Shown here one piece after another: positions 1-60,526 of a stretch of 60,526 nucleotides of DNA. A program made the translations under genes and the position numbers. Each line of letters opens with the position of its first letter. The stretch's first letter is position 1. The stretch is from Pseudomonadota bacterium (GTDB lineage Bacteria > Pseudomonadota > Gammaproteobacteria > Steroidobacterales > SZUA-146): the NCBI GenBank assembly GCA_039028935.1, contig JBCCHD010000022.1:1-60526 (forward strand), given 5' to 3'. The notes beneath the pieces were generated by a model, which made no database searches, was not told where the DNA came from, and worked only from the letters and a program-made list of their open reading frames with translations.

Positions 1-1
1 A

Positions 2-313
2 CGTGATCGTGTCGCAAACCTGACCGATCTACGCTTTATCTACCAGTTCAGTGCGCGAAGCTTTCTTCGGCTGACGGCGCAGTATCAGGATGTTGAAAGC
101 AAGCCCGCTGGGGATGCGCTTACGCTGAACGCGCCGCCTCGAACCCGGAGCAAGGACTTTAACAAACAGTTGCTTTATTCATACAAAGTGAACCCGCGCA
201 CCGTGTTTTTCCTGGGGTATTCAGACTTGGCTGACGCCAATGATGGCCGCCCTGATTTGCAGATTCAGGAACGCGGTTTATTTATGAAGATTGGATATGT
301 CTTTGACTTCTAG
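2..313 (+). CDS. C-terminal end of a DUF5916-like outer-membrane protein (5' truncated)
   Basis: An open frame runs from the window edge to a TAG at 311-313, giving about 103 C-terminal residues. It shows alternating hydrophobic/polar strands and ends in the aromatic signature KIGYVFDF, typical of an outer-membrane beta-barrel whose last residue is Phe. Segments such as LRFIYQFSARSFLRL and YSYKVNPRTVFFLGYSD resemble the C-terminal barrel of DUF5916 proteins, which usually carry an N-terminal CBM9-like domain. The start and that domain lie outside the window, so the family call rests on the tail alone. The gene converges on the MFS gene at 353-1561 with 39 bp between them; that gap contains the odd palindrome GTCGGT-T-ACCGAC at 319-331. 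Confidence 0.6.
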   Translation, partial: RDRVANLTDLRFIYQFSARSFLRLTAQYQDVESKPAGDALTLNAPPRTRSKDFNKQLLYSYKVNPRTVFFLGYSDLADANDGRPDLQIQERGLFMKIGYVFDF

Positions 314-352
314 TTGTGGTCGGTTACCGACGCTTCTTGACCGATGATGTGG

Positions 353-1561
353 CTACGTCGTGTTTGAACGGGAAAAAATGTCGCTTCGAGTACGACAGAG
401 CGTAAACAGCACCAGCCCCATCAATGACGACGCGAACGTCAGTACGCCGAAGGTCTGTAGATTATTCGAGTGAAAAACAGACAGCGCTACGCCAAATATG
501 CCACCTATTCCGAAACGTAATGCACCGATAATCGCGTTGGCTTTACCGGTGTGGTCCGGATGCAGTGCGAGGTACACCGCCAATCCATTCGCCGTGATAA
601 TCTGCGTAAGACTTGCGGTCAGCATGATGAGCGTGTACATGAGCCACATGTTGCTGGCGCCCAACAACGCGTACAGCAAAGTGAACGCGGCGCTGATGGA
701 GTGTATTGGGATACAGTACAGCAGCAAACGCCTTGGCTTAAAAACCACCAACAAACGGTGGTTAATGCGGTGAGCGGCCGCGAGCATTAAAACGCCGGCG
801 CCGAACAGCCACGCGAAGGCGGTGGGGGAAAGGCCATAGAATTTGAGAAAAATAAACGATGAGTCGGCCAAATATAAGAAGAAGCTGACTGAGCTAAAGG
901 CGAGTGAAAAGGCCAGCACGTTGCTCCATAAGGACGCGAGCACGTGTTGATAACCCTTACTGGCGACGGGTTTGCGGCGCAAGAAGCGAGTCTCGGGCAT
1001 AAGCACCGCGAGCAGCGTGCCGACCAGAATGCCGTAGAGCCCGAGAAATAGAAAAATGGCCGGCCAGCCAAACGCCTCCAGTAAATAAGCGCCGATCAAT
1101 GGCGAAACTAGCGGCGCGATCATCATGACCACCGCGATGTTGGCGAATAGGCGGGCGCTCTCCACCTCATCAAACAGATCGCGGACAATCGCCGCCGCGT
1201 TCACCACAGCTACCCCGCCTCCGAACGCCTGGATAAAGCGCCAGACTGTCAACTGCGCATCCGTTCCCACGCGTGTAATCGCAAAGCTCGCAACGACAAA
1301 AATCGCGATGCCGCACAAGGTGGGTCGCATTCGACCGATGCGATCCGACACCGGCGCACCGAGCAGATTGCCCAGCGCCACGCCCAGAAAGAACGACCCC
1401 ATTGACCGTTCCAAGGCGTGTACCGTCGTGCCAAATTCCAGCGCCATCGCCCCCATCGCTGGCAAATAGGCGTCGATGGCAAACGGCCTTATCGATATCA
1501 GCCCGGCAAGCAACAGGGTGGCGCGCCCTGCCGAGAGGGTTTCTTTGGCCTGGTTAGACAT
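353..1561 (-). CDS. Bcr/CflA-type multidrug efflux MFS transporter
   Basis: The product is 402 residues with about twelve hydrophobic segments, the expected size for a major facilitator of the inner membrane. The N-terminus has AIDAYLPAMG, typical of the Bcr/CflA drug-exporter branch. The MFS motif A follows in the TM2-TM3 loop as GAPVSDRIGRMRP. A polar, Arg-rich loop (FLRRKPVASKG) sits mid-protein between the two six-helix halves. Family members export drugs such as bicyclomycin or chloramphenicol, or sulfonamides, using the proton gradient. The substrate cannot be read from sequence. The gene stands alone, divergent from the small exported protein at 1671 and convergent with the gene ending at 313. 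Confidence 0.85.
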   Translation of the reverse strand: MSNQAKETLSAGRATLLLAGLISIRPFAIDAYLPAMGAMALEFGTTVHALERSMGSFFLGVALGNLLGAPVSDRIGRMRPTLCGIAIFVVASFAITRVGTDAQLTVWRFIQAFGGGVAVVNAAAIVRDLFDEVESARLFANIAVVMMIAPLVSPLIGAYLLEAFGWPAIFLFLGLYGILVGTLLAVLMPETRFLRRKPVASKGYQHVLASLWSNVLAFSLAFSSVSFFLYLADSSFIFLKFYGLSPTAFAWLFGAGVLMLAAAHRINHRLLVVFKPRRLLLYCIPIHSISAAFTLLYALLGASNMWLMYTLIMLTASLTQIITANGLAVYLALHPDHTGKANAIIGALRFGIGGIFGVALSVFHSNNLQTFGVLTFASSLMGLVLFTLCRTRSDIFSRSNTT

Positions 1562-1626
1562 GTCAACTCTATGAAATATAAAAGAATGTTACGTAGGGGT
1601 TCGAAGATGGCGGGCGGGTGATAAAT

Positions 1627-1642
1627 GCCTCTATAATGAGGC
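1627..1642 (+). promoter_or_regulatory. -10 element inside a palindrome, upstream of the 1671 gene
   Basis: A perfect TATAAT at 1632-1637 is flanked exactly by GCCTC (1627-1631) and GAGGC (1638-1642). It lies 33 bp before the GTG start. No good -35 hexamer is present at the usual spacing, which suggests that an activator is needed or that the inverted repeat binds a regulator. Function is inferred. Confidence 0.5.
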
Positions 1643-1670
1643 CCAGATTATCCACTTTGAGGAGTATTTT

Positions 1671-2012
1671 GTGGAGAAAATAATTCGATCTTTGCTTGCT
1701 GTTGCGGTCACCTCGATTGCTGTGACCTCGCTGGCCTGTGATTATCCTGGAGATGCGGATTTTGTGGTGCCCAATGGTGCCAAGGCCACGAAAGAAGAAA
1801 TGATCGCGACGCAAGGCAAAGTGAAATCGTTCGTAAGTTCTATCGAGGGGTATCTTACCTGTCTAGACGAAAAGCAGGCCGCTGCTGGCGATGAGTTAAC
1901 CGAAGAGCAGCAAAGCATTTACTCAATGCGTTACAACGCGGCGGTCGATGCCATGGAGCAGGTCGCAGACCAGTTCAATACCGCGCTCGGCGCGTACCGC
2001 GACGCACAGTAA
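1671..2012 (+). CDS. Small exported protein of unknown function
   Basis: The product is 113 residues from a GTG start that has a good Shine-Dalgarno (TTGAGGAG) about 8 bases upstream. The first ~22 residues form a signal peptide (positively charged start, LLAVAVTSIAVTSLA core). A Cys follows at the probable cleavage site, in a context (TSLAC) that could also be a lipobox. The mature part is acidic and mostly helical, with a coiled stretch (MEQVADQFNTALGAYRDAQ) near the end. I do not recognise a named family. The gene is monocistronic, followed by a hairpin at 2014-2039 and the convergent gloB. Confidence 0.7.
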   Translation: MEKIIRSLLAVAVTSIAVTSLACDYPGDADFVVPNGAKATKEEMIATQGKVKSFVSSIEGYLTCLDEKQAAAGDELTEEQQSIYSMRYNAAVDAMEQVADQFNTALGAYRDAQ

Positions 2013-2013
2013 C

Positions 2014-2039
2014 CCACCGGTTTTGCCGCCATCCGGTGG
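2014..2039. terminator. Hairpin between two convergent genes
   Basis: The perfect inverted repeat CCACCGG / CCGGTGG (2014-2020 and 2033-2039) has a 12-base loop and starts two bases after the stop of the 1671 gene, 11 bases from the gloB stop. There is no strong T-tract, so it may be a weak bidirectional terminator or an mRNA-stabilising end. Confidence 0.45.
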
Positions 2040-2049
2040 CGATTGAACG

Positions 2050-2835
2050 CTACCAGTGATTGCGTAGTTCACGCAGCTTCAAAAACACGCTCCGTGGATC
2101 AGCGTGTGGCGACATCGTGGCGTCTTCTTCGCACAACTTGTCAATGATGGTGCGTTCTTCGAGGCGAAAAAAGGTGTTGACCTTGCGTTCGAGCGCAATG
2201 GTTGTCACCAACGGTGCGGTCGGGTCCATGTCTAGCGCAAGTTCGAGCAATACCCGGGCTTCCTCATTGTCCGGTTCGCGATCGAGGGTGAACTGCAGGT
2301 TGTTGGCCAGATAGTCGTGGCCAGGGTAGATGGACATGTGTTCGTCGAGACGATGCAGCTGCTGTTCAAACGTCGTGAACAGCGCATCGGGATGGCCGCC
2401 GTTATGGCAATTACCCGCCCCTGCGTTGAACAGAGTGTCACCGCAAAACAGGGCGGATCGATCGCCGTGTGCGGTGACGCACACGTGCGCCATGGTATGA
2501 CCGGGGGTGTCCATCACCTCCAGTTCCACCGTCTTCCCCACGCGCAGCGAGTCGCCTGCGCGTAATCCCTCAGACTGACCTTGAATGTCGGCGTTGTGAT
2601 GCGCCAATACTTGTGCGCCGGTGGCCGCGACAATGGCATCGTTGCCGCCAATATGATCCCAGTGTTCATGCGTGTTGAGTATTTGACGAATGTTATAACC
2701 GGCTCGCTTGGCAACCGCTAAGCACTGCTTGTGATCGAGCGGATCAATGGCCAGTGCTTCACCCGTTTCTTCACAAACAATGAGATAGTTGAAGTTGCGA
2801 TAACGGTTGTTGACCCAGAGCGTCTCAATTTTCAT
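2050..2835 (-). CDS. gloB: Hydroxyacylglutathione hydrolase (glyoxalase II)
   Basis: The product is a 261-residue metallo-beta-lactamase-fold enzyme that hydrolyses S-D-lactoylglutathione in the methylglyoxal detoxification pathway. The metal motif THEHWDH (THxHxDH) is at about residues 55-61. The other ligands are seen in DTPGHTMAH and LFCGDTLFNAGAG, and YPGHDY supplies the later His. The C-terminus (FLKLRELRNHW) matches the glutathione-binding extension of GloB, so this is the full-length enzyme and not a short MBL homologue. It starts 26 bases after the ispA stop, so the two are probably cotranscribed. Confidence 0.9.
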   Translation of the reverse strand: MKIETLWVNNRYRNFNYLIVCEETGEALAIDPLDHKQCLAVAKRAGYNIRQILNTHEHWDHIGGNDAIVAATGAQVLAHHNADIQGQSEGLRAGDSLRVGKTVELEVMDTPGHTMAHVCVTAHGDRSALFCGDTLFNAGAGNCHNGGHPDALFTTFEQQLHRLDEHMSIYPGHDYLANNLQFTLDREPDNEEARVLLELALDMDPTAPLVTTIALERKVNTFFRLEERTIIDKLCEEDATMSPHADPRSVFLKLRELRNHW

Positions 2836-2861
2836 GATGCAACGTCGACCGATGGAGTAAG

Positions 2862-3794
2862 TTAGTGATTGCGCCGGGTAATGTAGTCGGCCATGAAGCG
2901 CAAAGGTGCTGTGTCGAACGGCAAACCTTGCAGCGCGGCGAGGGATTCTTGGTAGAGTGACTCAAGATGAGATTTGGCGGCGGCCATGCCGAGCACCGAG
3001 GGATACGTGGCTTTGTTTGCGGCCATGTCTGAGCCTTGTGGTTTACCAAGAGTCTCGGTCGTGCTTTCCACATCCAGAATGTCATCACATACTTGAAACG
3101 CAAGCCCTATGCGCTCGGCGTAGCATTGAATCGCCTCGCGCTCGTCATCGCCAAGTGTTTCACTCGCATCGCAGGCCATCATCACGGCGGCTTGAATAAG
3201 GTAGCCCGTTTTGCGTTCGTGCATGAGCTGCAGTTCGTGAGGTTCGAGCTGTTTCCCTTCTGCCATGAGATCCTGCGCTTGTCCGCCCGTCATGCCTGTT
3301 GAGCCTGCCGCGCTGGACAAATTGCGCATCATACGAATGCGCGAATAGGGCTGATGGTCGAGTGCCGTCGAAGAGGCCAATAGATCAAACGCGAGTGCTT
3401 GCAGCGCATCACCAGCGAGTATGGCCGTGGCTTCGTCAAACTGAATATGAGTGGTGGGTCGTCCTCGGCGCAGGGCATCGTCATCCATGGCGGGCAAGTC
3501 GTCGTGTACCAGTGAAAACGCATGAATGAGTTCAACTGCGCCGGCCGGTGCGTCCAGTAAATCCGGGTCGAGACTGAGTGTTTCGCCGCAGGCGTAGGTG
3601 AGCAATGGACGGACCCGCTTGCCGCCCCCTAGCACGGAATAGCGCATCGCCTTGTGCAAATGTTCTGGAAACGTCGCCCCATTGGGGATGACCTCATCAA
3701 GATACCGATCGATACGTGATCGAAAGTGATCGACGCGTGAGGCAAACGGTGATACGGCGGTGGCGGTAGACGGGTCGGCATCATGTTCAGGCAT
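2862..3794 (-). CDS. ispA: Farnesyl/geranyl diphosphate synthase (IspA family)
   Basis: The product is a 310-residue all-helical prenyltransferase that condenses IPP with DMAPP/GPP. The first aspartate-rich motif is HDDLPAMDDD (residues 97-106), the form with two extra residues that is typical of bacterial IspA. The substrate-binding GGGKRVRP is at 56-63, and the second aspartate motif DDILD is followed by LGKPQGSD. The gene is divergent from mvaD, so the precursor-making genes and the consumer of IPP/DMAPP share an intergenic region of 64 bp. It leads an ispA-gloB operon. Confidence 0.9.
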   Translation of the reverse strand: MPEHDADPSTATAVSPFASRVDHFRSRIDRYLDEVIPNGATFPEHLHKAMRYSVLGGGKRVRPLLTYACGETLSLDPDLLDAPAGAVELIHAFSLVHDDLPAMDDDALRRGRPTTHIQFDEATAILAGDALQALAFDLLASSTALDHQPYSRIRMMRNLSSAAGSTGMTGGQAQDLMAEGKQLEPHELQLMHERKTGYLIQAAVMMACDASETLGDDEREAIQCYAERIGLAFQVCDDILDVESTTETLGKPQGSDMAANKATYPSVLGMAAAKSHLESLYQESLAALQGLPFDTAPLRFMADYITRRNH

Positions 3795-3822
3795 GCCTGC
3801 ATTGTCCGGGCAGGCGTGTTTT

Positions 3823-3852
3823 TTAGCAAGTCATAGGCGTTCGCGGTAGACT
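3823..3852 (+). promoter_or_regulatory. Candidate mvaD promoter placing the start site at the GTG codon
   Basis: TTAGCA (3823-3828) and TAGACT (3847-3852) are separated by 18 bp. The mvaD GTG begins only 7 bases after the -10 element and there is no Shine-Dalgarno, so the transcript may be leaderless. This is inferred from spacing alone. Confidence 0.4.
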
Positions 3853-3858
3853 GCTCGC

Positions 3859-4869
3859 GTGAATGTCATCGACCCAATCCGCTTAGAAAACGGGCGCACG
3901 GCAACGGCCGTCGCCCATCCCAATATCGCGCTCGTTAAGTATTGGGGCAAGCGCGACGCCGAGCTTAATTTACCGGCCGTCGACTCACTGTCTATCACGC
4001 TCGACACATTGACCACCACCACATCGGTTATGTTGACCGACGGGCCAGACGTGTTAAAGCTCAACGATCGATCCGGCAGCAAGAGTGAACAGCATAAGCT
4101 ACGCTCGCTGGCGGATGCCTTTCGAGAGGCCTCTGCTACCCAATTTGGGGTGGCGGTAACCAGTGATAACAACTTTCCGACCGCCGCAGGTCTGGCCTCG
4201 TCAGCGTCCGGATTTGCGGCGCTGGTGGTGGCGCTTGATGAGGCGTTTGCGACACGCCTGTCGATGGAGCGGTTGTCGGTGTTAGCGCGTCGCGGTTCAG
4301 GATCGGCGCCGCGTTCGCTGTTTGAGGGCTTTGCCCATATGCATCGTGGGCAGGCGGCTGATGGCAGCGATGCGGTAGCGTCACCTGTTTTGGCCGTCAA
4401 CGACTGGCCGCTTGAAGTGGTCGTTGCCATTACGTCTGAGGAGGCTAAGTCGATTTCATCGACCGACGGCATGGAGCGCACACGCACGACATCGCCGTTT
4501 TATCCCACTTGGCTCGAGTCGCAGCAGGGCGATATTGAGCGCGCATTGGCTGCCGTGGCAGCACGAGATTTTGACGCGCTGGCGGCGGTATCCGAGCACA
4601 GCTGTCTTAAGATGCACGGCTTAATGTTGTCTGCTAGGCCCGGCTTGGTCTATTGGAACGACGCGACGACCCGCTGTGTGCACGCGGTGCAGTCGTTAAG
4701 GTCGTCCGGGCTGCCAGTCTTTTTTACCATTGATGCCGGGCCGCAGATCAAAGCGGTGTGTCTGCCGCAGGCGACCGAGGCCGTCGCTGAGGCGCTGGCC
4801 CGGACTGAGGGCGTGCACCGCGTGTTGAAGACAGGTCTTGGGCTGGGTGCCCGTGCCGCATTCGTGTAG
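3859..4869 (+). CDS. mvaD: Diphosphomevalonate decarboxylase
   Basis: The product is a 336-residue GHMP-superfamily enzyme that converts mevalonate 5-diphosphate plus ATP to IPP, the last step of the mevalonate pathway. Family motifs are IALVKYWGKRD near residues 22-32, the phosphate loop TAAGLASSASG, RRGSGSAPRS, and the C-terminal DAGPQIKAVC carrying the expected catalytic Asp region. The start is GTG; no in-frame ATG occurs before the conserved KYWGK segment, so an AUG start is excluded. It is first of four plus-strand mevalonate genes, followed after 21 bp by the kinase at 4891. Confidence 0.92.
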   Translation: MNVIDPIRLENGRTATAVAHPNIALVKYWGKRDAELNLPAVDSLSITLDTLTTTTSVMLTDGPDVLKLNDRSGSKSEQHKLRSLADAFREASATQFGVAVTSDNNFPTAAGLASSASGFAALVVALDEAFATRLSMERLSVLARRGSGSAPRSLFEGFAHMHRGQAADGSDAVASPVLAVNDWPLEVVVAITSEEAKSISSTDGMERTRTTSPFYPTWLESQQGDIERALAAVAARDFDALAAVSEHSCLKMHGLMLSARPGLVYWNDATTRCVHAVQSLRSSGLPVFFTIDAGPQIKAVCLPQATEAVAEALARTEGVHRVLKTGLGLGARAAFV

Positions 4870-4890
4870 CAGTATGTTAGGCGTGATGCG

Positions 4891-5940
4891 TTGACGATTC
4901 GATCCGCGGTGAGTGTGCAGTCGCCGGGCAAGCTGTTTTTGCTCGGCGAATACGCTGTGCTGTTTGGCGCACCGGCTATCGTGCGTGCGGTTGATCGTTA
5001 TGTGCACGTTCGCGTTGAGCCGGTGCTTGACCCAATGGCCAGTGACATTGAGGTCGTGAGTCGCGGACTAGCGGTGCCCGATCTCAATGCGAACTGGGAC
5101 GATAAGCTGGTGTTTGTTAACGCCCGGCCCGAGCATTCACTCGTTACTCTCGTGCTTGGTGGACTAGCGCAAACAGGCACAATCCAGGCGCGCATGGGCA
5201 AGTGCCGATGCACCATCGATAGTCGCGAGTTGTTCTATGGTGACCGCAAACTCGGATTGGGCTCCAGTGCAGCGGTTACCCATGCACTGATTCGCGCGTT
5301 TACTGACTATACACGCGACACCGACCTGCCCAGCGCGCAGCCTTTGGACGAATTGGCGTTCACCCTTCACCGTGCGTTTCAAAACGGTCGTGGGAGTGGT
5401 GCCGATTTGGGCGCCGGAGTGTTGGGCGGGCACTATCGATTTCAACGCGTGACGGGCAAACATCTACCCGACCTGCGCGCCGTCGCTTGGCCGGATGGCT
5501 TACATTGCGCCACGCTTTGGGTGGGTCGACCAGCTTCGACCGCCAGTGCGTTGGCGGTGTTGAGTCGTTTCGAGCGGCAAAATCCGGGCGCCTTTACTCA
5601 GGCCGTGTCACCGTTGTTGGCGCTGGCACAGGCAGGTAGCGACGCCTTCGAGGAGGGTGACGTCGGTACCTTTGTCCGTATCTGTCACGATTACGCCCAT
5701 ACTTTGGCCGAATTTGGCGCTAAAGTCGGTGTTGACATCGTGAGTGCCGAGCATCGGTCATTACAGAGGTTGGCGACCGAGCATCACGTCGTCTACAAAC
5801 CCAGTGGCGCAGGGAACGGCGATTTTGGTGTGGCGTTTAGCCACGATAAGCGCGCCCTAAATCAGTTTGCCGCCGCGGCTCAGAAGGGCATGGGCAACGC
5901 TCTCAAACTGGGCGTTGGCCGCCCCTGTCACCGTCTCTGA
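4891..5940 (+). CDS. Phosphomevalonate kinase (GHMP family)
   Basis: The product is 349 residues with the N-terminal GHMP strand SPGKLFLLGEYAVLFG, the ATP loop KLGLGSSAAVTHA, GRGSGADLGAGVLGG and the C-terminal KPSGAGNGDFGVAF. The last two fit phosphomevalonate kinases better than mevalonate kinases. A separate mevalonate kinase domain exists in the next gene, so the phosphomevalonate step is the logical role. The only start before the conserved region is TTG (4891) or a GTG a few codons later; an in-frame stop at 4867 rules out anything upstream. It lies 21 bp after mvaD. Confidence 0.82.
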   Translation: MTIRSAVSVQSPGKLFLLGEYAVLFGAPAIVRAVDRYVHVRVEPVLDPMASDIEVVSRGLAVPDLNANWDDKLVFVNARPEHSLVTLVLGGLAQTGTIQARMGKCRCTIDSRELFYGDRKLGLGSSAAVTHALIRAFTDYTRDTDLPSAQPLDELAFTLHRAFQNGRGSGADLGAGVLGGHYRFQRVTGKHLPDLRAVAWPDGLHCATLWVGRPASTASALAVLSRFERQNPGAFTQAVSPLLALAQAGSDAFEEGDVGTFVRICHDYAHTLAEFGAKVGVDIVSAEHRSLQRLATEHHVVYKPSGAGNGDFGVAFSHDKRALNQFAAAAQKGMGNALKLGVGRPCHRL

Positions 5941-6087
5941 GCGCGCCTACGCCGATCGATAGGCTCCGGTGATCAATTGGTCCAATCGATGCCGTATGCG
6001 ACGTCGGGAGCCTTCTGCGGTGGCGATCGATCGCGTGAGATCGTGGAGCATGACCGGGAGCCGCTAGTGATTGATTCGGGCGCCGGT

Positions 6088-6093
6088 TACAAT
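6088..6093 (+). promoter_or_regulatory. Candidate -10 upstream of the HMGR-MVK fusion
   Basis: TACAAT at 6088-6093 lies in the 196-bp gap between the kinase and the fusion gene, 43 bp before the TTG start. The -35 at 17-bp spacing (TAGTGA) is poor. The size of the gap suggests that the fusion gene and idi can be transcribed separately from mvaD. The gap also holds the small palindrome ATTGG-T-CCAAT at 5976-5986; nothing else is recognised there. Confidence 0.35.
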
Positions 6094-6136
6094 ATTGCGG
6101 CGCGATTAATCCGCCGCCCCATCAGGACACAGTAAT

Positions 6137-8407
6137 TTGGACAAGTCTCGTATACCTCGTTTCTACAAGATGTCGATGAAAGAGCGCGTCGAGGCGGTGC
6201 GTGATCGCGGCATTATTGACGAATCGGACTATCGTGCACTGTCGAGCGGAGAGCATACGCTCAAGCTCGATGGCGCTGATAAGATGATCGAAAACGTCAT
6301 CGGTGTGATGGGCTTGCCGGTTGGCCTTGGGCTAAATTTCTTGGTCAACGGTAAAGACTATGTGGCGCCGCTCGTTGTGGAAGAGCCGTCGATCGTCGCG
6401 GCGCTGAGTTCCGCCGCCAAGACGGTTCGCGAATCCGGTGGGTTTCAGACATCCAGTACCGATCCTATTTTGATTGGGCAAGTGCAGGTGGTCGGTGTGC
6501 CTCATATTCAGAAGGCCCGCGCACGATTGCTGGAGAACAAAACGGAGATTCTTAATCTCGCCAACAGTATGCATCCGAATATGGTTGCGCGAGGCGGTGG
6601 GGCGGACGATATAGAAGTGTACACGCACGCAACTGGCAACGAGATCGGTGACATGCTGGTCATGCATTTGCTGGTTAATACGTGTGATGCCATGGGCGCT
6701 AACCTTGTGAATACCATGTGCGAGGCCGTTGCGCCGCTGGTCGAGAAAATAACCGGCGGCAAAGTGTTTCTACGGATCTTATCCAACTTAACCGATCGCT
6801 CGATGGTGACGGCGCGCGCTACGATTCCGGTGAAGGCGTTGGGGGGTAAGGACTTCAGTGGCGAGCAAGTGCGTGATGGAGTGATCATCGCCAGCGAGTT
6901 CGCGCGGGTTGATCCCTACCGGGCCGCAACGCACAACAAAGGCATCATGAACGGCGTGGATGCGCTGGTCATCGCCACCGGCAACGACTGGCGCGCGGTG
7001 GAGGCGGGAGTGCATGCTTATGCCGCGCGCGGCACGCACTACACGAGCCTGAGTTCGTGGAGCAAAAATCGAAATGGCGATCTGGTGGGCTCGCTGACAA
7101 TGCCGCTTAAAGTAGGAATCGTTGGTGGGCCATTACAATCCAATCCGACGGTGGCGATGAATCTGCGCATGACGGGCGTCCGGTCAGCGACGGAGCTGGC
7201 CGAACTGATGGGGGCCGTTGGCTTGGCGCAGAACTTTGCCGCCATCAAAGCGTTGGCCACTGACGGCATTCAAAAAGGTCATATGACGCTTCACGCTCGA
7301 AGCGTCGCCATGGCGGCAGGTGCCGGTAGCGACATCTTTGATCGGGTGGTGGATGGGTTGTTGACCAGTCGAGAGATTAAGATCTGGAAGGCGCGCGAAC
7401 TGGTCGACGCGGCGCGCCGTGAACTCGATGGGTCCGCCGACGCCTCGTTGCCGTCTGCTGTGGCTGCCCCGACGACGATTGCACAGGAAGGGGCGGTGGG
7501 ACATGGCAAAATCATCTTACTGGGTGAGCACTCGGTCGTGTACGGTCGACATGCACTCGCGCTGCCGGTGCCGCTCGCAATACGTGCGCGGGTCAAGCCC
7601 GGTGACGATGGTGTACGGCTGAGTATTCCCAATTGGGGCGTCGACTACTATCTCGAAAAAGATCCCGATAAGCGTCGCTCGTATGAGAAGCCGGCTGCGC
7701 TTATTCTCGAGCGCTTAGGTCTGGCCGACGAGGACATGACCCTTGAGGTATCACCAACGGTGCCGCGCGCCATGGGTTTGGGCGGTTCTTCAGCAATCGC
7801 TGTCGCCATCATTCGAGCGCTAAGCGATTATTATCAGCTGGCGCTGAGCGACGAGCGGATCAATACGCTGGCGTTTGAATCGGAGAAGATCGCACATGGT
7901 AAGCCCTCCGGTGTCGATAATACGGTGGCGACGTTTGGCACGCCGATGTTGTTTCGTCGTGGCTCGCCGCCCAGTGTGCAGTCGGTTGAGATCGGGTCCC
8001 CGATGACGATTGTGGTCGGCATGACCGGTGTCGAGAGCCTCACCGCTACCACCGTACGTCGGGTCGAGGAAGCGTGGCAAAGTCAGCCTGAGCGCTATGA
8101 ACGCATGTTTGACGAGATGGATGCCTTAGCACGTGAAGGCGCCGAAGCCCTGACGGCCGGTGATTGGCACACCCTGGGTGCGCTCATGAACGTCTGCCAA
8201 GGTTATTTGAACGGATTGCAGGTTTCGTGTGTCGAATTGGAAGAATTGATTCAAATCGCACGAGATCACGGCGCGCTGGGCGCTAAGCTTACGGGGGGCG
8301 GTGGCGGTGGTGCCATGATTGCCCTCGTAAACGATGCGACGAAGGTCATCGGCGCCATGCAAAAGGCGGGCTATCGTGCCCTCGCCTTCACATTGGGTGA
8401 TGGATAA
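6137..8407 (+). CDS. Bifunctional fusion: HMG-CoA reductase (class II) plus mevalonate kinase
   Basis: The product is 756 residues containing two complete enzymes. Residues 1-430 are a class II HMG-CoA reductase: SRIPRFYKMS at the start, ENVIG with the catalytic Glu at 52, HNKGIMNG with Lys268, TGNDWRAVEAG with Asp284, and GHMTLHAR with the catalytic His at 386. After a ~25-residue Ala/Pro/Ser linker, residues 454-756 are a GHMP mevalonate kinase: HGKIILLGEHSVVYG, the ATP loop MGLGGSSAIA (546-555), GKPSGVDNT with the presumed catalytic Asp594, and AKLTGGGGGGAM (717-727). It would turn HMG-CoA into phosphomevalonate via mevalonate. The TTG start with AGGA upstream is required, because the conserved SRIP segment precedes the first ATG. 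No internal stop or frameshift is seen. Confidence 0.93.
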   Translation: MDKSRIPRFYKMSMKERVEAVRDRGIIDESDYRALSSGEHTLKLDGADKMIENVIGVMGLPVGLGLNFLVNGKDYVAPLVVEEPSIVAALSSAAKTVRESGGFQTSSTDPILIGQVQVVGVPHIQKARARLLENKTEILNLANSMHPNMVARGGGADDIEVYTHATGNEIGDMLVMHLLVNTCDAMGANLVNTMCEAVAPLVEKITGGKVFLRILSNLTDRSMVTARATIPVKALGGKDFSGEQVRDGVIIASEFARVDPYRAATHNKGIMNGVDALVIATGNDWRAVEAGVHAYAARGTHYTSLSSWSKNRNGDLVGSLTMPLKVGIVGGPLQSNPTVAMNLRMTGVRSATELAELMGAVGLAQNFAAIKALATDGIQKGHMTLHARSVAMAAGAGSDIFDRVVDGLLTSREIKIWKARELVDAARRELDGSADASLPSAVAAPTTIAQEGAVGHGKIILLGEHSVVYGRHALALPVPLAIRARVKPGDDGVRLSIPNWGVDYYLEKDPDKRRSYEKPAALILERLGLADEDMTLEVSPTVPRAMGLGGSSAIAVAIIRALSDYYQLALSDERINTLAFESEKIAHGKPSGVDNTVATFGTPMLFRRGSPPSVQSVEIGSPMTIVVGMTGVESLTATTVRRVEEAWQSQPERYERMFDEMDALAREGAEALTAGDWHTLGALMNVCQGYLNGLQVSCVELEELIQIARDHGALGAKLTGGGGGGAMIALVNDATKVIGAMQKAGYRALAFTLGDG

Positions 8408-8467
8408 TAGTCGATGCTCGGATGAAGTCGTGAGCGTCGCCGTAATCCTAGAAAATGGGTCATAAGA

Positions 8468-9076
8468 TTGTCAGAAGCAAGTAAAAAGCAGCCGGTGTTC
8501 TCTAACGATCACGATAAGGTTGTGTCGTTTGACTCCGAACAACTCATTCTGGTTGACCCGAGCGACCAGGAGGTCGGCTTTGCGTCGAAGGGCCGCTGCC
8601 ATGACGAGGCCGGTATTTTGCATCGGGCCTTTTCGGTTTTCGTGTTTAACTCAAATAGCGAGCTGCTGCTGCAGCAACGCAGTGCGACTAAGCGTCTTTG
8701 GCCACTTTACTGGGCCAACACCTGTTGTAGTCACCCGCGGCGTGGCGAGACGATGGAGCAGGCGACACAAAGACGCATGGAGCAAGAGGTTGGCTTCAGT
8801 TGCGAGGTCGATTACTTATACAAATTCGAATATCACGCGACGTTTGGCGATCTGGGCGCGGAGCACGAACTGTGTTGGGTATACGCGGGTGTGTGCGATC
8901 CGATCGTTAAGCCCAATCGCCAGGAGATTGCGGCCTGTCGCTGGGTATCGGTCGCGCAGATTGAACGCGAACTGCTCGATTCGCCCGAGCAATTCACGCC
9001 GTGGTTCAAACTGGAGTGGGCGCAACTGCGCAAACGCTATCCGCTCGTGCGCGACGCCAAGCGCGACCAATTCTAA
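8468..9076 (+). CDS. idi: Isopentenyl-diphosphate delta-isomerase, type I
   Basis: The product is a 202-residue Nudix-fold enzyme that interconverts IPP and DMAPP. The metal and catalytic residues of type I IDI are visible: His45 and His52 (KGRCHDEAGILHRAF), the catalytic Cys87 with His89 in NTCCSHP, and the acidic pair in AEHELCW (Glu132 and Glu134). The C-terminal FTPWFK segment is also typical. The TTG at 8468 is the only plausible start in frame. It closes the mevalonate cluster, 60 bp after the fusion gene. Confidence 0.92.
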   Translation: MSEASKKQPVFSNDHDKVVSFDSEQLILVDPSDQEVGFASKGRCHDEAGILHRAFSVFVFNSNSELLLQQRSATKRLWPLYWANTCCSHPRRGETMEQATQRRMEQEVGFSCEVDYLYKFEYHATFGDLGAEHELCWVYAGVCDPIVKPNRQEIAACRWVSVAQIERELLDSPEQFTPWFKLEWAQLRKRYPLVRDAKRDQF

Positions 9077-9097
9077 GCGGCAACGCTCTGGCGCTGT

Positions 9098-9634
9098 CTA
9101 GCGCGACTCCATGTTCGTTTTCAAATTGGCCAAGCCATCCTCGTAGTTTTTGGTGATCTGTTCCTGGATGAACGGTCCCATGAAGCGCAGGAAGAACGGT
9201 GACGATATGTCGCTTGCGTAACCCCACGTCACTCGCGTACCGGCGTTCATTTCGTCAAGCAGATACCAGCTTTTTGCTTCGCCATCGAATCCGTCAAAAC
9301 CGAGCGTCATGTCGATTTTGTCGCGCCCGGAAAGACCGGCAATCTGCATCCAACCATTGCCTACATTCGGGTCGTTGCTTTTCCAGCTCATTTTCGATCC
9401 GATGCCCGATTCGGGGCCCTCATACGAATACTGGGCATCCGGATCGAGGTCATACCAAGGAGAGAACGAATTGAATGAACGCATGCGAATGAGTTCGTCG
9501 AAGATCTGCGCTCGCGGTGCGTTGATGGTAGTTGAGTGCTCAACTTCGAGTGTGGTGGACACGAATTGCCCAGCGACAAATACGGCCGTTACCAGCGCGA
9601 TGACTAAGGCTAGCATCCATTTCAACAGTTTCAT
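9098..9634 (-). CDS. SRPBCC (polyketide cyclase/START-like) family protein
   Basis: The product is 178 residues when started at the ATG at 9632-9634, which is preceded by GGGGAA and gives a sensible N-terminal membrane anchor (LLKWMLALVIALVTAVFVAG). The rest is a START-like fold: VEHSTTINAPRAQIFDELIRMRSFNSFSPWYDLDP matches the START of polyketide cyclase/AHSA1-like proteins. An upstream in-frame ATG at 9716 would add an Arg-rich stretch ahead of the anchor and is unlikely. The ligand is unknown. It is convergent with idi, with 21 bp between the stops. Confidence 0.75.
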   Translation of the reverse strand: MKLLKWMLALVIALVTAVFVAGQFVSTTLEVEHSTTINAPRAQIFDELIRMRSFNSFSPWYDLDPDAQYSYEGPESGIGSKMSWKSNDPNVGNGWMQIAGLSGRDKIDMTLGFDGFDGEAKSWYLLDEMNAGTRVTWGYASDISSPFFLRFMGPFIQEQITKNYEDGLANLKTNMESR

Positions 9635-9683
9635 GATGATTCCCCAAACTGAAAGCACTGAGTATAAACCACTGCGACGGTGC

Positions 9684-11153
9684 TCACGTCGCGCGCGTTG
9701 CGTTTTGCATGGCGTCAACCCACAGACTATGACGGTGACGCAGTGCCAGATGATCGCCCGGCTCGAAGGTCGTCAGATCCGCCGGCCCCGGCCATTGAGT
9801 GTCACCGCTTAATAAAAACCCGACGCCCTTGGCCGTCGCTTCTCGCAGCGTCGAGCGTGCCGTTGAGCTGCCACTAATATCGGCCAAGCTCTGACACAAA
9901 TAATCCACCGTGGCGAGGCCACCGGTCAGAATCAGCTGCTGCAACGCGCCGGTATGCGCTGCCGCCGCCTCGAGATTGGCGTTCAACAAAAACACAATGC
10001 TGTCGAGAATGGCGATCACGCCGCTTTGCGCGTCGGGGGCGCTCAGTACGTCACCGGACTGCGTGTCGATGAACTGCGAGTTAAACTCACTTAACCAGTA
10101 CGGTGAGCCGAGTCCGGACACGCCATTTAGAAATACCGGCACTCGCGCGTGGAGGTCTGTGTTGTGTGTTAGCGAGTCCAGTGCGGTACCCACTAATGTT
10201 TTTGGGTCAGAGCCATGGCGTTCACTCCACCAAGACAGCGCACGCCCCGCACCGTTGACCGTGCCCTCTAGCACGTACTCGAGTTGCTGGTTGCCCTCAA
10301 AGACCACACTATTGAGTAGGCCAGCCACATCAGCCGTTTGGGCACCGATCGGCACCTGCATAAAGGCGCCAGTGCCTAAATTTATATAGGCGGCGCCATC
10401 CGTGTGGGCACCAAACGCGTAGATTGCGGCCGACTGGTCGCCGGTTAAGAGTGCCAGCGGTACGCGGTGATCGCCAAGCGATAGGTCACCATAAGGATAG
10501 CGAGTTGGTACGCTCGAAGGCAGTAAGGTCATGTCGATGTCGAAGAGCGCGCAGAGGCGTTTAGACCAGCCGCGGGTGTGCCGATTCCACAATAAGGTGC
10601 GACTGGCGTTAGCCGGATCGCACACGTCGTCTCCGCCGGTTAACGCGCGCGCGAGAAAACTGGCTAGCGGCCCTATCGTGAGGTTCTGTTCACGATAAGC
10701 CGTTTTTACGCTTGGCTCGTTATCCAGGCACCAGTGCAATTTGCTCGCGCCATAGTGAGGCGACATGGCGAGCCCCGTGAGTGACTCGATTAGAGGCCGA
10801 TGATCCGATAGGCGCGCGATCGTGTTGGCTGCGCGGCGGTCTTGCCACGACAGCACCGGCGTGAGTGGCTTGGCGTCTGATCGCTGCCAGCACACAATTG
10901 ATGAACGCTGTGTTGCCAGCCCGGCTTGTTGGATGCGCCGCGTATCGCTGCCAAGCGTGATCGCAATGGCGTTGCAACACGCTTGCAGCGAGTCGACCAA
11001 CTCCTTTGGTTTGTGTTCGATGCGCACGTCGCTGAGCGCGTTGGTATGAATGGGTACCTGGGCTTTGGCAACGGTGTTACCGATGGCATCAAGTACCAGT
11101 GCTCGACTGGAATGACCGCCTTGATCCAAGGCTAAATACAGTGGCTCGCTCAT
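9684..11153 (-). CDS. FGGY-family carbohydrate/glycerol kinase-like protein
   Basis: The product is 489 residues, the usual FGGY length. The N-terminal phosphate strand is LALDQGGHSSRALVLD, SWQDRRAAN is the FGGY domain 1 sugar-binding region, GDQSAAIYAFG precedes the second domain, and LTGGLATVDYLCQSLADI is the C-terminal signature. It would phosphorylate a polyol or sugar with ATP. Overlap with a glycerophosphodiester phosphodiesterase (ATGA, 11150-11153) makes glycerol or a glycerol-like polyol the best guess, but the substrate-binding residues depart from E. coli GlpK, so I do not assign glpK. Confidence 0.75.
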   Translation of the reverse strand: MSEPLYLALDQGGHSSRALVLDAIGNTVAKAQVPIHTNALSDVRIEHKPKELVDSLQACCNAIAITLGSDTRRIQQAGLATQRSSIVCWQRSDAKPLTPVLSWQDRRAANTIARLSDHRPLIESLTGLAMSPHYGASKLHWCLDNEPSVKTAYREQNLTIGPLASFLARALTGGDDVCDPANASRTLLWNRHTRGWSKRLCALFDIDMTLLPSSVPTRYPYGDLSLGDHRVPLALLTGDQSAAIYAFGAHTDGAAYINLGTGAFMQVPIGAQTADVAGLLNSVVFEGNQQLEYVLEGTVNGAGRALSWWSERHGSDPKTLVGTALDSLTHNTDLHARVPVFLNGVSGLGSPYWLSEFNSQFIDTQSGDVLSAPDAQSGVIAILDSIVFLLNANLEAAAAHTGALQQLILTGGLATVDYLCQSLADISGSSTARSTLREATAKGVGFLLSGDTQWPGPADLTTFEPGDHLALRHRHSLWVDAMQNATRAT

Positions 11154-11926
11154 GGCGCTCCTAGTAGGGGGCCGGCCAACAGTTTGCCGACGTTCATCGA
11201 CTCGATCATTGCCGCGCCTCGGGCTCGCCAGTGTGCCGCGGTTGCGTCGTCCGTGATCTCATAGAGCACCCAATGCCAAGGTCCCTCCGGTAACGTAAGA
11301 TCCGCGGGGATCTTGGTGTAATTACAGTAGACAAATTCCGGCTTCAGTGTGTCGAGCTGCGCTAGACTGTCGGCATTCCAGTCGCGTATCACCCAACCGG
11401 TACTAAACGCCGTGTGGGCGTTAGTGTAGGTCACCACATCGTTTCGAAAGGACAAAATAGTGAAGGGCGCGACGAGGGTTTGAATTGCGTCGAATACACG
11501 GCTCATCACCGTCTCGAGGCCAAAGTGTTCAACGCTCTGGCGCTTGATTTCGATAAACGTGTGCACGTTCTGCCATTGATTGAGATGCACGCACAATTGT
11601 TCGAGTGTCGTGGGTCGCACGTTGAACCGCCCACCCAGACGTTCGGGCTCGCCGACGTTGATCGTTGCGAGCTCCTGCATGGTGAGATCGAATACCGATT
11701 TATCGATGCCTGCCGTGCGCATCAGATCGGCATCGTGCATAAGAAAGGGCACGCCGTCTTTCGATAGCTGGATGTCACACTCGAGAAACGCAGCGCCGGC
11801 ATCGACGGCCGCCGCCATTGCGGTCAACGTGTTTTCAGGAAACCACTGTGCGAAACCGCGATGGGCCACCAGTGCAGGTTGGTGGCGAAATTGCCAAGGT
11901 AACGGCGGGTGCGGCTCGTTGCTCAT
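11150..11926 (-). CDS. Glycerophosphodiester phosphodiesterase
   Basis: The product is a 258-residue TIM-barrel GDPD. Catalytic signatures are AHRGFAQWFPENT near residues 21-33, LECDIQLSKDGVPFLMHD at about 48-65 (Glu, Asp and the second His), and IEIKRQ further on. No signal peptide is seen, so it is probably cytoplasmic like UgpQ. It would release glycerol 3-phosphate and an alcohol from phospholipid head-group diesters. It leads an operon with the FGGY kinase. Its Shine-Dalgarno is buried in a 10-bp hairpin (11931-11960), which suggests translational or operator-based control. Confidence 0.88.
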   Translation of the reverse strand: MSNEPHPPLPWQFRHQPALVAHRGFAQWFPENTLTAMAAAVDAGAAFLECDIQLSKDGVPFLMHDADLMRTAGIDKSVFDLTMQELATINVGEPERLGGRFNVRPTTLEQLCVHLNQWQNVHTFIEIKRQSVEHFGLETVMSRVFDAIQTLVAPFTILSFRNDVVTYTNAHTAFSTGWVIRDWNADSLAQLDTLKPEFVYCNYTKIPADLTLPEGPWHWVLYEITDDATAAHWRARGAAMIESMNVGKLLAGPLLGAP

Positions 11927-11930
11927 TGTG

Positions 11931-11960
11931 ACACTCCTGAAAAGGGGGTGTCAGGAGTGT
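11931..11960 (-). promoter_or_regulatory. RBS-sequestering hairpin in the GDPD leader
   Basis: The perfect 10-bp inverted repeat ACACTCCTGA / TCAGGAGTGT (11951-11960 and 11931-11940) has a 10-base loop. Read on the minus strand, the 3' arm contains AGGAG placed 7 bases before the GDPD ATG, so the ribosome site is fully paired when the hairpin forms. Alternatives are a dyad bound by a repressor, or chance. Confidence 0.65.
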
Positions 11961-12009
11961 ACCCCGAACGCGCCGCGTGCGAAGAGGGGGCGACGGGGCG
12001 GACGGGCGC

Positions 12010-12660
12010 TTAGCGTTCGGCGCGTGAGAGCTCGACCAGTCCGTGTCGAATCGCGTATCGGGTTAAGCCGGCCAACGTGTGGATGTTGAGCTTATCGATG
12101 ATGTTCTTGCGATGACTGTCCACGGTCTTGCCGCTGATGCCGAGCTTCTCGGCTATTTCCCAGGTTTTGTAGCACTCGCCAATGAGCGTCACGATTTGGA
12201 TTTCGCGCTTGGTGAGGACATTCGCTGGTGGCCGATCGGTTTTCTTGTCTTCTTGATGAATCTCAACCGAATTGAGTGATTTATCGATGTAGCGACCGCC
12301 AACCGCTACCTGGCGAACCGCGCTGGCCGCTTGTTCGCCCGAGCTTTCCTTCAACAGAAAGCCACGCGCGCCAGAGCGAAACGCCTGCTGCGCTTGCCAC
12401 GGATCGGAGTAGGGTGACACCGCCATGATCCTGACGCCGGGCATCTCTTTTGATATTTGCCGAGTTGCGCGTAGGCATTCGTGTCCCGATTCGGGCACTT
12501 CCATAACGAGCACGTCGGGTTGATGCTCGCGAACGAGATTAATGGCTTCGGTGGTAGATGATCCGCGACCCGTGACCTCGAGATCGCTCTGTTCATTGAG
12601 GATGGAGGAGAGTCCATGTCGGAACAGTTTTTGACGGTCGATAATAACAACAGAATACAT
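12010..12660 (-). CDS. NarL/FixJ-type response regulator with an atypical receiver domain
   Basis: The product is 216 residues: a receiver domain (1-120) and a LuxR-type helix-turn-helix (about 148-210, LTKREIQIVTLIGE...KTVDSHRKNIIDKL). In the receiver, the phosphoacceptor position reads LVMEVPESG, with Glu54 where the family has Asp. The first acidic pair is reduced to one Asp (IIDRQ), and the Thr/Ser switch is Ser (AVSPYSD). The conserved Lys (LLKESS) is kept. Glu can mimic phospho-Asp, so the protein may be constitutively active or signal without a kinase; no histidine kinase is adjacent. About 260 bp of AT-rich leader precedes it. Confidence 0.85.
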   Translation of the reverse strand: MYSVVIIDRQKLFRHGLSSILNEQSDLEVTGRGSSTTEAINLVREHQPDVLVMEVPESGHECLRATRQISKEMPGVRIMAVSPYSDPWQAQQAFRSGARGFLLKESSGEQAASAVRQVAVGGRYIDKSLNSVEIHQEDKKTDRPPANVLTKREIQIVTLIGECYKTWEIAEKLGISGKTVDSHRKNIIDKLNIHTLAGLTRYAIRHGLVELSRAER

Positions 12661-12885
12661 AGCGAGTCCTTTGCAACACCTGTTTTACATCGTCATCGCC
12701 TAAGTGGATTCGAATTCCTTATGCTTTGAATCGGGCAATGACGGATTAGGAACTACGCTTAGAATATACCTCAACTAATCCCTGTGTTACACAATTTGGG
12801 ATATTTTTACCGCAAAAAGTTCGCGGATTAAGTTAAACGAATTACCTGTCTAATCAAGTAAGTAGGTATTTTCCCTGACGCATCG

Positions 12886-12912
12886 CGCGGGTTCTTCGGC
12901 ATGCAGCCCGCG
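12886..12912 (-). terminator. Weak stem-loop downstream of the HIT gene
   Basis: CGCGGG / CCCGCG (12886-12891 and 12907-12912) with a 15-base loop lies just past the HIT stop codon and upstream of the response regulator on the same strand. No T-tract follows. The rest of 12661-12920 is AT-rich leader with no gene. Confidence 0.3.
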
Positions 12913-12920
12913 GTACAATG

Positions 12921-13262
12921 CTAATTCCAGCCGGTGTTGCCGAGCGGGCGGCCGCCGATCAGATGCAAATGAAGGTGATAGACCTCTTGGCCGCCGTGTT
13001 GGTTGCAGTTGAAGATCGTACGGAAGCCGTCCTCAGCAATGCCTTCCTTTTTCGCTAGGTCACGTGCGACCGTAAACATGTGGCCGATTAGCGGCGCATC
13101 GTCATCCTGGATGTCATTTACCGTTGGGATAGGTTTGCGTGGCACGATCAGAATGTGCGTGGGTGCCACCGGGTTAATGTCGCGAAACGCGACAACCTGA
13201 TCGTCCTTATGAACAAAGTCACCGGGAATGTCGCCCGCGATAATTTTCTCGAACAAGGTCAT
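12921..13262 (-). CDS. HIT-family nucleotide-binding protein
   Basis: The product is 113 residues starting at the ATG at 13260-13262 ([14 protein letters not shown]), the standard N-terminus of the bacterial HINT/HIT group. The catalytic triad motif HLHLHL is close to the C-terminus and is followed by the conserved [11 protein letters not shown]. Members hydrolyse adenosine phosphoramidates and related nucleotides. A longer in-frame extension to 13460 has no family similarity. It is monocistronic between the response regulator and the GST. Confidence 0.93.
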
Positions 13263-13374
13263 GCGAATCTCCAATTGTGATGCGCCTAACCTAGCAGTTT
13301 GTGATCGACTTGAACACGCCCTCGGCCAATACTCGCCGCGCGGGCAAACGCTCGTAAGGCCCAGCCAAGGTCGA

Positions 13375-14022
13375 TCAAAATTCCACGATGTCGCACACCC
13401 AAGGTTCGTCCGCGCCGTCTTTCGCCCACTGCTGCCAGGCGGGTAACGCTTCGATGGCATCGCAAAAACGCATCACCGCCGGGTGGCGAGTGAGTGCGTA
13501 CGTACGCACGCGATTCACAACCGGTGCCAACATCGCATCGGCAATTCCGAATGTGCCAAACAGATAGTCGTCCTGATGCGACGCATAGCAATCGTCGATG
13601 AGCGATTCGATGCGCTTAATGTCGCGGTGGCAGTCGTCGCTGAGCGCCAGTGCGCCGACCGGACGCGCAAAATTCACGGGGCATTCCGTGCGTAGCGCCA
13701 AAAACCCACTGTGCATCTCATTGGCGACGCTGCGCGCCACGGCGCGTTGGGTGCGGTCGTTAGGCCATAGCGCGTGCTGAGGAAACAGCTCCGCAAGATA
13801 TTCGCACATGGCCAGTGAGTCCCAGATCGTGAGCGTTTCATGCTGCAATACCGGAACCTTCTTGCTGGGCGAGAACGCACGGAAGTGTGCGTGGTTGGTT
13901 GAATGATCAAACGTCTCCAGGCGCTCCGTAAATGGAATACCCAGTGTTTTCATCACAAGCCACGGTCGCAGCGACCACGAAGAGTACTTTTTATTGCCGA
14001 TAATGAGCGTCAATGACGACAT
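13375..14022 (-). CDS. Glutathione S-transferase family protein
   Basis: The product is 215 residues from the ATG at 14020-14022. The N-terminal thioredoxin-like domain begins [19 protein letters not shown], the sequence of a GST subgroup common in proteobacteria, with SLRPWL supplying the likely catalytic Ser. KVPVLQ carries the cis-Pro and [11 protein letters not shown] the glutathione-binding Asp-Ser. The C-terminal helical domain follows ([18 protein letters not shown] with the N-capping box). The start overlaps the end of the EamA transporter by 13 bp, so they are cotranscribed. The substrate is unknown. Confidence 0.87.
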
Positions 14023-15059
14023 GGTGAGGTTCCTTTTACCGTTTGACGATGGCGTCGCTGAGACCAACACTGCAGCGTTCCAATCAGGGATGGCTGAACA
14101 AAGGGCAGGTGTCGAATCGGTGTGCGGCCGGTGATCATCCGTTGATGCAGATTGCGACGAATCGCGGGGTTGATGCAGCAGAGTCCGACGAAGATCACGA
14201 GCATTCCCGCTAGTTGGTTGAGCTGCAGTCGCTCATCAAGAAACAGGGCGCTGAGCGCAATTGCGCTGATCGGAATGAGAAAAGCGACGAGTGAGGTAGT
14301 GGTCGCGCCGCTGGCGGCCAGGATGCGAAAATACAAAATGTAGGCAAGCCCAGTGCAGGCGATGGCAAGCGCTGCCAGCGCGAGCCAGGACGACACGCTG
14401 GGTATGGGCAGGGCGATCGGTTGATCGATCAGTAGTGCCACGGGCGTCATCATCACCGAGGTGCCAGCGAGTTGCCCGAACGCCACCTGCAGTGGCGTCA
14501 TGCCCATCGCGTGGAATCGACGGCCGTAGACGGCGGCCAAGCCGTACGACGCGGCCGCCACAATGCAGGCGATCATCGCGATGAACTCGAGCGTCGTGCT
14601 CTTCCCGTGCGTTGCGTCTGGTCCACTCACCAGTAGCGCCACGCCGATAAACCCGAGCATCACACCGCCAAGGCGATATCGGTCAAGCGGTTCATCGCGC
14701 GTGAAAAAGTGCGCCGCCACGACAGTAAAAACCGGTACTAACGCATTAAAGATGGCGGCCAAGCCCGCGCCGATATGCAATTGGCCGAAGAACAGCAACG
14801 AGAATGGCACCAGGTTGTTGAGCAAGCCCATGGCGAAGCACGCCAGCCAGAGCGACGGGGATCTGGGGAACGCATGACCCGTCAGGCGCATAATGAGCGC
14901 GAGCGTGATGCACGCCAAGATCACCCTGAGCCACACAAGCGTCAGGGGCGGAAAATCCGCCAATGCAATCTTGGCGAAGAAAAACGAACCGCCCCACAGC
15001 AGCGACAACAGCACAAGCTGAATCCATACGGCGCGTCCGGTGTCATGGGTATCGTTCAT
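14010..15059 (-). CDS. EamA/DMT-family exporter
   Basis: The product is about 349 residues from the ATG at 15057-15059, which has AGGAG upstream. Two EamA repeats give ten membrane segments. The first repeat contains LWGGSFFFAKIAL and the second LAYILYFRILAASGA...LIPISAIALSALFLDE, the classic DMT signatures. Such carriers export amino acids, purines or other metabolites. It is divergent from a MocR regulator, the usual arrangement in which MocR controls the exporter. The C-terminal ~40 residues after the last helix are polar and reach into the GST gene. Confidence 0.88.
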   Translation of the reverse strand: MNDTHDTGRAVWIQLVLLSLLWGGSFFFAKIALADFPPLTLVWLRVILACITLALIMRLTGHAFPRSPSLWLACFAMGLLNNLVPFSLLFFGQLHIGAGLAAIFNALVPVFTVVAAHFFTRDEPLDRYRLGGVMLGFIGVALLVSGPDATHGKSTTLEFIAMIACIVAAASYGLAAVYGRRFHAMGMTPLQVAFGQLAGTSVMMTPVALLIDQPIALPIPSVSSWLALAALAIACTGLAYILYFRILAASGATTTSLVAFLIPISAIALSALFLDERLQLNQLAGMLVIFVGLCCINPAIRRNLHQRMITGRTPIRHLPFVQPSLIGTLQCWSQRRHRQTVKGTSPCRH

Positions 15060-15165
15060 AACAAACTCCTGCATCATCATCGACCAACAAGCGGGCTCTG
15101 GCGACCCGAATCTTGACCTCTGATTGGGTCGAGTCTCGGGGTGATGGACCGCAGTATGCGATTTA

Positions 15166-15212
15166 ATTGGTCTATAGTATTGGTCCACTTTGATGATATA
15201 TTGGTGATCCAC
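15166..15212. promoter_or_regulatory. ATTGGT repeats in the MocR/EamA intergenic region
   Basis: ATTGGTC occurs at 15166-15172 and 15179-15185, and ATTGGT again at 15200-15205. The last two copies each lead into CCACTT (ATTGGTCCACTT and ATTGGTGATCCACTT). An inverted TGGACC is at 15145-15150. MocR/PdxR regulators bind direct repeats in divergent promoters, so these are candidate operator half-sites. An excellent Shine-Dalgarno, AAGGAGG, follows at 15215-15221. Confidence 0.5.
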
Positions 15213-15226
15213 TTAAGGAGGAAACA

Positions 15227-16639
15227 GTGGAAGAATCGCTCGTTTTTGAGCCGTTGGTCGATGGTGATCTTGGAGCGGGCCTTTGTCGTCAGCTACGGCA
15301 GATGCTGCGCGACGGGGTCATCAATCCGGGCAACAAGTTGCCGTCGACGCGCCGCTTGGCTAAGCAGCTGGCGATTTCCAGGGGCACGGTGGTGTCGGCA
15401 TTGGAGACGCTGATTGCAGAAGGCTATCTGGAAACGCGGGCGGGATCGGGTACCTATGTGTCGTCGGGGTGTGCGCGACACCCTGTGATTCGTTTGGACA
15501 CCGAGCCGCGACGGTTTAACTTGAACGTGCCACCGGCGGATGTCGACCCACCGTTTGAGGGTCGGATTAACTTTCAGGCGTGTCAGCCCTCCGTCGAGTT
15601 GTTTCCGCGCATGGCCTGGCGGCGAGCGATGGCCGATGCGGCGGGGCGGGCGCCGACCTTCGATTACGGGGATCCGCAAGGCGAGTTTCCCCTTCGAAAA
15701 GCCATTGCCGCCTATTTGTGTCGTGCTCGGGGCATGGATGTCGAGGCCGAGAACATTCTGATCTCCAACGGCGCTTTGCACGCGATGAATGTATTCGCCG
15801 GCGTGTACCTACGCACAGGCGATCGAGTTGCCTTTGAGGACCCCGGCTTTCCGCTTGCTCGCCAGACCTTTGCCGCGCAGGGCGCTGAGCTCTATGCGGT
15901 GCCCGTTGACGCCGATGGGCTTCAAGTCGACCGCCTGCCAACGCGTCAGGCCCGATGTGTTTACGTCACCCCCTCGCATCAGTTTCCGACGGGTGAGCGA
16001 CTGACGCTGGCGCGACGGCAAGCGCTGATTCGCTGGGCGCATAAACACGATGCGATTATCGTCGAGGACGACTATGACGGGGAATTTCGCTATGACGTGG
16101 CGCCGTTACCACCGATGGCGGCGATGGTGGACGATGGTTCCATTCTCTATTGCGGTACATTCTCCAAATCACTGTTTCCCGCCTTGCGTATTGGTTATGC
16201 CGTTGGTGCTCGACCACTTATTCAAGCGATGACGGCGTATCGTCATGCCACCGACTATCAAACCAATACCCACACGCAGCTCGCGCTGGCGACGTTTATC
16301 GAAGACGGCGAATTCGAGCGCCACATTCAGAGAATGCGTAGACGATATGCCCATAAACGCCAAATGCTATGCGATGCGCTAAACGCCACTGCATTACCCG
16401 GGCAATTGACCGGGACGGATTCGGGGCTAAACGGCGTGGTGAGATTGCACCAGCCTATTGCGGCAACTGTGTCCGCCATGGCCCGGGAGGTGGGGTTAGG
16501 CGTCACGCCAGTATCGCGGTATGCGATGCGCTATCGGGACGACCATGCGTTGGTGTTGGGCTATGCTTCGATGTCGGACGCGGCCATTCGCGAGGGCGTG
16601 TCGTTGCTCTCAAACGTCGTTCAGCGTGCGAGCCAATGA
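15227..16639 (+). CDS. MocR/PdxR-type transcriptional regulator (GntR HTH plus aminotransferase domain)
   Basis: The product is 470 residues from a GTG start. Residues 15-80 form a GntR-type winged HTH (LPSTRRLAKQLAISRGTVVSALETL...GSGTYVSSG). Residues ~115-465 are a fold-type I aminotransferase domain with DYGDPQGEFPLRKAIAAYL, VEDDYDGEFRYD and the PLP-binding Lys314 in GTFSKSLFP. MocR proteins sense PLP or an amino-compound aldimine and control neighbouring transport or metabolic genes; here the divergent EamA exporter and GST are the probable targets, with autoregulation. Confidence 0.92.
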   Translation: MEESLVFEPLVDGDLGAGLCRQLRQMLRDGVINPGNKLPSTRRLAKQLAISRGTVVSALETLIAEGYLETRAGSGTYVSSGCARHPVIRLDTEPRRFNLNVPPADVDPPFEGRINFQACQPSVELFPRMAWRRAMADAAGRAPTFDYGDPQGEFPLRKAIAAYLCRARGMDVEAENILISNGALHAMNVFAGVYLRTGDRVAFEDPGFPLARQTFAAQGAELYAVPVDADGLQVDRLPTRQARCVYVTPSHQFPTGERLTLARRQALIRWAHKHDAIIVEDDYDGEFRYDVAPLPPMAAMVDDGSILYCGTFSKSLFPALRIGYAVGARPLIQAMTAYRHATDYQTNTHTQLALATFIEDGEFERHIQRMRRRYAHKRQMLCDALNATALPGQLTGTDSGLNGVVRLHQPIAATVSAMAREVGLGVTPVSRYAMRYRDDHALVLGYASMSDAAIREGVSLLSNVVQRASQ

Positions 16640-16679
16640 GCGGTTTTGCATAAGAAAATGGATTATTGTTAATACAATT

Positions 16680-16698
16680 GACAATCATTCTCATTATC
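16680..16698 (+). promoter_or_regulatory. Fur-box-like site upstream of bfd
   Basis: The 19-mer at 16680-16698 matches the Fur consensus at about 15 of 19 positions, including the whole right half TCATTATC. It ends 15 bp before the bfd ATG and would let Fur-Fe2+ repress bfd in iron-replete cells. Confidence 0.65.
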
Positions 16699-16713
16699 GT
16701 TTATCGTCACTCT

Positions 16714-16938
16714 ATGTACGTGTGTTTATGCAATGCGGTAACGGAATCTGAGGTGCGGGAAGCCTGCGACCAAGGCGCCGAAACCCTGTCCGATCTCCAG
16801 GATTCATTAGGCGTCGCCATGGGCTGCGGTCAGTGCGCGCCCACCTGCTGTGCCATGCTCGAAGGCAAAGACGCGATGGCCGCGATTCCCGCGTCCGCCA
16901 GTACAGCGGTTTCTGGCAGCGTCATTCGACGCGCCTGA
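16714..16938 (+). CDS. bfd: Bacterioferritin-associated ferredoxin
   Basis: The product is 74 residues from the ATG at 16714. The Bfd-like [2Fe-2S] ligands are CLC (residues 4-6) and CGQC about 32 residues later, the normal CxC...CxxC spacing. Bfd gives electrons to bacterioferritin to reduce and release stored iron. The C-terminal Ala/Ser-rich tail is longer than the minimal family length. A longer in-frame extension to 16666 would run through the Fur-like site and is rejected. bfr lies 123 bp downstream with its own promoter. Confidence 0.92.
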   Translation: MYVCLCNAVTESEVREACDQGAETLSDLQDSLGVAMGCGQCAPTCCAMLEGKDAMAAIPASASTAVSGSVIRRA

Positions 16939-16960
16939 CGCGAACGCAAATACTTCGCGT
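16938..16960 (+). terminator. Stem-loop after bfd
   Basis: The 7-bp perfect inverted repeat ACGCGAA / TTCGCGT (16938-16944 and 16954-16960) has a 9-base loop, begins on the last base of the bfd stop and is followed by an A/T-rich run. It is a likely terminator or transcript end between bfd and bfr. Confidence 0.55.
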
Positions 16961-16990
16961 TAAGATTATAATTATTATATAAATCAATCA

Positions 16991-17023
16991 CTTATTGATG
17001 TCATCAATAAGGGTGTCTATACT
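16991..17023 (+). promoter_or_regulatory. bfr promoter overlapped by a 9-bp dyad
   Basis: TTGATG (16995-17000) and TATACT (17018-17023) are 17 bp apart, a strong sigma-70 pair. The perfect dyad CTTATTGAT-GTC-ATCAATAAG at 16991-17011 covers the -35. The TTGAT/ATCAA half-sites look like FNR, but the spacer is 3 and not 4, so the binding protein is unknown. Confidence 0.65.
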
Positions 17024-17061
17024 TGCCTCCCTGATCAAATCTCGCAATCGAGGAGGTAGTC

Positions 17062-17544
17062 GTGAAAGGCGACAAGCAAGTCATCCAGCATCTCAACGTG
17101 ATTCTCAGAAACGAGCTCACCGCGATCAACCAATACTTTTTGCATGCCAAAATGCTCCAGGACTGGGGGCTGACAAAACTGGCGGCTGTTGAGCACCATG
17201 AATCGATTGACGAGATGAAGCATGCCGATACGCTCATCGAGCGCATCCTGTTCCTCGAAGGCATTCCCAATCTGCAAGACCTTGGACGTCTTATGATTGG
17301 TGAGAACACCGAAGAAATTCTCAACTGCGATCTGGCGCTTGAATTAAACGGAGTCGACGATCTCACCGCAGCGATCGATCATTGCCAAGCGGTAAAGGAT
17401 TTTACGAGTAAGGAAATACTGAAGCGCATTCTCGAGTCGGAAGAAGAGCACATCGACTTTTTGGAAACGCAGCTAGGACTGATTGAAAAGGTGGGTATTC
17501 ACAACTATCAGCAGTCTCAAATTGGCAGCTCGGAAAGTAGTTAG
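17062..17544 (+). CDS. bfr: Bacterioferritin
   Basis: The product is 160 residues, the normal Bfr length. All ferroxidase ligands are at their standard numbers: Glu18, Glu51, His54, Glu94, Glu127 and His130. The haem ligand Met52 is present, so this is a haem-binding subunit. It forms a 24-subunit shell that oxidises and stores iron. The start is GTG with AGGAGG 5 bases upstream. The last ten residues ([11 protein letters not shown]) are a polar extension. It is expressed from its own promoter after bfd. Confidence 0.96.
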
Positions 17545-17557
17545 GCCCGTGCCTAAC
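17540..17557 (+). terminator. Hairpin at the bfr stop codon
   Basis: GTTAGGC-CCGT-GCCTAAC is a perfect 7-bp stem with a 4-base loop and includes the bfr TAG. There is no T-tract after it, so it is more likely a 3'-end stabiliser than a strong terminator. Confidence 0.45.
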
Positions 17558-18018
17558 CCCGATCACCGCATCGGCCCAGCGCACTTGGTCCGGAAGACAG
17601 CAACCACGCACGACTGACCGAGAAATAGCACAGAAGGCTGATGTCATCGCCGTTGAGGTCGAACAACGCTGGACCGGCTGTCGGTGCCGTTGGCAATACG
17701 GGGGTTGAGTTTGAGCCAACATCGTCGGGCGTCAATATTATGGGCATCGCGGCATGATCGTACGCTGCCGACTAAAGTGCGATCAGGCGGGTTGATAGGT
17801 ATCGCGTTTTCCACGTGTTTTCCCCGAGCCATCAGGGCGCTAGGGTCACACCGGTAACGAGTGAACTCGCGTGTTGAATGCGCCGCCTTGGGGGTTCGGC
17901 GTGGGTGAGCCGGTCAGTGGCTCACTATCGCGTCTCGACGCAAACCGCGCCGAGTGAAATCGTCCCGAGCCCGGACGGACGGCGCGGGCGTGATGACGAG
18001 AATGGTGAAATAGGAACG
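17558..18018. other. 461-bp gap without a convincing gene
   Basis: This gap lies between bfr and the convergent DUF1501-like gene. Short open frames exist on both strands, but none has a ribosome site or family motif. One minus-strand stretch near 17640-17740 reads GPALFDLNGDD, which resembles FG-GAP/VCBS-type repeats and could be a gene remnant. I see no RNA gene, repeat or promoter. Confidence 0.4.
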
Positions 18019-19611
18019 CTAACCGATCGTGCCGTTCACAATTGGATTGAACGCCGTCAAACTGTCTTGCAGCATGCTATTGCCCAGTCCATTGGTGGGG
18101 AACAGCGTAGAGAAACTGCCCTGATCTCCGTGTAGCGCCATGTAGTTGAGAATAACCGTTTCAACCAGAAGGTTGACGTTGTTGGCAGCCGGCGTCGCCG
18201 CCGTTTCGACCGAGGCATCCGGGCGCATGTAGCCAATTTGTTGATGTTGTTCAGGCGTGCGGTTGTCGCCTGAAAATAATTGCGGCCGACCGTTGGGGCT
18301 GTAGACCATAAAAAACGACGCGGCGGTGGAGGAATTGTCGCCGGTCCACTCTCCCTTGCCTCGACCGTCCACCGAATCGTCAATGCGACCGTTGCTGGCC
18401 ACCGAGCCGTCACTAAACACGTACAGCATGAGAGGTGTGTTTAGACGTGCTGCGTATTCAAGACAAGCGCCCATGCAGCGTCCCGCGAGAAGATCGCGGA
18501 TTTCGCCCGTGGCGCGTTCGCCTGTGTGGTAGTCGTAGCCGCCCATCTCAATAGTGCCCGCTCCGGCGAATCCATTGAGCACCAGCTTCATAACCGACGC
18601 GGTTTTTCGGAAACGACTCTCGTTATCCATTTCAGCCTGGGTAAAGATGCCGTTCGGTCCGACGATCTCTGGGTCTAAGTTAGGGTCCAGGGTGCTCGGG
18701 TCGCCAAATCGATCGCTCAGGTCAGCGGCTTTGACGTAGCCACAGCGAACGAGGTCCTTTAACACTTCGTCGGACGAGACCTGAGTATTGACCCGATCGA
18801 GTTTCATGTCGGAGATTCGTTGAATCGACTCCATGACCGCCACCGCATCGCTTTGGTCGAGCAAGCCCACTAGCTTGCCGGTGTCGACCAAGCCGGTGAC
18901 GTCACTGGGACGATCGACTTTTGTGGGCCGCACGGTGGCGTCCAGCATCATGTCGGGTGCCATCGAATTGCCGCCTGAGTCTGAGCTTCGCGTGCCAATC
19001 AGCGTGAGCAGTTCGCCGTCGGCGCCCGCTTTATTGATGCCGTACATGGGATTGTGCGGATTATTGCCGGTGTCGTTTTCTGAGCGTGCGGGCAACACTG
19101 CGCCATTCATGTTGGCCAAGTTCGGCAGACTGATCTTCTCCAGCATGCCGCGCAAAAACGCGCTGTCCGTGTGAAACGCCAGGCCAAGATCTGTGTTAAC
19201 AAAGTCGTTAACACCCGTATCGGGATTGGGTGCGCCGGGCACCATATCGCCGGGAAGACCCAATTTGCTGTAGCCCTGGGTACTGAGAAAATCGAGTTGG
19301 CCGTCTGCGCCGCCAACCAATACGTTCGAGCCGGCGATGTTGGCGCCGCCTGCCAAATCAATTGAAATGAATGGGATCTTACCGGCGCCCTGTACCGCGA
19401 TGCCGCAGTCTTGGCGTAATGTTTCAAGATCACCCGACAGCGCGGCCCGCGCGCTGCGCGGATTGGCAAACAACGAATAGAGCGTGGTACCGGCTAAAAT
19501 ACCGGCGCCGCTCGTAAAGCCCTGAGCCAAAAACTCTCGCCGCGTTCGTGGTCGGCTGTGATCAGCGTGGCGAAGCGGTTCATGGCGTTTAAAATGTGTG
19601 CGTTTTTTCAT
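18019..19611 (-). CDS. Tat-exported DUF1501-like protein
   Basis: The product is 530 residues. A twin-arginine signal is visible (TRREFLAQGF near residues 23-32, then a hydrophobic GAGILAGTTLYSLFA). The mature protein has features I associate with the DUF1501/sulfatase-like family: a glycine-rich start (DLAGGANIAGSN), MGGYDYHTGERATGEIRDLLAGR and LMLYVFSDGSVASNGRIDDSVDGRG, where alkaline-phosphatase-fold members place metal ligands. Family proteins are often encoded beside DUF1588/1592-type haem proteins, as here. It is third in a minus-strand operon, 21 bp after the LamG-like lipoprotein. The enzymatic role is unknown. Confidence 0.65.
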   Translation of the reverse strand: MKKRTHFKRHEPLRHADHSRPRTRREFLAQGFTSGAGILAGTTLYSLFANPRSARAALSGDLETLRQDCGIAVQGAGKIPFISIDLAGGANIAGSNVLVGGADGQLDFLSTQGYSKLGLPGDMVPGAPNPDTGVNDFVNTDLGLAFHTDSAFLRGMLEKISLPNLANMNGAVLPARSENDTGNNPHNPMYGINKAGADGELLTLIGTRSSDSGGNSMAPDMMLDATVRPTKVDRPSDVTGLVDTGKLVGLLDQSDAVAVMESIQRISDMKLDRVNTQVSSDEVLKDLVRCGYVKAADLSDRFGDPSTLDPNLDPEIVGPNGIFTQAEMDNESRFRKTASVMKLVLNGFAGAGTIEMGGYDYHTGERATGEIRDLLAGRCMGACLEYAARLNTPLMLYVFSDGSVASNGRIDDSVDGRGKGEWTGDNSSTAASFFMVYSPNGRPQLFSGDNRTPEQHQQIGYMRPDASVETAATPAANNVNLLVETVILNYMALHGDQGSFSTLFPTNGLGNSMLQDSLTAFNPIVNGTIG

Positions 19612-19632
19612 TTCAATTGGACTCTTACAATT

Positions 19633-22068
19633 TTATTGAATAACCACCGCTGCGTTACCGAGCATGGCAGCGCAGGCGGCCTTGGCCACGGTTTCGGTTC
19701 GGTCGGCGCTACAGCTACTGCCGCAGGTCGTAAGTCGGTCAATGAGCGCATTGAGCTCACCGCGAGCGGCGGCTAAGTCTGGTTGGGATGTCACGGCGAC
19801 GCCAAACACGTTGTCGAGCAGTGGGTCGAGCATCACATTTCGCGCTGTGGCGTTCGCAAACGCGCTCGCCGGGGGGGCGCTGAAATCAAAGCCTGGGAAA
19901 AACGCACTGCGCGCGGCAGTGGAGTTGACCAGTTCATTACAGTATTCGATCGACAGCTGTGCAATAGCCACTTGGTGGGATGCCAAAAATCCTTCGATGG
20001 ACTCCACAGTCGGCAATTGCTGGCGGATGGTCGTGTACGTGGTCGCAACGTTGACATTACTTTGCGCGATACCCGTTATCACTGACATCGACGCATTGAT
20101 TTCATCGAACGTACGCAGGCCGATAGCTGGGTCGCGTTCGACATCGGGCGGTGTGCCCGGCTGCAGCGGCGTCGGCTCGGTAAAGACATTGGCGTTGTCG
20201 CCCAATAGCTCAAACGTTAAGAAGAAGCTATCGCTCTCCGTGCCCTTTTCAAGTGGCACCAACGTGCCGAGGCGAGACAGTGACTGCGTGCTGGCGACAA
20301 AGTCGTTTTCATTGAGCATCACATCAAGATTGGCATACGCCTGGCTGATGTCTACCTCGGCACCGTTCAGACCGATACGCATGCCCTGTAGTGGGATATC
20401 GCTGGGGCTCGCCGTGGGGTCGAGCGAAATAAACCGCGGCTCCTCAAACAAGTAGCTGTAGTCATCGAACTGACTGACTTGGAAAAGCACGTAGCTTTGT
20501 GGCACATCGATTAGATGCGCAACACTGAAGAGCAAGAAGAATTTCTCGCCGACACCGGCATCAAAATTCTGCTGAATCTGAGTGTCGGTGAGCGCTCGGT
20601 TGTGTACCGAAAGGAACCGCACAGATCCTTGCCACAGACGATCGTTAGAGACTTCGTTGCCCACGACGAATGCGAAGCTGTCGTCCCAGTCGGCCAGCGA
20701 GCCGCCGCCGATGTCGACATCGTCAGTGAACACGCCATTTACATAGATTCGTCCACCATTAACCGGGTCATAGGTGGTAACCACATGTTGCAGGGTCGCC
20801 TGTAGGTCTTCATCGGCGTCGGCAGTAGACAAAGCGGGCATGCCGTTTCCATCGGTCTGAGAACTGCGCACCGCGAGGTCATAGTTATAGAGCGTTTGGC
20901 CTAATGTGAAGTTGCGGGCATCCACGCCGGCCGAGTAGCTGATGATGCGTGCCTCTTCTTGGCTCACGTTGCCAGGTACCACCCATGCTTCGAGTGAAAA
21001 TTCACCGGTCGCTTTGATGAGATCATGCAGTTTCTTGCTCGAGGCGGTTGAGGCTTGGGCTTTACCGTCGTTTATCTGGAGACCAAACGCACTCAGCCAC
21101 GCAACATTGCCGGATAAATTCAGGTTCATCGCGGGTTCCACGCCGCTCGTATCAAACGCAGTGAGACCGGTGCGGGTTTTGAATTCGTACGTTGCAATGG
21201 CGTTATTTTCATAGCGATTGCCGCCACTCGCAATCGTGCCATCGGCAAGCGTGAGTGCTTTGGACGTCACGAGCATCGGATCCACTTCCGTTGGCACGAT
21301 TTGATTCGCAAACGCGTTAACGGCCGCAAGCATGTCGCCAGAATCAGAAGGACAGTCGCTCCAACAGTTGTGGAACTCGCTACCTAGGCGCACGACAAAT
21401 CGTGACGCATCGGGATCATCCAATTCTATTTTCGTGCGTGCGGCCGCATAGGCTACGTCAATACTGGCTTCAGCAAAATATGGCTGCTGCGGAAATTGCG
21501 ACTCGGAGCTGTGGCACTGCGCGCAGTAAGTGGTTACCAACGGGTAAATAGTCGATGCATAGAGCGCAGGGTCGTCTGGGAAACTCTTCGAGTCACCTGG
21601 GTCGCGAAGCGTCGGTGCGTCGAGGTCAATCTCACGACCACCGCCCGCGATGGCGTCACCGGCCCACGCGGTGATCCAGGTGGTCATGATGTCAGCACAC
21701 GCGGCGTCACTGCTCAACCAGCAGTTATGACCGCCGCCCACTTTTGTCACGATCTGCGATTGGTCGGGGATTTGAAGCGTGACCAATGTGGTGGCTTCGG
21801 CATAAGCAAGGTTGACGTCGTCCTGGCGCACAAACATCGGGGCTTGGCCACCTTCCTCGGTATGGCAAGCACCACACCGGCTCGTGGATTTTAGGTTGTC
21901 CCAGACGTTTATGCGAAAGGACTGCACATCATCTGTGGCCGGCGGAGGGCCGGTGTACTCGGAAACCTGAGGTGAGTCAATTACAGGCGTAGGAACGGTT
22001 TCAGCACCACCGCCGCATGCTGCGACAAACGTAATCAAACCAATGGTAAAAATAAGTCTTTTCATCAT
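19633..22068 (-). CDS. Lipoprotein with two CxxCH-HNCW modules and a LamG-like domain
   Basis: The product is about 811 residues. A lipoprotein signal ends FVAACGGG, so it is probably anchored in the outer membrane. Two similar modules follow: CGACH at 65-69 with HNCW at 114-117, and CAQCH at 182-186 with HNCW at 233-236. CxxCH indicates covalent haem c. Residues ~340-500 look like a concanavalin/LamG fold (FSLEAWVVPGN, GGRIYVNG, FVVGNEVSND, LSVHNRALTDTQIQQNF). The C-terminal third is Ala-rich and acidic and ends with several Cys (TTCGSSCSADRTETVAKAAC). The second of two adjacent ATGs (22063-22065) has better spacing from AGGAG. The carbohydrate or surface ligand is unknown. Confidence 0.72.
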   Translation of the reverse strand: MMKRLIFTIGLITFVAACGGGAETVPTPVIDSPQVSEYTGPPPATDDVQSFRINVWDNLKSTSRCGACHTEEGGQAPMFVRQDDVNLAYAEATTLVTLQIPDQSQIVTKVGGGHNCWLSSDAACADIMTTWITAWAGDAIAGGGREIDLDAPTLRDPGDSKSFPDDPALYASTIYPLVTTYCAQCHSSESQFPQQPYFAEASIDVAYAAARTKIELDDPDASRFVVRLGSEFHNCWSDCPSDSGDMLAAVNAFANQIVPTEVDPMLVTSKALTLADGTIASGGNRYENNAIATYEFKTRTGLTAFDTSGVEPAMNLNLSGNVAWLSAFGLQINDGKAQASTASSKKLHDLIKATGEFSLEAWVVPGNVSQEEARIISYSAGVDARNFTLGQTLYNYDLAVRSSQTDGNGMPALSTADADEDLQATLQHVVTTYDPVNGGRIYVNGVFTDDVDIGGGSLADWDDSFAFVVGNEVSNDRLWQGSVRFLSVHNRALTDTQIQQNFDAGVGEKFFLLFSVAHLIDVPQSYVLFQVSQFDDYSYLFEEPRFISLDPTASPSDIPLQGMRIGLNGAEVDISQAYANLDVMLNENDFVASTQSLSRLGTLVPLEKGTESDSFFLTFELLGDNANVFTEPTPLQPGTPPDVERDPAIGLRTFDEINASMSVITGIAQSNVNVATTYTTIRQQLPTVESIEGFLASHQVAIAQLSIEYCNELVNSTAARSAFFPGFDFSAPPASAFANATARNVMLDPLLDNVFGVAVTSQPDLAAARGELNALIDRLTTCGSSCSADRTETVAKAACAAMLGNAAVVIQ

Positions 22069-22074
22069 CTACTC

Positions 22075-23247
22075 CTAGTCGCCCATGCAATACACAGCGG
22101 ATTCAGCAAATACTTGCTTCAAGCTGTAGTTGGAGTTCTTGAATGAATTGACCATCAAGTCGATTTGATTCCGATCCTGCGTGTCGGCCGGCGCGCGGAA
22201 GCAGACATTTCGAAAAACTTTGGTTACCTGACACTGGGCAAAGGCATCGCTATTGGCCATTTCCTCGCCCAGCGACTTCGCGCCATTACCACTGCCTGGC
22301 AGGGACGCGTCCCAGCCTAGTATGGCGTTTTGTCCTTCGCGCCAATAATTTGACCAACTATCGTCGGGCGTGATGAAGCCGCGCTCAAAATTCGTTGAGT
22401 TAATGCCGTACTTCGGATCGACCACACCTTCTCGATACACCACGCGGTCGACCGTTTCGTCAAAATCGTAGTAGGCAAACGCCTGTGCGAGGGGGTCCAT
22501 GCCGCTGTGGCAGCCCAGACAGCGGTTGAGGAAGATGCGACTGTCTCCTCCCGGACTGCGCGAGACATCTTGCCGAATGCGATCCGGTGGTCGCGTGCTG
22601 TCTTTCACTTGTTCCAGATCGTTGCACATGTGATTCATGAGCGTGAAGCGGAACATGGCACGGTTGGTGCCATCGATAAAAAACGCCTGCGCTGCGGCGC
22701 GCGTTGTCATGACGCCCGCCGTGGCGTTGGCAGGCAAATCGGTGATCTGACTTTGAGTTCGTCGTTGCAGAACGCTACTCAAGTCGATGTTCTGATTTTC
22801 AAGCGCCTCGTAATGCGCATTGTCTGTCATCGAATAGGCCGGTACGCCAGCAGACGTGCCGACATACAAAATGTCGGCAGACAGGACGGTATTAAAGGGT
22901 TCATCGTCACGCACCATGCCGATCACGGTGGCGGTGTAATCGTTCAACGGCACAAAGACGGATTGATCGCGGTTGGTCCATGGCGCGGCAAAGTTCTTGA
23001 GTGTGACGTTGTAGAAGTTGGGGTTATCGATCGCGGTAAATGCCGCATTAAGGGCGTTTCCGGCCGCGATATCCGCTGCCATATCATTGAGTACCGTAGC
23101 CGTGGGTGGAACGCCAGCCAGTCTGTCGTGCAGCGTTTTTGCTTGTTCGCGTTCGCCAGCCGTCGTGGCGACGTTCATTCCAATCGCGATAAGCAATGCA
23201 CCTGCGCGCACCGAGAAACGTATTTTTTTAAGATTTGCTACAGACAT
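22075..23247 (-). CDS. DUF1588-like exported c-type haem protein
   Basis: The product is 390 residues with an N-terminal signal segment (VRAGALLIAIGMNVATTAG). The single haem site RCLGCHSGMDPLAQAF, about two thirds along, resembles the RCxxCHxxMDPLGxxL signature of DUF1588-type proteins, which occur in planctomycetes and some gammaproteobacteria beside DUF1501/DUF1552 partners. DDEPFNTVLSADILYVG and GVMTTRAAAQAFFIDGTNRAMFRF also fit that group. It is first of the three-gene minus operon, with 6 bp to the next gene. A redox or electron-transfer role in the periplasm is likely; the substrate is unknown. Confidence 0.68.
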   Translation of the reverse strand: MSVANLKKIRFSVRAGALLIAIGMNVATTAGEREQAKTLHDRLAGVPPTATVLNDMAADIAAGNALNAAFTAIDNPNFYNVTLKNFAAPWTNRDQSVFVPLNDYTATVIGMVRDDEPFNTVLSADILYVGTSAGVPAYSMTDNAHYEALENQNIDLSSVLQRRTQSQITDLPANATAGVMTTRAAAQAFFIDGTNRAMFRFTLMNHMCNDLEQVKDSTRPPDRIRQDVSRSPGGDSRIFLNRCLGCHSGMDPLAQAFAYYDFDETVDRVVYREGVVDPKYGINSTNFERGFITPDDSWSNYWREGQNAILGWDASLPGSGNGAKSLGEEMANSDAFAQCQVTKVFRNVCFRAPADTQDRNQIDLMVNSFKNSNYSLKQVFAESAVYCMGD

Positions 23248-23486
23248 CTTTGCCCTCTGTCGCGTTTCGAAAAGTTTCGGTGTGATCAGTCACCGTCGAA
23301 AGTTGAGTCGAGTATAGGACACACTTTTTTCGTTCTGCACATGTCGCGATTCAGCGACAATTGTTGCGTTTCGCAAAACAAGTAAGCTCACTTTGAGCGC
23401 GATACGTCGGGCGTTATCGAGTTTCGAAAACGCAGTTAGACGCAAGTTGCAGAATCCACAATATCTAACTGGGAGCTGCAAAAATA

Positions 23487-23502
23487 TGTGATCAAGTTCA
23501 CA
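23487..23502. promoter_or_regulatory. Perfect CRP-type palindrome in the divergent promoter region
   Basis: TGTGATCAAGTTCACA matches TGTGA-N6-TCACA exactly. A -10-like CATGAT at 23523-23528 would put transcription about 41 bp from the centre of the site, the class II activation position for the plus-strand operon; TATAAA at 23506-23511 is an alternative -10 that the site would overlap. A second imperfect dyad (TTTCGGTG...CACCGTCGAAA, 23273-23299) lies next to the minus-strand start. The 23248-23632 gap otherwise holds no gene. Confidence 0.6.
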
Positions 23503-23632
23503 GACTATAAAAGCGGCTGCTTCATGATGTGGAATTCCTGTGCAGCGTTTAACGCTTTTATTACAGTACTTTTAGGAACTTTGTGTAATTTTTCCAAGCG
23601 TTATGCAATATCCGCTGCAGGAATTTTGGGCG

Positions 23633-26272
23633 ATGCAAAAATATTCTTTAAACAAATTTAATTCGGTTCGTTCTGTTGCACTTGTAACGCTTGTAGTGGT
23701 GTTGCTTGTTGGCTGTGGCGGCGGAGAAACAGGTGGCAATATCGGTTTTGCGGATGGGCAGCAACCAGATCCGGTTGTCATAGATGTCCCCATCGCGTAC
23801 ATCAAGCGACCGGTGCCAACCGACGAAGACATGATGCTTACGTTCGATGACGTGCGTGAGCCGGTGACGTTTAATGGGGGTGCCGATTTGTTTGTGCGCG
23901 AGCGAGCGTCGCCTACCGCACTGGAATCAAACGTCACGTTCGAAGTGACGGGTGGGGAGGGCGACGTTCAAGACGTCAGCATCAATGCGGCAGGCACGCG
24001 CATTGTCTTTGCGCTGCGCTTGCCCTTGCTTGAAGACGTTGATGACGACGAACAACCTACCTGGAATATCTGGGAGTACAGCCTCGAAACACAGGAGCTG
24101 CGTCGAATTATTACGTCCGATATCAATGCCGAGGCGGGGCACGACATCGCGCCGGCCTATTTACCGGACGATCGCATCGTATTTTCATCTACACGCCAAC
24201 GACAGTCCAAGGCGATTTTGCTGGATGAAGGTAAGCCCCAATTCTCCGCGCTGGATGAGGACGAGAATGTTGAGGCCTTCGCGCTACACGTCATGAATGA
24301 TGATGGCACCGAGCTTCGTCAAATCACATTTAATCAAAGCCACGATTTGGATCCGATGGTGCGAAGCGACGGACGGATTGTCTTTAGTCGCTGGGCGGCC
24401 AAGTCGGGCAACAACTCGATCGGCTTGTATTCCACGCGTCCTGACGGCACCGATGAGCAGTTACTGTATGGTGCGAACAGCAGCAATACGGGCAGTGATG
24501 GTACGCCAGTGCACTTCTTGAAGTCAGAAGAAATGCCCGATGGGCGGATCGGTGTGATGATGCAGCCGTTCGAAGCACCGCGACTTGGCGGACAGTTGAC
24601 GCTCATCGATACCGATATGTATGTCGAGAACACGCAGGCAATGGCCGCCAGCGCCGGCGCACCGGGTCCGGCGCAGGAAGCCGCGACGGTCAATGACGTT
24701 CGCACCGACGAGGCGTTGTCGCCGGGTGGCCGCTACAGCGATTTCTTTCCTTTGTGGGATGGCTCAGACCGAGTGTTTGTCAGTTGGAGTCAGTGCCGGC
24801 TGGTGGTTGAGGAACAGATCGTGGCCTGCACAGAGGAATTGTTGGCCGAGCCTGGCGCAACCGAAGCAGATCCACTCTACGGTTTGTGGGTATACGACCG
24901 AACGGACGACACCCAACTACCGGTTGTGCCGCCGGAAGAGGGAGTGATGGTGACCGAAATGGTGGCCGCGCAGCCACGCCCCCTACCGGCCATCCTGTTT
25001 GATCAGGTGGCGGGCGTGGATCTCGACGTTCAACTGGTTGAGGAAAACGTCGGCATACTCAATATAAAGAGCGTATACGATGTAGAAGGTGCCGATAGCA
25101 CGAATCCAGGCATTACAGCCCTTGCCGATCCGGCGCAATTTACAGCGGATGAACGCCCCATTCGGTTTGTGCGGGTGGTCAAGGCGGTGTCGCTGCCGGA
25201 TGACGATTTAGTGGATCTCAATGGCTCCGCGTTTGGACGCGCCCGAGGACTTGGCATGCGTGAAATTGTCGCCTATGCACCGGTTGAGCCCGACGGATCG
25301 GTGCAGCTTAAGGTGCCGGCCAACACAGCCCTTGAGGTCAACCTGTTGGATGGCAATGGCCAGCGTGTGCGGCCGCGGCACGGCGCGTGGATTTCTGTTC
25401 GACCGGGCGAGGTCAAAACCTGTAATGGCTGCCATGACGGTACAAGCGGCCGGTCCCACGGTCGCAGTGGTGCGTACAATCTTGTCAACATCGGGGCGCA
25501 AACCACCAGCCTGCCGTTTCCAAATACAAACCCGGCGCTGTTTGCCGAATTCGGTGAGACTATGGCAGAAACCCGTGCTCGCATTAGCTGTGCGACAGGC
25601 TGCGAATCAATAACACCGTCGGTTGACATCAAATTCGAAGACGTTTGGACCGATGAGGTCGCGGCGGGCAGGGCGGCAGACGCTGCGTTCGAGTGGACGT
25701 ATTCGGACCTGACGACACCGCAACCTGTGTCGAATGGCTGTGTGTCCGAGTGGAGCGCACTGTGCCGCACAGTGATTCACTACGAAGAGCACATCCACCC
25801 ATTGTGGAGCGCCCCGCGTGTTGAATTGGATGTCGACATGGTGACTGTGCTCAGTGATAACACCTGCACCACCTGCCACACCCCTAACGACGCCATGGGA
25901 GCGATTCAGGTGCCGGCGGGACAGCTCGATCTCACCGACGGACCTTCTCCCGATAATGCCGACCAGTTCAAGGCATATCGCGAATTATTGTTTAACGATA
26001 ACGAGCAGGAAGTCGAGATGGACGCTCTGCAGGACCGATTGGTGGAGATCGGTATAGACCCGGACACGATGGAACCCATTTTGGTAACGGTCACCGTAGC
26101 ACCCTCTGTAATCGCCGGCGGCGCTCGCGTCTCGTCTAACTTTTTCTCACGTTTCGCCGAGGGCGGTAGCCATGCTGGCTATCTGAACACGGCGGAGCTC
26201 AAATTGATGTCTGAGTGGATCGATATTGGTGCCCAGTATTACAACAATCCGTTCGAGGTTCCCCCAAATTAG
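23633..26272 (+). CDS. Lipoprotein with PD40/TolB-like repeats and CxxCH haem motifs (HzsA-like)
   Basis: The product is about 879 residues from the ATG at 23633, which gives a compact lipoprotein signal ending LLVGCGGG; an ATG at 23603 adds ten residues. Residues ~90-420 hold propeller-type PD40/TolB repeats (VSINAAGTRIVFALR, APAYLPDDRIVFSSTR, DPMVRSDGRIVFSRW). The C-terminal half has haem motifs CNGCH and CTTCH and further His/Cys-rich stretches (CVSEWSALCRTVIHYEEHIHPLW). The combination recalls proteins annotated as hydrazine-synthase-alpha-related; that name reflects architecture, not activity. It opens the plus operon, divergent from the DUF1501 operon, and is probably an outer-membrane electron carrier or oxidoreductase. 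Confidence 0.7.
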   Translation: MQKYSLNKFNSVRSVALVTLVVVLLVGCGGGETGGNIGFADGQQPDPVVIDVPIAYIKRPVPTDEDMMLTFDDVREPVTFNGGADLFVRERASPTALESNVTFEVTGGEGDVQDVSINAAGTRIVFALRLPLLEDVDDDEQPTWNIWEYSLETQELRRIITSDINAEAGHDIAPAYLPDDRIVFSSTRQRQSKAILLDEGKPQFSALDEDENVEAFALHVMNDDGTELRQITFNQSHDLDPMVRSDGRIVFSRWAAKSGNNSIGLYSTRPDGTDEQLLYGANSSNTGSDGTPVHFLKSEEMPDGRIGVMMQPFEAPRLGGQLTLIDTDMYVENTQAMAASAGAPGPAQEAATVNDVRTDEALSPGGRYSDFFPLWDGSDRVFVSWSQCRLVVEEQIVACTEELLAEPGATEADPLYGLWVYDRTDDTQLPVVPPEEGVMVTEMVAAQPRPLPAILFDQVAGVDLDVQLVEENVGILNIKSVYDVEGADSTNPGITALADPAQFTADERPIRFVRVVKAVSLPDDDLVDLNGSAFGRARGLGMREIVAYAPVEPDGSVQLKVPANTALEVNLLDGNGQRVRPRHGAWISVRPGEVKTCNGCHDGTSGRSHGRSGAYNLVNIGAQTTSLPFPNTNPALFAEFGETMAETRARISCATGCESITPSVDIKFEDVWTDEVAAGRAADAAFEWTYSDLTTPQPVSNGCVSEWSALCRTVIHYEEHIHPLWSAPRVELDVDMVTVLSDNTCTTCHTPNDAMGAIQVPAGQLDLTDGPSPDNADQFKAYRELLFNDNEQEVEMDALQDRLVEIGIDPDTMEPILVTVTVAPSVIAGGARVSSNFFSRFAEGGSHAGYLNTAELKLMSEWIDIGAQYYNNPFEVPPN

Positions 26273-26275
26273 GCT

Positions 26276-27010
26276 ATGAAACGCTTTGTATCGCTATTCT
26301 TCGCTGTGTTAATGCTGGCCACGCCCGTGCAGGCAAAGTCGGACGTGAAGCTCGTGGTCGAGGAACCCTTCATTGAAATGCGCACGGGCCCCGGACGTGG
26401 CTACCCTGTCTATCATGTGGTCGAGGCGGGCGAGAACATCACCGTTACCCGTCGACGCACAGAGTGGTTCGAGGTGATTGCTCCACGCGGTCAGAAAGGT
26501 TGGGTGCATCGTGACGAGCTTGAGCTCACGCTCGATCCGGAAGGGTTTGCCGTGCGAGTCGAGGATAGCTCATTTGGCACGTACTCGAATCGCCGCTTCG
26601 AGTTCGGCGTGCTGGATGGCGAATTTGGTGGTGCGGATGTCATTTCCGTCTATGGAGCCTATGCACTTACCCCAAATCTGTCGACCGAGCTATCGGTATC
26701 CCAGGGCATCGGAACCTTCGCGGACAATGTGTTCGCGACGGCGAACGTGACACACCAATTTTTCCCTGACAAACGCATTACACCGTTCTTTACGCTCGGT
26801 GGTGGCGTTTTGCGCACGTCGCCCAACGCCACGTTGGTCGAGGTCGAAGACCGCAATGATGAAATTGCCTTTGCAGGAATGGGCCTGAGACTGTACGCCA
26901 CGCGGCGTATGGTGCTGCGGGCGGAATATAAAACGTATGTGATTTTTACAAGTCGCGATGACAACCAGGAGATCGACGAATGGAAAGCCGGCTTTTCGTT
27001 CTTTTTCTAA
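26276..27010 (+). CDS. SH3-domain outer-membrane beta-barrel protein
   Basis: The product is 244 residues with a signal peptide (LFFAVLMLATPVQA). Residues ~23-85 are a bacterial SH3 domain (FIEMRTGPGRGYPVYHVVEAGENITV, WVHRDEL), likely to contact peptidoglycan. The rest is an eight-strand-like barrel (VISVYGAYALTPNLSTELS, ITPFFTLGGGV, LRAEYKTYVIF) ending FSFFF with a terminal Phe. It resembles the outer-membrane barrel family shared by myxobacteria and gammaproteobacteria. It lies 3 bp after the HzsA-like gene and overlaps the next gene by 31 bp, so translation is probably coupled. Confidence 0.75.
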   Translation: MKRFVSLFFAVLMLATPVQAKSDVKLVVEEPFIEMRTGPGRGYPVYHVVEAGENITVTRRRTEWFEVIAPRGQKGWVHRDELELTLDPEGFAVRVEDSSFGTYSNRRFEFGVLDGEFGGADVISVYGAYALTPNLSTELSVSQGIGTFADNVFATANVTHQFFPDKRITPFFTLGGGVLRTSPNATLVEVEDRNDEIAFAGMGLRLYATRRMVLRAEYKTYVIFTSRDDNQEIDEWKAGFSFFF

Positions 27011-27660
27011 GCAAGCTGCCGCTACTCGCCCTCGGCGGGTGTCTACTGTTGCTTGGTGGCTGCAGTGTTTTCCAGCAGTCGGCCGATGAGGCGGCTGAGG
27101 AATTGCCGCCCGTCATTGATCCGGAAGTGGAGCGACGCGACATCAAGGTGCCCAAAATCGACTCGGAGAACTTTGAGGTGGGCCTTTATGGCGGCCTCAT
27201 GAGTATTGAGGATTTTGGTTCAGATAGCGTGGTGGGAGCGCGCGTCGCGTTTCACGCGACCGAAGACTTCTTTTTGGAGGCGGTCTACGCGCAAACACAG
27301 GCTGGAAGGACCAGCTTTGAAGAATTAAGTGGCGCGGTTGAGCTGCTCACACCCGAGGAGCGCGACTACACCTACTACAACCTATCGTTGGGTTACAACG
27401 TGTTGCCTGGAGAGGCCTTCTTGGGGCAAAGCTGGGCGTTCAATACTGCGCTATATGCGATTGCGGGCGTTGGAAGCACCGAATTTGCCGGTGACGATCG
27501 GTTCACAATCAATGCGGGTTTTGGCTATCGAGTCATTCTCAATGACTTTCTGGCGCTGCACCTCGATGTGCGGGATCACCTCTTCGATATCGACTTGCTC
27601 GGCGAAGAAAAGACTACCCACAACATTGAATATCACTTTGGTTTTACGATCTTTTTTTGA
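26980..27660 (+). CDS. Outer-membrane beta-barrel lipoprotein, paralogous to its neighbour
   Basis: The product is 226 residues with AGGAG 8 bases before the ATG. A lipoprotein signal ends LLLLGGCSVF. A short acidic linker (DEAAEELPPVIDPEVE) leads to a barrel domain (FEVGLYGGLMSIEDFGS...YNLSLGYNVLPGEAFLG...TINAGFGYRVILNDFLALHLDVRDH) ending FGFTIFF. Strand pattern and ending are similar to the preceding SH3-barrel protein, suggesting two barrels in one outer-membrane complex. The 31-bp overlap with the upstream gene is unusually long. Confidence 0.72.
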   Translation: MESRLFVLFLSKLPLLALGGCLLLLGGCSVFQQSADEAAEELPPVIDPEVERRDIKVPKIDSENFEVGLYGGLMSIEDFGSDSVVGARVAFHATEDFFLEAVYAQTQAGRTSFEELSGAVELLTPEERDYTYYNLSLGYNVLPGEAFLGQSWAFNTALYAIAGVGSTEFAGDDRFTINAGFGYRVILNDFLALHLDVRDHLFDIDLLGEEKTTHNIEYHFGFTIFF

Positions 27661-27671
27661 GGAATATATCG

Positions 27672-28172
27672 ATGAAAAGGACTGCAATTATCGTTGCTGT
27701 GATGAGCCTGTTGATGGGCGTGAGCGCCTGGTCGGCGAAATCATCGCTCATGCAAAAGTCAGCACCCGACTTTACGCTCAAGAGTCTTGAGGGTCCAAAT
27801 GTGAAGCTCAGCGAGCTTCGGGGTGATGTCGTGCTGATCAACTTTTGGGCGTCTTGGTGCGGACCGTGTCGCCAAGAAATGCCACTGCTTGAGGAACTCA
27901 GCACGCAATACGCACCGATGGGCTTCACCATGCTGGGTGTCAACGTGGAAGAGGACAGCTCGGCCGCCAAAGCCATGCTCGACGAGCTTGGCGTGAGTTT
28001 CCCCATTTTGTTTGATAACGAAAATTCGGTGAGCGAAAGCTACGACGTGATCGCTATGCCGACCACGGTGGTCGTCGATCGTGACGGTAAGGTGCAGTAT
28101 GTGCACCACGGCTATAAACCGGGTGACGAAGGGAAATATCAAGACGCCATCCGACGAGCGATCCGCCAATGA
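27672..28172 (+). CDS. TlpA/ResA-like thiol-disulfide oxidoreductase
   Basis: The product is 166 residues from the ATG at 27672, preceded by GAGGAA. A signal peptide (IIVAVMSLLMGVSAWSA) exports it. The thioredoxin fold shows WASWCGPCRQEMP with Cys63 and Cys66 and the later cis-Pro in VIAMPTTVVVDRDG. This class reduces periplasmic disulfides, often to ready CxxCH apocytochromes for haem attachment. That fits the five CxxCH motifs encoded nearby. The stop overlaps the DUF4266 start (ATGA, 28169-28172). Confidence 0.88.
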   Translation: MKRTAIIVAVMSLLMGVSAWSAKSSLMQKSAPDFTLKSLEGPNVKLSELRGDVVLINFWASWCGPCRQEMPLLEELSTQYAPMGFTMLGVNVEEDSSAAKAMLDELGVSFPILFDNENSVSESYDVIAMPTTVVVDRDGKVQYVHHGYKPGDEGKYQDAIRRAIRQ

Positions 28173-28399
28173 GAACGGCCGCTCTGTTATTGGCAATGGC
28201 GGTGCTCGGTAGTTCGGGTTGTGCCTCGGTGGAGGTGGAGCCCTGGGTTAAGCCCTATGAACGGGCGAACTTAGCCGATCCCATTATGTCTTTTGATCGC
28301 GATCCACTCGCGGCCTCTTATCTGCAACACGTATTCGAATCGCGTGAAGGCGCCCGCGGTGCCGCTGGTGGTGCCCACGGTGGCTGTGGTTGTAACTAA
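28169..28399 (+). CDS. DUF4266 small lipoprotein
   Basis: The product is 76 residues. The lipoprotein signal ends LGSSGCASVE. The conserved DUF4266 core follows: PWVKPYERANLADPIMSFDRDPLAASYLQHVFESREG. The tail is Gly/Ala/His-rich and ends HGGCGCN; this Cys pair at the extreme C-terminus could bind metal or accept a thiol modification. Its role is unknown. It is translationally coupled to tlpA and followed by DUF3570 and apbE, a set that I recall as recurring together. Confidence 0.85.
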   Translation: MRTAALLLAMAVLGSSGCASVEVEPWVKPYERANLADPIMSFDRDPLAASYLQHVFESREGARGAAGGAHGGCGCN

Positions 28400-28417
28400 T
28401 TTAACAAGCGTGAACGC

Positions 28418-29554
28418 ATGAACGACTTACAATTTAAGCGGTGGCTTATTCTTTTTATGTGGGGCGTGATGGCATCGCCCTTCGCGGCGACCCTGCCTGA
28501 GGATCGCACCGATATTCTCTATCACGGTTATGAGGGTGGTGGTGCCGATATCGATGGCCCGGCGATCGTGGTCCGCAAGTCATTTGGCGATAAAGTGTCA
28601 CTGAGTGGCAAGTACTATGTGGACAGCGTCAGCAGCGCATCGGTCGATGTAGTGACCACGGCGAGTCCGTATACCGAAGAACGCACCGAAACCAGTTTCG
28701 GTGCAAGTTACCTGTATGACGCCACGCAATTTAGCCTCAACGTAACAAACAGTGATGAAAACGATTTTCAGGCGAGTTCGTACTTCTTTTCGATCAGTCA
28801 AGAAATGTTCGGCGCGCTCACGACGGTGTCGCTAGGCTATGGCCGCGGAGACGACACAGTGGGTCGCAACGGCGATGCCGATTTCACCGACGAGGTCGAT
28901 CGCCAGCACTATCAACTTGGCCTTACCCAAGTATTGACGAAAAATTGGATTGCGAGCCTCGACTATGAGGCCATCACAGACGAGGGGTATCTCAATAACC
29001 CGTATCGATCGGTCCGGTTCTTAGATGGTTCCGCGCGCGGATACGCGTATGAAAGTGAGATCTATCCGCGCACACGTACAAGCAACTCGGTGTCCCTGAA
29101 GTCGCGGTACTTCCTCAAGTATGGCGCAGCGCTGACGTTCGATTATCGTTTTTTCTCCGACACTTGGGATATACAAGGTCACACAGCTGGTATTGGCTAC
29201 GTGCATAAATTTGGCGATGACTGGACATTCGAAGTTGGCTATCGCTTCCATACGCAAACCCAAGCCGAGTTTTACAGTGATTTGTTTGAGCGACCCCAGG
29301 CACAGAATTTTCTTGCGCGCGACAAAGAGTTGAGTTCTTTTTCCGATCACATGGGCCGAGTGGGCGTTACCTATGCGTTTCCGAGCAAGATTCTCCCGTT
29401 TGTTGATCGGGGTACAGCCAATTTGTATTTCAACCGCTTCCGATTTGATTACGACAATTTTCGCGATCTCACCGTCGACGCTCCAGTCGGCGAAGAGCCA
29501 TTGTATGGCTTTGACGCGAACGTGATTCAGTTTTATTTGTCGTTCTGGTACTGA
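28418..29554 (+). CDS. DUF3570 outer-membrane protein
   Basis: The product is 378 residues with a signal peptide (LILFMWGVMASPFAA). The conserved start DILYHGYEGGGADIDGPAIVVRKSFG and VSLSGKYYVDSVSSASVDVVTTASPYTEER match DUF3570. Throughout, 8-12 residue amphipathic strands alternate (FSLNVTNSDEN, LTTVSLGYGRGDD, AALTFDYRFFSD, TFEVGYRFHTQ). The last residues, FYLSFWY, form an aromatic barrel end, so this is probably a 14-16-stranded porin-like barrel. It sits between DUF4266 and apbE, 18 and 14 bp away. Function is unknown. Confidence 0.85.
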   Translation: MNDLQFKRWLILFMWGVMASPFAATLPEDRTDILYHGYEGGGADIDGPAIVVRKSFGDKVSLSGKYYVDSVSSASVDVVTTASPYTEERTETSFGASYLYDATQFSLNVTNSDENDFQASSYFFSISQEMFGALTTVSLGYGRGDDTVGRNGDADFTDEVDRQHYQLGLTQVLTKNWIASLDYEAITDEGYLNNPYRSVRFLDGSARGYAYESEIYPRTRTSNSVSLKSRYFLKYGAALTFDYRFFSDTWDIQGHTAGIGYVHKFGDDWTFEVGYRFHTQTQAEFYSDLFERPQAQNFLARDKELSSFSDHMGRVGVTYAFPSKILPFVDRGTANLYFNRFRFDYDNFRDLTVDAPVGEEPLYGFDANVIQFYLSFWY

Positions 29555-29568
29555 CCCGGAGACCATCA

Positions 29569-30546
29569 ATGACCCGAATAATTATTGCTGCCGCGTTGAT
29601 GCTGTCTGTGTCGTGGCCTCTGTCTGTATCCGCCGAGTGGTATGGACGCACGGAGGGCATCATGGGCACCGAAATCAGCGTTCAGCTTTGGCATGAGAAC
29701 GAAGCGTATGCGATGGCGAGTATCGACCGGGTGATCGGCGAAATGCATCGCATCGATCATTTGATGAGCACCTATAAAGACCATAGCGAAATCTCACAGA
29801 TAAATGCCAACGCGCATGAGCAAGCGGTGGCGGTGAGCGACGAACTGTTCGAACTCATTAAGCAGGCGCTGGATTTAGGTCACGTAACGCGTGGCGCATT
29901 CGATATCACTTATGCAAGCGTTGGAAAGCATTACGATTTTCGCACCGGAGAAAAGCCCTCTGACGCACAAAAACAAACGGCGGTTGAGGTCGTTAATCTC
30001 GATAATGTGGTGTTGAACACATCCCAAAAAACGGTGCGGTTTCTGCGTGAAGGTGTGCGGATTGATTTGGGCGGAATAGCCAAGGGGCATGCCGTAGAAA
30101 GCGCGGTGACGTTGCTGCGCGAACGCGGTATTGAAAATGCCATTGTGACAGCGGGCGGAGACAGTCGCGTGTTAGGGGACCATCGCGGGCGCCCTTGGGC
30201 AGTTGGAATTCGCGATCCCAGGCAGCGCAACGGCATCGCGGCGCGTATGCCGGTGCAAGAGGAAGCGATTTCGACGTCTGGCGATTATGAGCGCTATTTT
30301 GAAGCGGATGGCGTTCGCTATCACCATATCATTGAGCCAACCTCTGGCGATTCTGCGCGGACCGTGCGCAGCGTCACCATCATAGGCCCGAATGCCATTA
30401 TGACCGACGCACTGTCGACAGGTGTATTCGTACTCGGCAAGCAGCGAGGACTGGCGCTAATCGACTCACTTGAAGAATTTGAAGCCATTGTTATTGACCA
30501 GCAAGGGGAGATGCATTTCTCCCGTGGTCTTGAGCCTGACGCGTAG
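29569..30546 (+). CDS. apbE: FAD:protein FMN transferase
   Basis: The product is 325 residues with a signal peptide (IIIAAALMLSVSWPLSVSA), so it acts in the periplasm. ApbE motifs are GIMGTEISVQ, DITYASVGKHYDF, DLGGIAKGHAVE, TAGGDSRVLGD and the metal/FAD-binding HHIIEPTSG, with DALSTGVFVLG near the end. It uses FAD to attach FMN to a Thr/Ser in a target motif (D-x-x-[ST]-G-A-[ST]-like). I saw no unambiguous FMN-acceptor motif in the neighbouring proteins, so its client is not identified here. A CCGGAG Shine-Dalgarno precedes the ATG. Confidence 0.93.
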   Translation: MTRIIIAAALMLSVSWPLSVSAEWYGRTEGIMGTEISVQLWHENEAYAMASIDRVIGEMHRIDHLMSTYKDHSEISQINANAHEQAVAVSDELFELIKQALDLGHVTRGAFDITYASVGKHYDFRTGEKPSDAQKQTAVEVVNLDNVVLNTSQKTVRFLREGVRIDLGGIAKGHAVESAVTLLRERGIENAIVTAGGDSRVLGDHRGRPWAVGIRDPRQRNGIAARMPVQEEAISTSGDYERYFEADGVRYHHIIEPTSGDSARTVRSVTIIGPNAIMTDALSTGVFVLGKQRGLALIDSLEEFEAIVIDQQGEMHFSRGLEPDA

Positions 30547-30566
30547 TTGTTGGGATGGGAAATCTT

Positions 30567-31094
30567 ATGAAAACGAAGAAACTGTCTGTATGCCTCACCG
30601 CAATAGGTTGTCTGGCGATGGTGGCCCACGCTGAAGAACGCACGTCGTTTACCAATCTCGACGGCGAAGTACAAAACCTCAAAAAAGAGCTGATGAGTCT
30701 GAATCGAGATTTATTTATCCTCGAAGAGGAGTTGTTGTTTCCAGCGAACACGCAGGTGTCGGTTTTTGTTTCGATGGATGTTGGCGAGTACTTTGCGCTG
30801 GATTCGGTTGAGCTAAAACTCAATGGAAAGAAGGTGTCTAGCTACCTGTATACGGAGCGCGAAGCAGAGGCGTTGCTTCGAGGCGGCGTGCAGCGGCTGT
30901 TTGTGGGCAACCTCAAAGCAGGCGACCATGAGCTAGTGGCGGTGTTTACCGGTATGGGTCCCAATAATCGCGAGTATCGTCGCGGCGCTACGCTCGAGTT
31001 TGAAAAAACGCTTAGCCCGAAATTTGTCGAACTTAAGATCGAAGATCAAACGCGCAACATGCAGCCCGAATTCGCCGTGCGAGAGTGGGATTAA
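30567..31094 (+). CDS. Exported protein of unknown function at the head of the motor cluster
   Basis: The product is 175 residues from the ATG at 30567; a second ATG four codons upstream is possible. A signal peptide (LSVCLTAIGCLAMVAHA) precedes a helical heptad segment (FTNLDGEVQNLKKELMSLNRDLFILEEELLF) that looks like a short coiled coil. A beta-rich domain follows (VSVFVSMDVGEYFALDSVELKLNGKKVSSYLY, GDHELVAVFTGMG). No named family is recognised. Tight linkage to the TPR and ExbBD genes suggests a periplasmic component of the same assembly. Confidence 0.65.
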   Translation: MKTKKLSVCLTAIGCLAMVAHAEERTSFTNLDGEVQNLKKELMSLNRDLFILEEELLFPANTQVSVFVSMDVGEYFALDSVELKLNGKKVSSYLYTEREAEALLRGGVQRLFVGNLKAGDHELVAVFTGMGPNNREYRRGATLEFEKTLSPKFVELKIEDQTRNMQPEFAVREWD

Positions 31095-31102
31095 GTCCTT
31101 TT

Positions 31103-33100
31103 ATGAGGCACTCATCGCTCCATTTACCGCTGCGTGATCGGTCCCGTCATCGCCTGTACTCGAAGGGTGCAGAATGGCTCAAGTGGATCAAACTTTGCAG
31201 TTTGTTGGTGTTGGGGTTTGTACTGCTGATTGCAGCATCTCCAAATGTAACGGCCGCTGAGCCCGTTAAAGACTTAAGCTACGGTGATGCGCTGTTCGAA
31301 TTTTATCGGGGTGACTACTTTGGTTCGGCGACAAAGCTCTTGGTGGCCAAGCAGCAGCAAACACTCGAGCACCATCGCGATGACGCGGAGCTGTTGCTCG
31401 GTGGACTCTATCTGTCCTACGGTCAACAAGATCAGGCCGCGACCGTGTTTGAAGCGCTGCTCGATAAGGCTGAACCGAATGTTCGAGATCGGGCTTGGCT
31501 CTACTTGGCGGAAATTGCTTGGCAGCGGGGCAACAACGTGCGCGCCAAAATGGCCCTCGACGGAATGGGAGATAAACTCGACGATGAGTTTGTCGCGCGC
31601 AAACAATTGCTTGAATCGCGTATTGCCATTGATGAAGAGCGTTTCGACGATGCCATTACGCTATTGGAAGAATGGCAGGGCGGCGATCAACTCGCGGCCT
31701 ATGCGCAATTCAATCTCGGCGTGGCGATGGTGCGCCATGGCAATGTCGATGAGGGCAGTCGACAGTTAGCACGAATCGGGAAGGGCAAGATTCGTCCACC
31801 CGGCTCATCGATTTTCCGTCTTCCCGAGCGCTGGCGTTTCTGGTCCGCGGGAAGTCGCAAATCGGTCGAAAAACATAGTGAACACCAGGCGCTGCAAGAC
31901 AAAGCGAATCTAGCCTTGGGTTTCGCGCAGCTTCAAAAAGAAAATGCGGCGCAGGCTGGCGAGTATTTGCGGCGCGTGAGTAGCGCGAGTGCACTCAATT
32001 CAAAGGCGCGCCTCGGCGCCGGATGGGCGGCGGTCGAGCTCGGAAATTACACCACGGCACTCGGACATTGGAACCGTCTCAAAGGCGAAGATCGCCTTGA
32101 TCCGGCCGTTCAAGAGGCGTTGCTGGCCATACCGTTCGCGCATCGCCGATTAGGCAAAGATCAGCAGGCGATCAGTGAATATCATCAAGCGATTTCGCAG
32201 TTTGAGAGCGAAATCGAGCATCTTAATTCGTTTCAGCAAAGCTTGGACCACGGTGATTTTCTCAACGCACTGCTGGCGGACGACACCGCCGGCAAAGTGG
32301 GTTGGTTTTGGCGCTTGAAAACCGTGCCGGATTCTCCGCAATCCCGCTATCTTTATCATTTGGTTGCCGATCATGCGTTTCAAGAAGGTCTCAAGAATTA
32401 TCGCGACGTGCTGTATCTCAAGGAAAACTTGCTGGAATGGAAAAACAACCTGGGCGCCTTCCACACAATTGTCAATGCACAACGCGATCGATATACCGAG
32501 CAAATGAACCGCCAGCCTGGCGAAGGCCTGGACGGACAGCTACAGACGCTCACTGCGCGTGTGGCGTCGGCGCGTACAGAATTGAATCGCATTCAGCGAG
32601 CTAACGACGTAGTGGCGCTCGCGACGGAAGAAGAAATGACTACTTGGGCGCGACTAAAAGCGGTTGAGCAGAAACTGGCCGGTCTCGATTCGCGCGCCGA
32701 TGAGGCGCGCCGCAAACACGCGTTCTTAAAAGGTGTTATGCAGTGGAATTTGTCGCAGGCCTACCCGGCGCGTGCTTGGGAAAAAACCAAGCAGATACGC
32801 GCACTCGAGGAACAATTGTCATTGGGACAGGAACGGCTCGCCCGTTTGGATTTGGCGAAGACGCTATCGCCAGAGCGCTTTGATGGATTCGATCGGCGAA
32901 TCGAGCTGGCTGTGCCTCGGATCGACCATCTACTCACGCAGGCCGATAGAGCGTTAGGCGCGCATCAAGCGTATCTTGCGGGACTCGCCGGCGAACAATT
33001 TGATGCGCACCGTCAACGCTTAACCGCTTACCTAACCGAAGCGCAATTCGCGCTCGCCAGCGCATACGATCAGTCTGCGCTCGCACAGGAGGGACCATGA
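31103..33100 (+). CDS. Large periplasmic TPR protein (Glt/Agl-like cluster)
   Basis: The product is about 665 residues from the ATG at 31103; a GTG at 31085 inside the preceding gene is the alternative. An N-terminal hydrophobic segment (LCSLLVLGFVLLIAASP) gives export or anchoring. TPR-like helix pairs run from ~60 to 400 (AELLLGGLYLSYGQQDQAATVFEALLD, AYAQFNLGVAMVRHGNVDEGSRQL, LGAGWAAVELGNYTTALGHWNRL). After about residue 430 the protein is long coiled coil (VASARTELNRIQRAND, LKAVEQKLAGLDSRADEARR). It resembles the TPR components encoded beside AglQRS-type motors. It ends with an ATGA overlap into the next TPR gene. Confidence 0.68.
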   Translation: MRHSSLHLPLRDRSRHRLYSKGAEWLKWIKLCSLLVLGFVLLIAASPNVTAAEPVKDLSYGDALFEFYRGDYFGSATKLLVAKQQQTLEHHRDDAELLLGGLYLSYGQQDQAATVFEALLDKAEPNVRDRAWLYLAEIAWQRGNNVRAKMALDGMGDKLDDEFVARKQLLESRIAIDEERFDDAITLLEEWQGGDQLAAYAQFNLGVAMVRHGNVDEGSRQLARIGKGKIRPPGSSIFRLPERWRFWSAGSRKSVEKHSEHQALQDKANLALGFAQLQKENAAQAGEYLRRVSSASALNSKARLGAGWAAVELGNYTTALGHWNRLKGEDRLDPAVQEALLAIPFAHRRLGKDQQAISEYHQAISQFESEIEHLNSFQQSLDHGDFLNALLADDTAGKVGWFWRLKTVPDSPQSRYLYHLVADHAFQEGLKNYRDVLYLKENLLEWKNNLGAFHTIVNAQRDRYTEQMNRQPGEGLDGQLQTLTARVASARTELNRIQRANDVVALATEEEMTTWARLKAVEQKLAGLDSRADEARRKHAFLKGVMQWNLSQAYPARAWEKTKQIRALEEQLSLGQERLARLDLAKTLSPERFDGFDRRIELAVPRIDHLLTQADRALGAHQAYLAGLAGEQFDAHRQRLTAYLTEAQFALASAYDQSALAQEGP

Positions 33101-35925
33101 CGCCCTTCCGTTCTTTGCTCGTTCTTTCGTTGCTGATCATGCTGATGCCGCTCAGTGCGGCGCAGTCCGATGAGGATGCCTCGGCGAGCCCGGCGCGAAT
33201 GACGGTGGATGCCAAAGCCCGCGCGCGGGCGAGCTATGAGGCGTTTTTGGCGCTTGCCGCGCTCGATGACCCACGCCGGCCGGGCGCTTTGCGCCGACTC
33301 GCGGACATGGAGCTCGAACAGGCGGAGAGCCTATTGATTGACGGCGCGCATGACGAGCAGGCCAAAGGTCTTTATGAGCAGGCCATTCGTTTATATCGTG
33401 ATTTGTTGTCTCAGTATCCAGGCCACGATGGTAACGATGCCGTCTATTATCAGCTGGCGCGCGCGCAAGAGGCAGTGGGTGATATGGATGCGGCGCGCGA
33501 CACGCTGTCGCAACTCGTAAAAGAACAGCCTGAGTCAACGTATGCCGAAGAGAGTGAGTTTCGGCGCGGCGAGACATTGTTCTCACAGGGGAATTATGAG
33601 CGCGCGGCAGAGGCCTATGCGGCGGTCATCCGACGCAGTGGCGAGGGCAGTCAGGGCGCGTTTCTTGAGCAGTCTTGGTACAAACACGGTTGGTCGCTGT
33701 TCAAGCTTGCGGACTACCCTGAAGCGCAAAGTGCTTTTTTGAATTTGTTGCGTCACCAGCTGCTCGCGCAGGGGGACTATCAACGCGACGCTATTAATGG
33801 CCTGTCGCCCGGCGGGCGCGAGATGTTGCTCGATGCATTACGGGCAATGAGTCTCTCATTCGCGTATGGCGAAGGCGTAGCCGATCTCAATGCGTTGCTC
33901 GACCGCGATACGGCACCTGGTTTCGAACATCTACTGTTTACGGATCTCGGCGAGCTGTATCGCAAGGAAGAGCGCTATCAAGACGCGGCCGCCGCCTATC
34001 GGGCGTTTGTCGCGCGACTCCCCAATGCGCGTCACGCTCCGCATATGCAGCTTGCCGTAATCGATACCTACCGTGATGCGGGTTTTTTCGAGCAAGAGAT
34101 GAGTGCGAAAGAAGCGTTTGCACAAGAGTATGCGCTGAATCGCGGCGGTGATGATTATTGGTCCCAGCATGCGATTGATGACTCCGACGATATTGTGGCC
34201 GCACTAAAACTCCACTTGACCGAACTCACTCAGTTTTATCATGCCGGTGCGCAAACACTTAAATCAGCCCCATACACTACCGAACGCGACGCGGCCTATG
34301 ATAAGGCGGTGCACTGGTATCGCGCATGGCTGAGTTCCTTCCCCGCAATCGACGAAACACCGGAAACGCACTTTTTGCTGGCTGAACTGCTGTTCGATCA
34401 AGGTGAATTTGAGGCAGCGGTTATCGAGTATGAAGCCACTGCCTATGGGTACGAGGCGCACACGCGATCGGCTGAGGCTGGCTACGCGGCGTTGTTGGCT
34501 TACGCGAAACAGGAAGGCCAGATCGACGATCCACAAACGCGCTGGAACGTAGAGCGCGCGTCAATCGATAGCTCGCTCAAGTTTGCGGATTCGTTTAGCG
34601 AGCATGCCGAGGCCACACGCGTGCAAACCGACGCCACCGAGCGACTGTATGCCCGTGGCGATCTCAATGATGCGTTAGCCGCAGCCAACGACTTGCTGGC
34701 CTGGCAGCCTCCGGCTGCCCTTGAAGAGCAGCGTATTGCCCTTCTTGTCGCGGGCAATACACACTTTGATCAAGATAATTTCAGTGGCGCCGAAGCCGCA
34801 TTCAGTCGCACGCTGGCACTCAATGTCGAGGGTGGTGCGGATGCCGCTTCCCGTCAGGATGTGGTTGAGCTGCTGGCGGCCTCGGTGTATCGGCAAGCCG
34901 AAGCGGAACAACAAAACGGTGAACTCGCTGACGCGGCTGAGCACTTTTTGCGGGTCGCTCGGGTAGCGCCTACCAGCTCGCTGATCGCCACCGCCGAATA
35001 CGAGGCGGCGTCAGTGTTGATGGACGTCAAAGATTTCACGCGGGCGGCAAGTGTACTGCAGGCCTTCCGAACCAACTATCCGGATCACGAACTGCAGCGT
35101 GATGTCACACGAAACTTGTCGGTGAGCTATCTTGAATCGGGTAATAAAGAAGGGGCGGCCAGTGAACTTATGCGGCTGGCGCGGGATCCGCTCAATGACA
35201 GCGACACGCGATTGTCGGCCAACTACCAAGCCATCGATATTTATCGTGAAAGCAACGATCCCAGTCAATTACTCGAGAGTTATGTTTACTTGATCGAGGC
35301 TCAGCCGCTGTCGGTCGATGAAAGCATCGATGCTCGTGAGGAGATTGCCGGCGTTTATCAAAAAATGGGCAATGAGTCGCAATATTTAGATTGGGTTAGG
35401 TCGATCATAGAGGTTGATAAGGCGGCCGGCTCGAACGCCACGCCACGCAGCCGTACTGCCGCAGCACGCGCGACACTTATGTTCGCGAAACAGGCTTGGC
35501 AGCCGTTTGCCGACGTGCGACTTGAAGAGCCACTGCAGGACAATCTGAGGCTCAAAAAGTCGCGCATGGAAACCCTGCTTAGTCAGTTAGGCGTCGCCAG
35601 TGGCTACAACATTGCGGATGTGACGACGGCAGCCACTTATCAGATGGCCGCGGCTTATGCCGAGATGGCGGATGCGCTGATGACCTCGGAACGACCGGGC
35701 GGACTCAACGCCGATGAATTGGAACAGTACGAATTCTTGCTCGAAGAGCAGGCTTTTCCATTTGAAGAGCAGGCTATCGAGATACATGAGACCAATATTA
35801 ACCGCATTGAAGACGGTTTATATGACGCCTGGATGCGACAGAGCTTCAAAGCGTTGGCGGAACTGATGCCGGGTCGATACCAGAAAACAGAGAAGGGAGT
35901 CACCGTTGCTGAACTCAATCCCTAA
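33097..35925 (+). CDS. Very large exported TPR protein
   Basis: The product is 942 residues with a signal peptide (LLVLSLLIMLMPLSAAQS). Tandem TPR repeats cover most of it, for example AKGLYEQAIRLYRDLLSQYPGHDGNDAVYYQLARAQEAVGD, FLLAELLFDQGEFEAAVIEYEA and ASVLMDVKDFTRAASVLQAF. They form a right-handed solenoid suited to binding peptidoglycan-layer or outer-membrane partners. It overlaps the previous gene by ATGA and has GGAGGG upstream. It matches in size and composition the large periplasmic TPR subunits of Glt-type envelope complexes; a one-to-one assignment is not possible by eye. Confidence 0.7.
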   Translation: MTPFRSLLVLSLLIMLMPLSAAQSDEDASASPARMTVDAKARARASYEAFLALAALDDPRRPGALRRLADMELEQAESLLIDGAHDEQAKGLYEQAIRLYRDLLSQYPGHDGNDAVYYQLARAQEAVGDMDAARDTLSQLVKEQPESTYAEESEFRRGETLFSQGNYERAAEAYAAVIRRSGEGSQGAFLEQSWYKHGWSLFKLADYPEAQSAFLNLLRHQLLAQGDYQRDAINGLSPGGREMLLDALRAMSLSFAYGEGVADLNALLDRDTAPGFEHLLFTDLGELYRKEERYQDAAAAYRAFVARLPNARHAPHMQLAVIDTYRDAGFFEQEMSAKEAFAQEYALNRGGDDYWSQHAIDDSDDIVAALKLHLTELTQFYHAGAQTLKSAPYTTERDAAYDKAVHWYRAWLSSFPAIDETPETHFLLAELLFDQGEFEAAVIEYEATAYGYEAHTRSAEAGYAALLAYAKQEGQIDDPQTRWNVERASIDSSLKFADSFSEHAEATRVQTDATERLYARGDLNDALAAANDLLAWQPPAALEEQRIALLVAGNTHFDQDNFSGAEAAFSRTLALNVEGGADAASRQDVVELLAASVYRQAEAEQQNGELADAAEHFLRVARVAPTSSLIATAEYEAASVLMDVKDFTRAASVLQAFRTNYPDHELQRDVTRNLSVSYLESGNKEGAASELMRLARDPLNDSDTRLSANYQAIDIYRESNDPSQLLESYVYLIEAQPLSVDESIDAREEIAGVYQKMGNESQYLDWVRSIIEVDKAAGSNATPRSRTAAARATLMFAKQAWQPFADVRLEEPLQDNLRLKKSRMETLLSQLGVASGYNIADVTTAATYQMAAAYAEMADALMTSERPGGLNADELEQYEFLLEEQAFPFEEQAIEIHETNINRIEDGLYDAWMRQSFKALAELMPGRYQKTEKGVTVAELNP

Positions 35926-36526
35926 GCACCGCCGATTGGTCGGCGTGATGGTCGCATCACTGTGGCTGGGCGCCTGTGCAGGCACCGGTCCGGTTGCGAA
36001 GAAAACGGCGCCGTTGTCAGAGAGTGTCGATCCAACGTCGACCCTCTATTCCGATCAAAAACCGGCTGCGCCGGATGCTGCTGATGTCATCGCCCTACTC
36101 GAGAAACAGGTGGCGAGTGCGCCGGGTCAAGCAGAAGGCTATCTGCGGCTGGGTGTCGCCTATCGCCACATTGAACAGTTTGATCTGGCGGCACAGATGT
36201 TTGAGCAAGCGGCCGCGCTCAGCGAAACACCGTTTGTGGCGCGCAATGAGCTCGGCATTTTGCATCGCGTAAAGGGCGAGTTCAAAGAGGCCGAAGCTGT
36301 TTACCAACGCATTTTGGCCGATGCACCTGATTTTCACGATGCACACTTTAACTTGGGCATTCTTTATGACTTGTATTTGCGCCAGCCGCGCGCGGCACAA
36401 AAGCACTACCAAGCGTACATTCAGGCGGCGCCTGAAGCCGACGAACGGGTAGAGAAATGGTTGGTTGACCTAGAGCGCCGACATCAGATTGACGCCAGTG
36501 CGTCGGCGGGAGTGGTTGGTGATTAA
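35906..36526 (+). CDS. TPR lipoprotein
   Basis: The product is 206 residues from a TTG start with AAGGGAG 7 bases upstream, overlapping the 942-residue TPR gene by 20 bp. The lipoprotein signal ends LWLGACAGT. Three TPR units follow (AEGYLRLGVAYRHIEQFDLAAQMFEQAAAL, VARNELGILHRVKGEFKEAEAVYQRILAD, DAHFNLGILYDLYLRQPRAAQKHYQAYIQ). TPR lipoproteins of this type pilot or brace outer-membrane parts of trans-envelope complexes (PilF-like in architecture). A role as the outer-membrane-side adaptor of the motor complex is inferred. Confidence 0.75.
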   Translation: MLNSIPKHRRLVGVMVASLWLGACAGTGPVAKKTAPLSESVDPTSTLYSDQKPAAPDAADVIALLEKQVASAPGQAEGYLRLGVAYRHIEQFDLAAQMFEQAAALSETPFVARNELGILHRVKGEFKEAEAVYQRILADAPDFHDAHFNLGILYDLYLRQPRAAQKHYQAYIQAAPEADERVEKWLVDLERRHQIDASASAGVVGD

Positions 36527-36917
36527 TCCCCTGCTGCGGGCGCTGTGTGTGCGTCTAATGCGATGGACGACGTTAGCGGCGACTGGCTGTCTACTGCTGA
36601 CGCCGGCGATGGCGCAGGACGCAGCAGAGTCCGAGACAGCAGAAGAGATTCGTCCGCTGTCGGCCAATAACACCTCAGAAGCACGCTCCAGCATTCAACT
36701 GAAGACGACGTCTGTGACGGGCAGTCGCGAGTTACCCAAAGTGCTTGTGATTGTGCCTTGGAAAACGTCCGAGGCGATTGGGCCCGGCGAGCGCCCGCTG
36801 TCGAGCCTGGTAGAGGACGCACTGACTCCGGTCGATCCTGACGTGTTTCGTCGGCAGCTTGACTATTACACCGATTTGAAAGAAGCCGCGGCCGAAAGCC
36901 GCGGTGATGCTCAATAA
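36519..36917 (+). CDS. Exported small protein of the motor cluster
   Basis: The product is about 132 residues from a GTG at 36519 with GGGAG 6 bases upstream; an ATG at 36489 would overlap the TPR gene more deeply. A signal peptide is clear (RWTTLAATGCLLLTPAMAQ). The mature chain is low-complexity and acidic at first, then has ELPKVLVIVPWKTSEAIGPGERPLSSLVEDALTPVDPDVFRRQLDYY. I do not recognise a family, but the position between the TPR lipoprotein and the ExbB-like gene suggests a periplasmic linker in the same complex. Confidence 0.6.
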   Translation: MINPLLRALCVRLMRWTTLAATGCLLLTPAMAQDAAESETAEEIRPLSANNTSEARSSIQLKTTSVTGSRELPKVLVIVPWKTSEAIGPGERPLSSLVEDALTPVDPDVFRRQLDYYTDLKEAAAESRGDAQ

Positions 36918-36945
36918 CCACGACCATACTGACGAGGAGAGTAAC

Positions 36946-37593
36946 GTGGACGCTTACAACACAATTGTCCGGTTTTTTCAGGACGGGGGTTTGTTTATGT
37001 ACCCCATCATGCTGGTGCTTGGCATCGGTCTAGCCATCGCAATTGAGCGCTGGTTTTACTTGTCGGCCAGCAAGACCCGAAACCGCATGATCTGGAAAAA
37101 ACTGTCGCCGCTTTTGAAAAAAGGTGGCTATAAAGAAGCCGCGAACATCACGAGTCAGTCGAAGTCGGCGATTGCGACGATTCTCTCGTACGGTTTCGCT
37201 CGCATTGAAACGGCGCGTCGTCGCGACGACATCGAAAAAGCCATGGAAGAGAGTCTCATGGAAGTGATGCCACGCCTAGAAAAGCGCACGCACTACCTGG
37301 CCACATTTGCCAACATTGCAACGTTGCTGGGTTTGCTCGGTACCATTATCGGTCTAATCCGCGCGTTTACCGCGGTGGCCGCCGCCAACCCCGCAGAAAA
37401 AGCCGACTTGTTGTCCGCGAGTATTTCGGTGGCGATGAACACGACCGCGTTTGGCTTGATGGCAGCCATTCCACTACTTCTCATGCACTCTGTCCTCACC
37501 ACCAAAACCACTGAGCTTGTCGACAGTCTGGAGATGGTGTCCGTGAAGTTTCTCAATAGCGTATCGGAACCTCGTGGTAAGCAGGTAGCCTGA
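36946..37593 (+). CDS. MotA/TolQ/ExbB-family proton channel protein
   Basis: The product is 215 residues from the GTG at 36946, which has GAGGAG 7-8 bases upstream; a GTG/ATG at 36904-36907 in the previous gene is less likely. Three membrane helices are visible: MYPIMLVLGIGLAIAIE, ANIATLLGLLGTIIGLIRAF and ISVAMNTTAFGLMAAIPLLL. The LLGTIIGL and MNTTAFGLMAAIP motifs carry the Thr residues of the proton path. This is the stator-like inner-membrane subunit that pairs with the two ExbD-like proteins encoded next (TGATG overlap at 37593). It is AglR/TolQ-like in context. Confidence 0.9.
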   Translation: MDAYNTIVRFFQDGGLFMYPIMLVLGIGLAIAIERWFYLSASKTRNRMIWKKLSPLLKKGGYKEAANITSQSKSAIATILSYGFARIETARRRDDIEKAMEESLMEVMPRLEKRTHYLATFANIATLLGLLGTIIGLIRAFTAVAAANPAEKADLLSASISVAMNTTAFGLMAAIPLLLMHSVLTTKTTELVDSLEMVSVKFLNSVSEPRGKQVA

Positions 37594-38132
37594 TGAACTC
37601 ACGTCGCTGGCGTCGTCGCCATAATACGGAAACCGCCGAACTCAACATTACGGCCTTTATGAATCTTATGGTGATTCTAGTGCCTTTTTTGTTGATTACC
37701 GCCGTGTTTTCGCGGCTTACCATTCTGGAGCTGACCTTACCTGGTCCAGGTGACGGCGCGACCGATGCAGACACACCTTCCCTGCAGCTGGAAGTCATTT
37801 TGCGTGCAACAGGGGTTGAAGTGGCCGACACGAAAACCGGACTGCTCAAGGTGCTGCCAAAACGTGACAATCAGTCTATGTACGATCTCAATGCACTCAG
37901 CGATTACCTCAAGCAAGTGAAAGCCAATTATCCGGACATTACCGCCGCGACGATTCTGCTGGAGCCGGATATCGACTACAACACGCTGGTTCAGGTGATG
38001 GACACCGTGCGTGTGTACTCAGCCCCTGGGCTTGTGATGACGCCTGCTGAACTCTTTCCGGATATATCGATCGGTGATGCAACGGTTGCGCCGTTAAGTG
38101 CACCGGTCGCCAGTCTTGAGGGAGGTCAATAA
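37593..38132 (+). CDS. ExbD/TolR-like protein lacking the membrane Asp
   Basis: The product is 179 residues with one N-terminal membrane helix and a periplasmic ExbD domain. In ExbD/TolR the helix begins TPFIDVML, with an essential protonatable Asp. Here the same place reads TAFMNLMVILV, with Asn24 (codon AAT at 37662-37664). The rest of the domain looks intact (LNALSDYLKQVKANYPDITAATILLEPDIDYNTLVQVMDTVR). It may act as the structural, non-protonated partner in a heteromer with the ExbD at 38134. It starts on the stop of the ExbB-like gene. Confidence 0.85.
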   Translation: MNSRRWRRRHNTETAELNITAFMNLMVILVPFLLITAVFSRLTILELTLPGPGDGATDADTPSLQLEVILRATGVEVADTKTGLLKVLPKRDNQSMYDLNALSDYLKQVKANYPDITAATILLEPDIDYNTLVQVMDTVRVYSAPGLVMTPAELFPDISIGDATVAPLSAPVASLEGGQ

Positions 38133-38133
38133 T

Positions 38134-38646
38134 ATGTCCATGTCCCGTCGCGCTGTGCGCATGGAGCGTAAGCACAAGAAATCGAAGATGCCGAGCCTGA
38201 ACCTCGTCTCGCTCATGGACATCTTTACGATTCTCGTGTTTTTCTTGCTCGTGAATTCCTCTGATGTGGAAACGCTTCAAGCCAATAAAGGCGTGCAGTT
38301 GCCGGAATCGGTTGCGGAGCAGAAGCCCCGTGAAAACGTGGTTGTGATGATCACCGCCACCGATATTTTGGTTCAGGGCGAGCCCACCATATCGCTGTCG
38401 GCCGTCACTTCTCGTGACGACACGCTGATTCCGGAGCTTAAGAACAAACTTCAGATTCAGGTCGACAAACTCATCGCTGAGGCGGGTGAGGATGAGCGAG
38501 CCAATCGAGAAGTCACAATCATGGGTGACAAAAGCGTGCCGTACAGCGTGCTCAAAAAAGTCATGGCAACGTGTACCGATGCGGATTATGGGCGGTTGTC
38601 GCTTGCCGTGATGCAGCGAGGCGCTCCCGACGGGGGCGAGTCCTGA
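38134..38646 (+). CDS. ExbD/TolR-like protein with the conserved membrane Asp
   Basis: The product is 170 residues from the ATG at 38134, with GGGAGG 8 bases upstream. A basic cytoplasmic N-terminus (RRAVRMERKHKKSK) precedes one membrane helix reading LVSLMDIFTILVFFLLV, with Asp29 at the ExbD catalytic position. The periplasmic domain follows (NVVVMITATDILVQGEPTI, VTIMGDKSVPYSVLKKVMATC). It is the probable proton-conducting partner of the neighbouring ExbD that lacks this Asp. The stop TGA overlaps the ATG of a 36-codon ORF. Confidence 0.88.
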   Translation: MSMSRRAVRMERKHKKSKMPSLNLVSLMDIFTILVFFLLVNSSDVETLQANKGVQLPESVAEQKPRENVVVMITATDILVQGEPTISLSAVTSRDDTLIPELKNKLQIQVDKLIAEAGEDERANREVTIMGDKSVPYSVLKKVMATCTDADYGRLSLAVMQRGAPDGGES

Positions 38647-38756
38647 TGGAGTCTGTATTGATTGCGCTGACCGTGGTGCTCTTCACCGCTCATTTTCGCG
38701 ACACACCGCGACGCCAGAAACTACCCGTGCGCGTGCATAGGAGAGGCCAGCCGTGA
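38646..38756 (+). CDS. Possible 36-residue membrane micropeptide
   Basis: An ATG overlaps the ExbD stop (TGATG) and the frame's TGA overlaps the GTG of the AgmX-like gene (GTGA at 38753-38756). The peptide has a short hydrophobic stretch (SVLIALTVVLFTAHF) and a basic tail (RRQKLPVRVHRRGQ). It could be a real micropeptide of the motor complex, or a coupling device whose translation delivers ribosomes to the AGGAGAGG site inside its 3' end. No family is recognised. Confidence 0.4.
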   Translation: MESVLIALTVVLFTAHFRDTPRRQKLPVRVHRRGQP

Positions 38757-39787
38757 GCGTAACTGCCAACATATTCTCAATGCGCGATCCAAACTATCGA
38801 CGCTATGACCTGCCGTGGACGCGCGAAGCGGAAGAACACACGCGACTGCGAAAAATCACGACGGGTGTCATGGGCACACTACTGGTGCTGTCCGTTGTTA
38901 TTCCGTTCTTACCGGTGAGTGATATCGAGCGAAACGCCGCTACCGATATTCCCCCGCGCTTAGCCAAGCTCGTGATCGAAAAGAAAGAGCCTCCTCCACC
39001 ACCACCGCCAAAAGAACCTGAGGTGATAAAAGAGGAAGTGGCTAAACCCAAACCCGAACCCAAACCCGAGCCGCCACCCGAGGTGAAGCCTCCCCCCCGT
39101 GTTGCAAAGGTGATCACGCCGCCTAAGCCTGAGCCGAAGCCAGTCGAGCCTGAGCCAACCCGCCAAGAGGTGGTGGAAAAAGCACGCGAGAAGGCGAAAA
39201 CCGTGGGGTTGATGGCCGTCGCAGACGATCTGGCCGACCTACGTCAGAACAGTGCGGTGCAAAATACCAGCGGTCGCAATCTGTCCGCATCGGTGTCGGA
39301 TGGGGATGTGACACAACGTTCGCTCATCACGAGCAAGAGCAGCACGCGAAGTGCGGGCGTGAAAACGGCTAACCTCAGTCGCAGCACCGGTGGTGGCGGG
39401 CTGGCTGGCCGAACCACGACCGCCGTGGCCGCCCCGGTCTACGCCACAGCAACAGGCCCGACCGGATCGGCGTCAGGTGGTCAGTCCGATTATGCTGGGC
39501 AGCGAAGTCAAGAAGAAATTGAGACTATTTTTGATAAGAACAAAGCGGCCATTTACGCGCTGTACCGTCGCGCTCTTCGCAAAGACCCGACGCTGCAAGG
39601 CAAGCTCGTTTTAGAGCTAACGATCGCGCCTTCTGGGAAAGTGGTCAGCGTCTCGGTGGTGTCATCGGAACTGGGTTCGGATGACTTTGAAAAGAACCTT
39701 CTCCGCCGGGTCAAGATGTTCGATTTTGGTGCCCAGGATGTGGATGAGGTGACGACCACTAAACCGATTGATTTTTTCCCAGCGTAA
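38753..39787 (+). CDS. AgmX/PglI C-terminal domain protein (TonB-like)
   Basis: The product is 344 residues from a GTG start with AGGAGAGG upstream. A cytoplasmic N-terminus is followed by one membrane helix (GVMGTLLVLSVVIPFLPVSD, ~38-58). A long Pro/Lys/Glu-rich spacer (EPPPPPPPKEPEV and Lys-Pro-Glu repeats, ~78-135) could span the periplasm. The C-terminal ~90 residues are the AgmX/PglI domain (SQEEIETIFDKNKAAIYALYRRALRKDP...GKLVLELTIAPSGKVVSVSVVSS), similar in layout to TonB. In Myxococcus, AgmX and PglI are parts of the AglQRS-powered gliding complex. It is the last gene of the cluster. Confidence 0.88.
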   Translation: MSVTANIFSMRDPNYRRYDLPWTREAEEHTRLRKITTGVMGTLLVLSVVIPFLPVSDIERNAATDIPPRLAKLVIEKKEPPPPPPPKEPEVIKEEVAKPKPEPKPEPPPEVKPPPRVAKVITPPKPEPKPVEPEPTRQEVVEKAREKAKTVGLMAVADDLADLRQNSAVQNTSGRNLSASVSDGDVTQRSLITSKSSTRSAGVKTANLSRSTGGGGLAGRTTTAVAAPVYATATGPTGSASGGQSDYAGQRSQEEIETIFDKNKAAIYALYRRALRKDPTLQGKLVLELTIAPSGKVVSVSVVSSELGSDDFEKNLLRRVKMFDFGAQDVDEVTTTKPIDFFPA

Positions 39788-40200
39788 TTTGACGCCCGCG
39801 TTGTTGTTGGTCCCGCCGCTGTGTTCGCCACTCGCGCCGCGGATTCACAGGGACCACTGACGCGGCGAAGGCGCATATTTGCGTCGAAACCATGGCAATC
39901 ACCACACATTTCGTTCACCCGGCGCTGTCGTCGCCCATTGGGTCTGAAATGAGCTGCCTAAATCGCATCCCGCCTCGATGGCGTCAGAGTGCGTTCACCC
40001 GCTAAAGCCGTTCCGTCGGTCGGCCACGACAATCAGCCAGGTGTTGTGCCCACCTCCCAATTTTAGGCACTCCGCCATGCCCAAGCACCTGCGTCGCTGT
40101 GGTTAATCCGTTCCGCCCGTCCGCCGACGTTACGCGTGATAGACTATCGATCTGATTGTTTGATTATCGCTGCAAACGTGACACCACCTGGGGAAGCCTG
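39788..40200. other. 413-bp gap without a gene
   Basis: This gap lies between the AgmX-like gene and the CitE-like gene. I see no ORF with a ribosome site and no tRNA or repeat. GATAG-A-CTATC at 40138-40148 is a small palindrome covering a possible -10 (TAGACT). An in-frame TTG at 40156 belongs to the CitE frame but has no support as a start. Confidence 0.4.
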
Positions 40201-41085
40201 ATGCTGATGCGTTCCGTACTGTTCGTGCCTGGCGGCAATGACAAGATGTTGGCGCGCTGTGAGCAGCTCACCGCCGATGTCATCATGCTCGATTTGGAAG
40301 ACTCGGTAGTGCCGGCTCAGAAAGCCGCGGCGCGCGATAAAGTGGCCGGACTCATCGACAGCGCTGATGAACGCTTGCGCCCCAGACTTTGGGTGCGAAT
40401 CAACGCCTGGCAGAGTGGGCTGCTGGAAGAAGACCTCGAGGTTATTGCGCCATTGATGCCGACTGGCTATTTGTTGCCCAAAGCCCGCTCTGCCAAAGAT
40501 GTATCGGATCTGGATCGCCTACTGGATAACCTCGAGTTGGCCGATGGCTACCATCGCTCGCGCATTTTGGCGATGGTGACCGAGGTGCCGGAAGCGCTCC
40601 AAACTCTAGACTCCTATCGCACGGTGCTGCCGCGATTTGAAGGCATGTCGTGGGGTGCTGAAGATTTGTCAGCGGCGCTGGGTGCCAGTGCCAATCGAGA
40701 TGCCCAAGGTGAGTGGCTGCCGATCTATGAGCAGGCGCGCACGCAGTGCCGTATTGCAGCGGCGAGTGCCGGTGTGAAAGCACTGGATACGGTCTACACC
40801 GATTACAAAAACCTAGACGGACTCAAACAGTACGCCGCGAACGCCGCGCGCGATGGGTTTGACGGTATGCTCGCCATTCATCCAGCACAGGTTGAGCCGA
40901 TAAATTTAGCCTTTACGCCGAGCGAGCAGCAGGTGGCCCACGCGCAGGCCGTGGTGGCGGCATTTGCCGACAATCCTGAGGCGGGTGCGATCGGACTCAA
41001 TGGCGTGATGCTCGACTTGCCGCATCGTGTGCAGGCTGAACGCGTTCTGTTGCGGCATCGGACCATTACCGAGCAGACTGCGTAA
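40201..41085 (+). CDS. HpcH/HpaI-family CoA-ester lyase (CitE-like)
   Basis: The product is 294 residues from the ATG at 40201 (MLMRSVLFVPGG). CitE-like motifs in order: LFVPGGNDKMLAR, MLDLEDSVVPAQKAAARDK with the metal-binding acidic residues, WVRINAW with the CoA-binding Arg, MSWGAEDLSAALG, and MLAIHPAQVEPIN. Relatives cleave citramalyl-, malyl- or beta-methylmalyl-CoA to acetyl-CoA or propionyl-CoA and an oxo acid. The exact substrate is open; a malonyl/acetyl-CoA set follows at 48.5 kb but in a different operon. Confidence 0.85.
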   Translation: MLMRSVLFVPGGNDKMLARCEQLTADVIMLDLEDSVVPAQKAAARDKVAGLIDSADERLRPRLWVRINAWQSGLLEEDLEVIAPLMPTGYLLPKARSAKDVSDLDRLLDNLELADGYHRSRILAMVTEVPEALQTLDSYRTVLPRFEGMSWGAEDLSAALGASANRDAQGEWLPIYEQARTQCRIAAASAGVKALDTVYTDYKNLDGLKQYAANAARDGFDGMLAIHPAQVEPINLAFTPSEQQVAHAQAVVAAFADNPEAGAIGLNGVMLDLPHRVQAERVLLRHRTITEQTA

Positions 41086-41099
41086 CGACGACCGTTCAG

Positions 41100-41666
41100 C
41101 TAGCTCGATGTTTCTTTCCGCTCTAGATGGGCGAGCAACGCCTCCACGGCCTCGCGGTGTTCGCCGTTAAACGTCGGATCGGAAATCACTTCGAGCTGTT
41201 CGTCAAAGTGTTCCGTAAATTTTGGCAATGAAAAGGTTGCGATCACCTCACCACCAAAACGAGGTGCAGCACTCGTGGCGAGATCCAGTACGCTCTTGCC
41301 GCCTCGACCTCCGGGCGATGTGGCCATGAGCAGCATGGGTTTTTGTTGATAGACATAGCGCTCGAGCCGCGATGCCCAGTCGAACAGACTCTTGTACGCC
41401 GCCGTATAGAGGCCGTTGTGCTCAGCAAACGAAATGACGATCGCGTCAGCACTGCCCAATTTGTCAAGAAATGCCTGAGCGGCCGCCGGCACGCCGTCGC
41501 GCTCCTCCAGATCGATACTGAAAATCGGCATATCGTAGTCGGAAATGCCAATGACCTCGACGGTGGCCGCGTCGTGGGTGTTTTCGATGAGCGACGCGGT
41601 ATAGCTCACCAATCGGGCGTTGATCGAACGGCTGCTGTTACTGGCCGCAAACGCGATGATATTCAA
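41100..41666 (-). CDS. NADPH-dependent FMN reductase family protein
   Basis: The product is a 188-residue flavodoxin-like protein. The FMN phosphate loop is FAASNSSRSINARLV at the N-terminus. FAEHNGLYTAAYKSLFDWASR near residue 80-100 is the typical P-x-Y-N/H-x-G region, and MATSPGGRGGKSVLD follows. Members reduce FMN, quinones or chromate with NAD(P)H. It is monocistronic, convergent with the CitE-like gene (14 bp between stops) and divergent from the RND operon. Confidence 0.87.
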   Translation of the reverse strand: MNIIAFAASNSSRSINARLVSYTASLIENTHDAATVEVIGISDYDMPIFSIDLEERDGVPAAAQAFLDKLGSADAIVISFAEHNGLYTAAYKSLFDWASRLERYVYQQKPMLLMATSPGGRGGKSVLDLATSAAPRFGGEVIATFSLPKFTEHFDEQLEVISDPTFNGEHREAVEALLAHLERKETSS

Positions 41667-41870
41667 TGGTACACTCCGGACTGTGCCAGGATGGTAGAAA
41701 ACTCAGGCGTGTGCCCGAAACGGATGCGGCCAAGACTACACGACCAACGCGTTCATCGTCTACGGTAATCAACAGTCTCTTCGATATGGCGGTCTCTAGC
41801 GTTTACCCGCGTGGCCGGACAGACTGTGCGTCCTATTGGGCGTCACCCATGCTCTCTACGGTTGGTAATC

Positions 41871-43091
41871 ATGCGTAAAACACATCCCTCTATAACTCGA
41901 CGTTTCGCGCCGCCGTCGCTGGTTTTGGCGATGGTGCTGATGGGCATGCCGACCGGCTGTGGCGGCGAAGCGAGCGATCAGAATGGTGCCGCACAAGGTC
42001 CGCCACCCGCCGACGTCAGCGTCGCGCCTGTGGTTCGTCGTGCGGTGAAAGACTGGGATCAGTTCAATGGGCGCATTGAGGCGGTTCATCTGGTAGATAT
42101 TCGACCGCGCGTGGCGGGTTATTTGAATACCGTGCATTTTCAAGAAGGCGCATTGGTTGAGAAGGGTGACCCGTTGTTCACTATCGACACGCGCGAGTAC
42201 CAAGCGGTGGTCAATCGCGTGCGGGCGAGTCTGGCGAGTGCCGAAACGCGTTTGACGCTCGCTCGACAGGAAGCTCAGCGCGCGCAAAACCTGATTGACG
42301 TGCAGGCGATCTCCGCCGAGGAGTTCGATCAACGACAAAGCGATGTGGCTCAGGCCAAAACACAGATTGCGGCGGTCAAGGCCGAGCTTGAACAGGCCGA
42401 GCTCAACCTCGAGTTTGCTTTGATCACAGCGCCGATTGCCGGACGTATTGGCGAGGCACACGTCAAGACGGGGAATCTTGTGCAACCGGGCGAACAATTG
42501 GCCACACTCGTGTCAGTTGATCCGGTGTATGTCGTATTTGAAGGCGATGAGAATATTTATTTGAAATACCAAGAACAAGCGCGTCGTGGCGATCGACCCA
42601 GTTCTCGTGAGTTTCGTAACCCGGTGCGCGTGGGGCTGGTCAATGAAGAAGGCTATCCGCATCATGGCGAGATGGACTTTGTCGATAATGTCCTTGATCC
42701 GAGTACCGGGACCATCCGAGGACGAGCGGTTCTACCCAATCCGAATGGGAAATTCACCCCGGGGCTCTTTGCCCGCGTACGACTGCTCGGCAGTAGTGAG
42801 TACGAAGCGTTGTTGATAACCGATTTGGCGGTACTGACCGATCAAGACCGCAAATACGTTTACGTGCTGAGCCAAACCAATACCGCCGAGCGACGCGACA
42901 TTGTTCTCGGTCGGGAAGTCGACGGACTGCGTGTCGTGTTATCTGGCTTGTCAGAGAACGATCAGGTGGTGGTCAATGGTGTTAGAAAAATATTTTTTCC
43001 AGGTGCACCACTCGCGCCGACCACGGTCACGATGGATGATCCGTTGGCGTCGGGTGCGATGTCGCGGCCTTCTGAGACGACTGAGCGCTGA
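41871..43091 (+). CDS. RND efflux periplasmic adaptor lipoprotein
   Basis: The product is 406 residues from the ATG at 41871. A lipoprotein signal ends GMPTGCGGE. The adaptor architecture is clear: barrel-sandwich hybrid halves (VDIRPRVAGYLNTVHFQEGALVEKGDPLFTID and ITAPIAGRIGEAHVKTGNLVQPGEQLATLV) flank a helical hairpin (LTLARQEAQRAQNLIDVQAISAEEFDQRQ). The beta-barrel and membrane-proximal domains follow. It belongs to the MexA/AcrA group and bridges the RND pump and outer-membrane factor encoded immediately downstream. The stop shares a base with the pump ATG. Confidence 0.92.
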   Translation: MRKTHPSITRRFAPPSLVLAMVLMGMPTGCGGEASDQNGAAQGPPPADVSVAPVVRRAVKDWDQFNGRIEAVHLVDIRPRVAGYLNTVHFQEGALVEKGDPLFTIDTREYQAVVNRVRASLASAETRLTLARQEAQRAQNLIDVQAISAEEFDQRQSDVAQAKTQIAAVKAELEQAELNLEFALITAPIAGRIGEAHVKTGNLVQPGEQLATLVSVDPVYVVFEGDENIYLKYQEQARRGDRPSSREFRNPVRVGLVNEEGYPHHGEMDFVDNVLDPSTGTIRGRAVLPNPNGKFTPGLFARVRLLGSSEYEALLITDLAVLTDQDRKYVYVLSQTNTAERRDIVLGREVDGLRVVLSGLSENDQVVVNGVRKIFFPGAPLAPTTVTMDDPLASGAMSRPSETTER

Positions 43092-46000
43092 TGGACTTAT
43101 CACGAGTTTTTGTTGATCGTCCGATTTTCGCGGCCGTATTATCGATCCTGATCTTTGTCGCCGGATTGATCGCAATCCCCAATTTGCCGATCAGTGAATA
43201 CCCCGAAGTGGTGCCGCCATCGATCCAAGTAACGGCCACCTTTCCGGGCGCGGACCCAAAGACCATTTCTGAAACGGTAGCCGCGCCGCTCGAAGAAGCG
43301 ATGAACGGCGTCGAGAACATGATTTACATGAAGTCCGCGTCGAGCTCAGACGGCGTCATGTTGCTAACCGTGACGTTTGCTGGCGGGACCGATATCGATC
43401 TGGCGGCCATCAAAGTTCAGAACCGCGTGGCACAAGCGCTGCCGCGCTTGCCAGAGGCGGTTCGGGCGCTGGGTGTGACCACTGAAAAAGCCTCGCCGAA
43501 TCTCACCATGGTGGTGCATTTAAAAGCTGTGGATGGGCGTTACGACAGCCTGTATCTGGCCAACTATGCGGATCTTCGTGTGCGCGATGAAATCGCTCGC
43601 ATAGCCGGAGTTGGCCAAGCGATCATTTTCGGATCGGGCGATTACGCGATGCGCATCTGGATTGATCCGGAAAAGGCGGCCTCGCGTGATCTGACAGCCG
43701 GCGATATCGTGCGCGCGATTCGCGAACAGAATGTACAGGTTTCCGCCGGGGTAATCGGTGGGCCGCCGATGCGTCAAGCGTCGGATATACAGCTGTCAAT
43801 CAACGCGCAGGGACGCTTGTCAACGCCCGAAGAGTTTGGCGAGATTGTCATTAAAACGGGCGACGACTCGGCATTGACACGATTGCGCGATGTCGCGCGT
43901 ATTGAATTGGGAGCCAGTGCCTACGCATTGCGTTCGCTGCTCGACAACGAGCGCGCTGCAGCGATTGCCATTTTCCAAACGCCGGGCGCGAATTCGATTG
44001 CGCTGTCCGATACTGTGCGCGCCACGATGGCTGAGCTTTCAAAACAGTTTCCTCAAGGCCTGGAATGGCAAGTGGCGTATGACCCGACGGTGTTTGTCCG
44101 CGACTCGATCGCCTCGGTGGTGACGACACTACTCGAAGCTGTGTTGCTGGTGGTTATCGTGGTGGTGATTTTTCTACAAACCTGGCGCGCATCGATCATT
44201 CCTCTGCTTGCGGTGCCGGTGTCGATTGTCGGCACGTTTGCGGTACTTTGGGTGCTCGGTTTTTCGATTAATGTGCTGACGCTATTCGGTCTGGTATTGG
44301 CGATTGGCATTGTGGTGGACGACGCGATTGTTGTGGTCGAAAACGTCGAGCGACATATCGAGGATGGAGAGACACCGCTGGTCGCGGCCCATAAGGCCAT
44401 GGCCGAAGTGTCGGGCCCGATCGTTGCGATTTCATTGGTGCTTGCCGCGGTGTTTGTGCCGCTGTCCTTTATCGACGGTGTGACCGGTCAGTTTTATCGG
44501 CAATTTGCGGTGACCATTGCGGTATCGGTGCTGATTTCGGCGATCAATTCTCTAACGCTATCGCCAGCGTTGTCGGCCATTTTGCTAAAACCGCACGGCG
44601 CTCCTAAGGACCGGTTAAGTCGGCTGATTGATCGCGTGTTTGGCTGGTTTTTCCGTTGGTTTAATCGCCTGTTCCAGCGGCGCAGCGATCGCTATTCAAA
44701 TGGAATCGCGGGTGTCATTGGGCGCAGTCGCCGTTTCTATGTTATGTACCTTCTGCTCATCGGGCTCGCCTTTCTCAGCTTTCGTTCGGTGCCGGGCGGA
44801 TTTATACCCGAACAGGACAAGCAATATTTATTCGGTGTGATGTTACTGCCTGAAGGGGCGTCGATCGATCGCACGGAAAAAGCGATTAATGAGATGTCAC
44901 AACTGGCAATGGCTGTTCCGGGTGTCACCGATGTTGTGGCGTTCCCGGGGCTGAACGCCGTGCACTTTGTCAATACACCCAACATTGGCACTGTGTTTTT
45001 AGGCATCGAGCATGCGTCTAACCGAGAGGCGACGGCAGCCGAACTGGCGGGGGAGTTGTCCGGTCGCTTTTCGACGATTAAAGAGGGACTGGCGTTTGCA
45101 CTCATGCCACCGCCGCTTATCGGCATAGGCAACTCATCGGGTATTGAAATGTATCTGCAGGACCGCGGTGGCCTCGGGTTCGGGGCGCTGTCCGATGCGG
45201 TCAATCAGTTCAGCGGTGAACTTCGGCAAACACCGGGAATCGACGGGTACTCGGTGTTGAGTTCGTATCAACCAAACGTGCCCACTCTCAATGCCCGCGT
45301 TGATCGCACTAAAGCCAAAGAGCAGGGCATTGTGCTGACCGACTTGTTCGACACGATGCAAGTCTATCTTGGGTCGGCCTACATAAACGACTTCAACATG
45401 TTTGGTCGCGTATACAGTGTGTATGCTCAGGCCGACTCAGACTATCGCAATGAAATCGAGGACATTGGCCGACTCAAAGTGCGCAATGGCACCGGCAATA
45501 TGGTGCCGATTGCAAGTGTTGTTGACATCGAGCAAGCGTTTGGCCCGGATCCGGTTGTGCGCTATAACGGTTATCCAGCGGCGGATCTGTCGGCCGGCAT
45601 TATTCCTGGACAGCTCACATCAACCGAGGCGGTGCGCGAAGCTGAGCGCATCGCCGGCACCACGCTACCACAGGGCGTGTCGCTCGAATGGACCAACCTT
45701 ACGTATCAGCAGGTGACGCAAGGCAATGCGTCTCTCGTGGTGTTTCCGTTGGCGGTATTGCTGGTGTTTTTAGTGCTCGCCGCGCTCTACGAAAGCTGGT
45801 CATTACCGTTTGCGGTCATCCTCATCGTGCCGTTGTGTTTATTGTCGGCGATCGGTGGCATCTGGCTTCTCAATACAGCGCGAGGCGCGTGGTTTGGTCT
45901 GAGCATCAGCCAAGGATGGATTCCACCGCCACCGATGTCCATTCCACCGACGTTCTTAGATAACAATATCTTTACTCAAATCGGTCTGGTGGTGCTAATG

Positions 46001-46324
46001 GGATTGGCTTGCAAAAATGCGATTCTCATCGTTGAGTTTGCTCGCGACCTTGAAAAGCAGGGGCGCACGATTGTTGATGCCGCGGTCGAAGCCTGTCGGT
46101 TGCGTCTTCGGCCGATTCTCATGACGAGTTTTGCCTTCATCGCTGGGGTGCTTCCGCTGGTGTTCGCCAGCGGTGCAGGCGCCGAAGTGCGGCATGTTAT
46201 GGGTGTCACCGTGTTCTTTGGAATGCTGGGCGTCACAGTCTTTGGCCTGTTCTTTACGCCGGTGTTCTATGTCGCAATTCGCAAACTCGCTAGCCGAGCG
46301 TCGTCGACGGTAAGGGAGGTGTGA
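43091..46324 (+). CDS. RND multidrug efflux transporter (HAE1/AcrB-type)
   Basis: The product is 1077 residues, the usual HAE1 size, with twelve membrane helices and two large periplasmic loops. It starts LSRVFVDRPIFAAVLSI, the canonical AcrB N-terminus. The TM4 proton-relay Asp pair is in AIGIVVDDAIVVVENVERH and the TM10 Lys in GLACKNAILIVEFA. It is a proton/drug antiporter that captures amphiphilic compounds in the periplasm. There is a one-base overlap with each neighbour, so it is one operon. No local regulator (TetR or two-component) is adjacent. Confidence 0.95.
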   Translation: MDLSRVFVDRPIFAAVLSILIFVAGLIAIPNLPISEYPEVVPPSIQVTATFPGADPKTISETVAAPLEEAMNGVENMIYMKSASSSDGVMLLTVTFAGGTDIDLAAIKVQNRVAQALPRLPEAVRALGVTTEKASPNLTMVVHLKAVDGRYDSLYLANYADLRVRDEIARIAGVGQAIIFGSGDYAMRIWIDPEKAASRDLTAGDIVRAIREQNVQVSAGVIGGPPMRQASDIQLSINAQGRLSTPEEFGEIVIKTGDDSALTRLRDVARIELGASAYALRSLLDNERAAAIAIFQTPGANSIALSDTVRATMAELSKQFPQGLEWQVAYDPTVFVRDSIASVVTTLLEAVLLVVIVVVIFLQTWRASIIPLLAVPVSIVGTFAVLWVLGFSINVLTLFGLVLAIGIVVDDAIVVVENVERHIEDGETPLVAAHKAMAEVSGPIVAISLVLAAVFVPLSFIDGVTGQFYRQFAVTIAVSVLISAINSLTLSPALSAILLKPHGAPKDRLSRLIDRVFGWFFRWFNRLFQRRSDRYSNGIAGVIGRSRRFYVMYLLLIGLAFLSFRSVPGGFIPEQDKQYLFGVMLLPEGASIDRTEKAINEMSQLAMAVPGVTDVVAFPGLNAVHFVNTPNIGTVFLGIEHASNREATAAELAGELSGRFSTIKEGLAFALMPPPLIGIGNSSGIEMYLQDRGGLGFGALSDAVNQFSGELRQTPGIDGYSVLSSYQPNVPTLNARVDRTKAKEQGIVLTDLFDTMQVYLGSAYINDFNMFGRVYSVYAQADSDYRNEIEDIGRLKVRNGTGNMVPIASVVDIEQAFGPDPVVRYNGYPAADLSAGIIPGQLTSTEAVREAERIAGTTLPQGVSLEWTNLTYQQVTQGNASLVVFPLAVLLVFLVLAALYESWSLPFAVILIVPLCLLSAIGGIWLLNTARGAWFGLSISQGWIPPPPMSIPPTFLDNNIFTQIGLVVLMGLACKNAILIVEFARDLEKQGRTIVDAAVEACRLRLRPILMTSFAFIAGVLPLVFASGAGAEVRHVMGVTVFFGMLGVTVFGLFFTPVFYVAIRKLASRASSTVREV

Positions 46325-47709
46325 TGGATTGGCATCGACTCGTCGGTTTGCTCCTGCTGTGGTTGACCGGGTGCACAGTGGGTCCCGACTATGTGCAGCC
46401 AGAGGTCGCGGTGCCAGAGCAGTTTGGCGAAGGCGGCACGCCGACTGTTACCCACACCGCGGCACTTTGGCGGGACTTTGAGGACGACGCGCTGTCGGCG
46501 CTGATCGACCTTGGATTGGCGCGCAACTTCGATATCCAGTCGTCACTGGCTCGCCTCGACGAATCGCGCGCGTTGAGTGGCTTGAGTAAATTTAGTCTGT
46601 TCCCCACGGTCACCGCGTCGGCGTCTTCCGAGCGCAACCGCCAAAGTGGACGTGATCCGTTTACCTTTGAAGGCCTGGGTGTGTCCGAGGTACACCAATT
46701 TCAATTTGATAGCGTGTGGGAAATCGATTTGTTCGGTAGCCTCAAGCGCCAAAATCAGCAGATTGTCCGGCGGGTTCAAGCTGATCAAGCTCGCGCGCAA
46801 GACATGCGTCGCATCATCACCGCTGAGATTGCGCAAAGTTACTATTCGCTGCGAGGGGTTGAGGCGCGACGGTTAGTGCAGCAGCGGGCGGTCGACACGC
46901 AACAGGAACGTGTGGCAATAATTGAGCGCGCGTTGTCCGCGGGCCGAGGTACGGCGTTGGATCTGGCCAGAGTGCGTACTCAAGAAAGTGTGCTTCGAGC
47001 CACCCTCCCACCGCTTGAGGCGGAACGCGAACGCGCGCGGCAGCGCCTAGCTGTTTTGATCTCGGACAATGTGTTCAAAGTAGACGAACTTTTGGCGCTC
47101 AGTCAGGTAGCCAATGACATGGTGTTTCCAGAGGCGCTGGCAATCGGAACGCCAGAGGAATGGCTTAAGCGACGACCAGATGTACGCGTTGCCGAACGAG
47201 AGCTTGCTATCGCCTCGGCAACCATTGGTGTGCAGACCGCGGAGTTTTATCCGAAACTCAATTTAGTGGGCAATTTCGGCTATAGCGGCACGGCCTTATC
47301 CGACCTTGGCGAAAGCGACGCAACGAAGTGGCGCATTGGTCCATCTTTGCAGTGGCGGTTTCTCGACTTTGGTCGCGTACGTCAACGCGTGATGGCGGCC
47401 GAAGCGGCGGAACGCCGTGCCTTAGCGGATTTTCGCGTGACGTTACTGCGCGCGCTCGAAGATATGGAAAATGCACTCACTGCGTTTCGCACGACGAGCG
47501 AGTCGGTTATCGCGTTAGAACAGGCCTATCGGCACAGTCTAACGGCCACTCGTTTGGCTCGCCTTCGTTTTGATAACGGAGCATCCGGGTTGCTTGAGGT
47601 GCTCGATACCGAGCGTACCGAAGCGGATATCGCCAATCAGCTTGCACAAGCGAAAACGGTTCGGGCGACCGCGTTGGTGGCCGTCTATAAAGCGTTAGCG
47701 GCAAACTGA
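46324..47709 (+). CDS. Outer-membrane efflux lipoprotein (OprM/NodT family)
   Basis: The product is 461 residues from the ATG at 46324 with GGGAGG upstream; a GTG one codon earlier is possible. A lipoprotein signal ends LLWLTGCTVGPDY, followed by the family sequence VGPDYVQPEVAVPE. Two OEP repeats follow, with YYSLRGVEARR, RGTALDLARVRTQE, RRPDVRVAERELAIASATIGVQTAEFYPKLNLVGNFG and NGASGLLEVLDTERTEADI. It forms the trimeric TolC-like exit duct of this pump. Confidence 0.94.
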   Translation: MDWHRLVGLLLLWLTGCTVGPDYVQPEVAVPEQFGEGGTPTVTHTAALWRDFEDDALSALIDLGLARNFDIQSSLARLDESRALSGLSKFSLFPTVTASASSERNRQSGRDPFTFEGLGVSEVHQFQFDSVWEIDLFGSLKRQNQQIVRRVQADQARAQDMRRIITAEIAQSYYSLRGVEARRLVQQRAVDTQQERVAIIERALSAGRGTALDLARVRTQESVLRATLPPLEAERERARQRLAVLISDNVFKVDELLALSQVANDMVFPEALAIGTPEEWLKRRPDVRVAERELAIASATIGVQTAEFYPKLNLVGNFGYSGTALSDLGESDATKWRIGPSLQWRFLDFGRVRQRVMAAEAAERRALADFRVTLLRALEDMENALTAFRTTSESVIALEQAYRHSLTATRLARLRFDNGASGLLEVLDTERTEADIANQLAQAKTVRATALVAVYKALAAN

Positions 47710-47843
47710 CCGCAAGTCCTGTTGTTCTGCCTATGGGGCATATTGGCCACAGCCAAATCCGTAATGGTTCAGTCTTCATTCAGCTAGTTGATGTCAGCAT
47801 AACGTTCAACTTCCTTACACTGCTTTGAGCAAGGAGATGGACG

Positions 47844-48404
47844 ATGAACGCAGCCATTACTCTATCCATGAAAACCGTCCGAATAGCATTAGCGACGGTG
47901 TCGATCATGTTGGCAACCGCTCTGGTCTATGCCGACGAGACCATTTATGCGGGTACCTCGTTTGGTCGCATTGATCTGAATGAATCAATCGATTTTCCAA
48001 TTGACGATGATGGCAGCGCATTCCGTTTCGACGTGGGGTACGGTTTTGCTAACAACATAGCAATCGAAGGGAGCTATATTAATCTTGGTGAATTCACCGG
48101 TAATAGCGGTCTTGACTCGATCGGTGTGAGCGGCGACGTCGAAGGGTTGGGGTTGTCGGCGGTTTTTACGCTGCCGCTTAGCGATCATTGGTCTGCTCAG
48201 GTTAGCGGCGGGCTGTTGGCATGGGAGTCTGAGCTAACAACGCCACTATTTCGCGAAAAACGGGACGGAACCGATCCGTATTACGGAATCGGTGTAGAAG
48301 GCCGCTTCAACGACAACCTGGCCATCACGGCGGATTATCAACGCTATGACTTTGATGGTGCCGAAGCCAACGCATTGTATTTTGGCGCACGCTTTCGTTT
48401 TTAA
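47844..48404 (+). CDS. Eight-stranded OmpA-like/porin-family barrel protein
   Basis: The product is 186 residues with AAGGAGAT upstream. A signal peptide (VRIALATVSIMLATALVYA) precedes an OmpW/OmpA-type barrel: TIYAGTSFGRIDL, FRFDVGYGFANNIAIEGSYINLGEF, GLGLSAVFTLPLSDHWSAQVSGG, YYGIGVEGRFNDNLAITADYQRYDF, ending YFGARFRF with terminal Phe. There is no C-terminal peptidoglycan domain. It lies 134 bp after the RND operon and is probably independent. Function is unknown. Confidence 0.82.
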   Translation: MNAAITLSMKTVRIALATVSIMLATALVYADETIYAGTSFGRIDLNESIDFPIDDDGSAFRFDVGYGFANNIAIEGSYINLGEFTGNSGLDSIGVSGDVEGLGLSAVFTLPLSDHWSAQVSGGLLAWESELTTPLFREKRDGTDPYYGIGVEGRFNDNLAITADYQRYDFDGAEANALYFGARFRF

Positions 48405-48485
48405 TTCATTGGAGCGGCCACTGAGGAGCCCGCCACACACTTCACTGGTTTAATTCCCCGTATAAGTTGCGTAAGCTGTCGCGCG

Positions 48486-50003
48486 ATGAATCTCTTCGCC
48501 CAGTTTACCCAGCACTATCACGCTCGCCGCGAACACGTGATGTTCGAAGAGGACGACGGTCGCCGGTGGACGTACGATGACGTGATGCGGATCAGTAACC
48601 GATTGCTGGTCGCATTGGATGATTGCGGGCTTAAACACGGCGACCGACTGCTCGTGCAAACGGGCAAGTCGGTTGAGGTGGTGGTGCTGTATCTCACGTG
48701 TTTGCGTGCCGGCATAGTGTTTGTGCCACTCAACACCGCTTATCAACGCGAAGAACTGACGTATTTCATCAACGATGCCGATCCAGCGCTGATCGTAGTT
48801 GACTCGCCCGATGTGTTGACCACCTCAAACCGACCGGTCCGCACGCTAATGGGCGATACGAACAGTCTGCTCGGCACCAAACGGCCACGTGGCGATGTCG
48901 ATTGGGTGACGGCTGAAAATGAGGAGCCACTATCGGCGGCGTCTGTCGCTGACAAATCGATCGACGCCACCACGGCTGCGGTGATTATTTATACGTCAGG
49001 CACGACCGGCCGCTCGAAAGGGGCGGTGTTGTCTCACGGTAATCTCTTTCATAACGCCAGTGCGTTAGTCGAGTCATGGGGTTTTTCGACCCGTGATACG
49101 CTGTTGCACATCCTGCCCGTATTTCATGTGCACGGGCTCCTTATCGCGCTCAACACGGCGTTTCTAAGCGGTGCGAGCGTGCGGTTTTGTGGGCGATTCG
49201 AACCGGAGAGTGTGTGCCGATTGCTGCCAGCGTGCTCGGTCTTGATGGGGGTCCCCACGCACTACACGCGGCTTCTCGATGTGTCGGCATTTGGTCCCGC
49301 CTGTTTACCGTCCATTCGCGTTTTTATCAGCGGATCGGCTCCTCTGCAGCCGGAGACGTTTGCGCGTTTCGAGGCACGCACGGGCCATCGCATTCTTGAG
49401 CGCTACGGGATGTCCGAAACCAACATATTGTGCAGTAACCCATTAGCTGGTGAACGTATCGCGGGGACCGTCGGATATGCACTGCGCGATACCGAAATAC
49501 GCATTGCTGACGACGAAGATGTTGCGCTGGATAGTGATCAAAGCGGCCACGTACAGGTGCGTGGTCAAGGAGTGTTCAAGGGGTACTGGCGGCGACCCGA
49601 ACTCAATGCGCGCGAATTTACACCCGATGGTTTTTTCCGCACCGGAGACTTGGGTGCACTCGATGAGTCGGGTCGGCTGCGACTGGTTGGTCGCGCGAAA
49701 GATCTGATCATAAGCGGTGGGCTGAATGTCTACCCAGCGGAACTCGAGCAGTTTCTCGATGCGCAGCCAGGCGTCGTCGAGAGTGCCGTCATCGGTGTTG
49801 CTGACGCCGATTTTGGTGAACGGGTTGAGGCCTTTGTCGTGGTGGACACAACAGGGCCAGCGAGTGTCGGCAAACTGGCGGAGGCGTGTCGAGATGGGTT
49901 GGCTAATTTCAAGCGACCGAAGGCCTTCCATTTGATTGAAAGTCTGCCGCGGAATACCATGGGGAAAGTACAGAAAACGATGTTGCGAGCGCGGCGCCAG
50001 TAG
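48486..50003 (+). CDS. Malonyl-CoA synthetase-like acyl-CoA ligase
   Basis: The product is a 505-residue class I adenylate-forming enzyme. The phosphate-binding A3 motif is IYTSGTTGRSKGAV, with LPVFHVHGLLIALNTAFLSGASV and MGVPTHYTRLL following; these two are very like MatB malonyl-CoA synthetases. RYGMSETN and TGDLGALDESGRLRLVGRAKD are the A5 and A7/A8 motifs, and the C-terminal catalytic Lys is in RNTMGKVQKTML. It would activate malonate or a close dicarboxylate with ATP and CoA. The usual MatB partner (malonyl-CoA decarboxylase MatA) is not adjacent, so the substrate is tentative. Confidence 0.82.
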   Translation: MNLFAQFTQHYHARREHVMFEEDDGRRWTYDDVMRISNRLLVALDDCGLKHGDRLLVQTGKSVEVVVLYLTCLRAGIVFVPLNTAYQREELTYFINDADPALIVVDSPDVLTTSNRPVRTLMGDTNSLLGTKRPRGDVDWVTAENEEPLSAASVADKSIDATTAAVIIYTSGTTGRSKGAVLSHGNLFHNASALVESWGFSTRDTLLHILPVFHVHGLLIALNTAFLSGASVRFCGRFEPESVCRLLPACSVLMGVPTHYTRLLDVSAFGPACLPSIRVFISGSAPLQPETFARFEARTGHRILERYGMSETNILCSNPLAGERIAGTVGYALRDTEIRIADDEDVALDSDQSGHVQVRGQGVFKGYWRRPELNAREFTPDGFFRTGDLGALDESGRLRLVGRAKDLIISGGLNVYPAELEQFLDAQPGVVESAVIGVADADFGERVEAFVVVDTTGPASVGKLAEACRDGLANFKRPKAFHLIESLPRNTMGKVQKTMLRARRQ

Positions 50004-50083
50004 CCTCGAACGCGTCGCGCGCTGCAGCAAACGCATCGCCGCTGTCGAACCTATTGTGCGTCGGCCGCTAGACAGGAAAATTC

Positions 50084-50791
50084 ATGAAAAAAGTGTACAG
50101 CTCGGCACGTTCAGCGCTCGACGGTCTGCTGAACGATGGCCTCATCATCATGTCAGGCGGTTTTGGCCTGTGTGGGATACCCGAACATCTTATCGCCGCC
50201 TTGCGGGACTCTGGCGTCAAAGATCTCACCGTGATCAGTAATAATGCCGGCGTTGATGATTTTGGATTGGGGCTTTTGCTTAAGACGCGCCAGATAACCA
50301 AAATGGTGTCGTCCTATGTTGGCGAAAACAAGCTCTTCGAGCAGCAGTATCTGGCGGGTGATTTGGAACTTGAGTTCAACCCCCAAGGTACGCTTGCCGA
50401 GCGCTGTCGCGCGGGCGGCGCAGGCATTCCGGGCTTTTACACTAAAACTGGCGTCGGCACGCTGATCGCCGAGGGCAAGGAGCACAAGGAGTTCGACGGC
50501 GAGACGTACATTCTGGAAACGGGACTGCGCGCCGATTTATCGTTGGTCAAAGCGTATATGGGCGACACCGAGGGGAACCTCGTTTACCGCAAGACGGCAC
50601 GCAACTTCAATCCCGTTATGGCGACCGCGGGCAAGACGACCGTGGCGGAAGTGGAGCATTTAGTCGAAGTGGGTGAGATCGATCCGGATCACGTGCATAC
50701 GCCTGGCATATTCGTTGATCGCATTGTGCAAGGCGACGCCTTTGAAAAACGCATCGAACAACGCACCATACGCACCAAAGGGGAGGACTAG
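50084..50791 (+). CDS. scoA: 3-oxoacid CoA-transferase subunit A
   Basis: The product is 235 residues of the class I CoA-transferase alpha subunit. Motifs are IIMSGGFGLCGIPEHLIAAL, TVISNNAGVDDFGLGLLL and RCRAGGAGIPGFYTKTGVGT. With subunit B (2 bp downstream) it moves CoA from succinyl-CoA to acetoacetate or a related 3-oxoacid, feeding ketone bodies into acetyl-CoA. Sequence and spacing match the SCOT (ScoAB) type more closely than AtoDA. Confidence 0.9.
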   Translation: MKKVYSSARSALDGLLNDGLIIMSGGFGLCGIPEHLIAALRDSGVKDLTVISNNAGVDDFGLGLLLKTRQITKMVSSYVGENKLFEQQYLAGDLELEFNPQGTLAERCRAGGAGIPGFYTKTGVGTLIAEGKEHKEFDGETYILETGLRADLSLVKAYMGDTEGNLVYRKTARNFNPVMATAGKTTVAEVEHLVEVGEIDPDHVHTPGIFVDRIVQGDAFEKRIEQRTIRTKGED

Positions 50792-50793
50792 TC

Positions 50794-51435
50794 ATGCCCT
50801 GGTCACGCCAACAAATCGCAGAACGCGCGAGTCGCGAGTTACAAGACGGCTTTTACGTCAATTTGGGTATCGGCATTCCGACCCTGGTTGCCAACTACAT
50901 TCCAGAAGGGGTTGAGGTCACGCTCGAAAGTGAAAACGGTATGTTAGGAATGGGACCGTTCCCCTATGACGACGAGGTGGATGCCGATTTGATTAACGCC
51001 GGCAAACAAACGATCACCGAGCTTGCGCACACCAGCTATTTTTCCAGCAGCGACAGCTTTGGCATGATTCGCGGCGGCCATATTGATTTGTCGATTCTCG
51101 GCGCCATGCAGGTCGCGCAAAACGGCGATCTGGCCAACTGGATGATTCCCGGCAAAATGGTGAAAGGCATGGGTGGCGCGATGGATCTGGTGGCGGGCGT
51201 TAAGCGCGTGGTCGTGATTATGGATCACTGTACGCGTGACGGTTCGTCTAAGCTTTTGCCGGAATGTTCCTTGCCGCTGACGGGCGCCGGTGTTGTCGAC
51301 CGCTTGTATTCGGACCTGGGTGTGTTTGATTTCGATGATCGCGGCGTGACGATGGTCGAACTCGCGCCGGATGTGTCAGTCGATATGGTAAGAGACAAAA
51401 CTGAGGCGGTGCTTCATATCGCCGACGGCCTGTAA
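50794..51435 (+). CDS. scoB: 3-oxoacid CoA-transferase subunit B
   Basis: The product is 213 residues. The catalytic Glu lies in the strictly conserved [12 protein letters not shown], where a glutamyl-CoA thioester forms. [30 protein letters not shown] and [20 protein letters not shown] are the other family blocks. It is complete and cotranscribed with scoA and, 26 bp later, acs. Confidence 0.92.
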
Positions 51436-51461
51436 GAACAATACGCAATAAGGACGACGCT

Positions 51462-53414
51462 ATGAGCGAAGAAAAGGTGTATCCCGTTCATCCTCACGTG
51501 CTGGAAAAAGCCACGCTCGACGACGAGTCGTATGCGCAGCTCTACACCGCGTCCATTGAGAGTCCGGAACAGTTTTGGGCCGATCACGGGCAACGTCTCG
51601 AATGGATCAAACCGTATTCCCATATAAAAAACACCTCCTATGCCCGCGGCAACGTTTCCATAAAATGGTATGAAGATGGCGTGCTGAATGTCTGCGCTAA
51701 CTGTGTCGATCGGCATTTGCCGACGCACTATGATCGCACAGCTATTATCTATGAAGGGGACGACCCCGCTGATAGTCGACACATCTCTTACGCCGAGCTG
51801 CACGAGCAAGTGTCGAGACTGGGCAATGCGCTTAAGTCGCTTGGTGTAGGCAAAGGCGATGTGGTGACGATTTATATGCCTATGGTGCCCGAGGCAGCGA
51901 TGGCCATGCTGGCTTGCGCACGGATTGGGGCGGTGCACTCGGTAGTGTTTGGCGGCTTTTCGCCAGAGGCGCTGGCCGGTCGCATTGAGGATTGTCGCTC
52001 GGAGTACGTGATTACAGCTGATGAAGGGATTCGTGGCAATAAACCCATTCCTCTGAAGGCCAATACCGATGCGGCGATCGCAAAGCTGTCGCCCGGCGCG
52101 GTCAAGAAAACGCTGGTGGTCAGGCGTACGGGCGGCGACATCGAGTGGGACTCAGGCCGAGACGTGTGGTATCACACCGCCGTTGAGGCAGCCTCTGTGG
52201 ACTGTCCACCCGAGCCCATGAACGCGGAGGATCCGCTCTTTATTCTGTACACCTCGGGTTCGACGGGTAAGCCTAAAGGCGTATTGCACACGTCGGGTGG
52301 CTATCTGGTTTACGCCTCCATGACGCATGAATATGTATTCGACTACAAGCCGGATGACGTGTACTGGTGTACCGCGGACGTGGGCTGGGTGACCGGACAC
52401 AGCTACATTGTGTATGGGCCGTTGGCAAACTGCGCTACCACGCTAATGTTTGAGGGCGTGCCAAATTACCCCGATTACAGTCGTTTTTGGCAAGTCGTGG
52501 ATAAGCACAACGTATCCATTTTTTATACGGCACCGACTGCGATCCGCGCGCTCATGCGCGAAGGCGATGAGCCGCTGGCGAGTACATCGCGCCAAAGCTT
52601 GCGGTTGCTCGGCTCAGTGGGTGAACCGATAAACCCGGAAGCCTGGGATTGGTATTACCACAAAGTCGGAGAAGGGCGTTGCCCAATTGTCGACACCTGG
52701 TGGCAAACCGAAACGGGTGGCGCCATGATTACGCCCATACCGGGCGCCACCGCGCTCAAGCCCGGATCGGCCACCCGTCCGTTTTTCGGCGTGCAGCCTG
52801 CGTTGGTGGACGGGGATGGCAACTTATTGGAGGGAGAAGCAGAGGGGAATCTGGTGATTCTCGACAGCTGGCCTGGTCAGATGCGTACGGTGTATGGTGA
52901 CCATGAGCGTTTTGAGCAAACCTATTTTTCGACTTTCGACAATGTCTACACCACTGGTGATGGGGCTCGGCGAGATGCCGATGGTTACTATTGGATTACG
53001 GGGCGCGTCGACGACGTGCTCAATGTGTCCGGCCACCGCATGGGCACCGCTGAAGTGGAGAGTGCACTGGTCGCCCATGAGGCGGTTGCTGAGGCGGCGG
53101 TGGTGGGCTACCCGCATGACGTGAAAGGGCAAGGAATCTATGTGTACGTGACGCTGCTGGCCGGTGTCGAGTCGAGTGATGCGCTTCGCACTGAGTTGCG
53201 CAACTGGGTGCGTCAAGAAATTGGCCCCATCGCATCGCCTGACAAGTTGCAATGGGCACCCGGACTGCCCAAAACCCGTTCGGGAAAAATCATGCGCCGT
53301 ATTCTGCGCAAAATTGCAGCCAATGAGTTTGATCACCTTGGCGATACCTCGACGCTGGCTGACCCTGCCGTCGTGGACGACCTGATTGCCAATCGTGTTG
53401 TTGACCCGTCATAG
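51462..53414 (+). CDS. acs: Acetyl-CoA synthetase (AMP-forming)
   Basis: The product is 650 residues, the standard Acs length. N-terminal [20 protein letters not shown] is the Acs-specific leader. The A3 motif is [16 protein letters not shown], followed by [30 protein letters not shown] and [14 protein letters not shown]. The acetylation-regulated catalytic Lys is in [11 protein letters not shown] near residue 610. It activates acetate with ATP and CoA via acetyl-AMP. It is last in the scoAB-acs run and is followed by two hairpins. Confidence 0.96.
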
Positions 53415-53442
53415 CGTGAAATAATTTCCGGCTTGCGCGGGT

Positions 53443-53468
53443 CGGCGCTGACGTTGTCGACAGCGCCG
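53443..53468 (+). terminator. GC-rich hairpin after acs
   Basis: CGGCGCTG / CAGCGCCG (53443-53450 and 53461-53468) is a perfect 8-bp stem with a 10-base loop, 29 bases past the acs stop. There is no T-tract after it. It is a likely transcript end for scoAB-acs. Confidence 0.5.
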
Positions 53469-53491
53469 TAGATGACATACCAGTCGGTGTG

Positions 53492-53529
53492 TTGCCGCAT
53501 TTTATTTGATGGCTGAAATAAAGCGGCAA
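53492..53529. repeat. Long bulged stem-loop
   Basis: TTGCCGC (53492-53498) pairs with GCGGCAA (53523-53529), and TTTATTT (53501-53507) with AAATAAA (53516-53522). The only interruptions are a 2-base AT bulge and an 8-base loop. The 14-bp stem lies in the 318-bp gap between acs and the glutamate-synthase-like gene, where no gene is seen. It could be a second terminator or a structured RNA. Confidence 0.5.
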
Positions 53530-53732
53530 GCGGTGCGGTCTTTGATGACACAACGAAACGTCGCGATGAGTCGGGTCGGTGTTTACAGCGTATGCGCGAC
53601 GACATCAATGTGTCGGGGCGACCTGCGTGGCGACACTCAATCGATGATCAGACTCGCCGCGTGCTGTTACGTGATCGGCGGCGTACTTTCGAAACTAAAC
53701 GTCTTTCTGAACGGGCGACAGGGGGCATCATC

Positions 53733-55220
53733 ATGAGTTACGTAGGGCAGGTTATTCAGCTATTGGCATCGCTGTTCGTGCTGGCACTGGGTGTAGGGGC
53801 ATTTGCCGTTGTGGTGATGTATGTGCAGGACAAAACGCAAACGGCATCAACCGTGCGGCGAAATTTTCCTGTTGTTGGTCGCTTTCGTTTTTTGTTTGAA
53901 CACCTTGGCGAGTTTTTTCGGCAGTACTTTTTTGCCATGGATCGGGAGGAGCTGCCGTTCAATCGAGCCGAACGTTCGTGGGCGTACCGGGCGGCGAAAA
54001 ACGTGGACAGCACCGTCGCGTTTGGATCGAGTCGAGACATCCGTCGGCCGGGTACACCACTGTTTGTGAATTGCCCCTACCCGCAGCTTCCTGAAGAACG
54101 CACGCCGCCAGAGCCGCTCTTAGTCGGACCATACTGCAAAACGCCGTATTCCACCGTGCACTTTTTTCATATTTCCGCGATGAGCTATGGCGCTATTTCG
54201 CGCCCGGCTGTGCGTGCGCTGTCGACGGGTGCGGCAAGGGCCGGTTGTTGGTTAAACACAGGAGAGGGTGGGCTGTCGCCTTATCATCTGGAGGGCGGCG
54301 CGGATATTGTGTTTCAGCTCGGTACGGCCAAATACGGTGCGCGCACCCCCGATGGCCGACTCGACGAGGACAAGCTGCGCCGGGTGACCGCGCACGAACA
54401 GGTAAAAATGGTAGAGATCAAGCTTAGCCAAGGTGCTAAACCTGGCAAAGGTGGCATTTTGCCGGCGGCTAAGGTCAATCAGGAAATATCGGAAATTCGG
54501 GGTATACCCGTACACACCGATTCGATCAGCCCCAATCGTCATCCCAATATCAACAGCGCAAGCCAGTTGCTGGAGTTTGTCGCGCGCGTACGCGATGTCA
54601 GTGGCAAACCGACGGGCATCAAGAGCGTCATCGGTGCCACGGGGTGGGTTGATCAACTCTGTGAAGAGGTAAAACGCCGTGGCATCGAATCGGCGCCTGA
54701 CTTTATCACCGTCGACTCCGGCGATGGCGGCACAGGCGCGGCGCCTATGGCGCTTATGGACAACGTGGGTTTACAAATTAAGGAAAGTCTGCACATTGTG
54801 GTGAACCGATTGACGCATCATGGATTGCGTGATCGGATCAAAATTGTTGTAAGCGGCAAATTGATCAACCCTTCCGAAGTCGCTTGGGCGCTCTGCGCTG
54901 GTGCCGATTTTATCAATTCAGCGCGTGGCTTCATGTTTGCGTTAGGTTGTATTCAGGCGCTTCAGTGCAACAAAAATACCTGCCCTACCGGTATCACCAC
55001 GCACGATAAAAAACTGCAGCGTGGCCTGGTGCCTCAAGACAAAGCCGAACGCGTCTATCACTATCATAAAAACATGGAGAAAGAGGTCACCATTATTGCG
55101 CACTCGTGCGGTGTCAATGAACCTCGAAATCTCAAGCCCATGCACTGCCGCATCGTGCAAGACAACGGCGGCTCGATACCAATGGACGATTTACTGATTC
55201 AACGTTTCGCTACGGATTGA
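53733..55220 (+). CDS. Membrane-anchored FMN-binding glutamate synthase family protein
   Basis: The product is 495 residues from the ATG at 53733, with AGGGGG about 8 bases upstream. An N-terminal membrane helix (VIQLLASLFVLALGVGAFAVVVMYV) is followed by a GltB central/FMN domain only. FHISAMSYGAISRPAVRALS and TGEGGLSPYH begin it. SQGAKPGKGGILPAAKV, TVDSGDGGTGAAPMALMDNVG and SARGFMFALGCIQALQCNKNTCPTGI carry FMN-binding and Fe-S Cys features. The amidotransferase domain is absent, so it is not a normal glutamate synthase. The electron donor and true substrate are unknown. Confidence 0.87.
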   Translation: MSYVGQVIQLLASLFVLALGVGAFAVVVMYVQDKTQTASTVRRNFPVVGRFRFLFEHLGEFFRQYFFAMDREELPFNRAERSWAYRAAKNVDSTVAFGSSRDIRRPGTPLFVNCPYPQLPEERTPPEPLLVGPYCKTPYSTVHFFHISAMSYGAISRPAVRALSTGAARAGCWLNTGEGGLSPYHLEGGADIVFQLGTAKYGARTPDGRLDEDKLRRVTAHEQVKMVEIKLSQGAKPGKGGILPAAKVNQEISEIRGIPVHTDSISPNRHPNINSASQLLEFVARVRDVSGKPTGIKSVIGATGWVDQLCEEVKRRGIESAPDFITVDSGDGGTGAAPMALMDNVGLQIKESLHIVVNRLTHHGLRDRIKIVVSGKLINPSEVAWALCAGADFINSARGFMFALGCIQALQCNKNTCPTGITTHDKKLQRGLVPQDKAERVYHYHKNMEKEVTIIAHSCGVNEPRNLKPMHCRIVQDNGGSIPMDDLLIQRFATD

Positions 55221-55379
55221 GTGCGCGCGGCTAAGATGCGGCTTGGCGGTGGATTTCGCGTCTAATCGATCGCGAGTCTTTCCGAATCTTTGCGAGTGCG
55301 CTGGCGGATTGAGAGGGTGTTTGGACCGTTTACTCGCCTTGCACAATGTCGCTCGGAAAATGAGGCCAAGGATTCGTGC

Positions 55380-55778
55380 TCAGGGTCGCCTGGCCATTGC
55401 GTCATTCAGCGTGTTTTTCAGTACTTGCGGGTCAAACGGCTTTTGGAGATAGCCGACAATGCTGTCGTAATCGAGTTTATGGGATACCGTGCTTTCATCA
55501 TGCGCGCTATAAACGATGATCGGCAGCGTCGGCCATTGTTCGGCAAGTTGCATAATCACTTCCTCGCCGGACATGCCTGGCATTGACAGATCGAGTAACA
55601 CGCAGGCAATCGTGTGTGGTTGTTGCAGTGTTTCGATGGCTTCAGTACCGGATGAGACGGCAACAATATTGAACCCTTCACGAATGAGCGAGGACGCCAC
55701 CATCTTTCGCACGAGCGCGTGATCGTCAACGATCAGTACGTGTCCGGATTGATTCGCATTCGTATTTTTTTCAGACAT
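55380..55778 (-). CDS. Single-domain response regulator
   Basis: The product is 132 residues consisting only of a receiver domain. LIVDDHALVRK gives the acidic pair (Asp18 and Asp19), LLDLSMPGMSG the phosphoacceptor Asp63, IVYSAHDE the switch Ser, and LQKPFDP the conserved Lys. There is no output domain, so it works through partners, like CheY or Spo0F. It is divergent from the TPR hybrid kinase, its probable partner. Confidence 0.92.
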   Translation of the reverse strand: MSEKNTNANQSGHVLIVDDHALVRKMVASSLIREGFNIVAVSSGTEAIETLQQPHTIACVLLDLSMPGMSGEEVIMQLAEQWPTLPIIVYSAHDESTVSHKLDYDSIVGYLQKPFDPQVLKNTLNDAMARRP

Positions 55779-55931
55779 GTTTAGACAAGTTTTAATTTAA
55801 AACGGTGAGCGAAACATAGCACGATCACGGTGTGTAGTTTGCGACGAATTTTATATAGATGTCGACCTTTGATTAAACAAGAACGAAAAGAAATCGGAAG
55901 TTTGCTTTCGAGGGTGTACACTTAGACACGA

Positions 55932-56011
55932 AGTGCATCTCGCACTGGGGTTCGAAATCACACTGTTACTGTCGTACTGACAGAACAGGAATCTGTGGGA
56001 TAAATATCCCA
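55932..56011 (+). promoter_or_regulatory. Three consecutive dyads upstream of the hybrid kinase
   Basis: First AGTGC-ATCTC-GCACT (55932-55946). Second CTGTT-A-CTGTC / GACAG-AACAG around GTACT (55963-55988). Third TGGGATA-AA-TATCCCA (55996-56011), ending 27 bp before the kinase ATG. They may be operators for a regulator of the divergent pair, or three stem-loops in the mRNA leader. Confidence 0.5.
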
Positions 56012-56038
56012 ACTCGAAAAGTAGAGAGTGTTTGCACA

Positions 56039-58735
56039 ATGTCCATGAGCTGCAAAGTCGCGTGCATCGTGTTCGCGTGCTGCGTGTTAGTGCCGACGAA
56101 ATTGCTGGCCGTTCAGGCTGCTCATCGAACTGAGCACAGTCTGTGGTCGCAAACGCGTGCGCTCACCGAGTCGGAGCTCGCCGCGTTAGTGAGCCGTGAA
56201 GCGACCTCAAAAGAGGCGCAAACCGCGCGTATACGAGCGCTGTTAACGCAGTCCGATCGGGCAATTAATCGGTCGGTCGTCGATGCAACACGCTATCTCG
56301 AAGAGGCCGAGGCGCTGATCACCACTCAAGAGGATGCGTCGGTGGTGGCTCTAGCGATCCGCTGCCAGTTGGCGCATCGCCAATCGCTTCCGGGCGCAGC
56401 CCAAACATGCCAACAACTTACGCAGAATGACCGTTCTCAAGATGCGTTTGTCCAGGCTTTTGCCATGACAACGCGTATGTACTATCTGTATCGGGAGGGT
56501 TCGCATCAGGAATCGATCAATGCGGCTGAACACGCTTTGAGTCTCGCTATGGTGGTGGATGATCCGGCGCTGATTGCCTCGGCGCACAACATGATGGGCT
56601 TGTACTTTTCGACCCGGCTGCGCCCGCGTATGTCGGTACCACACTACGAGATCGCGCTTGAGCAAGCATCGCGCGTGCCGTACGCGGAACTTAAGACAAT
56701 TACTCAGCTCAATCTAGCGTCGAGTTACAACTATCTTGGTCGCTCGCGCGAAGCCCTCACGATGCTTTATGAGTCCCGAGGATCTCAGGTCGTGCAAATC
56801 TATCCGACGAGGCGTCTCGTCGTACAGTCCATGATCGGGCAGGTGCGGGCGGCCTTGGGTGAAACAGATGGCGCTGAAGAAAATCTTCAACGTGTAATTG
56901 ACGAGGTGGGTGAAACGGTACTGCCCGATGGCATGACGTATGGGTATACCGGCCTGGGGGTTATTCAGTTGGCCGAGAACCGGCCGCTTGAGGCGCTGGA
57001 TAACTTTGATATGGTGCTGGCACTGTCTGGCAAAAGCCTCGAAACCGATCTCGATTATTCCCGCATTCAGTTGATGGCGGTGCCTTACGCAAGAGCGTTG
57101 CGGATGGCTGATCGGCTCGCTGAGGCGCGCGATCTCGTCTTGCGAATTATCGCGTCCGTGCCGGGTGACCAACCCGATCAACAACTGCTGGACGCGTATC
57201 TCGAGCTCGCTGTCACGCTCGAAGCGCTGGGCGATTCAGAGGGTGCTAAGGCGGCGAATGAGGAAGCGACTCGGGTTGAGTCAACGCTGTGGGACGCCAG
57301 TTTCAAATATCAGGTTGAACGACTAAGCGTGTCGCTCGAATCAGATCGCCGCGCGCTCGAGTTGGCGCGCGCCCAAGAGCGAGAGGTGGCGCTGCTGAGT
57401 CTGGCCCAGCGCGAATCTCGGCTTCGTCGGCAAACCTGGATTATCGGTGCCATGATCATTGCGGTGATTGCGTTGTTCTTTTCTCGTCGTGCGCAAAAGC
57501 GAATCGCCGACGCGCAGCGCTCCGCGAGTTTGGCGTTGGAAGATCAAGTGCGCGAACGCACTCGGGAAATGGAAGACGAAATGGCGCTTCGCATGACCGC
57601 GGAGGTTGATCGGATTAAATTGACTGAGCGTGTGATGGAGGGAGAAAAGCTGCGGGCAATGGGGCAGTTAACGGCGGGTGTTGCCCATGATTTCAATAAC
57701 CTGATGACCGTTGTTACGCTGGGTGCCAATCAACTCAAGGACGATCTGCTGCCCGTTGAAAATCCCGATCGTGCGGAAACGATTGACAACATTCGACAGG
57801 CAGCGGAGACCGGCGCGAAAATCACACGAGGGCTGCTGGCCTACGTCCGGGAGCAACCACTCAATCCAGAGTACCTGAATCTTGATGAATTCTTGCGCGA
57901 ATCGACAGCGCTGTTTCGCAACACCATCGGCGAGCGCATCGTGCTCGATGTCGAAGCGGCGCCGTGTTCAGTGTTGGTCGACAAGGCGCAGCTGACCACC
58001 GCCTTATTGAACGTGCTGCTTAATGCTCGGGAAGCCATGCCCGAAGGCGGTCGTATCACATTGACGCTTAGCGCGTTTGGTGATCAGGCTCGAATCCAAA
58101 TTCGTGATAACGGTGTCGGCATGGCGCCGCATGTACTGGAGCAGGCAACCGAGCCGTTCTTCACAACCAAGCAGCATGAGGAGGGCTCTGGTCTCGGTCT
58201 ATCGATGGTGTTTGGCTTTGCACGACAGTCAAATGGTGATCTTCATATTGAATCGGCACTCGGTGGGGGCACGACCGTTACGTTTTTCTTGCCGATGGCC
58301 GAAGCCAGAACGGCTTCTGCGTCTGATGTCTCCACTGCATCCTCTAACGTTCCAAGGGCCGTACGCATTCTCGCTGTGGATGATCGTCCGAGCGTCTTGC
58401 GGGTTCTAAAGCGATCGCTTTCGCGCATGGTGGATACGGTGATCTGCGCAACCAATGCAACGGAAGCCTTAGCGATGATCGAGCAACAAGGTTTGCCGGA
58501 CTGTGTCGTAACCGACATTGTCATGCCCGGTGAGATAGACGGGGTTGGTCTTGTCCGCACACTGCGTCAGCGATCGCCGTCCTTACCGGCCGTGCTGATG
58601 TCAGGCTATGCTCGTGATATCGATGATGAGTGCGTGTATTTGCAAAAGCCGTTCTCGTACGATCAATTAGAGCGTGCCATCGAAGAGGCGTTGAGTCGGG
58701 AAGTAGAGTCTGTCCCGGCCCATGCGAATGGCTAA
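56039..58735 (+). CDS. TPR-containing hybrid sensor histidine kinase/response regulator
   Basis: The product is 898 residues. An N-terminal signal or anchor (VACIVFACCVLVPTKLLAV) leads to a TPR-like sensor region (~130-415, for example SAHNMMGLYFSTRLRPRMSVPHYEIALEQA), presumably periplasmic. A membrane helix lies at ~466-482, then a coiled coil. The HisKA box is LTAGVAHDFNNLM with His550. The ATPase domain follows (NVLLNAREAMPEGG, IRDNGVGM, EGSGLGLSMVFGF). A C-terminal receiver has Asp781/782, phosphoacceptor Asp826 (TDIVMPG) and LQKPF. The substrate signal is unknown; the single-domain regulator encoded divergently is the likely output. Confidence 0.92.
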   Translation: MSMSCKVACIVFACCVLVPTKLLAVQAAHRTEHSLWSQTRALTESELAALVSREATSKEAQTARIRALLTQSDRAINRSVVDATRYLEEAEALITTQEDASVVALAIRCQLAHRQSLPGAAQTCQQLTQNDRSQDAFVQAFAMTTRMYYLYREGSHQESINAAEHALSLAMVVDDPALIASAHNMMGLYFSTRLRPRMSVPHYEIALEQASRVPYAELKTITQLNLASSYNYLGRSREALTMLYESRGSQVVQIYPTRRLVVQSMIGQVRAALGETDGAEENLQRVIDEVGETVLPDGMTYGYTGLGVIQLAENRPLEALDNFDMVLALSGKSLETDLDYSRIQLMAVPYARALRMADRLAEARDLVLRIIASVPGDQPDQQLLDAYLELAVTLEALGDSEGAKAANEEATRVESTLWDASFKYQVERLSVSLESDRRALELARAQEREVALLSLAQRESRLRRQTWIIGAMIIAVIALFFSRRAQKRIADAQRSASLALEDQVRERTREMEDEMALRMTAEVDRIKLTERVMEGEKLRAMGQLTAGVAHDFNNLMTVVTLGANQLKDDLLPVENPDRAETIDNIRQAAETGAKITRGLLAYVREQPLNPEYLNLDEFLRESTALFRNTIGERIVLDVEAAPCSVLVDKAQLTTALLNVLLNAREAMPEGGRITLTLSAFGDQARIQIRDNGVGMAPHVLEQATEPFFTTKQHEEGSGLGLSMVFGFARQSNGDLHIESALGGGTTVTFFLPMAEARTASASDVSTASSNVPRAVRILAVDDRPSVLRVLKRSLSRMVDTVICATNATEALAMIEQQGLPDCVVTDIVMPGEIDGVGLVRTLRQRSPSLPAVLMSGYARDIDDECVYLQKPFSYDQLERAIEEALSREVESVPAHANG

Positions 58736-58787
58736 ACGACGGTTTCAGCGGTTTTTCGATTGAGGCGTTTGATGACGCCGATGGAGC

Positions 58788-59381
58788 CTAGCTGGGCCAG
58801 TAGTCGATAATGCCATCCAGAAACATCTGCACACTGATCATGATAATGATCATGCCCATTAGCCGCTCGACTGCAATCAGGCCGCGATGACCGAGCAGTT
58901 TCAGGAATGTATTGGAGAAAAGCAGGATTAGCGCGGTCAGAAACCACGCGGCCAGAAGCGCGATAACCCAATCGATCATGCGCCCTTCACTGCTGTTGGT
59001 AATCAGAATTAGCGCAGCGAGTAGGGATGGTCCGGCGACCATGGGAATGGCCAGCGGCACAAGAAACGGCTCGCCGTCTTCGCCGCCATCATCGGCCCAA
59101 CTGCTCCCACGACCGGGGAACACCATCTTGATGCCAATGAGAAATAAAATAATTCCCCCTGAGATGCTCACGGCCTCCTGCCGCACGTGCAGAAATTCAA
59201 GAATATGTTTGCCGGCGAATAGGAAAATCATCATCACGACCAGTGCCAGCAGCAGCTCGCGCACGATAATGCGCTGTCGCCGCTCTTCGGGCACCGATTT
59301 GAGCACGGATAGAAAAATCGGCAAGTTGCCCAGTGGGTCCATGATCAAGAAGAGCATGACGGCGGCGGATAGGATGGTCAT
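58788..59381 (-). CDS. MarC (UPF0056) family membrane protein
   Basis: The product is 197 residues from the ATG at 59379-59381, which has GGAG 8 bases upstream; in-frame extensions to 59411 or 59486 lack family sequence. Six membrane helices are visible, with the conserved FLIMDPLGNLPIFLSVL, ISGGIILFLIGIKMVFPG and FLVPLAIPMVAGPSLLAALI. The role of MarC proteins is unsettled; the early link to multiple antibiotic resistance was not upheld. It is convergent with the hybrid kinase. Confidence 0.92.
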   Translation of the reverse strand: MTILSAAVMLFLIMDPLGNLPIFLSVLKSVPEERRQRIIVRELLLALVVMMIFLFAGKHILEFLHVRQEAVSISGGIILFLIGIKMVFPGRGSSWADDGGEDGEPFLVPLAIPMVAGPSLLAALILITNSSEGRMIDWVIALLAAWFLTALILLFSNTFLKLLGHRGLIAVERLMGMIIIMISVQMFLDGIIDYWPS

Positions 59382-59614
59382 CAATGGGGCTCCAGACACG
59401 AATCGGGGCATGGTGACACAATCAGGTCGGGGACCCAATAAGAATACGCAAAGGCAGGTTGTCGGCGTATTTCGACTGGCGCCCATGAACAGACGGGAGA
59501 CCCGAGTCGTTCGGAATTCGATGGCGTAGTTGACTGAGGGTCATCGGGACTCGGTAGCGACGACCGGCCGATCTGCGCGTTCAACCTCTGCCGACGCCGC
59601 GCCGCGGGGTGCGC

Positions 59615-59634
59615 CGCGACAGTCGGCTGTCGCG
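59615..59634. repeat. 8-bp GC hairpin with a TCGG tetraloop
   Basis: CGCGACAG-TCGG-CTGTCGCG is a perfect stem-loop in the 513-bp gap between marC and the tRNA operon. It is not directly downstream of any gene. Apart from the tRNA promoter, the gap holds nothing else I recognise. Confidence 0.4.
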
Positions 59635-59848
59635 CCGTCTGGACCGACTGACTCGGCCAACAGCGACGAAATGCGATTAAAGGAACTGCAAGTCCCTAAT
59701 AAGTAAGAATAAAGGGCGAAAATCCATGTGCCTTTCCCTACTCATTATATACAGGGCACGAACTCCCCCTTGATTTCGTCGTTTCACGACCCAAAATCAG
59801 CCCTCGAGAATCGCTATGACATCCCGACGAATCAGGCTTAATTGCCGG

Positions 59849-59877
59849 TTGACAGTCGCAACCGACCGCATCACAAT
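59849..59877 (+). promoter_or_regulatory. tRNA-tuf operon promoter
   Basis: TTGACA (59849-59854), a perfect -35, is 17 bp from CACAAT (59872-59877). This places transcription about 10 bases before the mature tRNA-Tyr 5' end, the usual short leader for stable RNA. Confidence 0.75.
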
Positions 59878-59894
59878 ACCCGGCTTACGTCCGC

Positions 59895-59979
59895 GGAGGG
59901 GTACCCAAGCGGTCAACGGGGGCAGACTGTAAATCTGCTGGCTTTGCCTTCGGAGGTTCGAATCCTTCCCCCTCCACCA
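59895..59979 (+). tRNA. tRNA-Tyr (GTA)
   Basis: 85 nt with a long variable arm, as expected for Tyr. The acceptor stem GGAGGGG (59895-59901) pairs with CCCCTCC, followed by A and an encoded CCA. The anticodon GTA is at 59929-59931 in the loop CTGTAAA, and GGTTCGAAT gives the T-loop. Confidence 0.97.
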
Positions 59980-60049
59980 GATTGCTCGCGTCGGCAATGT
60001 CCGAGTGCGAGTGCTCTGTTGGGTTTGTTTTGGTTAAGTGTTTGCTTTC

Positions 60050-60123
60050 GCGGGTGTAGTTCAACGGTAGAACCTCAGCCTTCCAAGCTGATGATGTGGG
60101 TTCGATTCCCATCACCCGCTCCA
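60050..60123 (+). tRNA. tRNA-Gly (TCC)
   Basis: 74 nt. The acceptor GCGGGTG (60050-60056) pairs with CACCCGC (60113-60119), followed by T and an encoded CCA. The anticodon TCC is at 60082-60084 within TCAGC-CTTCCAA-GCTGA, and GGTTCGATTCC forms the T-arm. Confidence 0.97.
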
Positions 60124-60206
60124 GCCTTGGATAACATGCCATCTCAAACGAGGACGTGAACTGATTGCCAGGAGGCGGTCAGAGTTTGACGAACGGAAAA
60201 GACCGG

Positions 60207-60282
60207 GCCCGCATAGCTCAGTCGGTAGAGCGCATCCATGGTAAGGATGAGGTCATCAGTTCAATTCTGATTGCGGGCTCCA
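60207..60282 (+). tRNA. tRNA-Thr (GGT)
   Basis: 76 nt. The acceptor GCCCGCA (60207-60213) pairs with TGCGGGC (60272-60278), followed by T and an encoded CCA. The anticodon GGT is at 60240-60242 in CATCC-ATGGTAA-GGATG. The T-loop reads TTCAATT, with A where most tRNAs have G. Confidence 0.96.
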
Positions 60283-60406
60283 GCTTTTCGTCAGCGAAGG
60301 CGACAACGAATGAATACGGGATGCCGGTAGATTGGCATCTGATTACAAACCGGCTTACGGACATAAGGGTCCAGACAGCCACAGACTAGTCCGGAGTGAA
60401 AGGCTC

Positions 60407-60526
60407 ATGTCTAAGGAAAAATTTGAAAGAAACAAGCCGCACGTAAACGTCGGCACGATTGGTCACGTTGACCATGGGAAGACGACGCTGACGGCGGCAT
60501 TGACGAAGGTCATGGCGGATGTACAC
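60407..60526 (+). CDS. tuf: Elongation factor Tu (3' truncated)
   Basis: The first 40 residues run off the window edge. They start [20 protein letters not shown] and continue [15 protein letters not shown], including the P-loop [10 protein letters not shown]-Tu delivers aminoacyl-tRNA to the ribosome. The tRNA-Tyr/Gly/Thr then tuf order is the gammaproteobacterial tufB arrangement. A 124-nt leader follows tRNA-Thr, so tuf is probably cotranscribed with the tRNAs and released by RNase processing. Confidence 0.98.

Follow-up and report, generated by a model that had tools for sequence, protein, structure and literature searches.

An Agl/Glt-type motor core and a set of redox and haem genes are inherited as a unit in many gammaproteobacteria, an association that is new here. 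On balance, the encoded proteins appear to form a proton-driven trans-envelope machine dedicated to an outer-membrane flavin/haem assembly, a reading drawn from sequence. Partners of the core complex are now named in a large gammaproteobacterial clade, and the finding is a lead to what a machine known since 2011 may do, in the form of a testable redox hypothesis.

Genes of the run

The window, i.e., the complete analyzed stretch of 60,526 nucleotides, contains one run of 16 tightly packed plus-strand genes (23603-39787) and three more exported genes that run divergently from it (18019-23247, minus strand). The first-pass annotation had placed the start of the run at 26276. The real start is 23603, and the first gene encodes a haem lipoprotein with an HZS_alpha domain, ending 3 nt before 26276. 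All genes previously named between 26276 and 39787 were found by coordinates and domain searches in the claimed order, although the list lacked a 142-aa exported protein between the TPR lipoprotein and ExbB. The many overlaps noted earlier were also found, since most adjacent reading frames in the run overlap by 1-38 nt (predicted starts). The promoter scan gave 4 promoter-like sites (shuffle mean 10.5) and the terminator scan 27 terminator-like sites (shuffle mean 20.0); unit ends were not drawn.

The first protein of the run (23603..26272, +) combines a PD40 propeller, the HZS_alpha middle domain (PF18582; 56.2 bits) and two CxxCH sites, and the middle domain matches 5c2v (6.7e-06). An assignment as hydrazine synthase was rejected, as one domain only is common to both and the equivalog NF052339 reached 52.7 of 800 bits. 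The divergent genes encode the exported P530 (18019..19611, −) which bears the Tat-type signal RREFLAQGF and matched nothing in Pfam (E 0.001) or NCBIfam (E 0.01), a lipoprotein that joins a Laminin_G_3 domain to two haem sites of the CxxCH type (19633..22068, −), and a further exported protein, which has a single CxxCH and matches PSD2/DUF1585 weakly (22075..23247, −; 19.0 bits, below the cut-off of 25.8). Among the best 80 of at least 535 relatives, these adjoin the core in 33, 31 and 25 loci, respectively.

Two barrel genes follow. OMP1 (26276..27010, +) carries an SH3 domain and a small outer-membrane barrel according to domain searches, and OMP2 (26980..27660, +) is a TIGR04565 (OMP_myx_plus) barrel with a lipobox. 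The proposed comparison with TIGRFAM barrel models was positive for OMP2 (164 bits, cut-off 60). Of the two similar barrels claimed, OMP1 stays below this cut-off (32.5 bits). A linker V-x-RR-I...IDTEDFE located before the barrel of OMP2 is conserved.

The flavin cassette consists of a TlpA/ResA-like thioredoxin-fold protein with the motif WASWCGPC (27657..28172, +; domain searches), a DUF4266 lipoprotein with a C-terminal CGCN (CxC; 28169..28399, +; 78.7 bits), DUF3570 (28418..29554, +; 131.6 bits) and an ApbE flavin transferase (29569..30546, +; 275 bits). DUF3570 is predicted to be a 16-stranded outer-membrane barrel (AlphaFold2 model, pLDDT 81, pTM 0.77). Foldseek matched the model to PelB, AlgE, OpdK and FadL with a TM-score of up to 0.50. 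The protein bears two flavinylation-like motifs, DSVSSAS and DVVTTAS, and the two [S/T]GA[S/T] motifs of the flavinylation cluster were not found in it (SSAS, TTAS). Asp and Ala are invariant in 17 rows and the last residue is Ser or Thr, whereas the Gly of D-x-x-[S/T]-G-A-[S/T] is found in 3 of the 17 for the first motif and in 1 of 17 for the second. Since this Gly is rarely kept and a Gly-to-Ala change reduces flavinylation in another protein, as stated in the available part of PMC12052999, flavinylation of DUF3570 is putative here. Judging from strand parity, the motif loop (pLDDT < 50) would lie on the outer side.

The core begins with its marker gene X179 (30555..31094, +), encoding an exported protein with a helix and a transthyretin-like beta-sandwich (best Z 9.0 over 95 residues). 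As numerous unrelated proteins lie within 1 of this Z, no function was drawn from the fold. Domain searches identified a TPR protein of 671 aa with the position and size of GltC (31085..33100, +), a second one of 942 aa in the position of GltD (33097..35925, +) and a TPR lipoprotein in the position of GltE (35906..36526, +). The missed 142-aa protein, X142 (36489..36917, +), is exported and has a conserved ELPKVLYIVPWK-like motif. An ExbB/TolQ/AglR-like channel protein (36904..37593, +; MotA_ExbB 102.1 bits) precedes two proteins with ExbD domains (56.6 and 67.4 bits), namely ExbD1 (37593..38132, +), with Asn24 where the membrane Asp would stand, and ExbD2 (38098..38646, +), in which this Asp is kept. 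The last gene (38753..39787, +) encodes a TonB-like protein with one hydrophobic stretch near the N-terminus, a Pro/Lys spacer and an AgmX/PglI C-terminal domain (NF033768; 65.9 bits, cut-off 40). A search of solved structures gave no match for it at E <= 1.

Conservation and co-occurrence of core and redox genes

The core genes present keep one order in 40 fetched loci of relatives, and all nine were found in 35 of them, so that their grouping is more than chance. The suggested check of order conservation was thus positive for the core genes. A missing barrel match combined with lost synteny had been regarded as fatal to the earlier reading; TIGR04565 was passed and synteny is kept.

A redox or haem gene adjoins the core in all 29 fetched loci of the close type and in none of the 11 of the distant type, three of which have less than 0.8 kb upstream. 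For many close-type loci, TlpA and/or ApbE are the only redox neighbours. M48 peptidase, Ysc84, LemA, WD40 and MFS/acyltransferase proteins recur near those cores of relatives that have ApbE-TlpA only. None of these neighbours was met among the scanned window frames, and they were regarded as local synteny.

A further set of loci comprised the best 80 of at least 535 confirmed relatives, ranked by likeness to the window X179, and therefore favours type 1. Here, one or more redox/haem genes adjoin the core in 74 of 80 loci. Four of the remaining six begin at a contig end, while L100 and L130 have more than 9 kb upstream and no redox/haem gene. Counts over L038-L077 plus L078-L157 are not independent, since the loci overlap in genomes. 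The type 2 core was separated from type 1 by identity (35-41%), and one genome (G056) was scored as type 1 from two fragments.

From 94 complete loci, 89 were kept for a core tree (excluded were loci in which any of four proteins was missing, and exact duplicates). It contains a 63-tip clade with redox/haem neighbours at every tip (support 0.96) and a 14-tip clade with such neighbours at no tip (support 1.0). The upstream stretch of the loci counted as free is about 8.4 kb long, apart from L072, L073 and L076 (< 0.8 kb) and L191 (1.6 kb); these loci include L178, with a weak divergent TlpA match of 35 bits. The cassette-free sister clade provides a natural contrast.

On the order level (59 genomes), a TIGR04565 barrel scoring above the cut-off is found in exactly those 35 genomes that have the close core type. 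The close core and DUF4266 are found together in 33 of these 59, the core only in 2, DUF4266 only in 1 and neither in 23. For the class level (232 genomes), a core was defined as an X179 match and the barrel threshold was E <= 1e-15. The barrel was detected in 35 genomes, all with a core, and is missing from 14 of the 49 core genomes. HZS_alpha is present in 34 genomes, 32 of them with a core, which strengthens the link to the neighbouring haem lipoproteins that the first-pass annotation had suggested. DUF4266 was found in 56 genomes, of which 38 have a core, so its tie to the core is looser than that of the barrel or HZS, and the flavin cassette can exist alone (18 of 56 without X179). With one genome per family (144 genomes; G059-G199 assumed to be one per family from handle order), the barrel is accompanied by the core in 25 of 25 cases.

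Of the 38 genomes having both core and DUF4266, 27 carry them on a single contig, and the same holds for core and HZS in 25 of 32. HZS_alpha and DUF4266 are both present in six of six named genomes, even where distant from the core. A NiFe-hydrogenase control, commoner than the markers (119 of 232 genomes), gave an odds ratio of 1.9 with the core (p 0.08) and shows a weak association of its own with HZS (odds ratio 2.2, p 0.04). The p-values are too small, because the genomes are related.

Being inherited together does not prove that the parts form a single machine. The core and the cassette could be two independent systems with separate jobs that travel together in a common habitat. Consistent with this, the modules are separate in several genomes, and besides the 18 genomes mentioned above, 11 of 49 have X179 without DUF4266. 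However, three of these 11 (G011, G109, G229) still hold the barrel and DUF3570, core and redox modules co-occur whether apart or together, and their adjacency recurs across many families in two layouts. Together with the barrel, which was never found without a core in the class and matches it exactly in the order, and with a control whose link to the core does not reach p < 0.05, this makes two separate systems unlikely.

Relation to known systems

The core complex was described in 2011 with gltC, D, E and G plus aglR, Q and S in one locus (Luciano 2011; available part of PMC3169522), and is thought to be the ancestor of the Myxococcus gliding and sporulation machines. The same source lists non-gliding gammaproteobacteria, a betaproteobacterium and Geobacter as hosts in which its function is undefined, which agrees with the first-pass annotation, and restricts gltA, B, H and K to Myxococcales and Bdellovibrionales. 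On architecture, aglR-, aglQ- and aglS-type genes, gltC-, gltD- and gltE-type TPR genes and a TonB-like gltG were found in one locus of the window, as claimed for the second half of the run. Gene content, clustering and extra exported genes are similar, and the 671-aa TPR protein compares with 673 aa for GltC (PMC3169522). The window core differs in its link to TIGR04565 barrels, a flavinylation cassette and haem lipoproteins; redox genes are not mentioned in the available part of that paper.

Clusters of DUF3570, DUF4266, thioredoxin and ApbE have been assigned to flavinylation (Meheust 2021; available part of PMC8238504), and all four families stand together at 27657-30546. In contrast to that cluster, no DsbD was noted in the run, the motif Gly is replaced and the cassette stands next to a proton motor, a combination that the accessible text of PMC8238504 does not mention. 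A search of the open-licence PMC literature found no report in which DUF3570/ApbE or HZS-type proteins are joined to an Agl/Glt core, which does not prove absence.

The run shares the ExbB/TolQ and ExbD/TolR families with TonB-ExbBD and Tol-Pal. In the 942-aa TPR protein, about 100 of 942 residues match the YbgF/CpoB model TIGR02795 above its cut-off (99.4 versus 90.1 bits). However, equivalog cut-offs were not reached for TolQ, ExbB, TolR, ExbD and TolA (TolQ 68.8 of 221, TolR 30.8 of 127.3 bits); TolB gave 16.0 of 343.15 bits and no Pal model was listed. A TonB-type importer, in which the motor opens an outer-membrane barrel and the redox proteins then process the substrate, would fit ExbB, ExbD, a C-terminal domain just over the NCBIfam tonB_Cterm cut-off (TIGR01352; 27.7 versus 27.1 bits) and a DUF3570 model resembling substrate-specific porins and exporters. 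It is nevertheless quite improbable, since Pfam TonB_C is below its cut-off (23.1 versus 24.6 bits) while AgmX/PglI is clearly over, and no plug-domain receptor (Plug, TonB_dep_Rec) is among the 16 proteins of the run. Several TPR proteins and two ExbD per operon are also atypical of TonB systems.

An Nfs-like machine for securing or moving a polymer on the cell surface, in which the redox proteins would be enzymes that modify the coat, appears very unlikely. Nfs is the nearest Glt relative having a non-motility function, the DUF3570 model resembles the polysaccharide exporters PelB and AlgE, and a LamG domain can bind sugar. However, this barrel similarity is generic and no polysaccharide synthesis enzyme was found among the proteins of the run.

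The Agl-Glt/Nfs systems of Myxococcus xanthus resemble the window in motor type, TonB-like linker and barrels as proposed partners (available part of PMC5349195). Unlike in Agl-Glt, no FHA domain was found on the TonB-like protein by domain searches. The recommended Glt-family HMM comparison did not bear out a specific match, as the TonB-like protein scored 48.0 bits for GltJ (cut-off 450) and 30.7 for GltG (cut-off 650), two TPR proteins scored 32.4 and 21.7 for GltE (cut-off 225), and the TPR matches are generic. By its architecture the run therefore counts as a relative of the core, and any gliding role is putative. A surface-motility motor as in Myxococcus, despite a composition resembling AglRQS plus GltC, D, E and G, is highly improbable and was rejected as a classification on these equivalog scores.

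A proposed motor for an outer-membrane redox assembly

In the favoured trans-envelope machine acting on a flavin/haem assembly, proton flow through an ExbB/ExbD1/ExbD2 channel would drive the TonB-like protein, whose C-terminal domain could pull periplasmic parts of the outer-membrane set. The conserved OMP2 linker is a candidate contact, and the TPR and other exported proteins may bridge the periplasm. ApbE would put FMN onto DUF3570 in the periplasm, with TlpA and DUF4266 handling thiols or electrons. DUF3570 would then hold FMN on the outer side of the barrel, beside the lipid-anchored haem proteins. By the force of the motor, this redox assembly might be installed, brought into position or switched, and the machine may place the haem lipoproteins. 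The TIGR04565-type barrel family and the haem proteins would thereby be assigned to one machine.

A motorised extracellular redox organelle is conceivable, but rather doubtful; in it, an outer-membrane complex with outer-face covalent FMN and surface haem proteins would be moved or cycled by the motor. If true, proton-motive force would be spent on the mechanical deployment of a surface electron-transfer or oxidising platform. No description of such a coupling was found in the open-licence PMC literature.

The membrane Asp is missing from one ExbD in most loci and from the other in none. This asymmetry between ExbD1 and ExbD2 bears on the formation of an AglQ-AglS heterodimer, a question left open in the available part of PMC9389320.

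Composition of the gene run

The first-pass annotation had described a plus-strand run starting at 26276, with two outer-membrane barrels, a redox cassette and the components of a trans-envelope motor. All genes of this list were confirmed by the ORF and domain calls on the window, whereas the start was not, since the run begins upstream at 23603 and is longer than claimed. Its first gene (23603-26272, plus strand) encodes a haem lipoprotein with a PD40 propeller, a hydrazine-synthase-alpha domain (HZS_alpha, in the following HZS) and two CxxCH haem sites, and ends 3 nt upstream of the SH3 barrel gene (26276-27010). Most of the 16 plus-strand genes between 23603 and 39787 overlap their neighbours or are separated from them by only a few bases, and the widest internal gap (106 nt) is located upstream of the TonB-like gene. 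A divergent set on the minus strand (18019-23247) comprises P530, an exported protein with a Tat-type signal (18019-19611), a LamG lipoprotein with two CxxCH sites and an exported CxxCH protein, which were all found again next to the core in other loci.

The motor half consists of an ExbB protein (domain match of 102 bits), two ExbD proteins, a TonB-like protein, three TPR proteins and two small exported proteins. This is the same make-up as that of the core complex described by Luciano et al. (2011; PMC3169522). The C-terminal domain of the TonB-like protein scored 65.9 against the AgmX/PglI model (cut-off 40) and barely passed the tonB_Cterm model (27.7, cut-off 27.1), and the 942-aa TPR protein passed the YbgF/CpoB TPR model (99.4, cut-off 90.1). 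The matches to GltJ (48.0 bits) and GltG (30.7 bits) were weak and below cut-off. Together with the architecture, they suggest that the motor of the window is related to the Agl/Glt core. The same article describes the core as a single cluster of unknown function in gammaproteobacteria and its genes as insufficient for motility (PMC3169522).

The redox half contains all four members of the set TlpA, DUF4266, DUF3570 and ApbE described by Meheust et al. (2021; PMC8238504). DUF3570 of Chlorobium is reported there to be flavinylated by ApbE at two [S/T]GA[S/T] motifs. A 2025 review gives the ApbE motif as D-x-x-[S/T]-G-A-[S/T], in which a change of Gly to Ala leads to less flavinylation (PMC12052999). 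The motifs in DUF3570 of the window are DSVSSAS and DVVTTAS. Across 17 aligned rows, neither Asp nor Ala varies and the final residue is Ser or Thr, while the Gly is retained in three rows (first motif) and in one row (second motif). The AlphaFold2 model of DUF3570 (pLDDT 81.4, pTM 0.77) is a barrel of 16 long strands with Foldseek matches to PelB, AlgE, OpdK and FadL (TM-score of at most 0.50). Counting strands from a periplasmic N-terminus, the motif loop (74-83; pLDDT <50) and the three longest other loops would be placed on the outer side.

Co-inheritance of the core with redox and haem genes

X179, the marker gene of the core, was found in 37 of 59 genomes of the same order, namely as the close type 1 of the window in 35, as the distant type 2 (X179 identity of 35-41%) in 11 and as both in 9. 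The 35 genomes with a type 1 core are identical to those with a TIGR04565 barrel over cut-off. DUF4266 is present in 34 of the 59 genomes; 33 have both type 1 and DUF4266, two type 1 alone, one DUF4266 alone and 23 neither. In one exception (G011) without a separate DUF4266, the DUF3570 gene (14569-15867 of its locus L057), read by eye, seems to have a DUF4266-like N-terminus and is a possible fusion.

Of the order-level loci, 40 were fetched (29 type 1 and 11 type 2), leaving out five type-1 genomes besides that of the window. The order of the core genes present was constant in all 40, and the set of nine is complete in 35 of them. Contig ends truncate L038 and L077, and L045, L057 and L066 are without one core gene at a threshold of 25 bits. 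A redox or haem gene adjoins the type 1 core in 29 of 29 loci, in some of them only TlpA and/or ApbE, and the type 2 core in none of 11, three of which have less than 0.8 kb upstream. The cassette-free type 2 cores provide a natural contrast for function. A conserved downstream protein (u2) occurs in 10 of these 11 loci (L066-L076); its 531-aa copy in L075 has a weak DUF11 match below cut-off. In the loci L056 and L059, the usual cassette upstream of the core is replaced by ApbE, a beta-lactamase-family protein, an ECF sigma factor and a TonB-dependent receptor.

The association was also found in 232 genomes of the class (at least 90% complete), in which the core was scored by X179 and the barrel at E <= 1e-15. 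X179 was present in 49 genomes, DUF4266 in 56 (38 shared with the core), HZS_alpha in 34 (32 shared) and the TIGR04565 barrel in 35 (all shared), with all four together in 30. The odds ratios with the core were 32 for DUF4266, 170 for HZS and infinite for the barrel. For a NiFe-hydrogenase control (119 of 232), they were 1.9 with the core (p 0.08) and 2.2 with HZS (p 0.04). Counter to the link, however, X179 is absent from 18 DUF4266 genomes and two HZS genomes (G115, G235), and the barrel from 14 core genomes. Core and DUF4266 share a contig in 27 of 38 genomes (19 within 3 kb, 8 at 10-29 kb), core and HZS in 25 of 32 (4.6-25.7 kb apart).

In addition, the best 80 of 535 relatives by likeness to X179 of the window were analyzed. 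Their titles name gammaproteobacteria or proteobacteria without further specification, and a few name other groups, among them Betaproteobacteria and Burkholderiales. In 74 of these best 80, the core adjoins one or more redox or haem genes. Most often, this was a TlpA-like gene immediately upstream (53 of 80); HZS and P530 were present in 33 loci each, DUF3570 in 26 and the TIGR04565 barrel OMP2 in 24. Four of the six loci without such a neighbour have no upstream sequence; in L100 and L130 no redox or haem gene was found in more than 9 kb upstream. HZS_alpha and DUF4266 were identified in all six named genomes searched whole, including three isolates of Steroidobacter/Peristeroidobacter in which TlpA is the only such gene seen at the core locus. 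Genomes that carry the core together with HZS_alpha and DUF4266 include those of Steroidobacter agaridevorans SA29-B, Peristeroidobacter agariperforans KA5-B and Steroidobacter gossypii S1-65.

A tree of X179, TPR942, ExbB and AgmX was calculated for 89 loci and the window (1626 columns, FastTree, midpoint root). The window belongs to a 63-tip clade (support 0.96). No locus of this clade is without a redox or haem neighbour, whereas no such neighbour was found in the stretches examined of a 14-tip clade (support 1.0). The core has thus diversified, with one large branch bound to the redox module. The other 13 tips are weakly resolved, with free and linked loci mixed.

ExbD asymmetry and proposed mechanism

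Within the ExbD pair of the window (37593-38646), ExbD1 has an Asn at the position of the membrane Asp of ExbD, TolR and AglQ, whereas ExbD2 retains the Asp. Among 88 unique sequences besides the window, ExbD1 has Asn in 60 and Asp in 28, while ExbD2 has Asp in all 88. Such a pattern would be consistent with a heterodimer in which a single proton carrier is obligatory. According to a review, both AglQ and AglS of Myxococcus are predicted to have the membrane Asp, and whether the two pair as heterodimers has yet to be established (PMC9389320).

For Agl-Glt, a cyclic contact of a TonBC-domain protein with outer-membrane barrels, driven by the PMF, has been proposed (PMC5349195). By analogy, the channel would most likely drive the TonB-like protein against those parts of the outer-membrane set that face the periplasm. 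In OMP2 (26980-27660), the barrel is preceded by a lipobox and by a conserved linker that may serve as the contact. Prior to the insertion of DUF3570, ApbE would act on it in the periplasm, and the haem lipoproteins would serve either as electron partners or as the load. The force may install, position or operate the assembly, between which the sequence does not discriminate.

Both halves, the motor core and the flavin cassette, are of known kinds. A description of the close union of an Agl/Glt core with a redox cassette, a core-tied barrel family and a haem module was not met in the literature searched.

Elsewhere in the window, mevalonate-pathway enzymes are fused in a single ORF (6137-8404), in which an HMG-CoA reductase domain is joined to GHMP kinase domains, and a hybrid sensor kinase bearing TPR repeats is encoded at 56039-58732.
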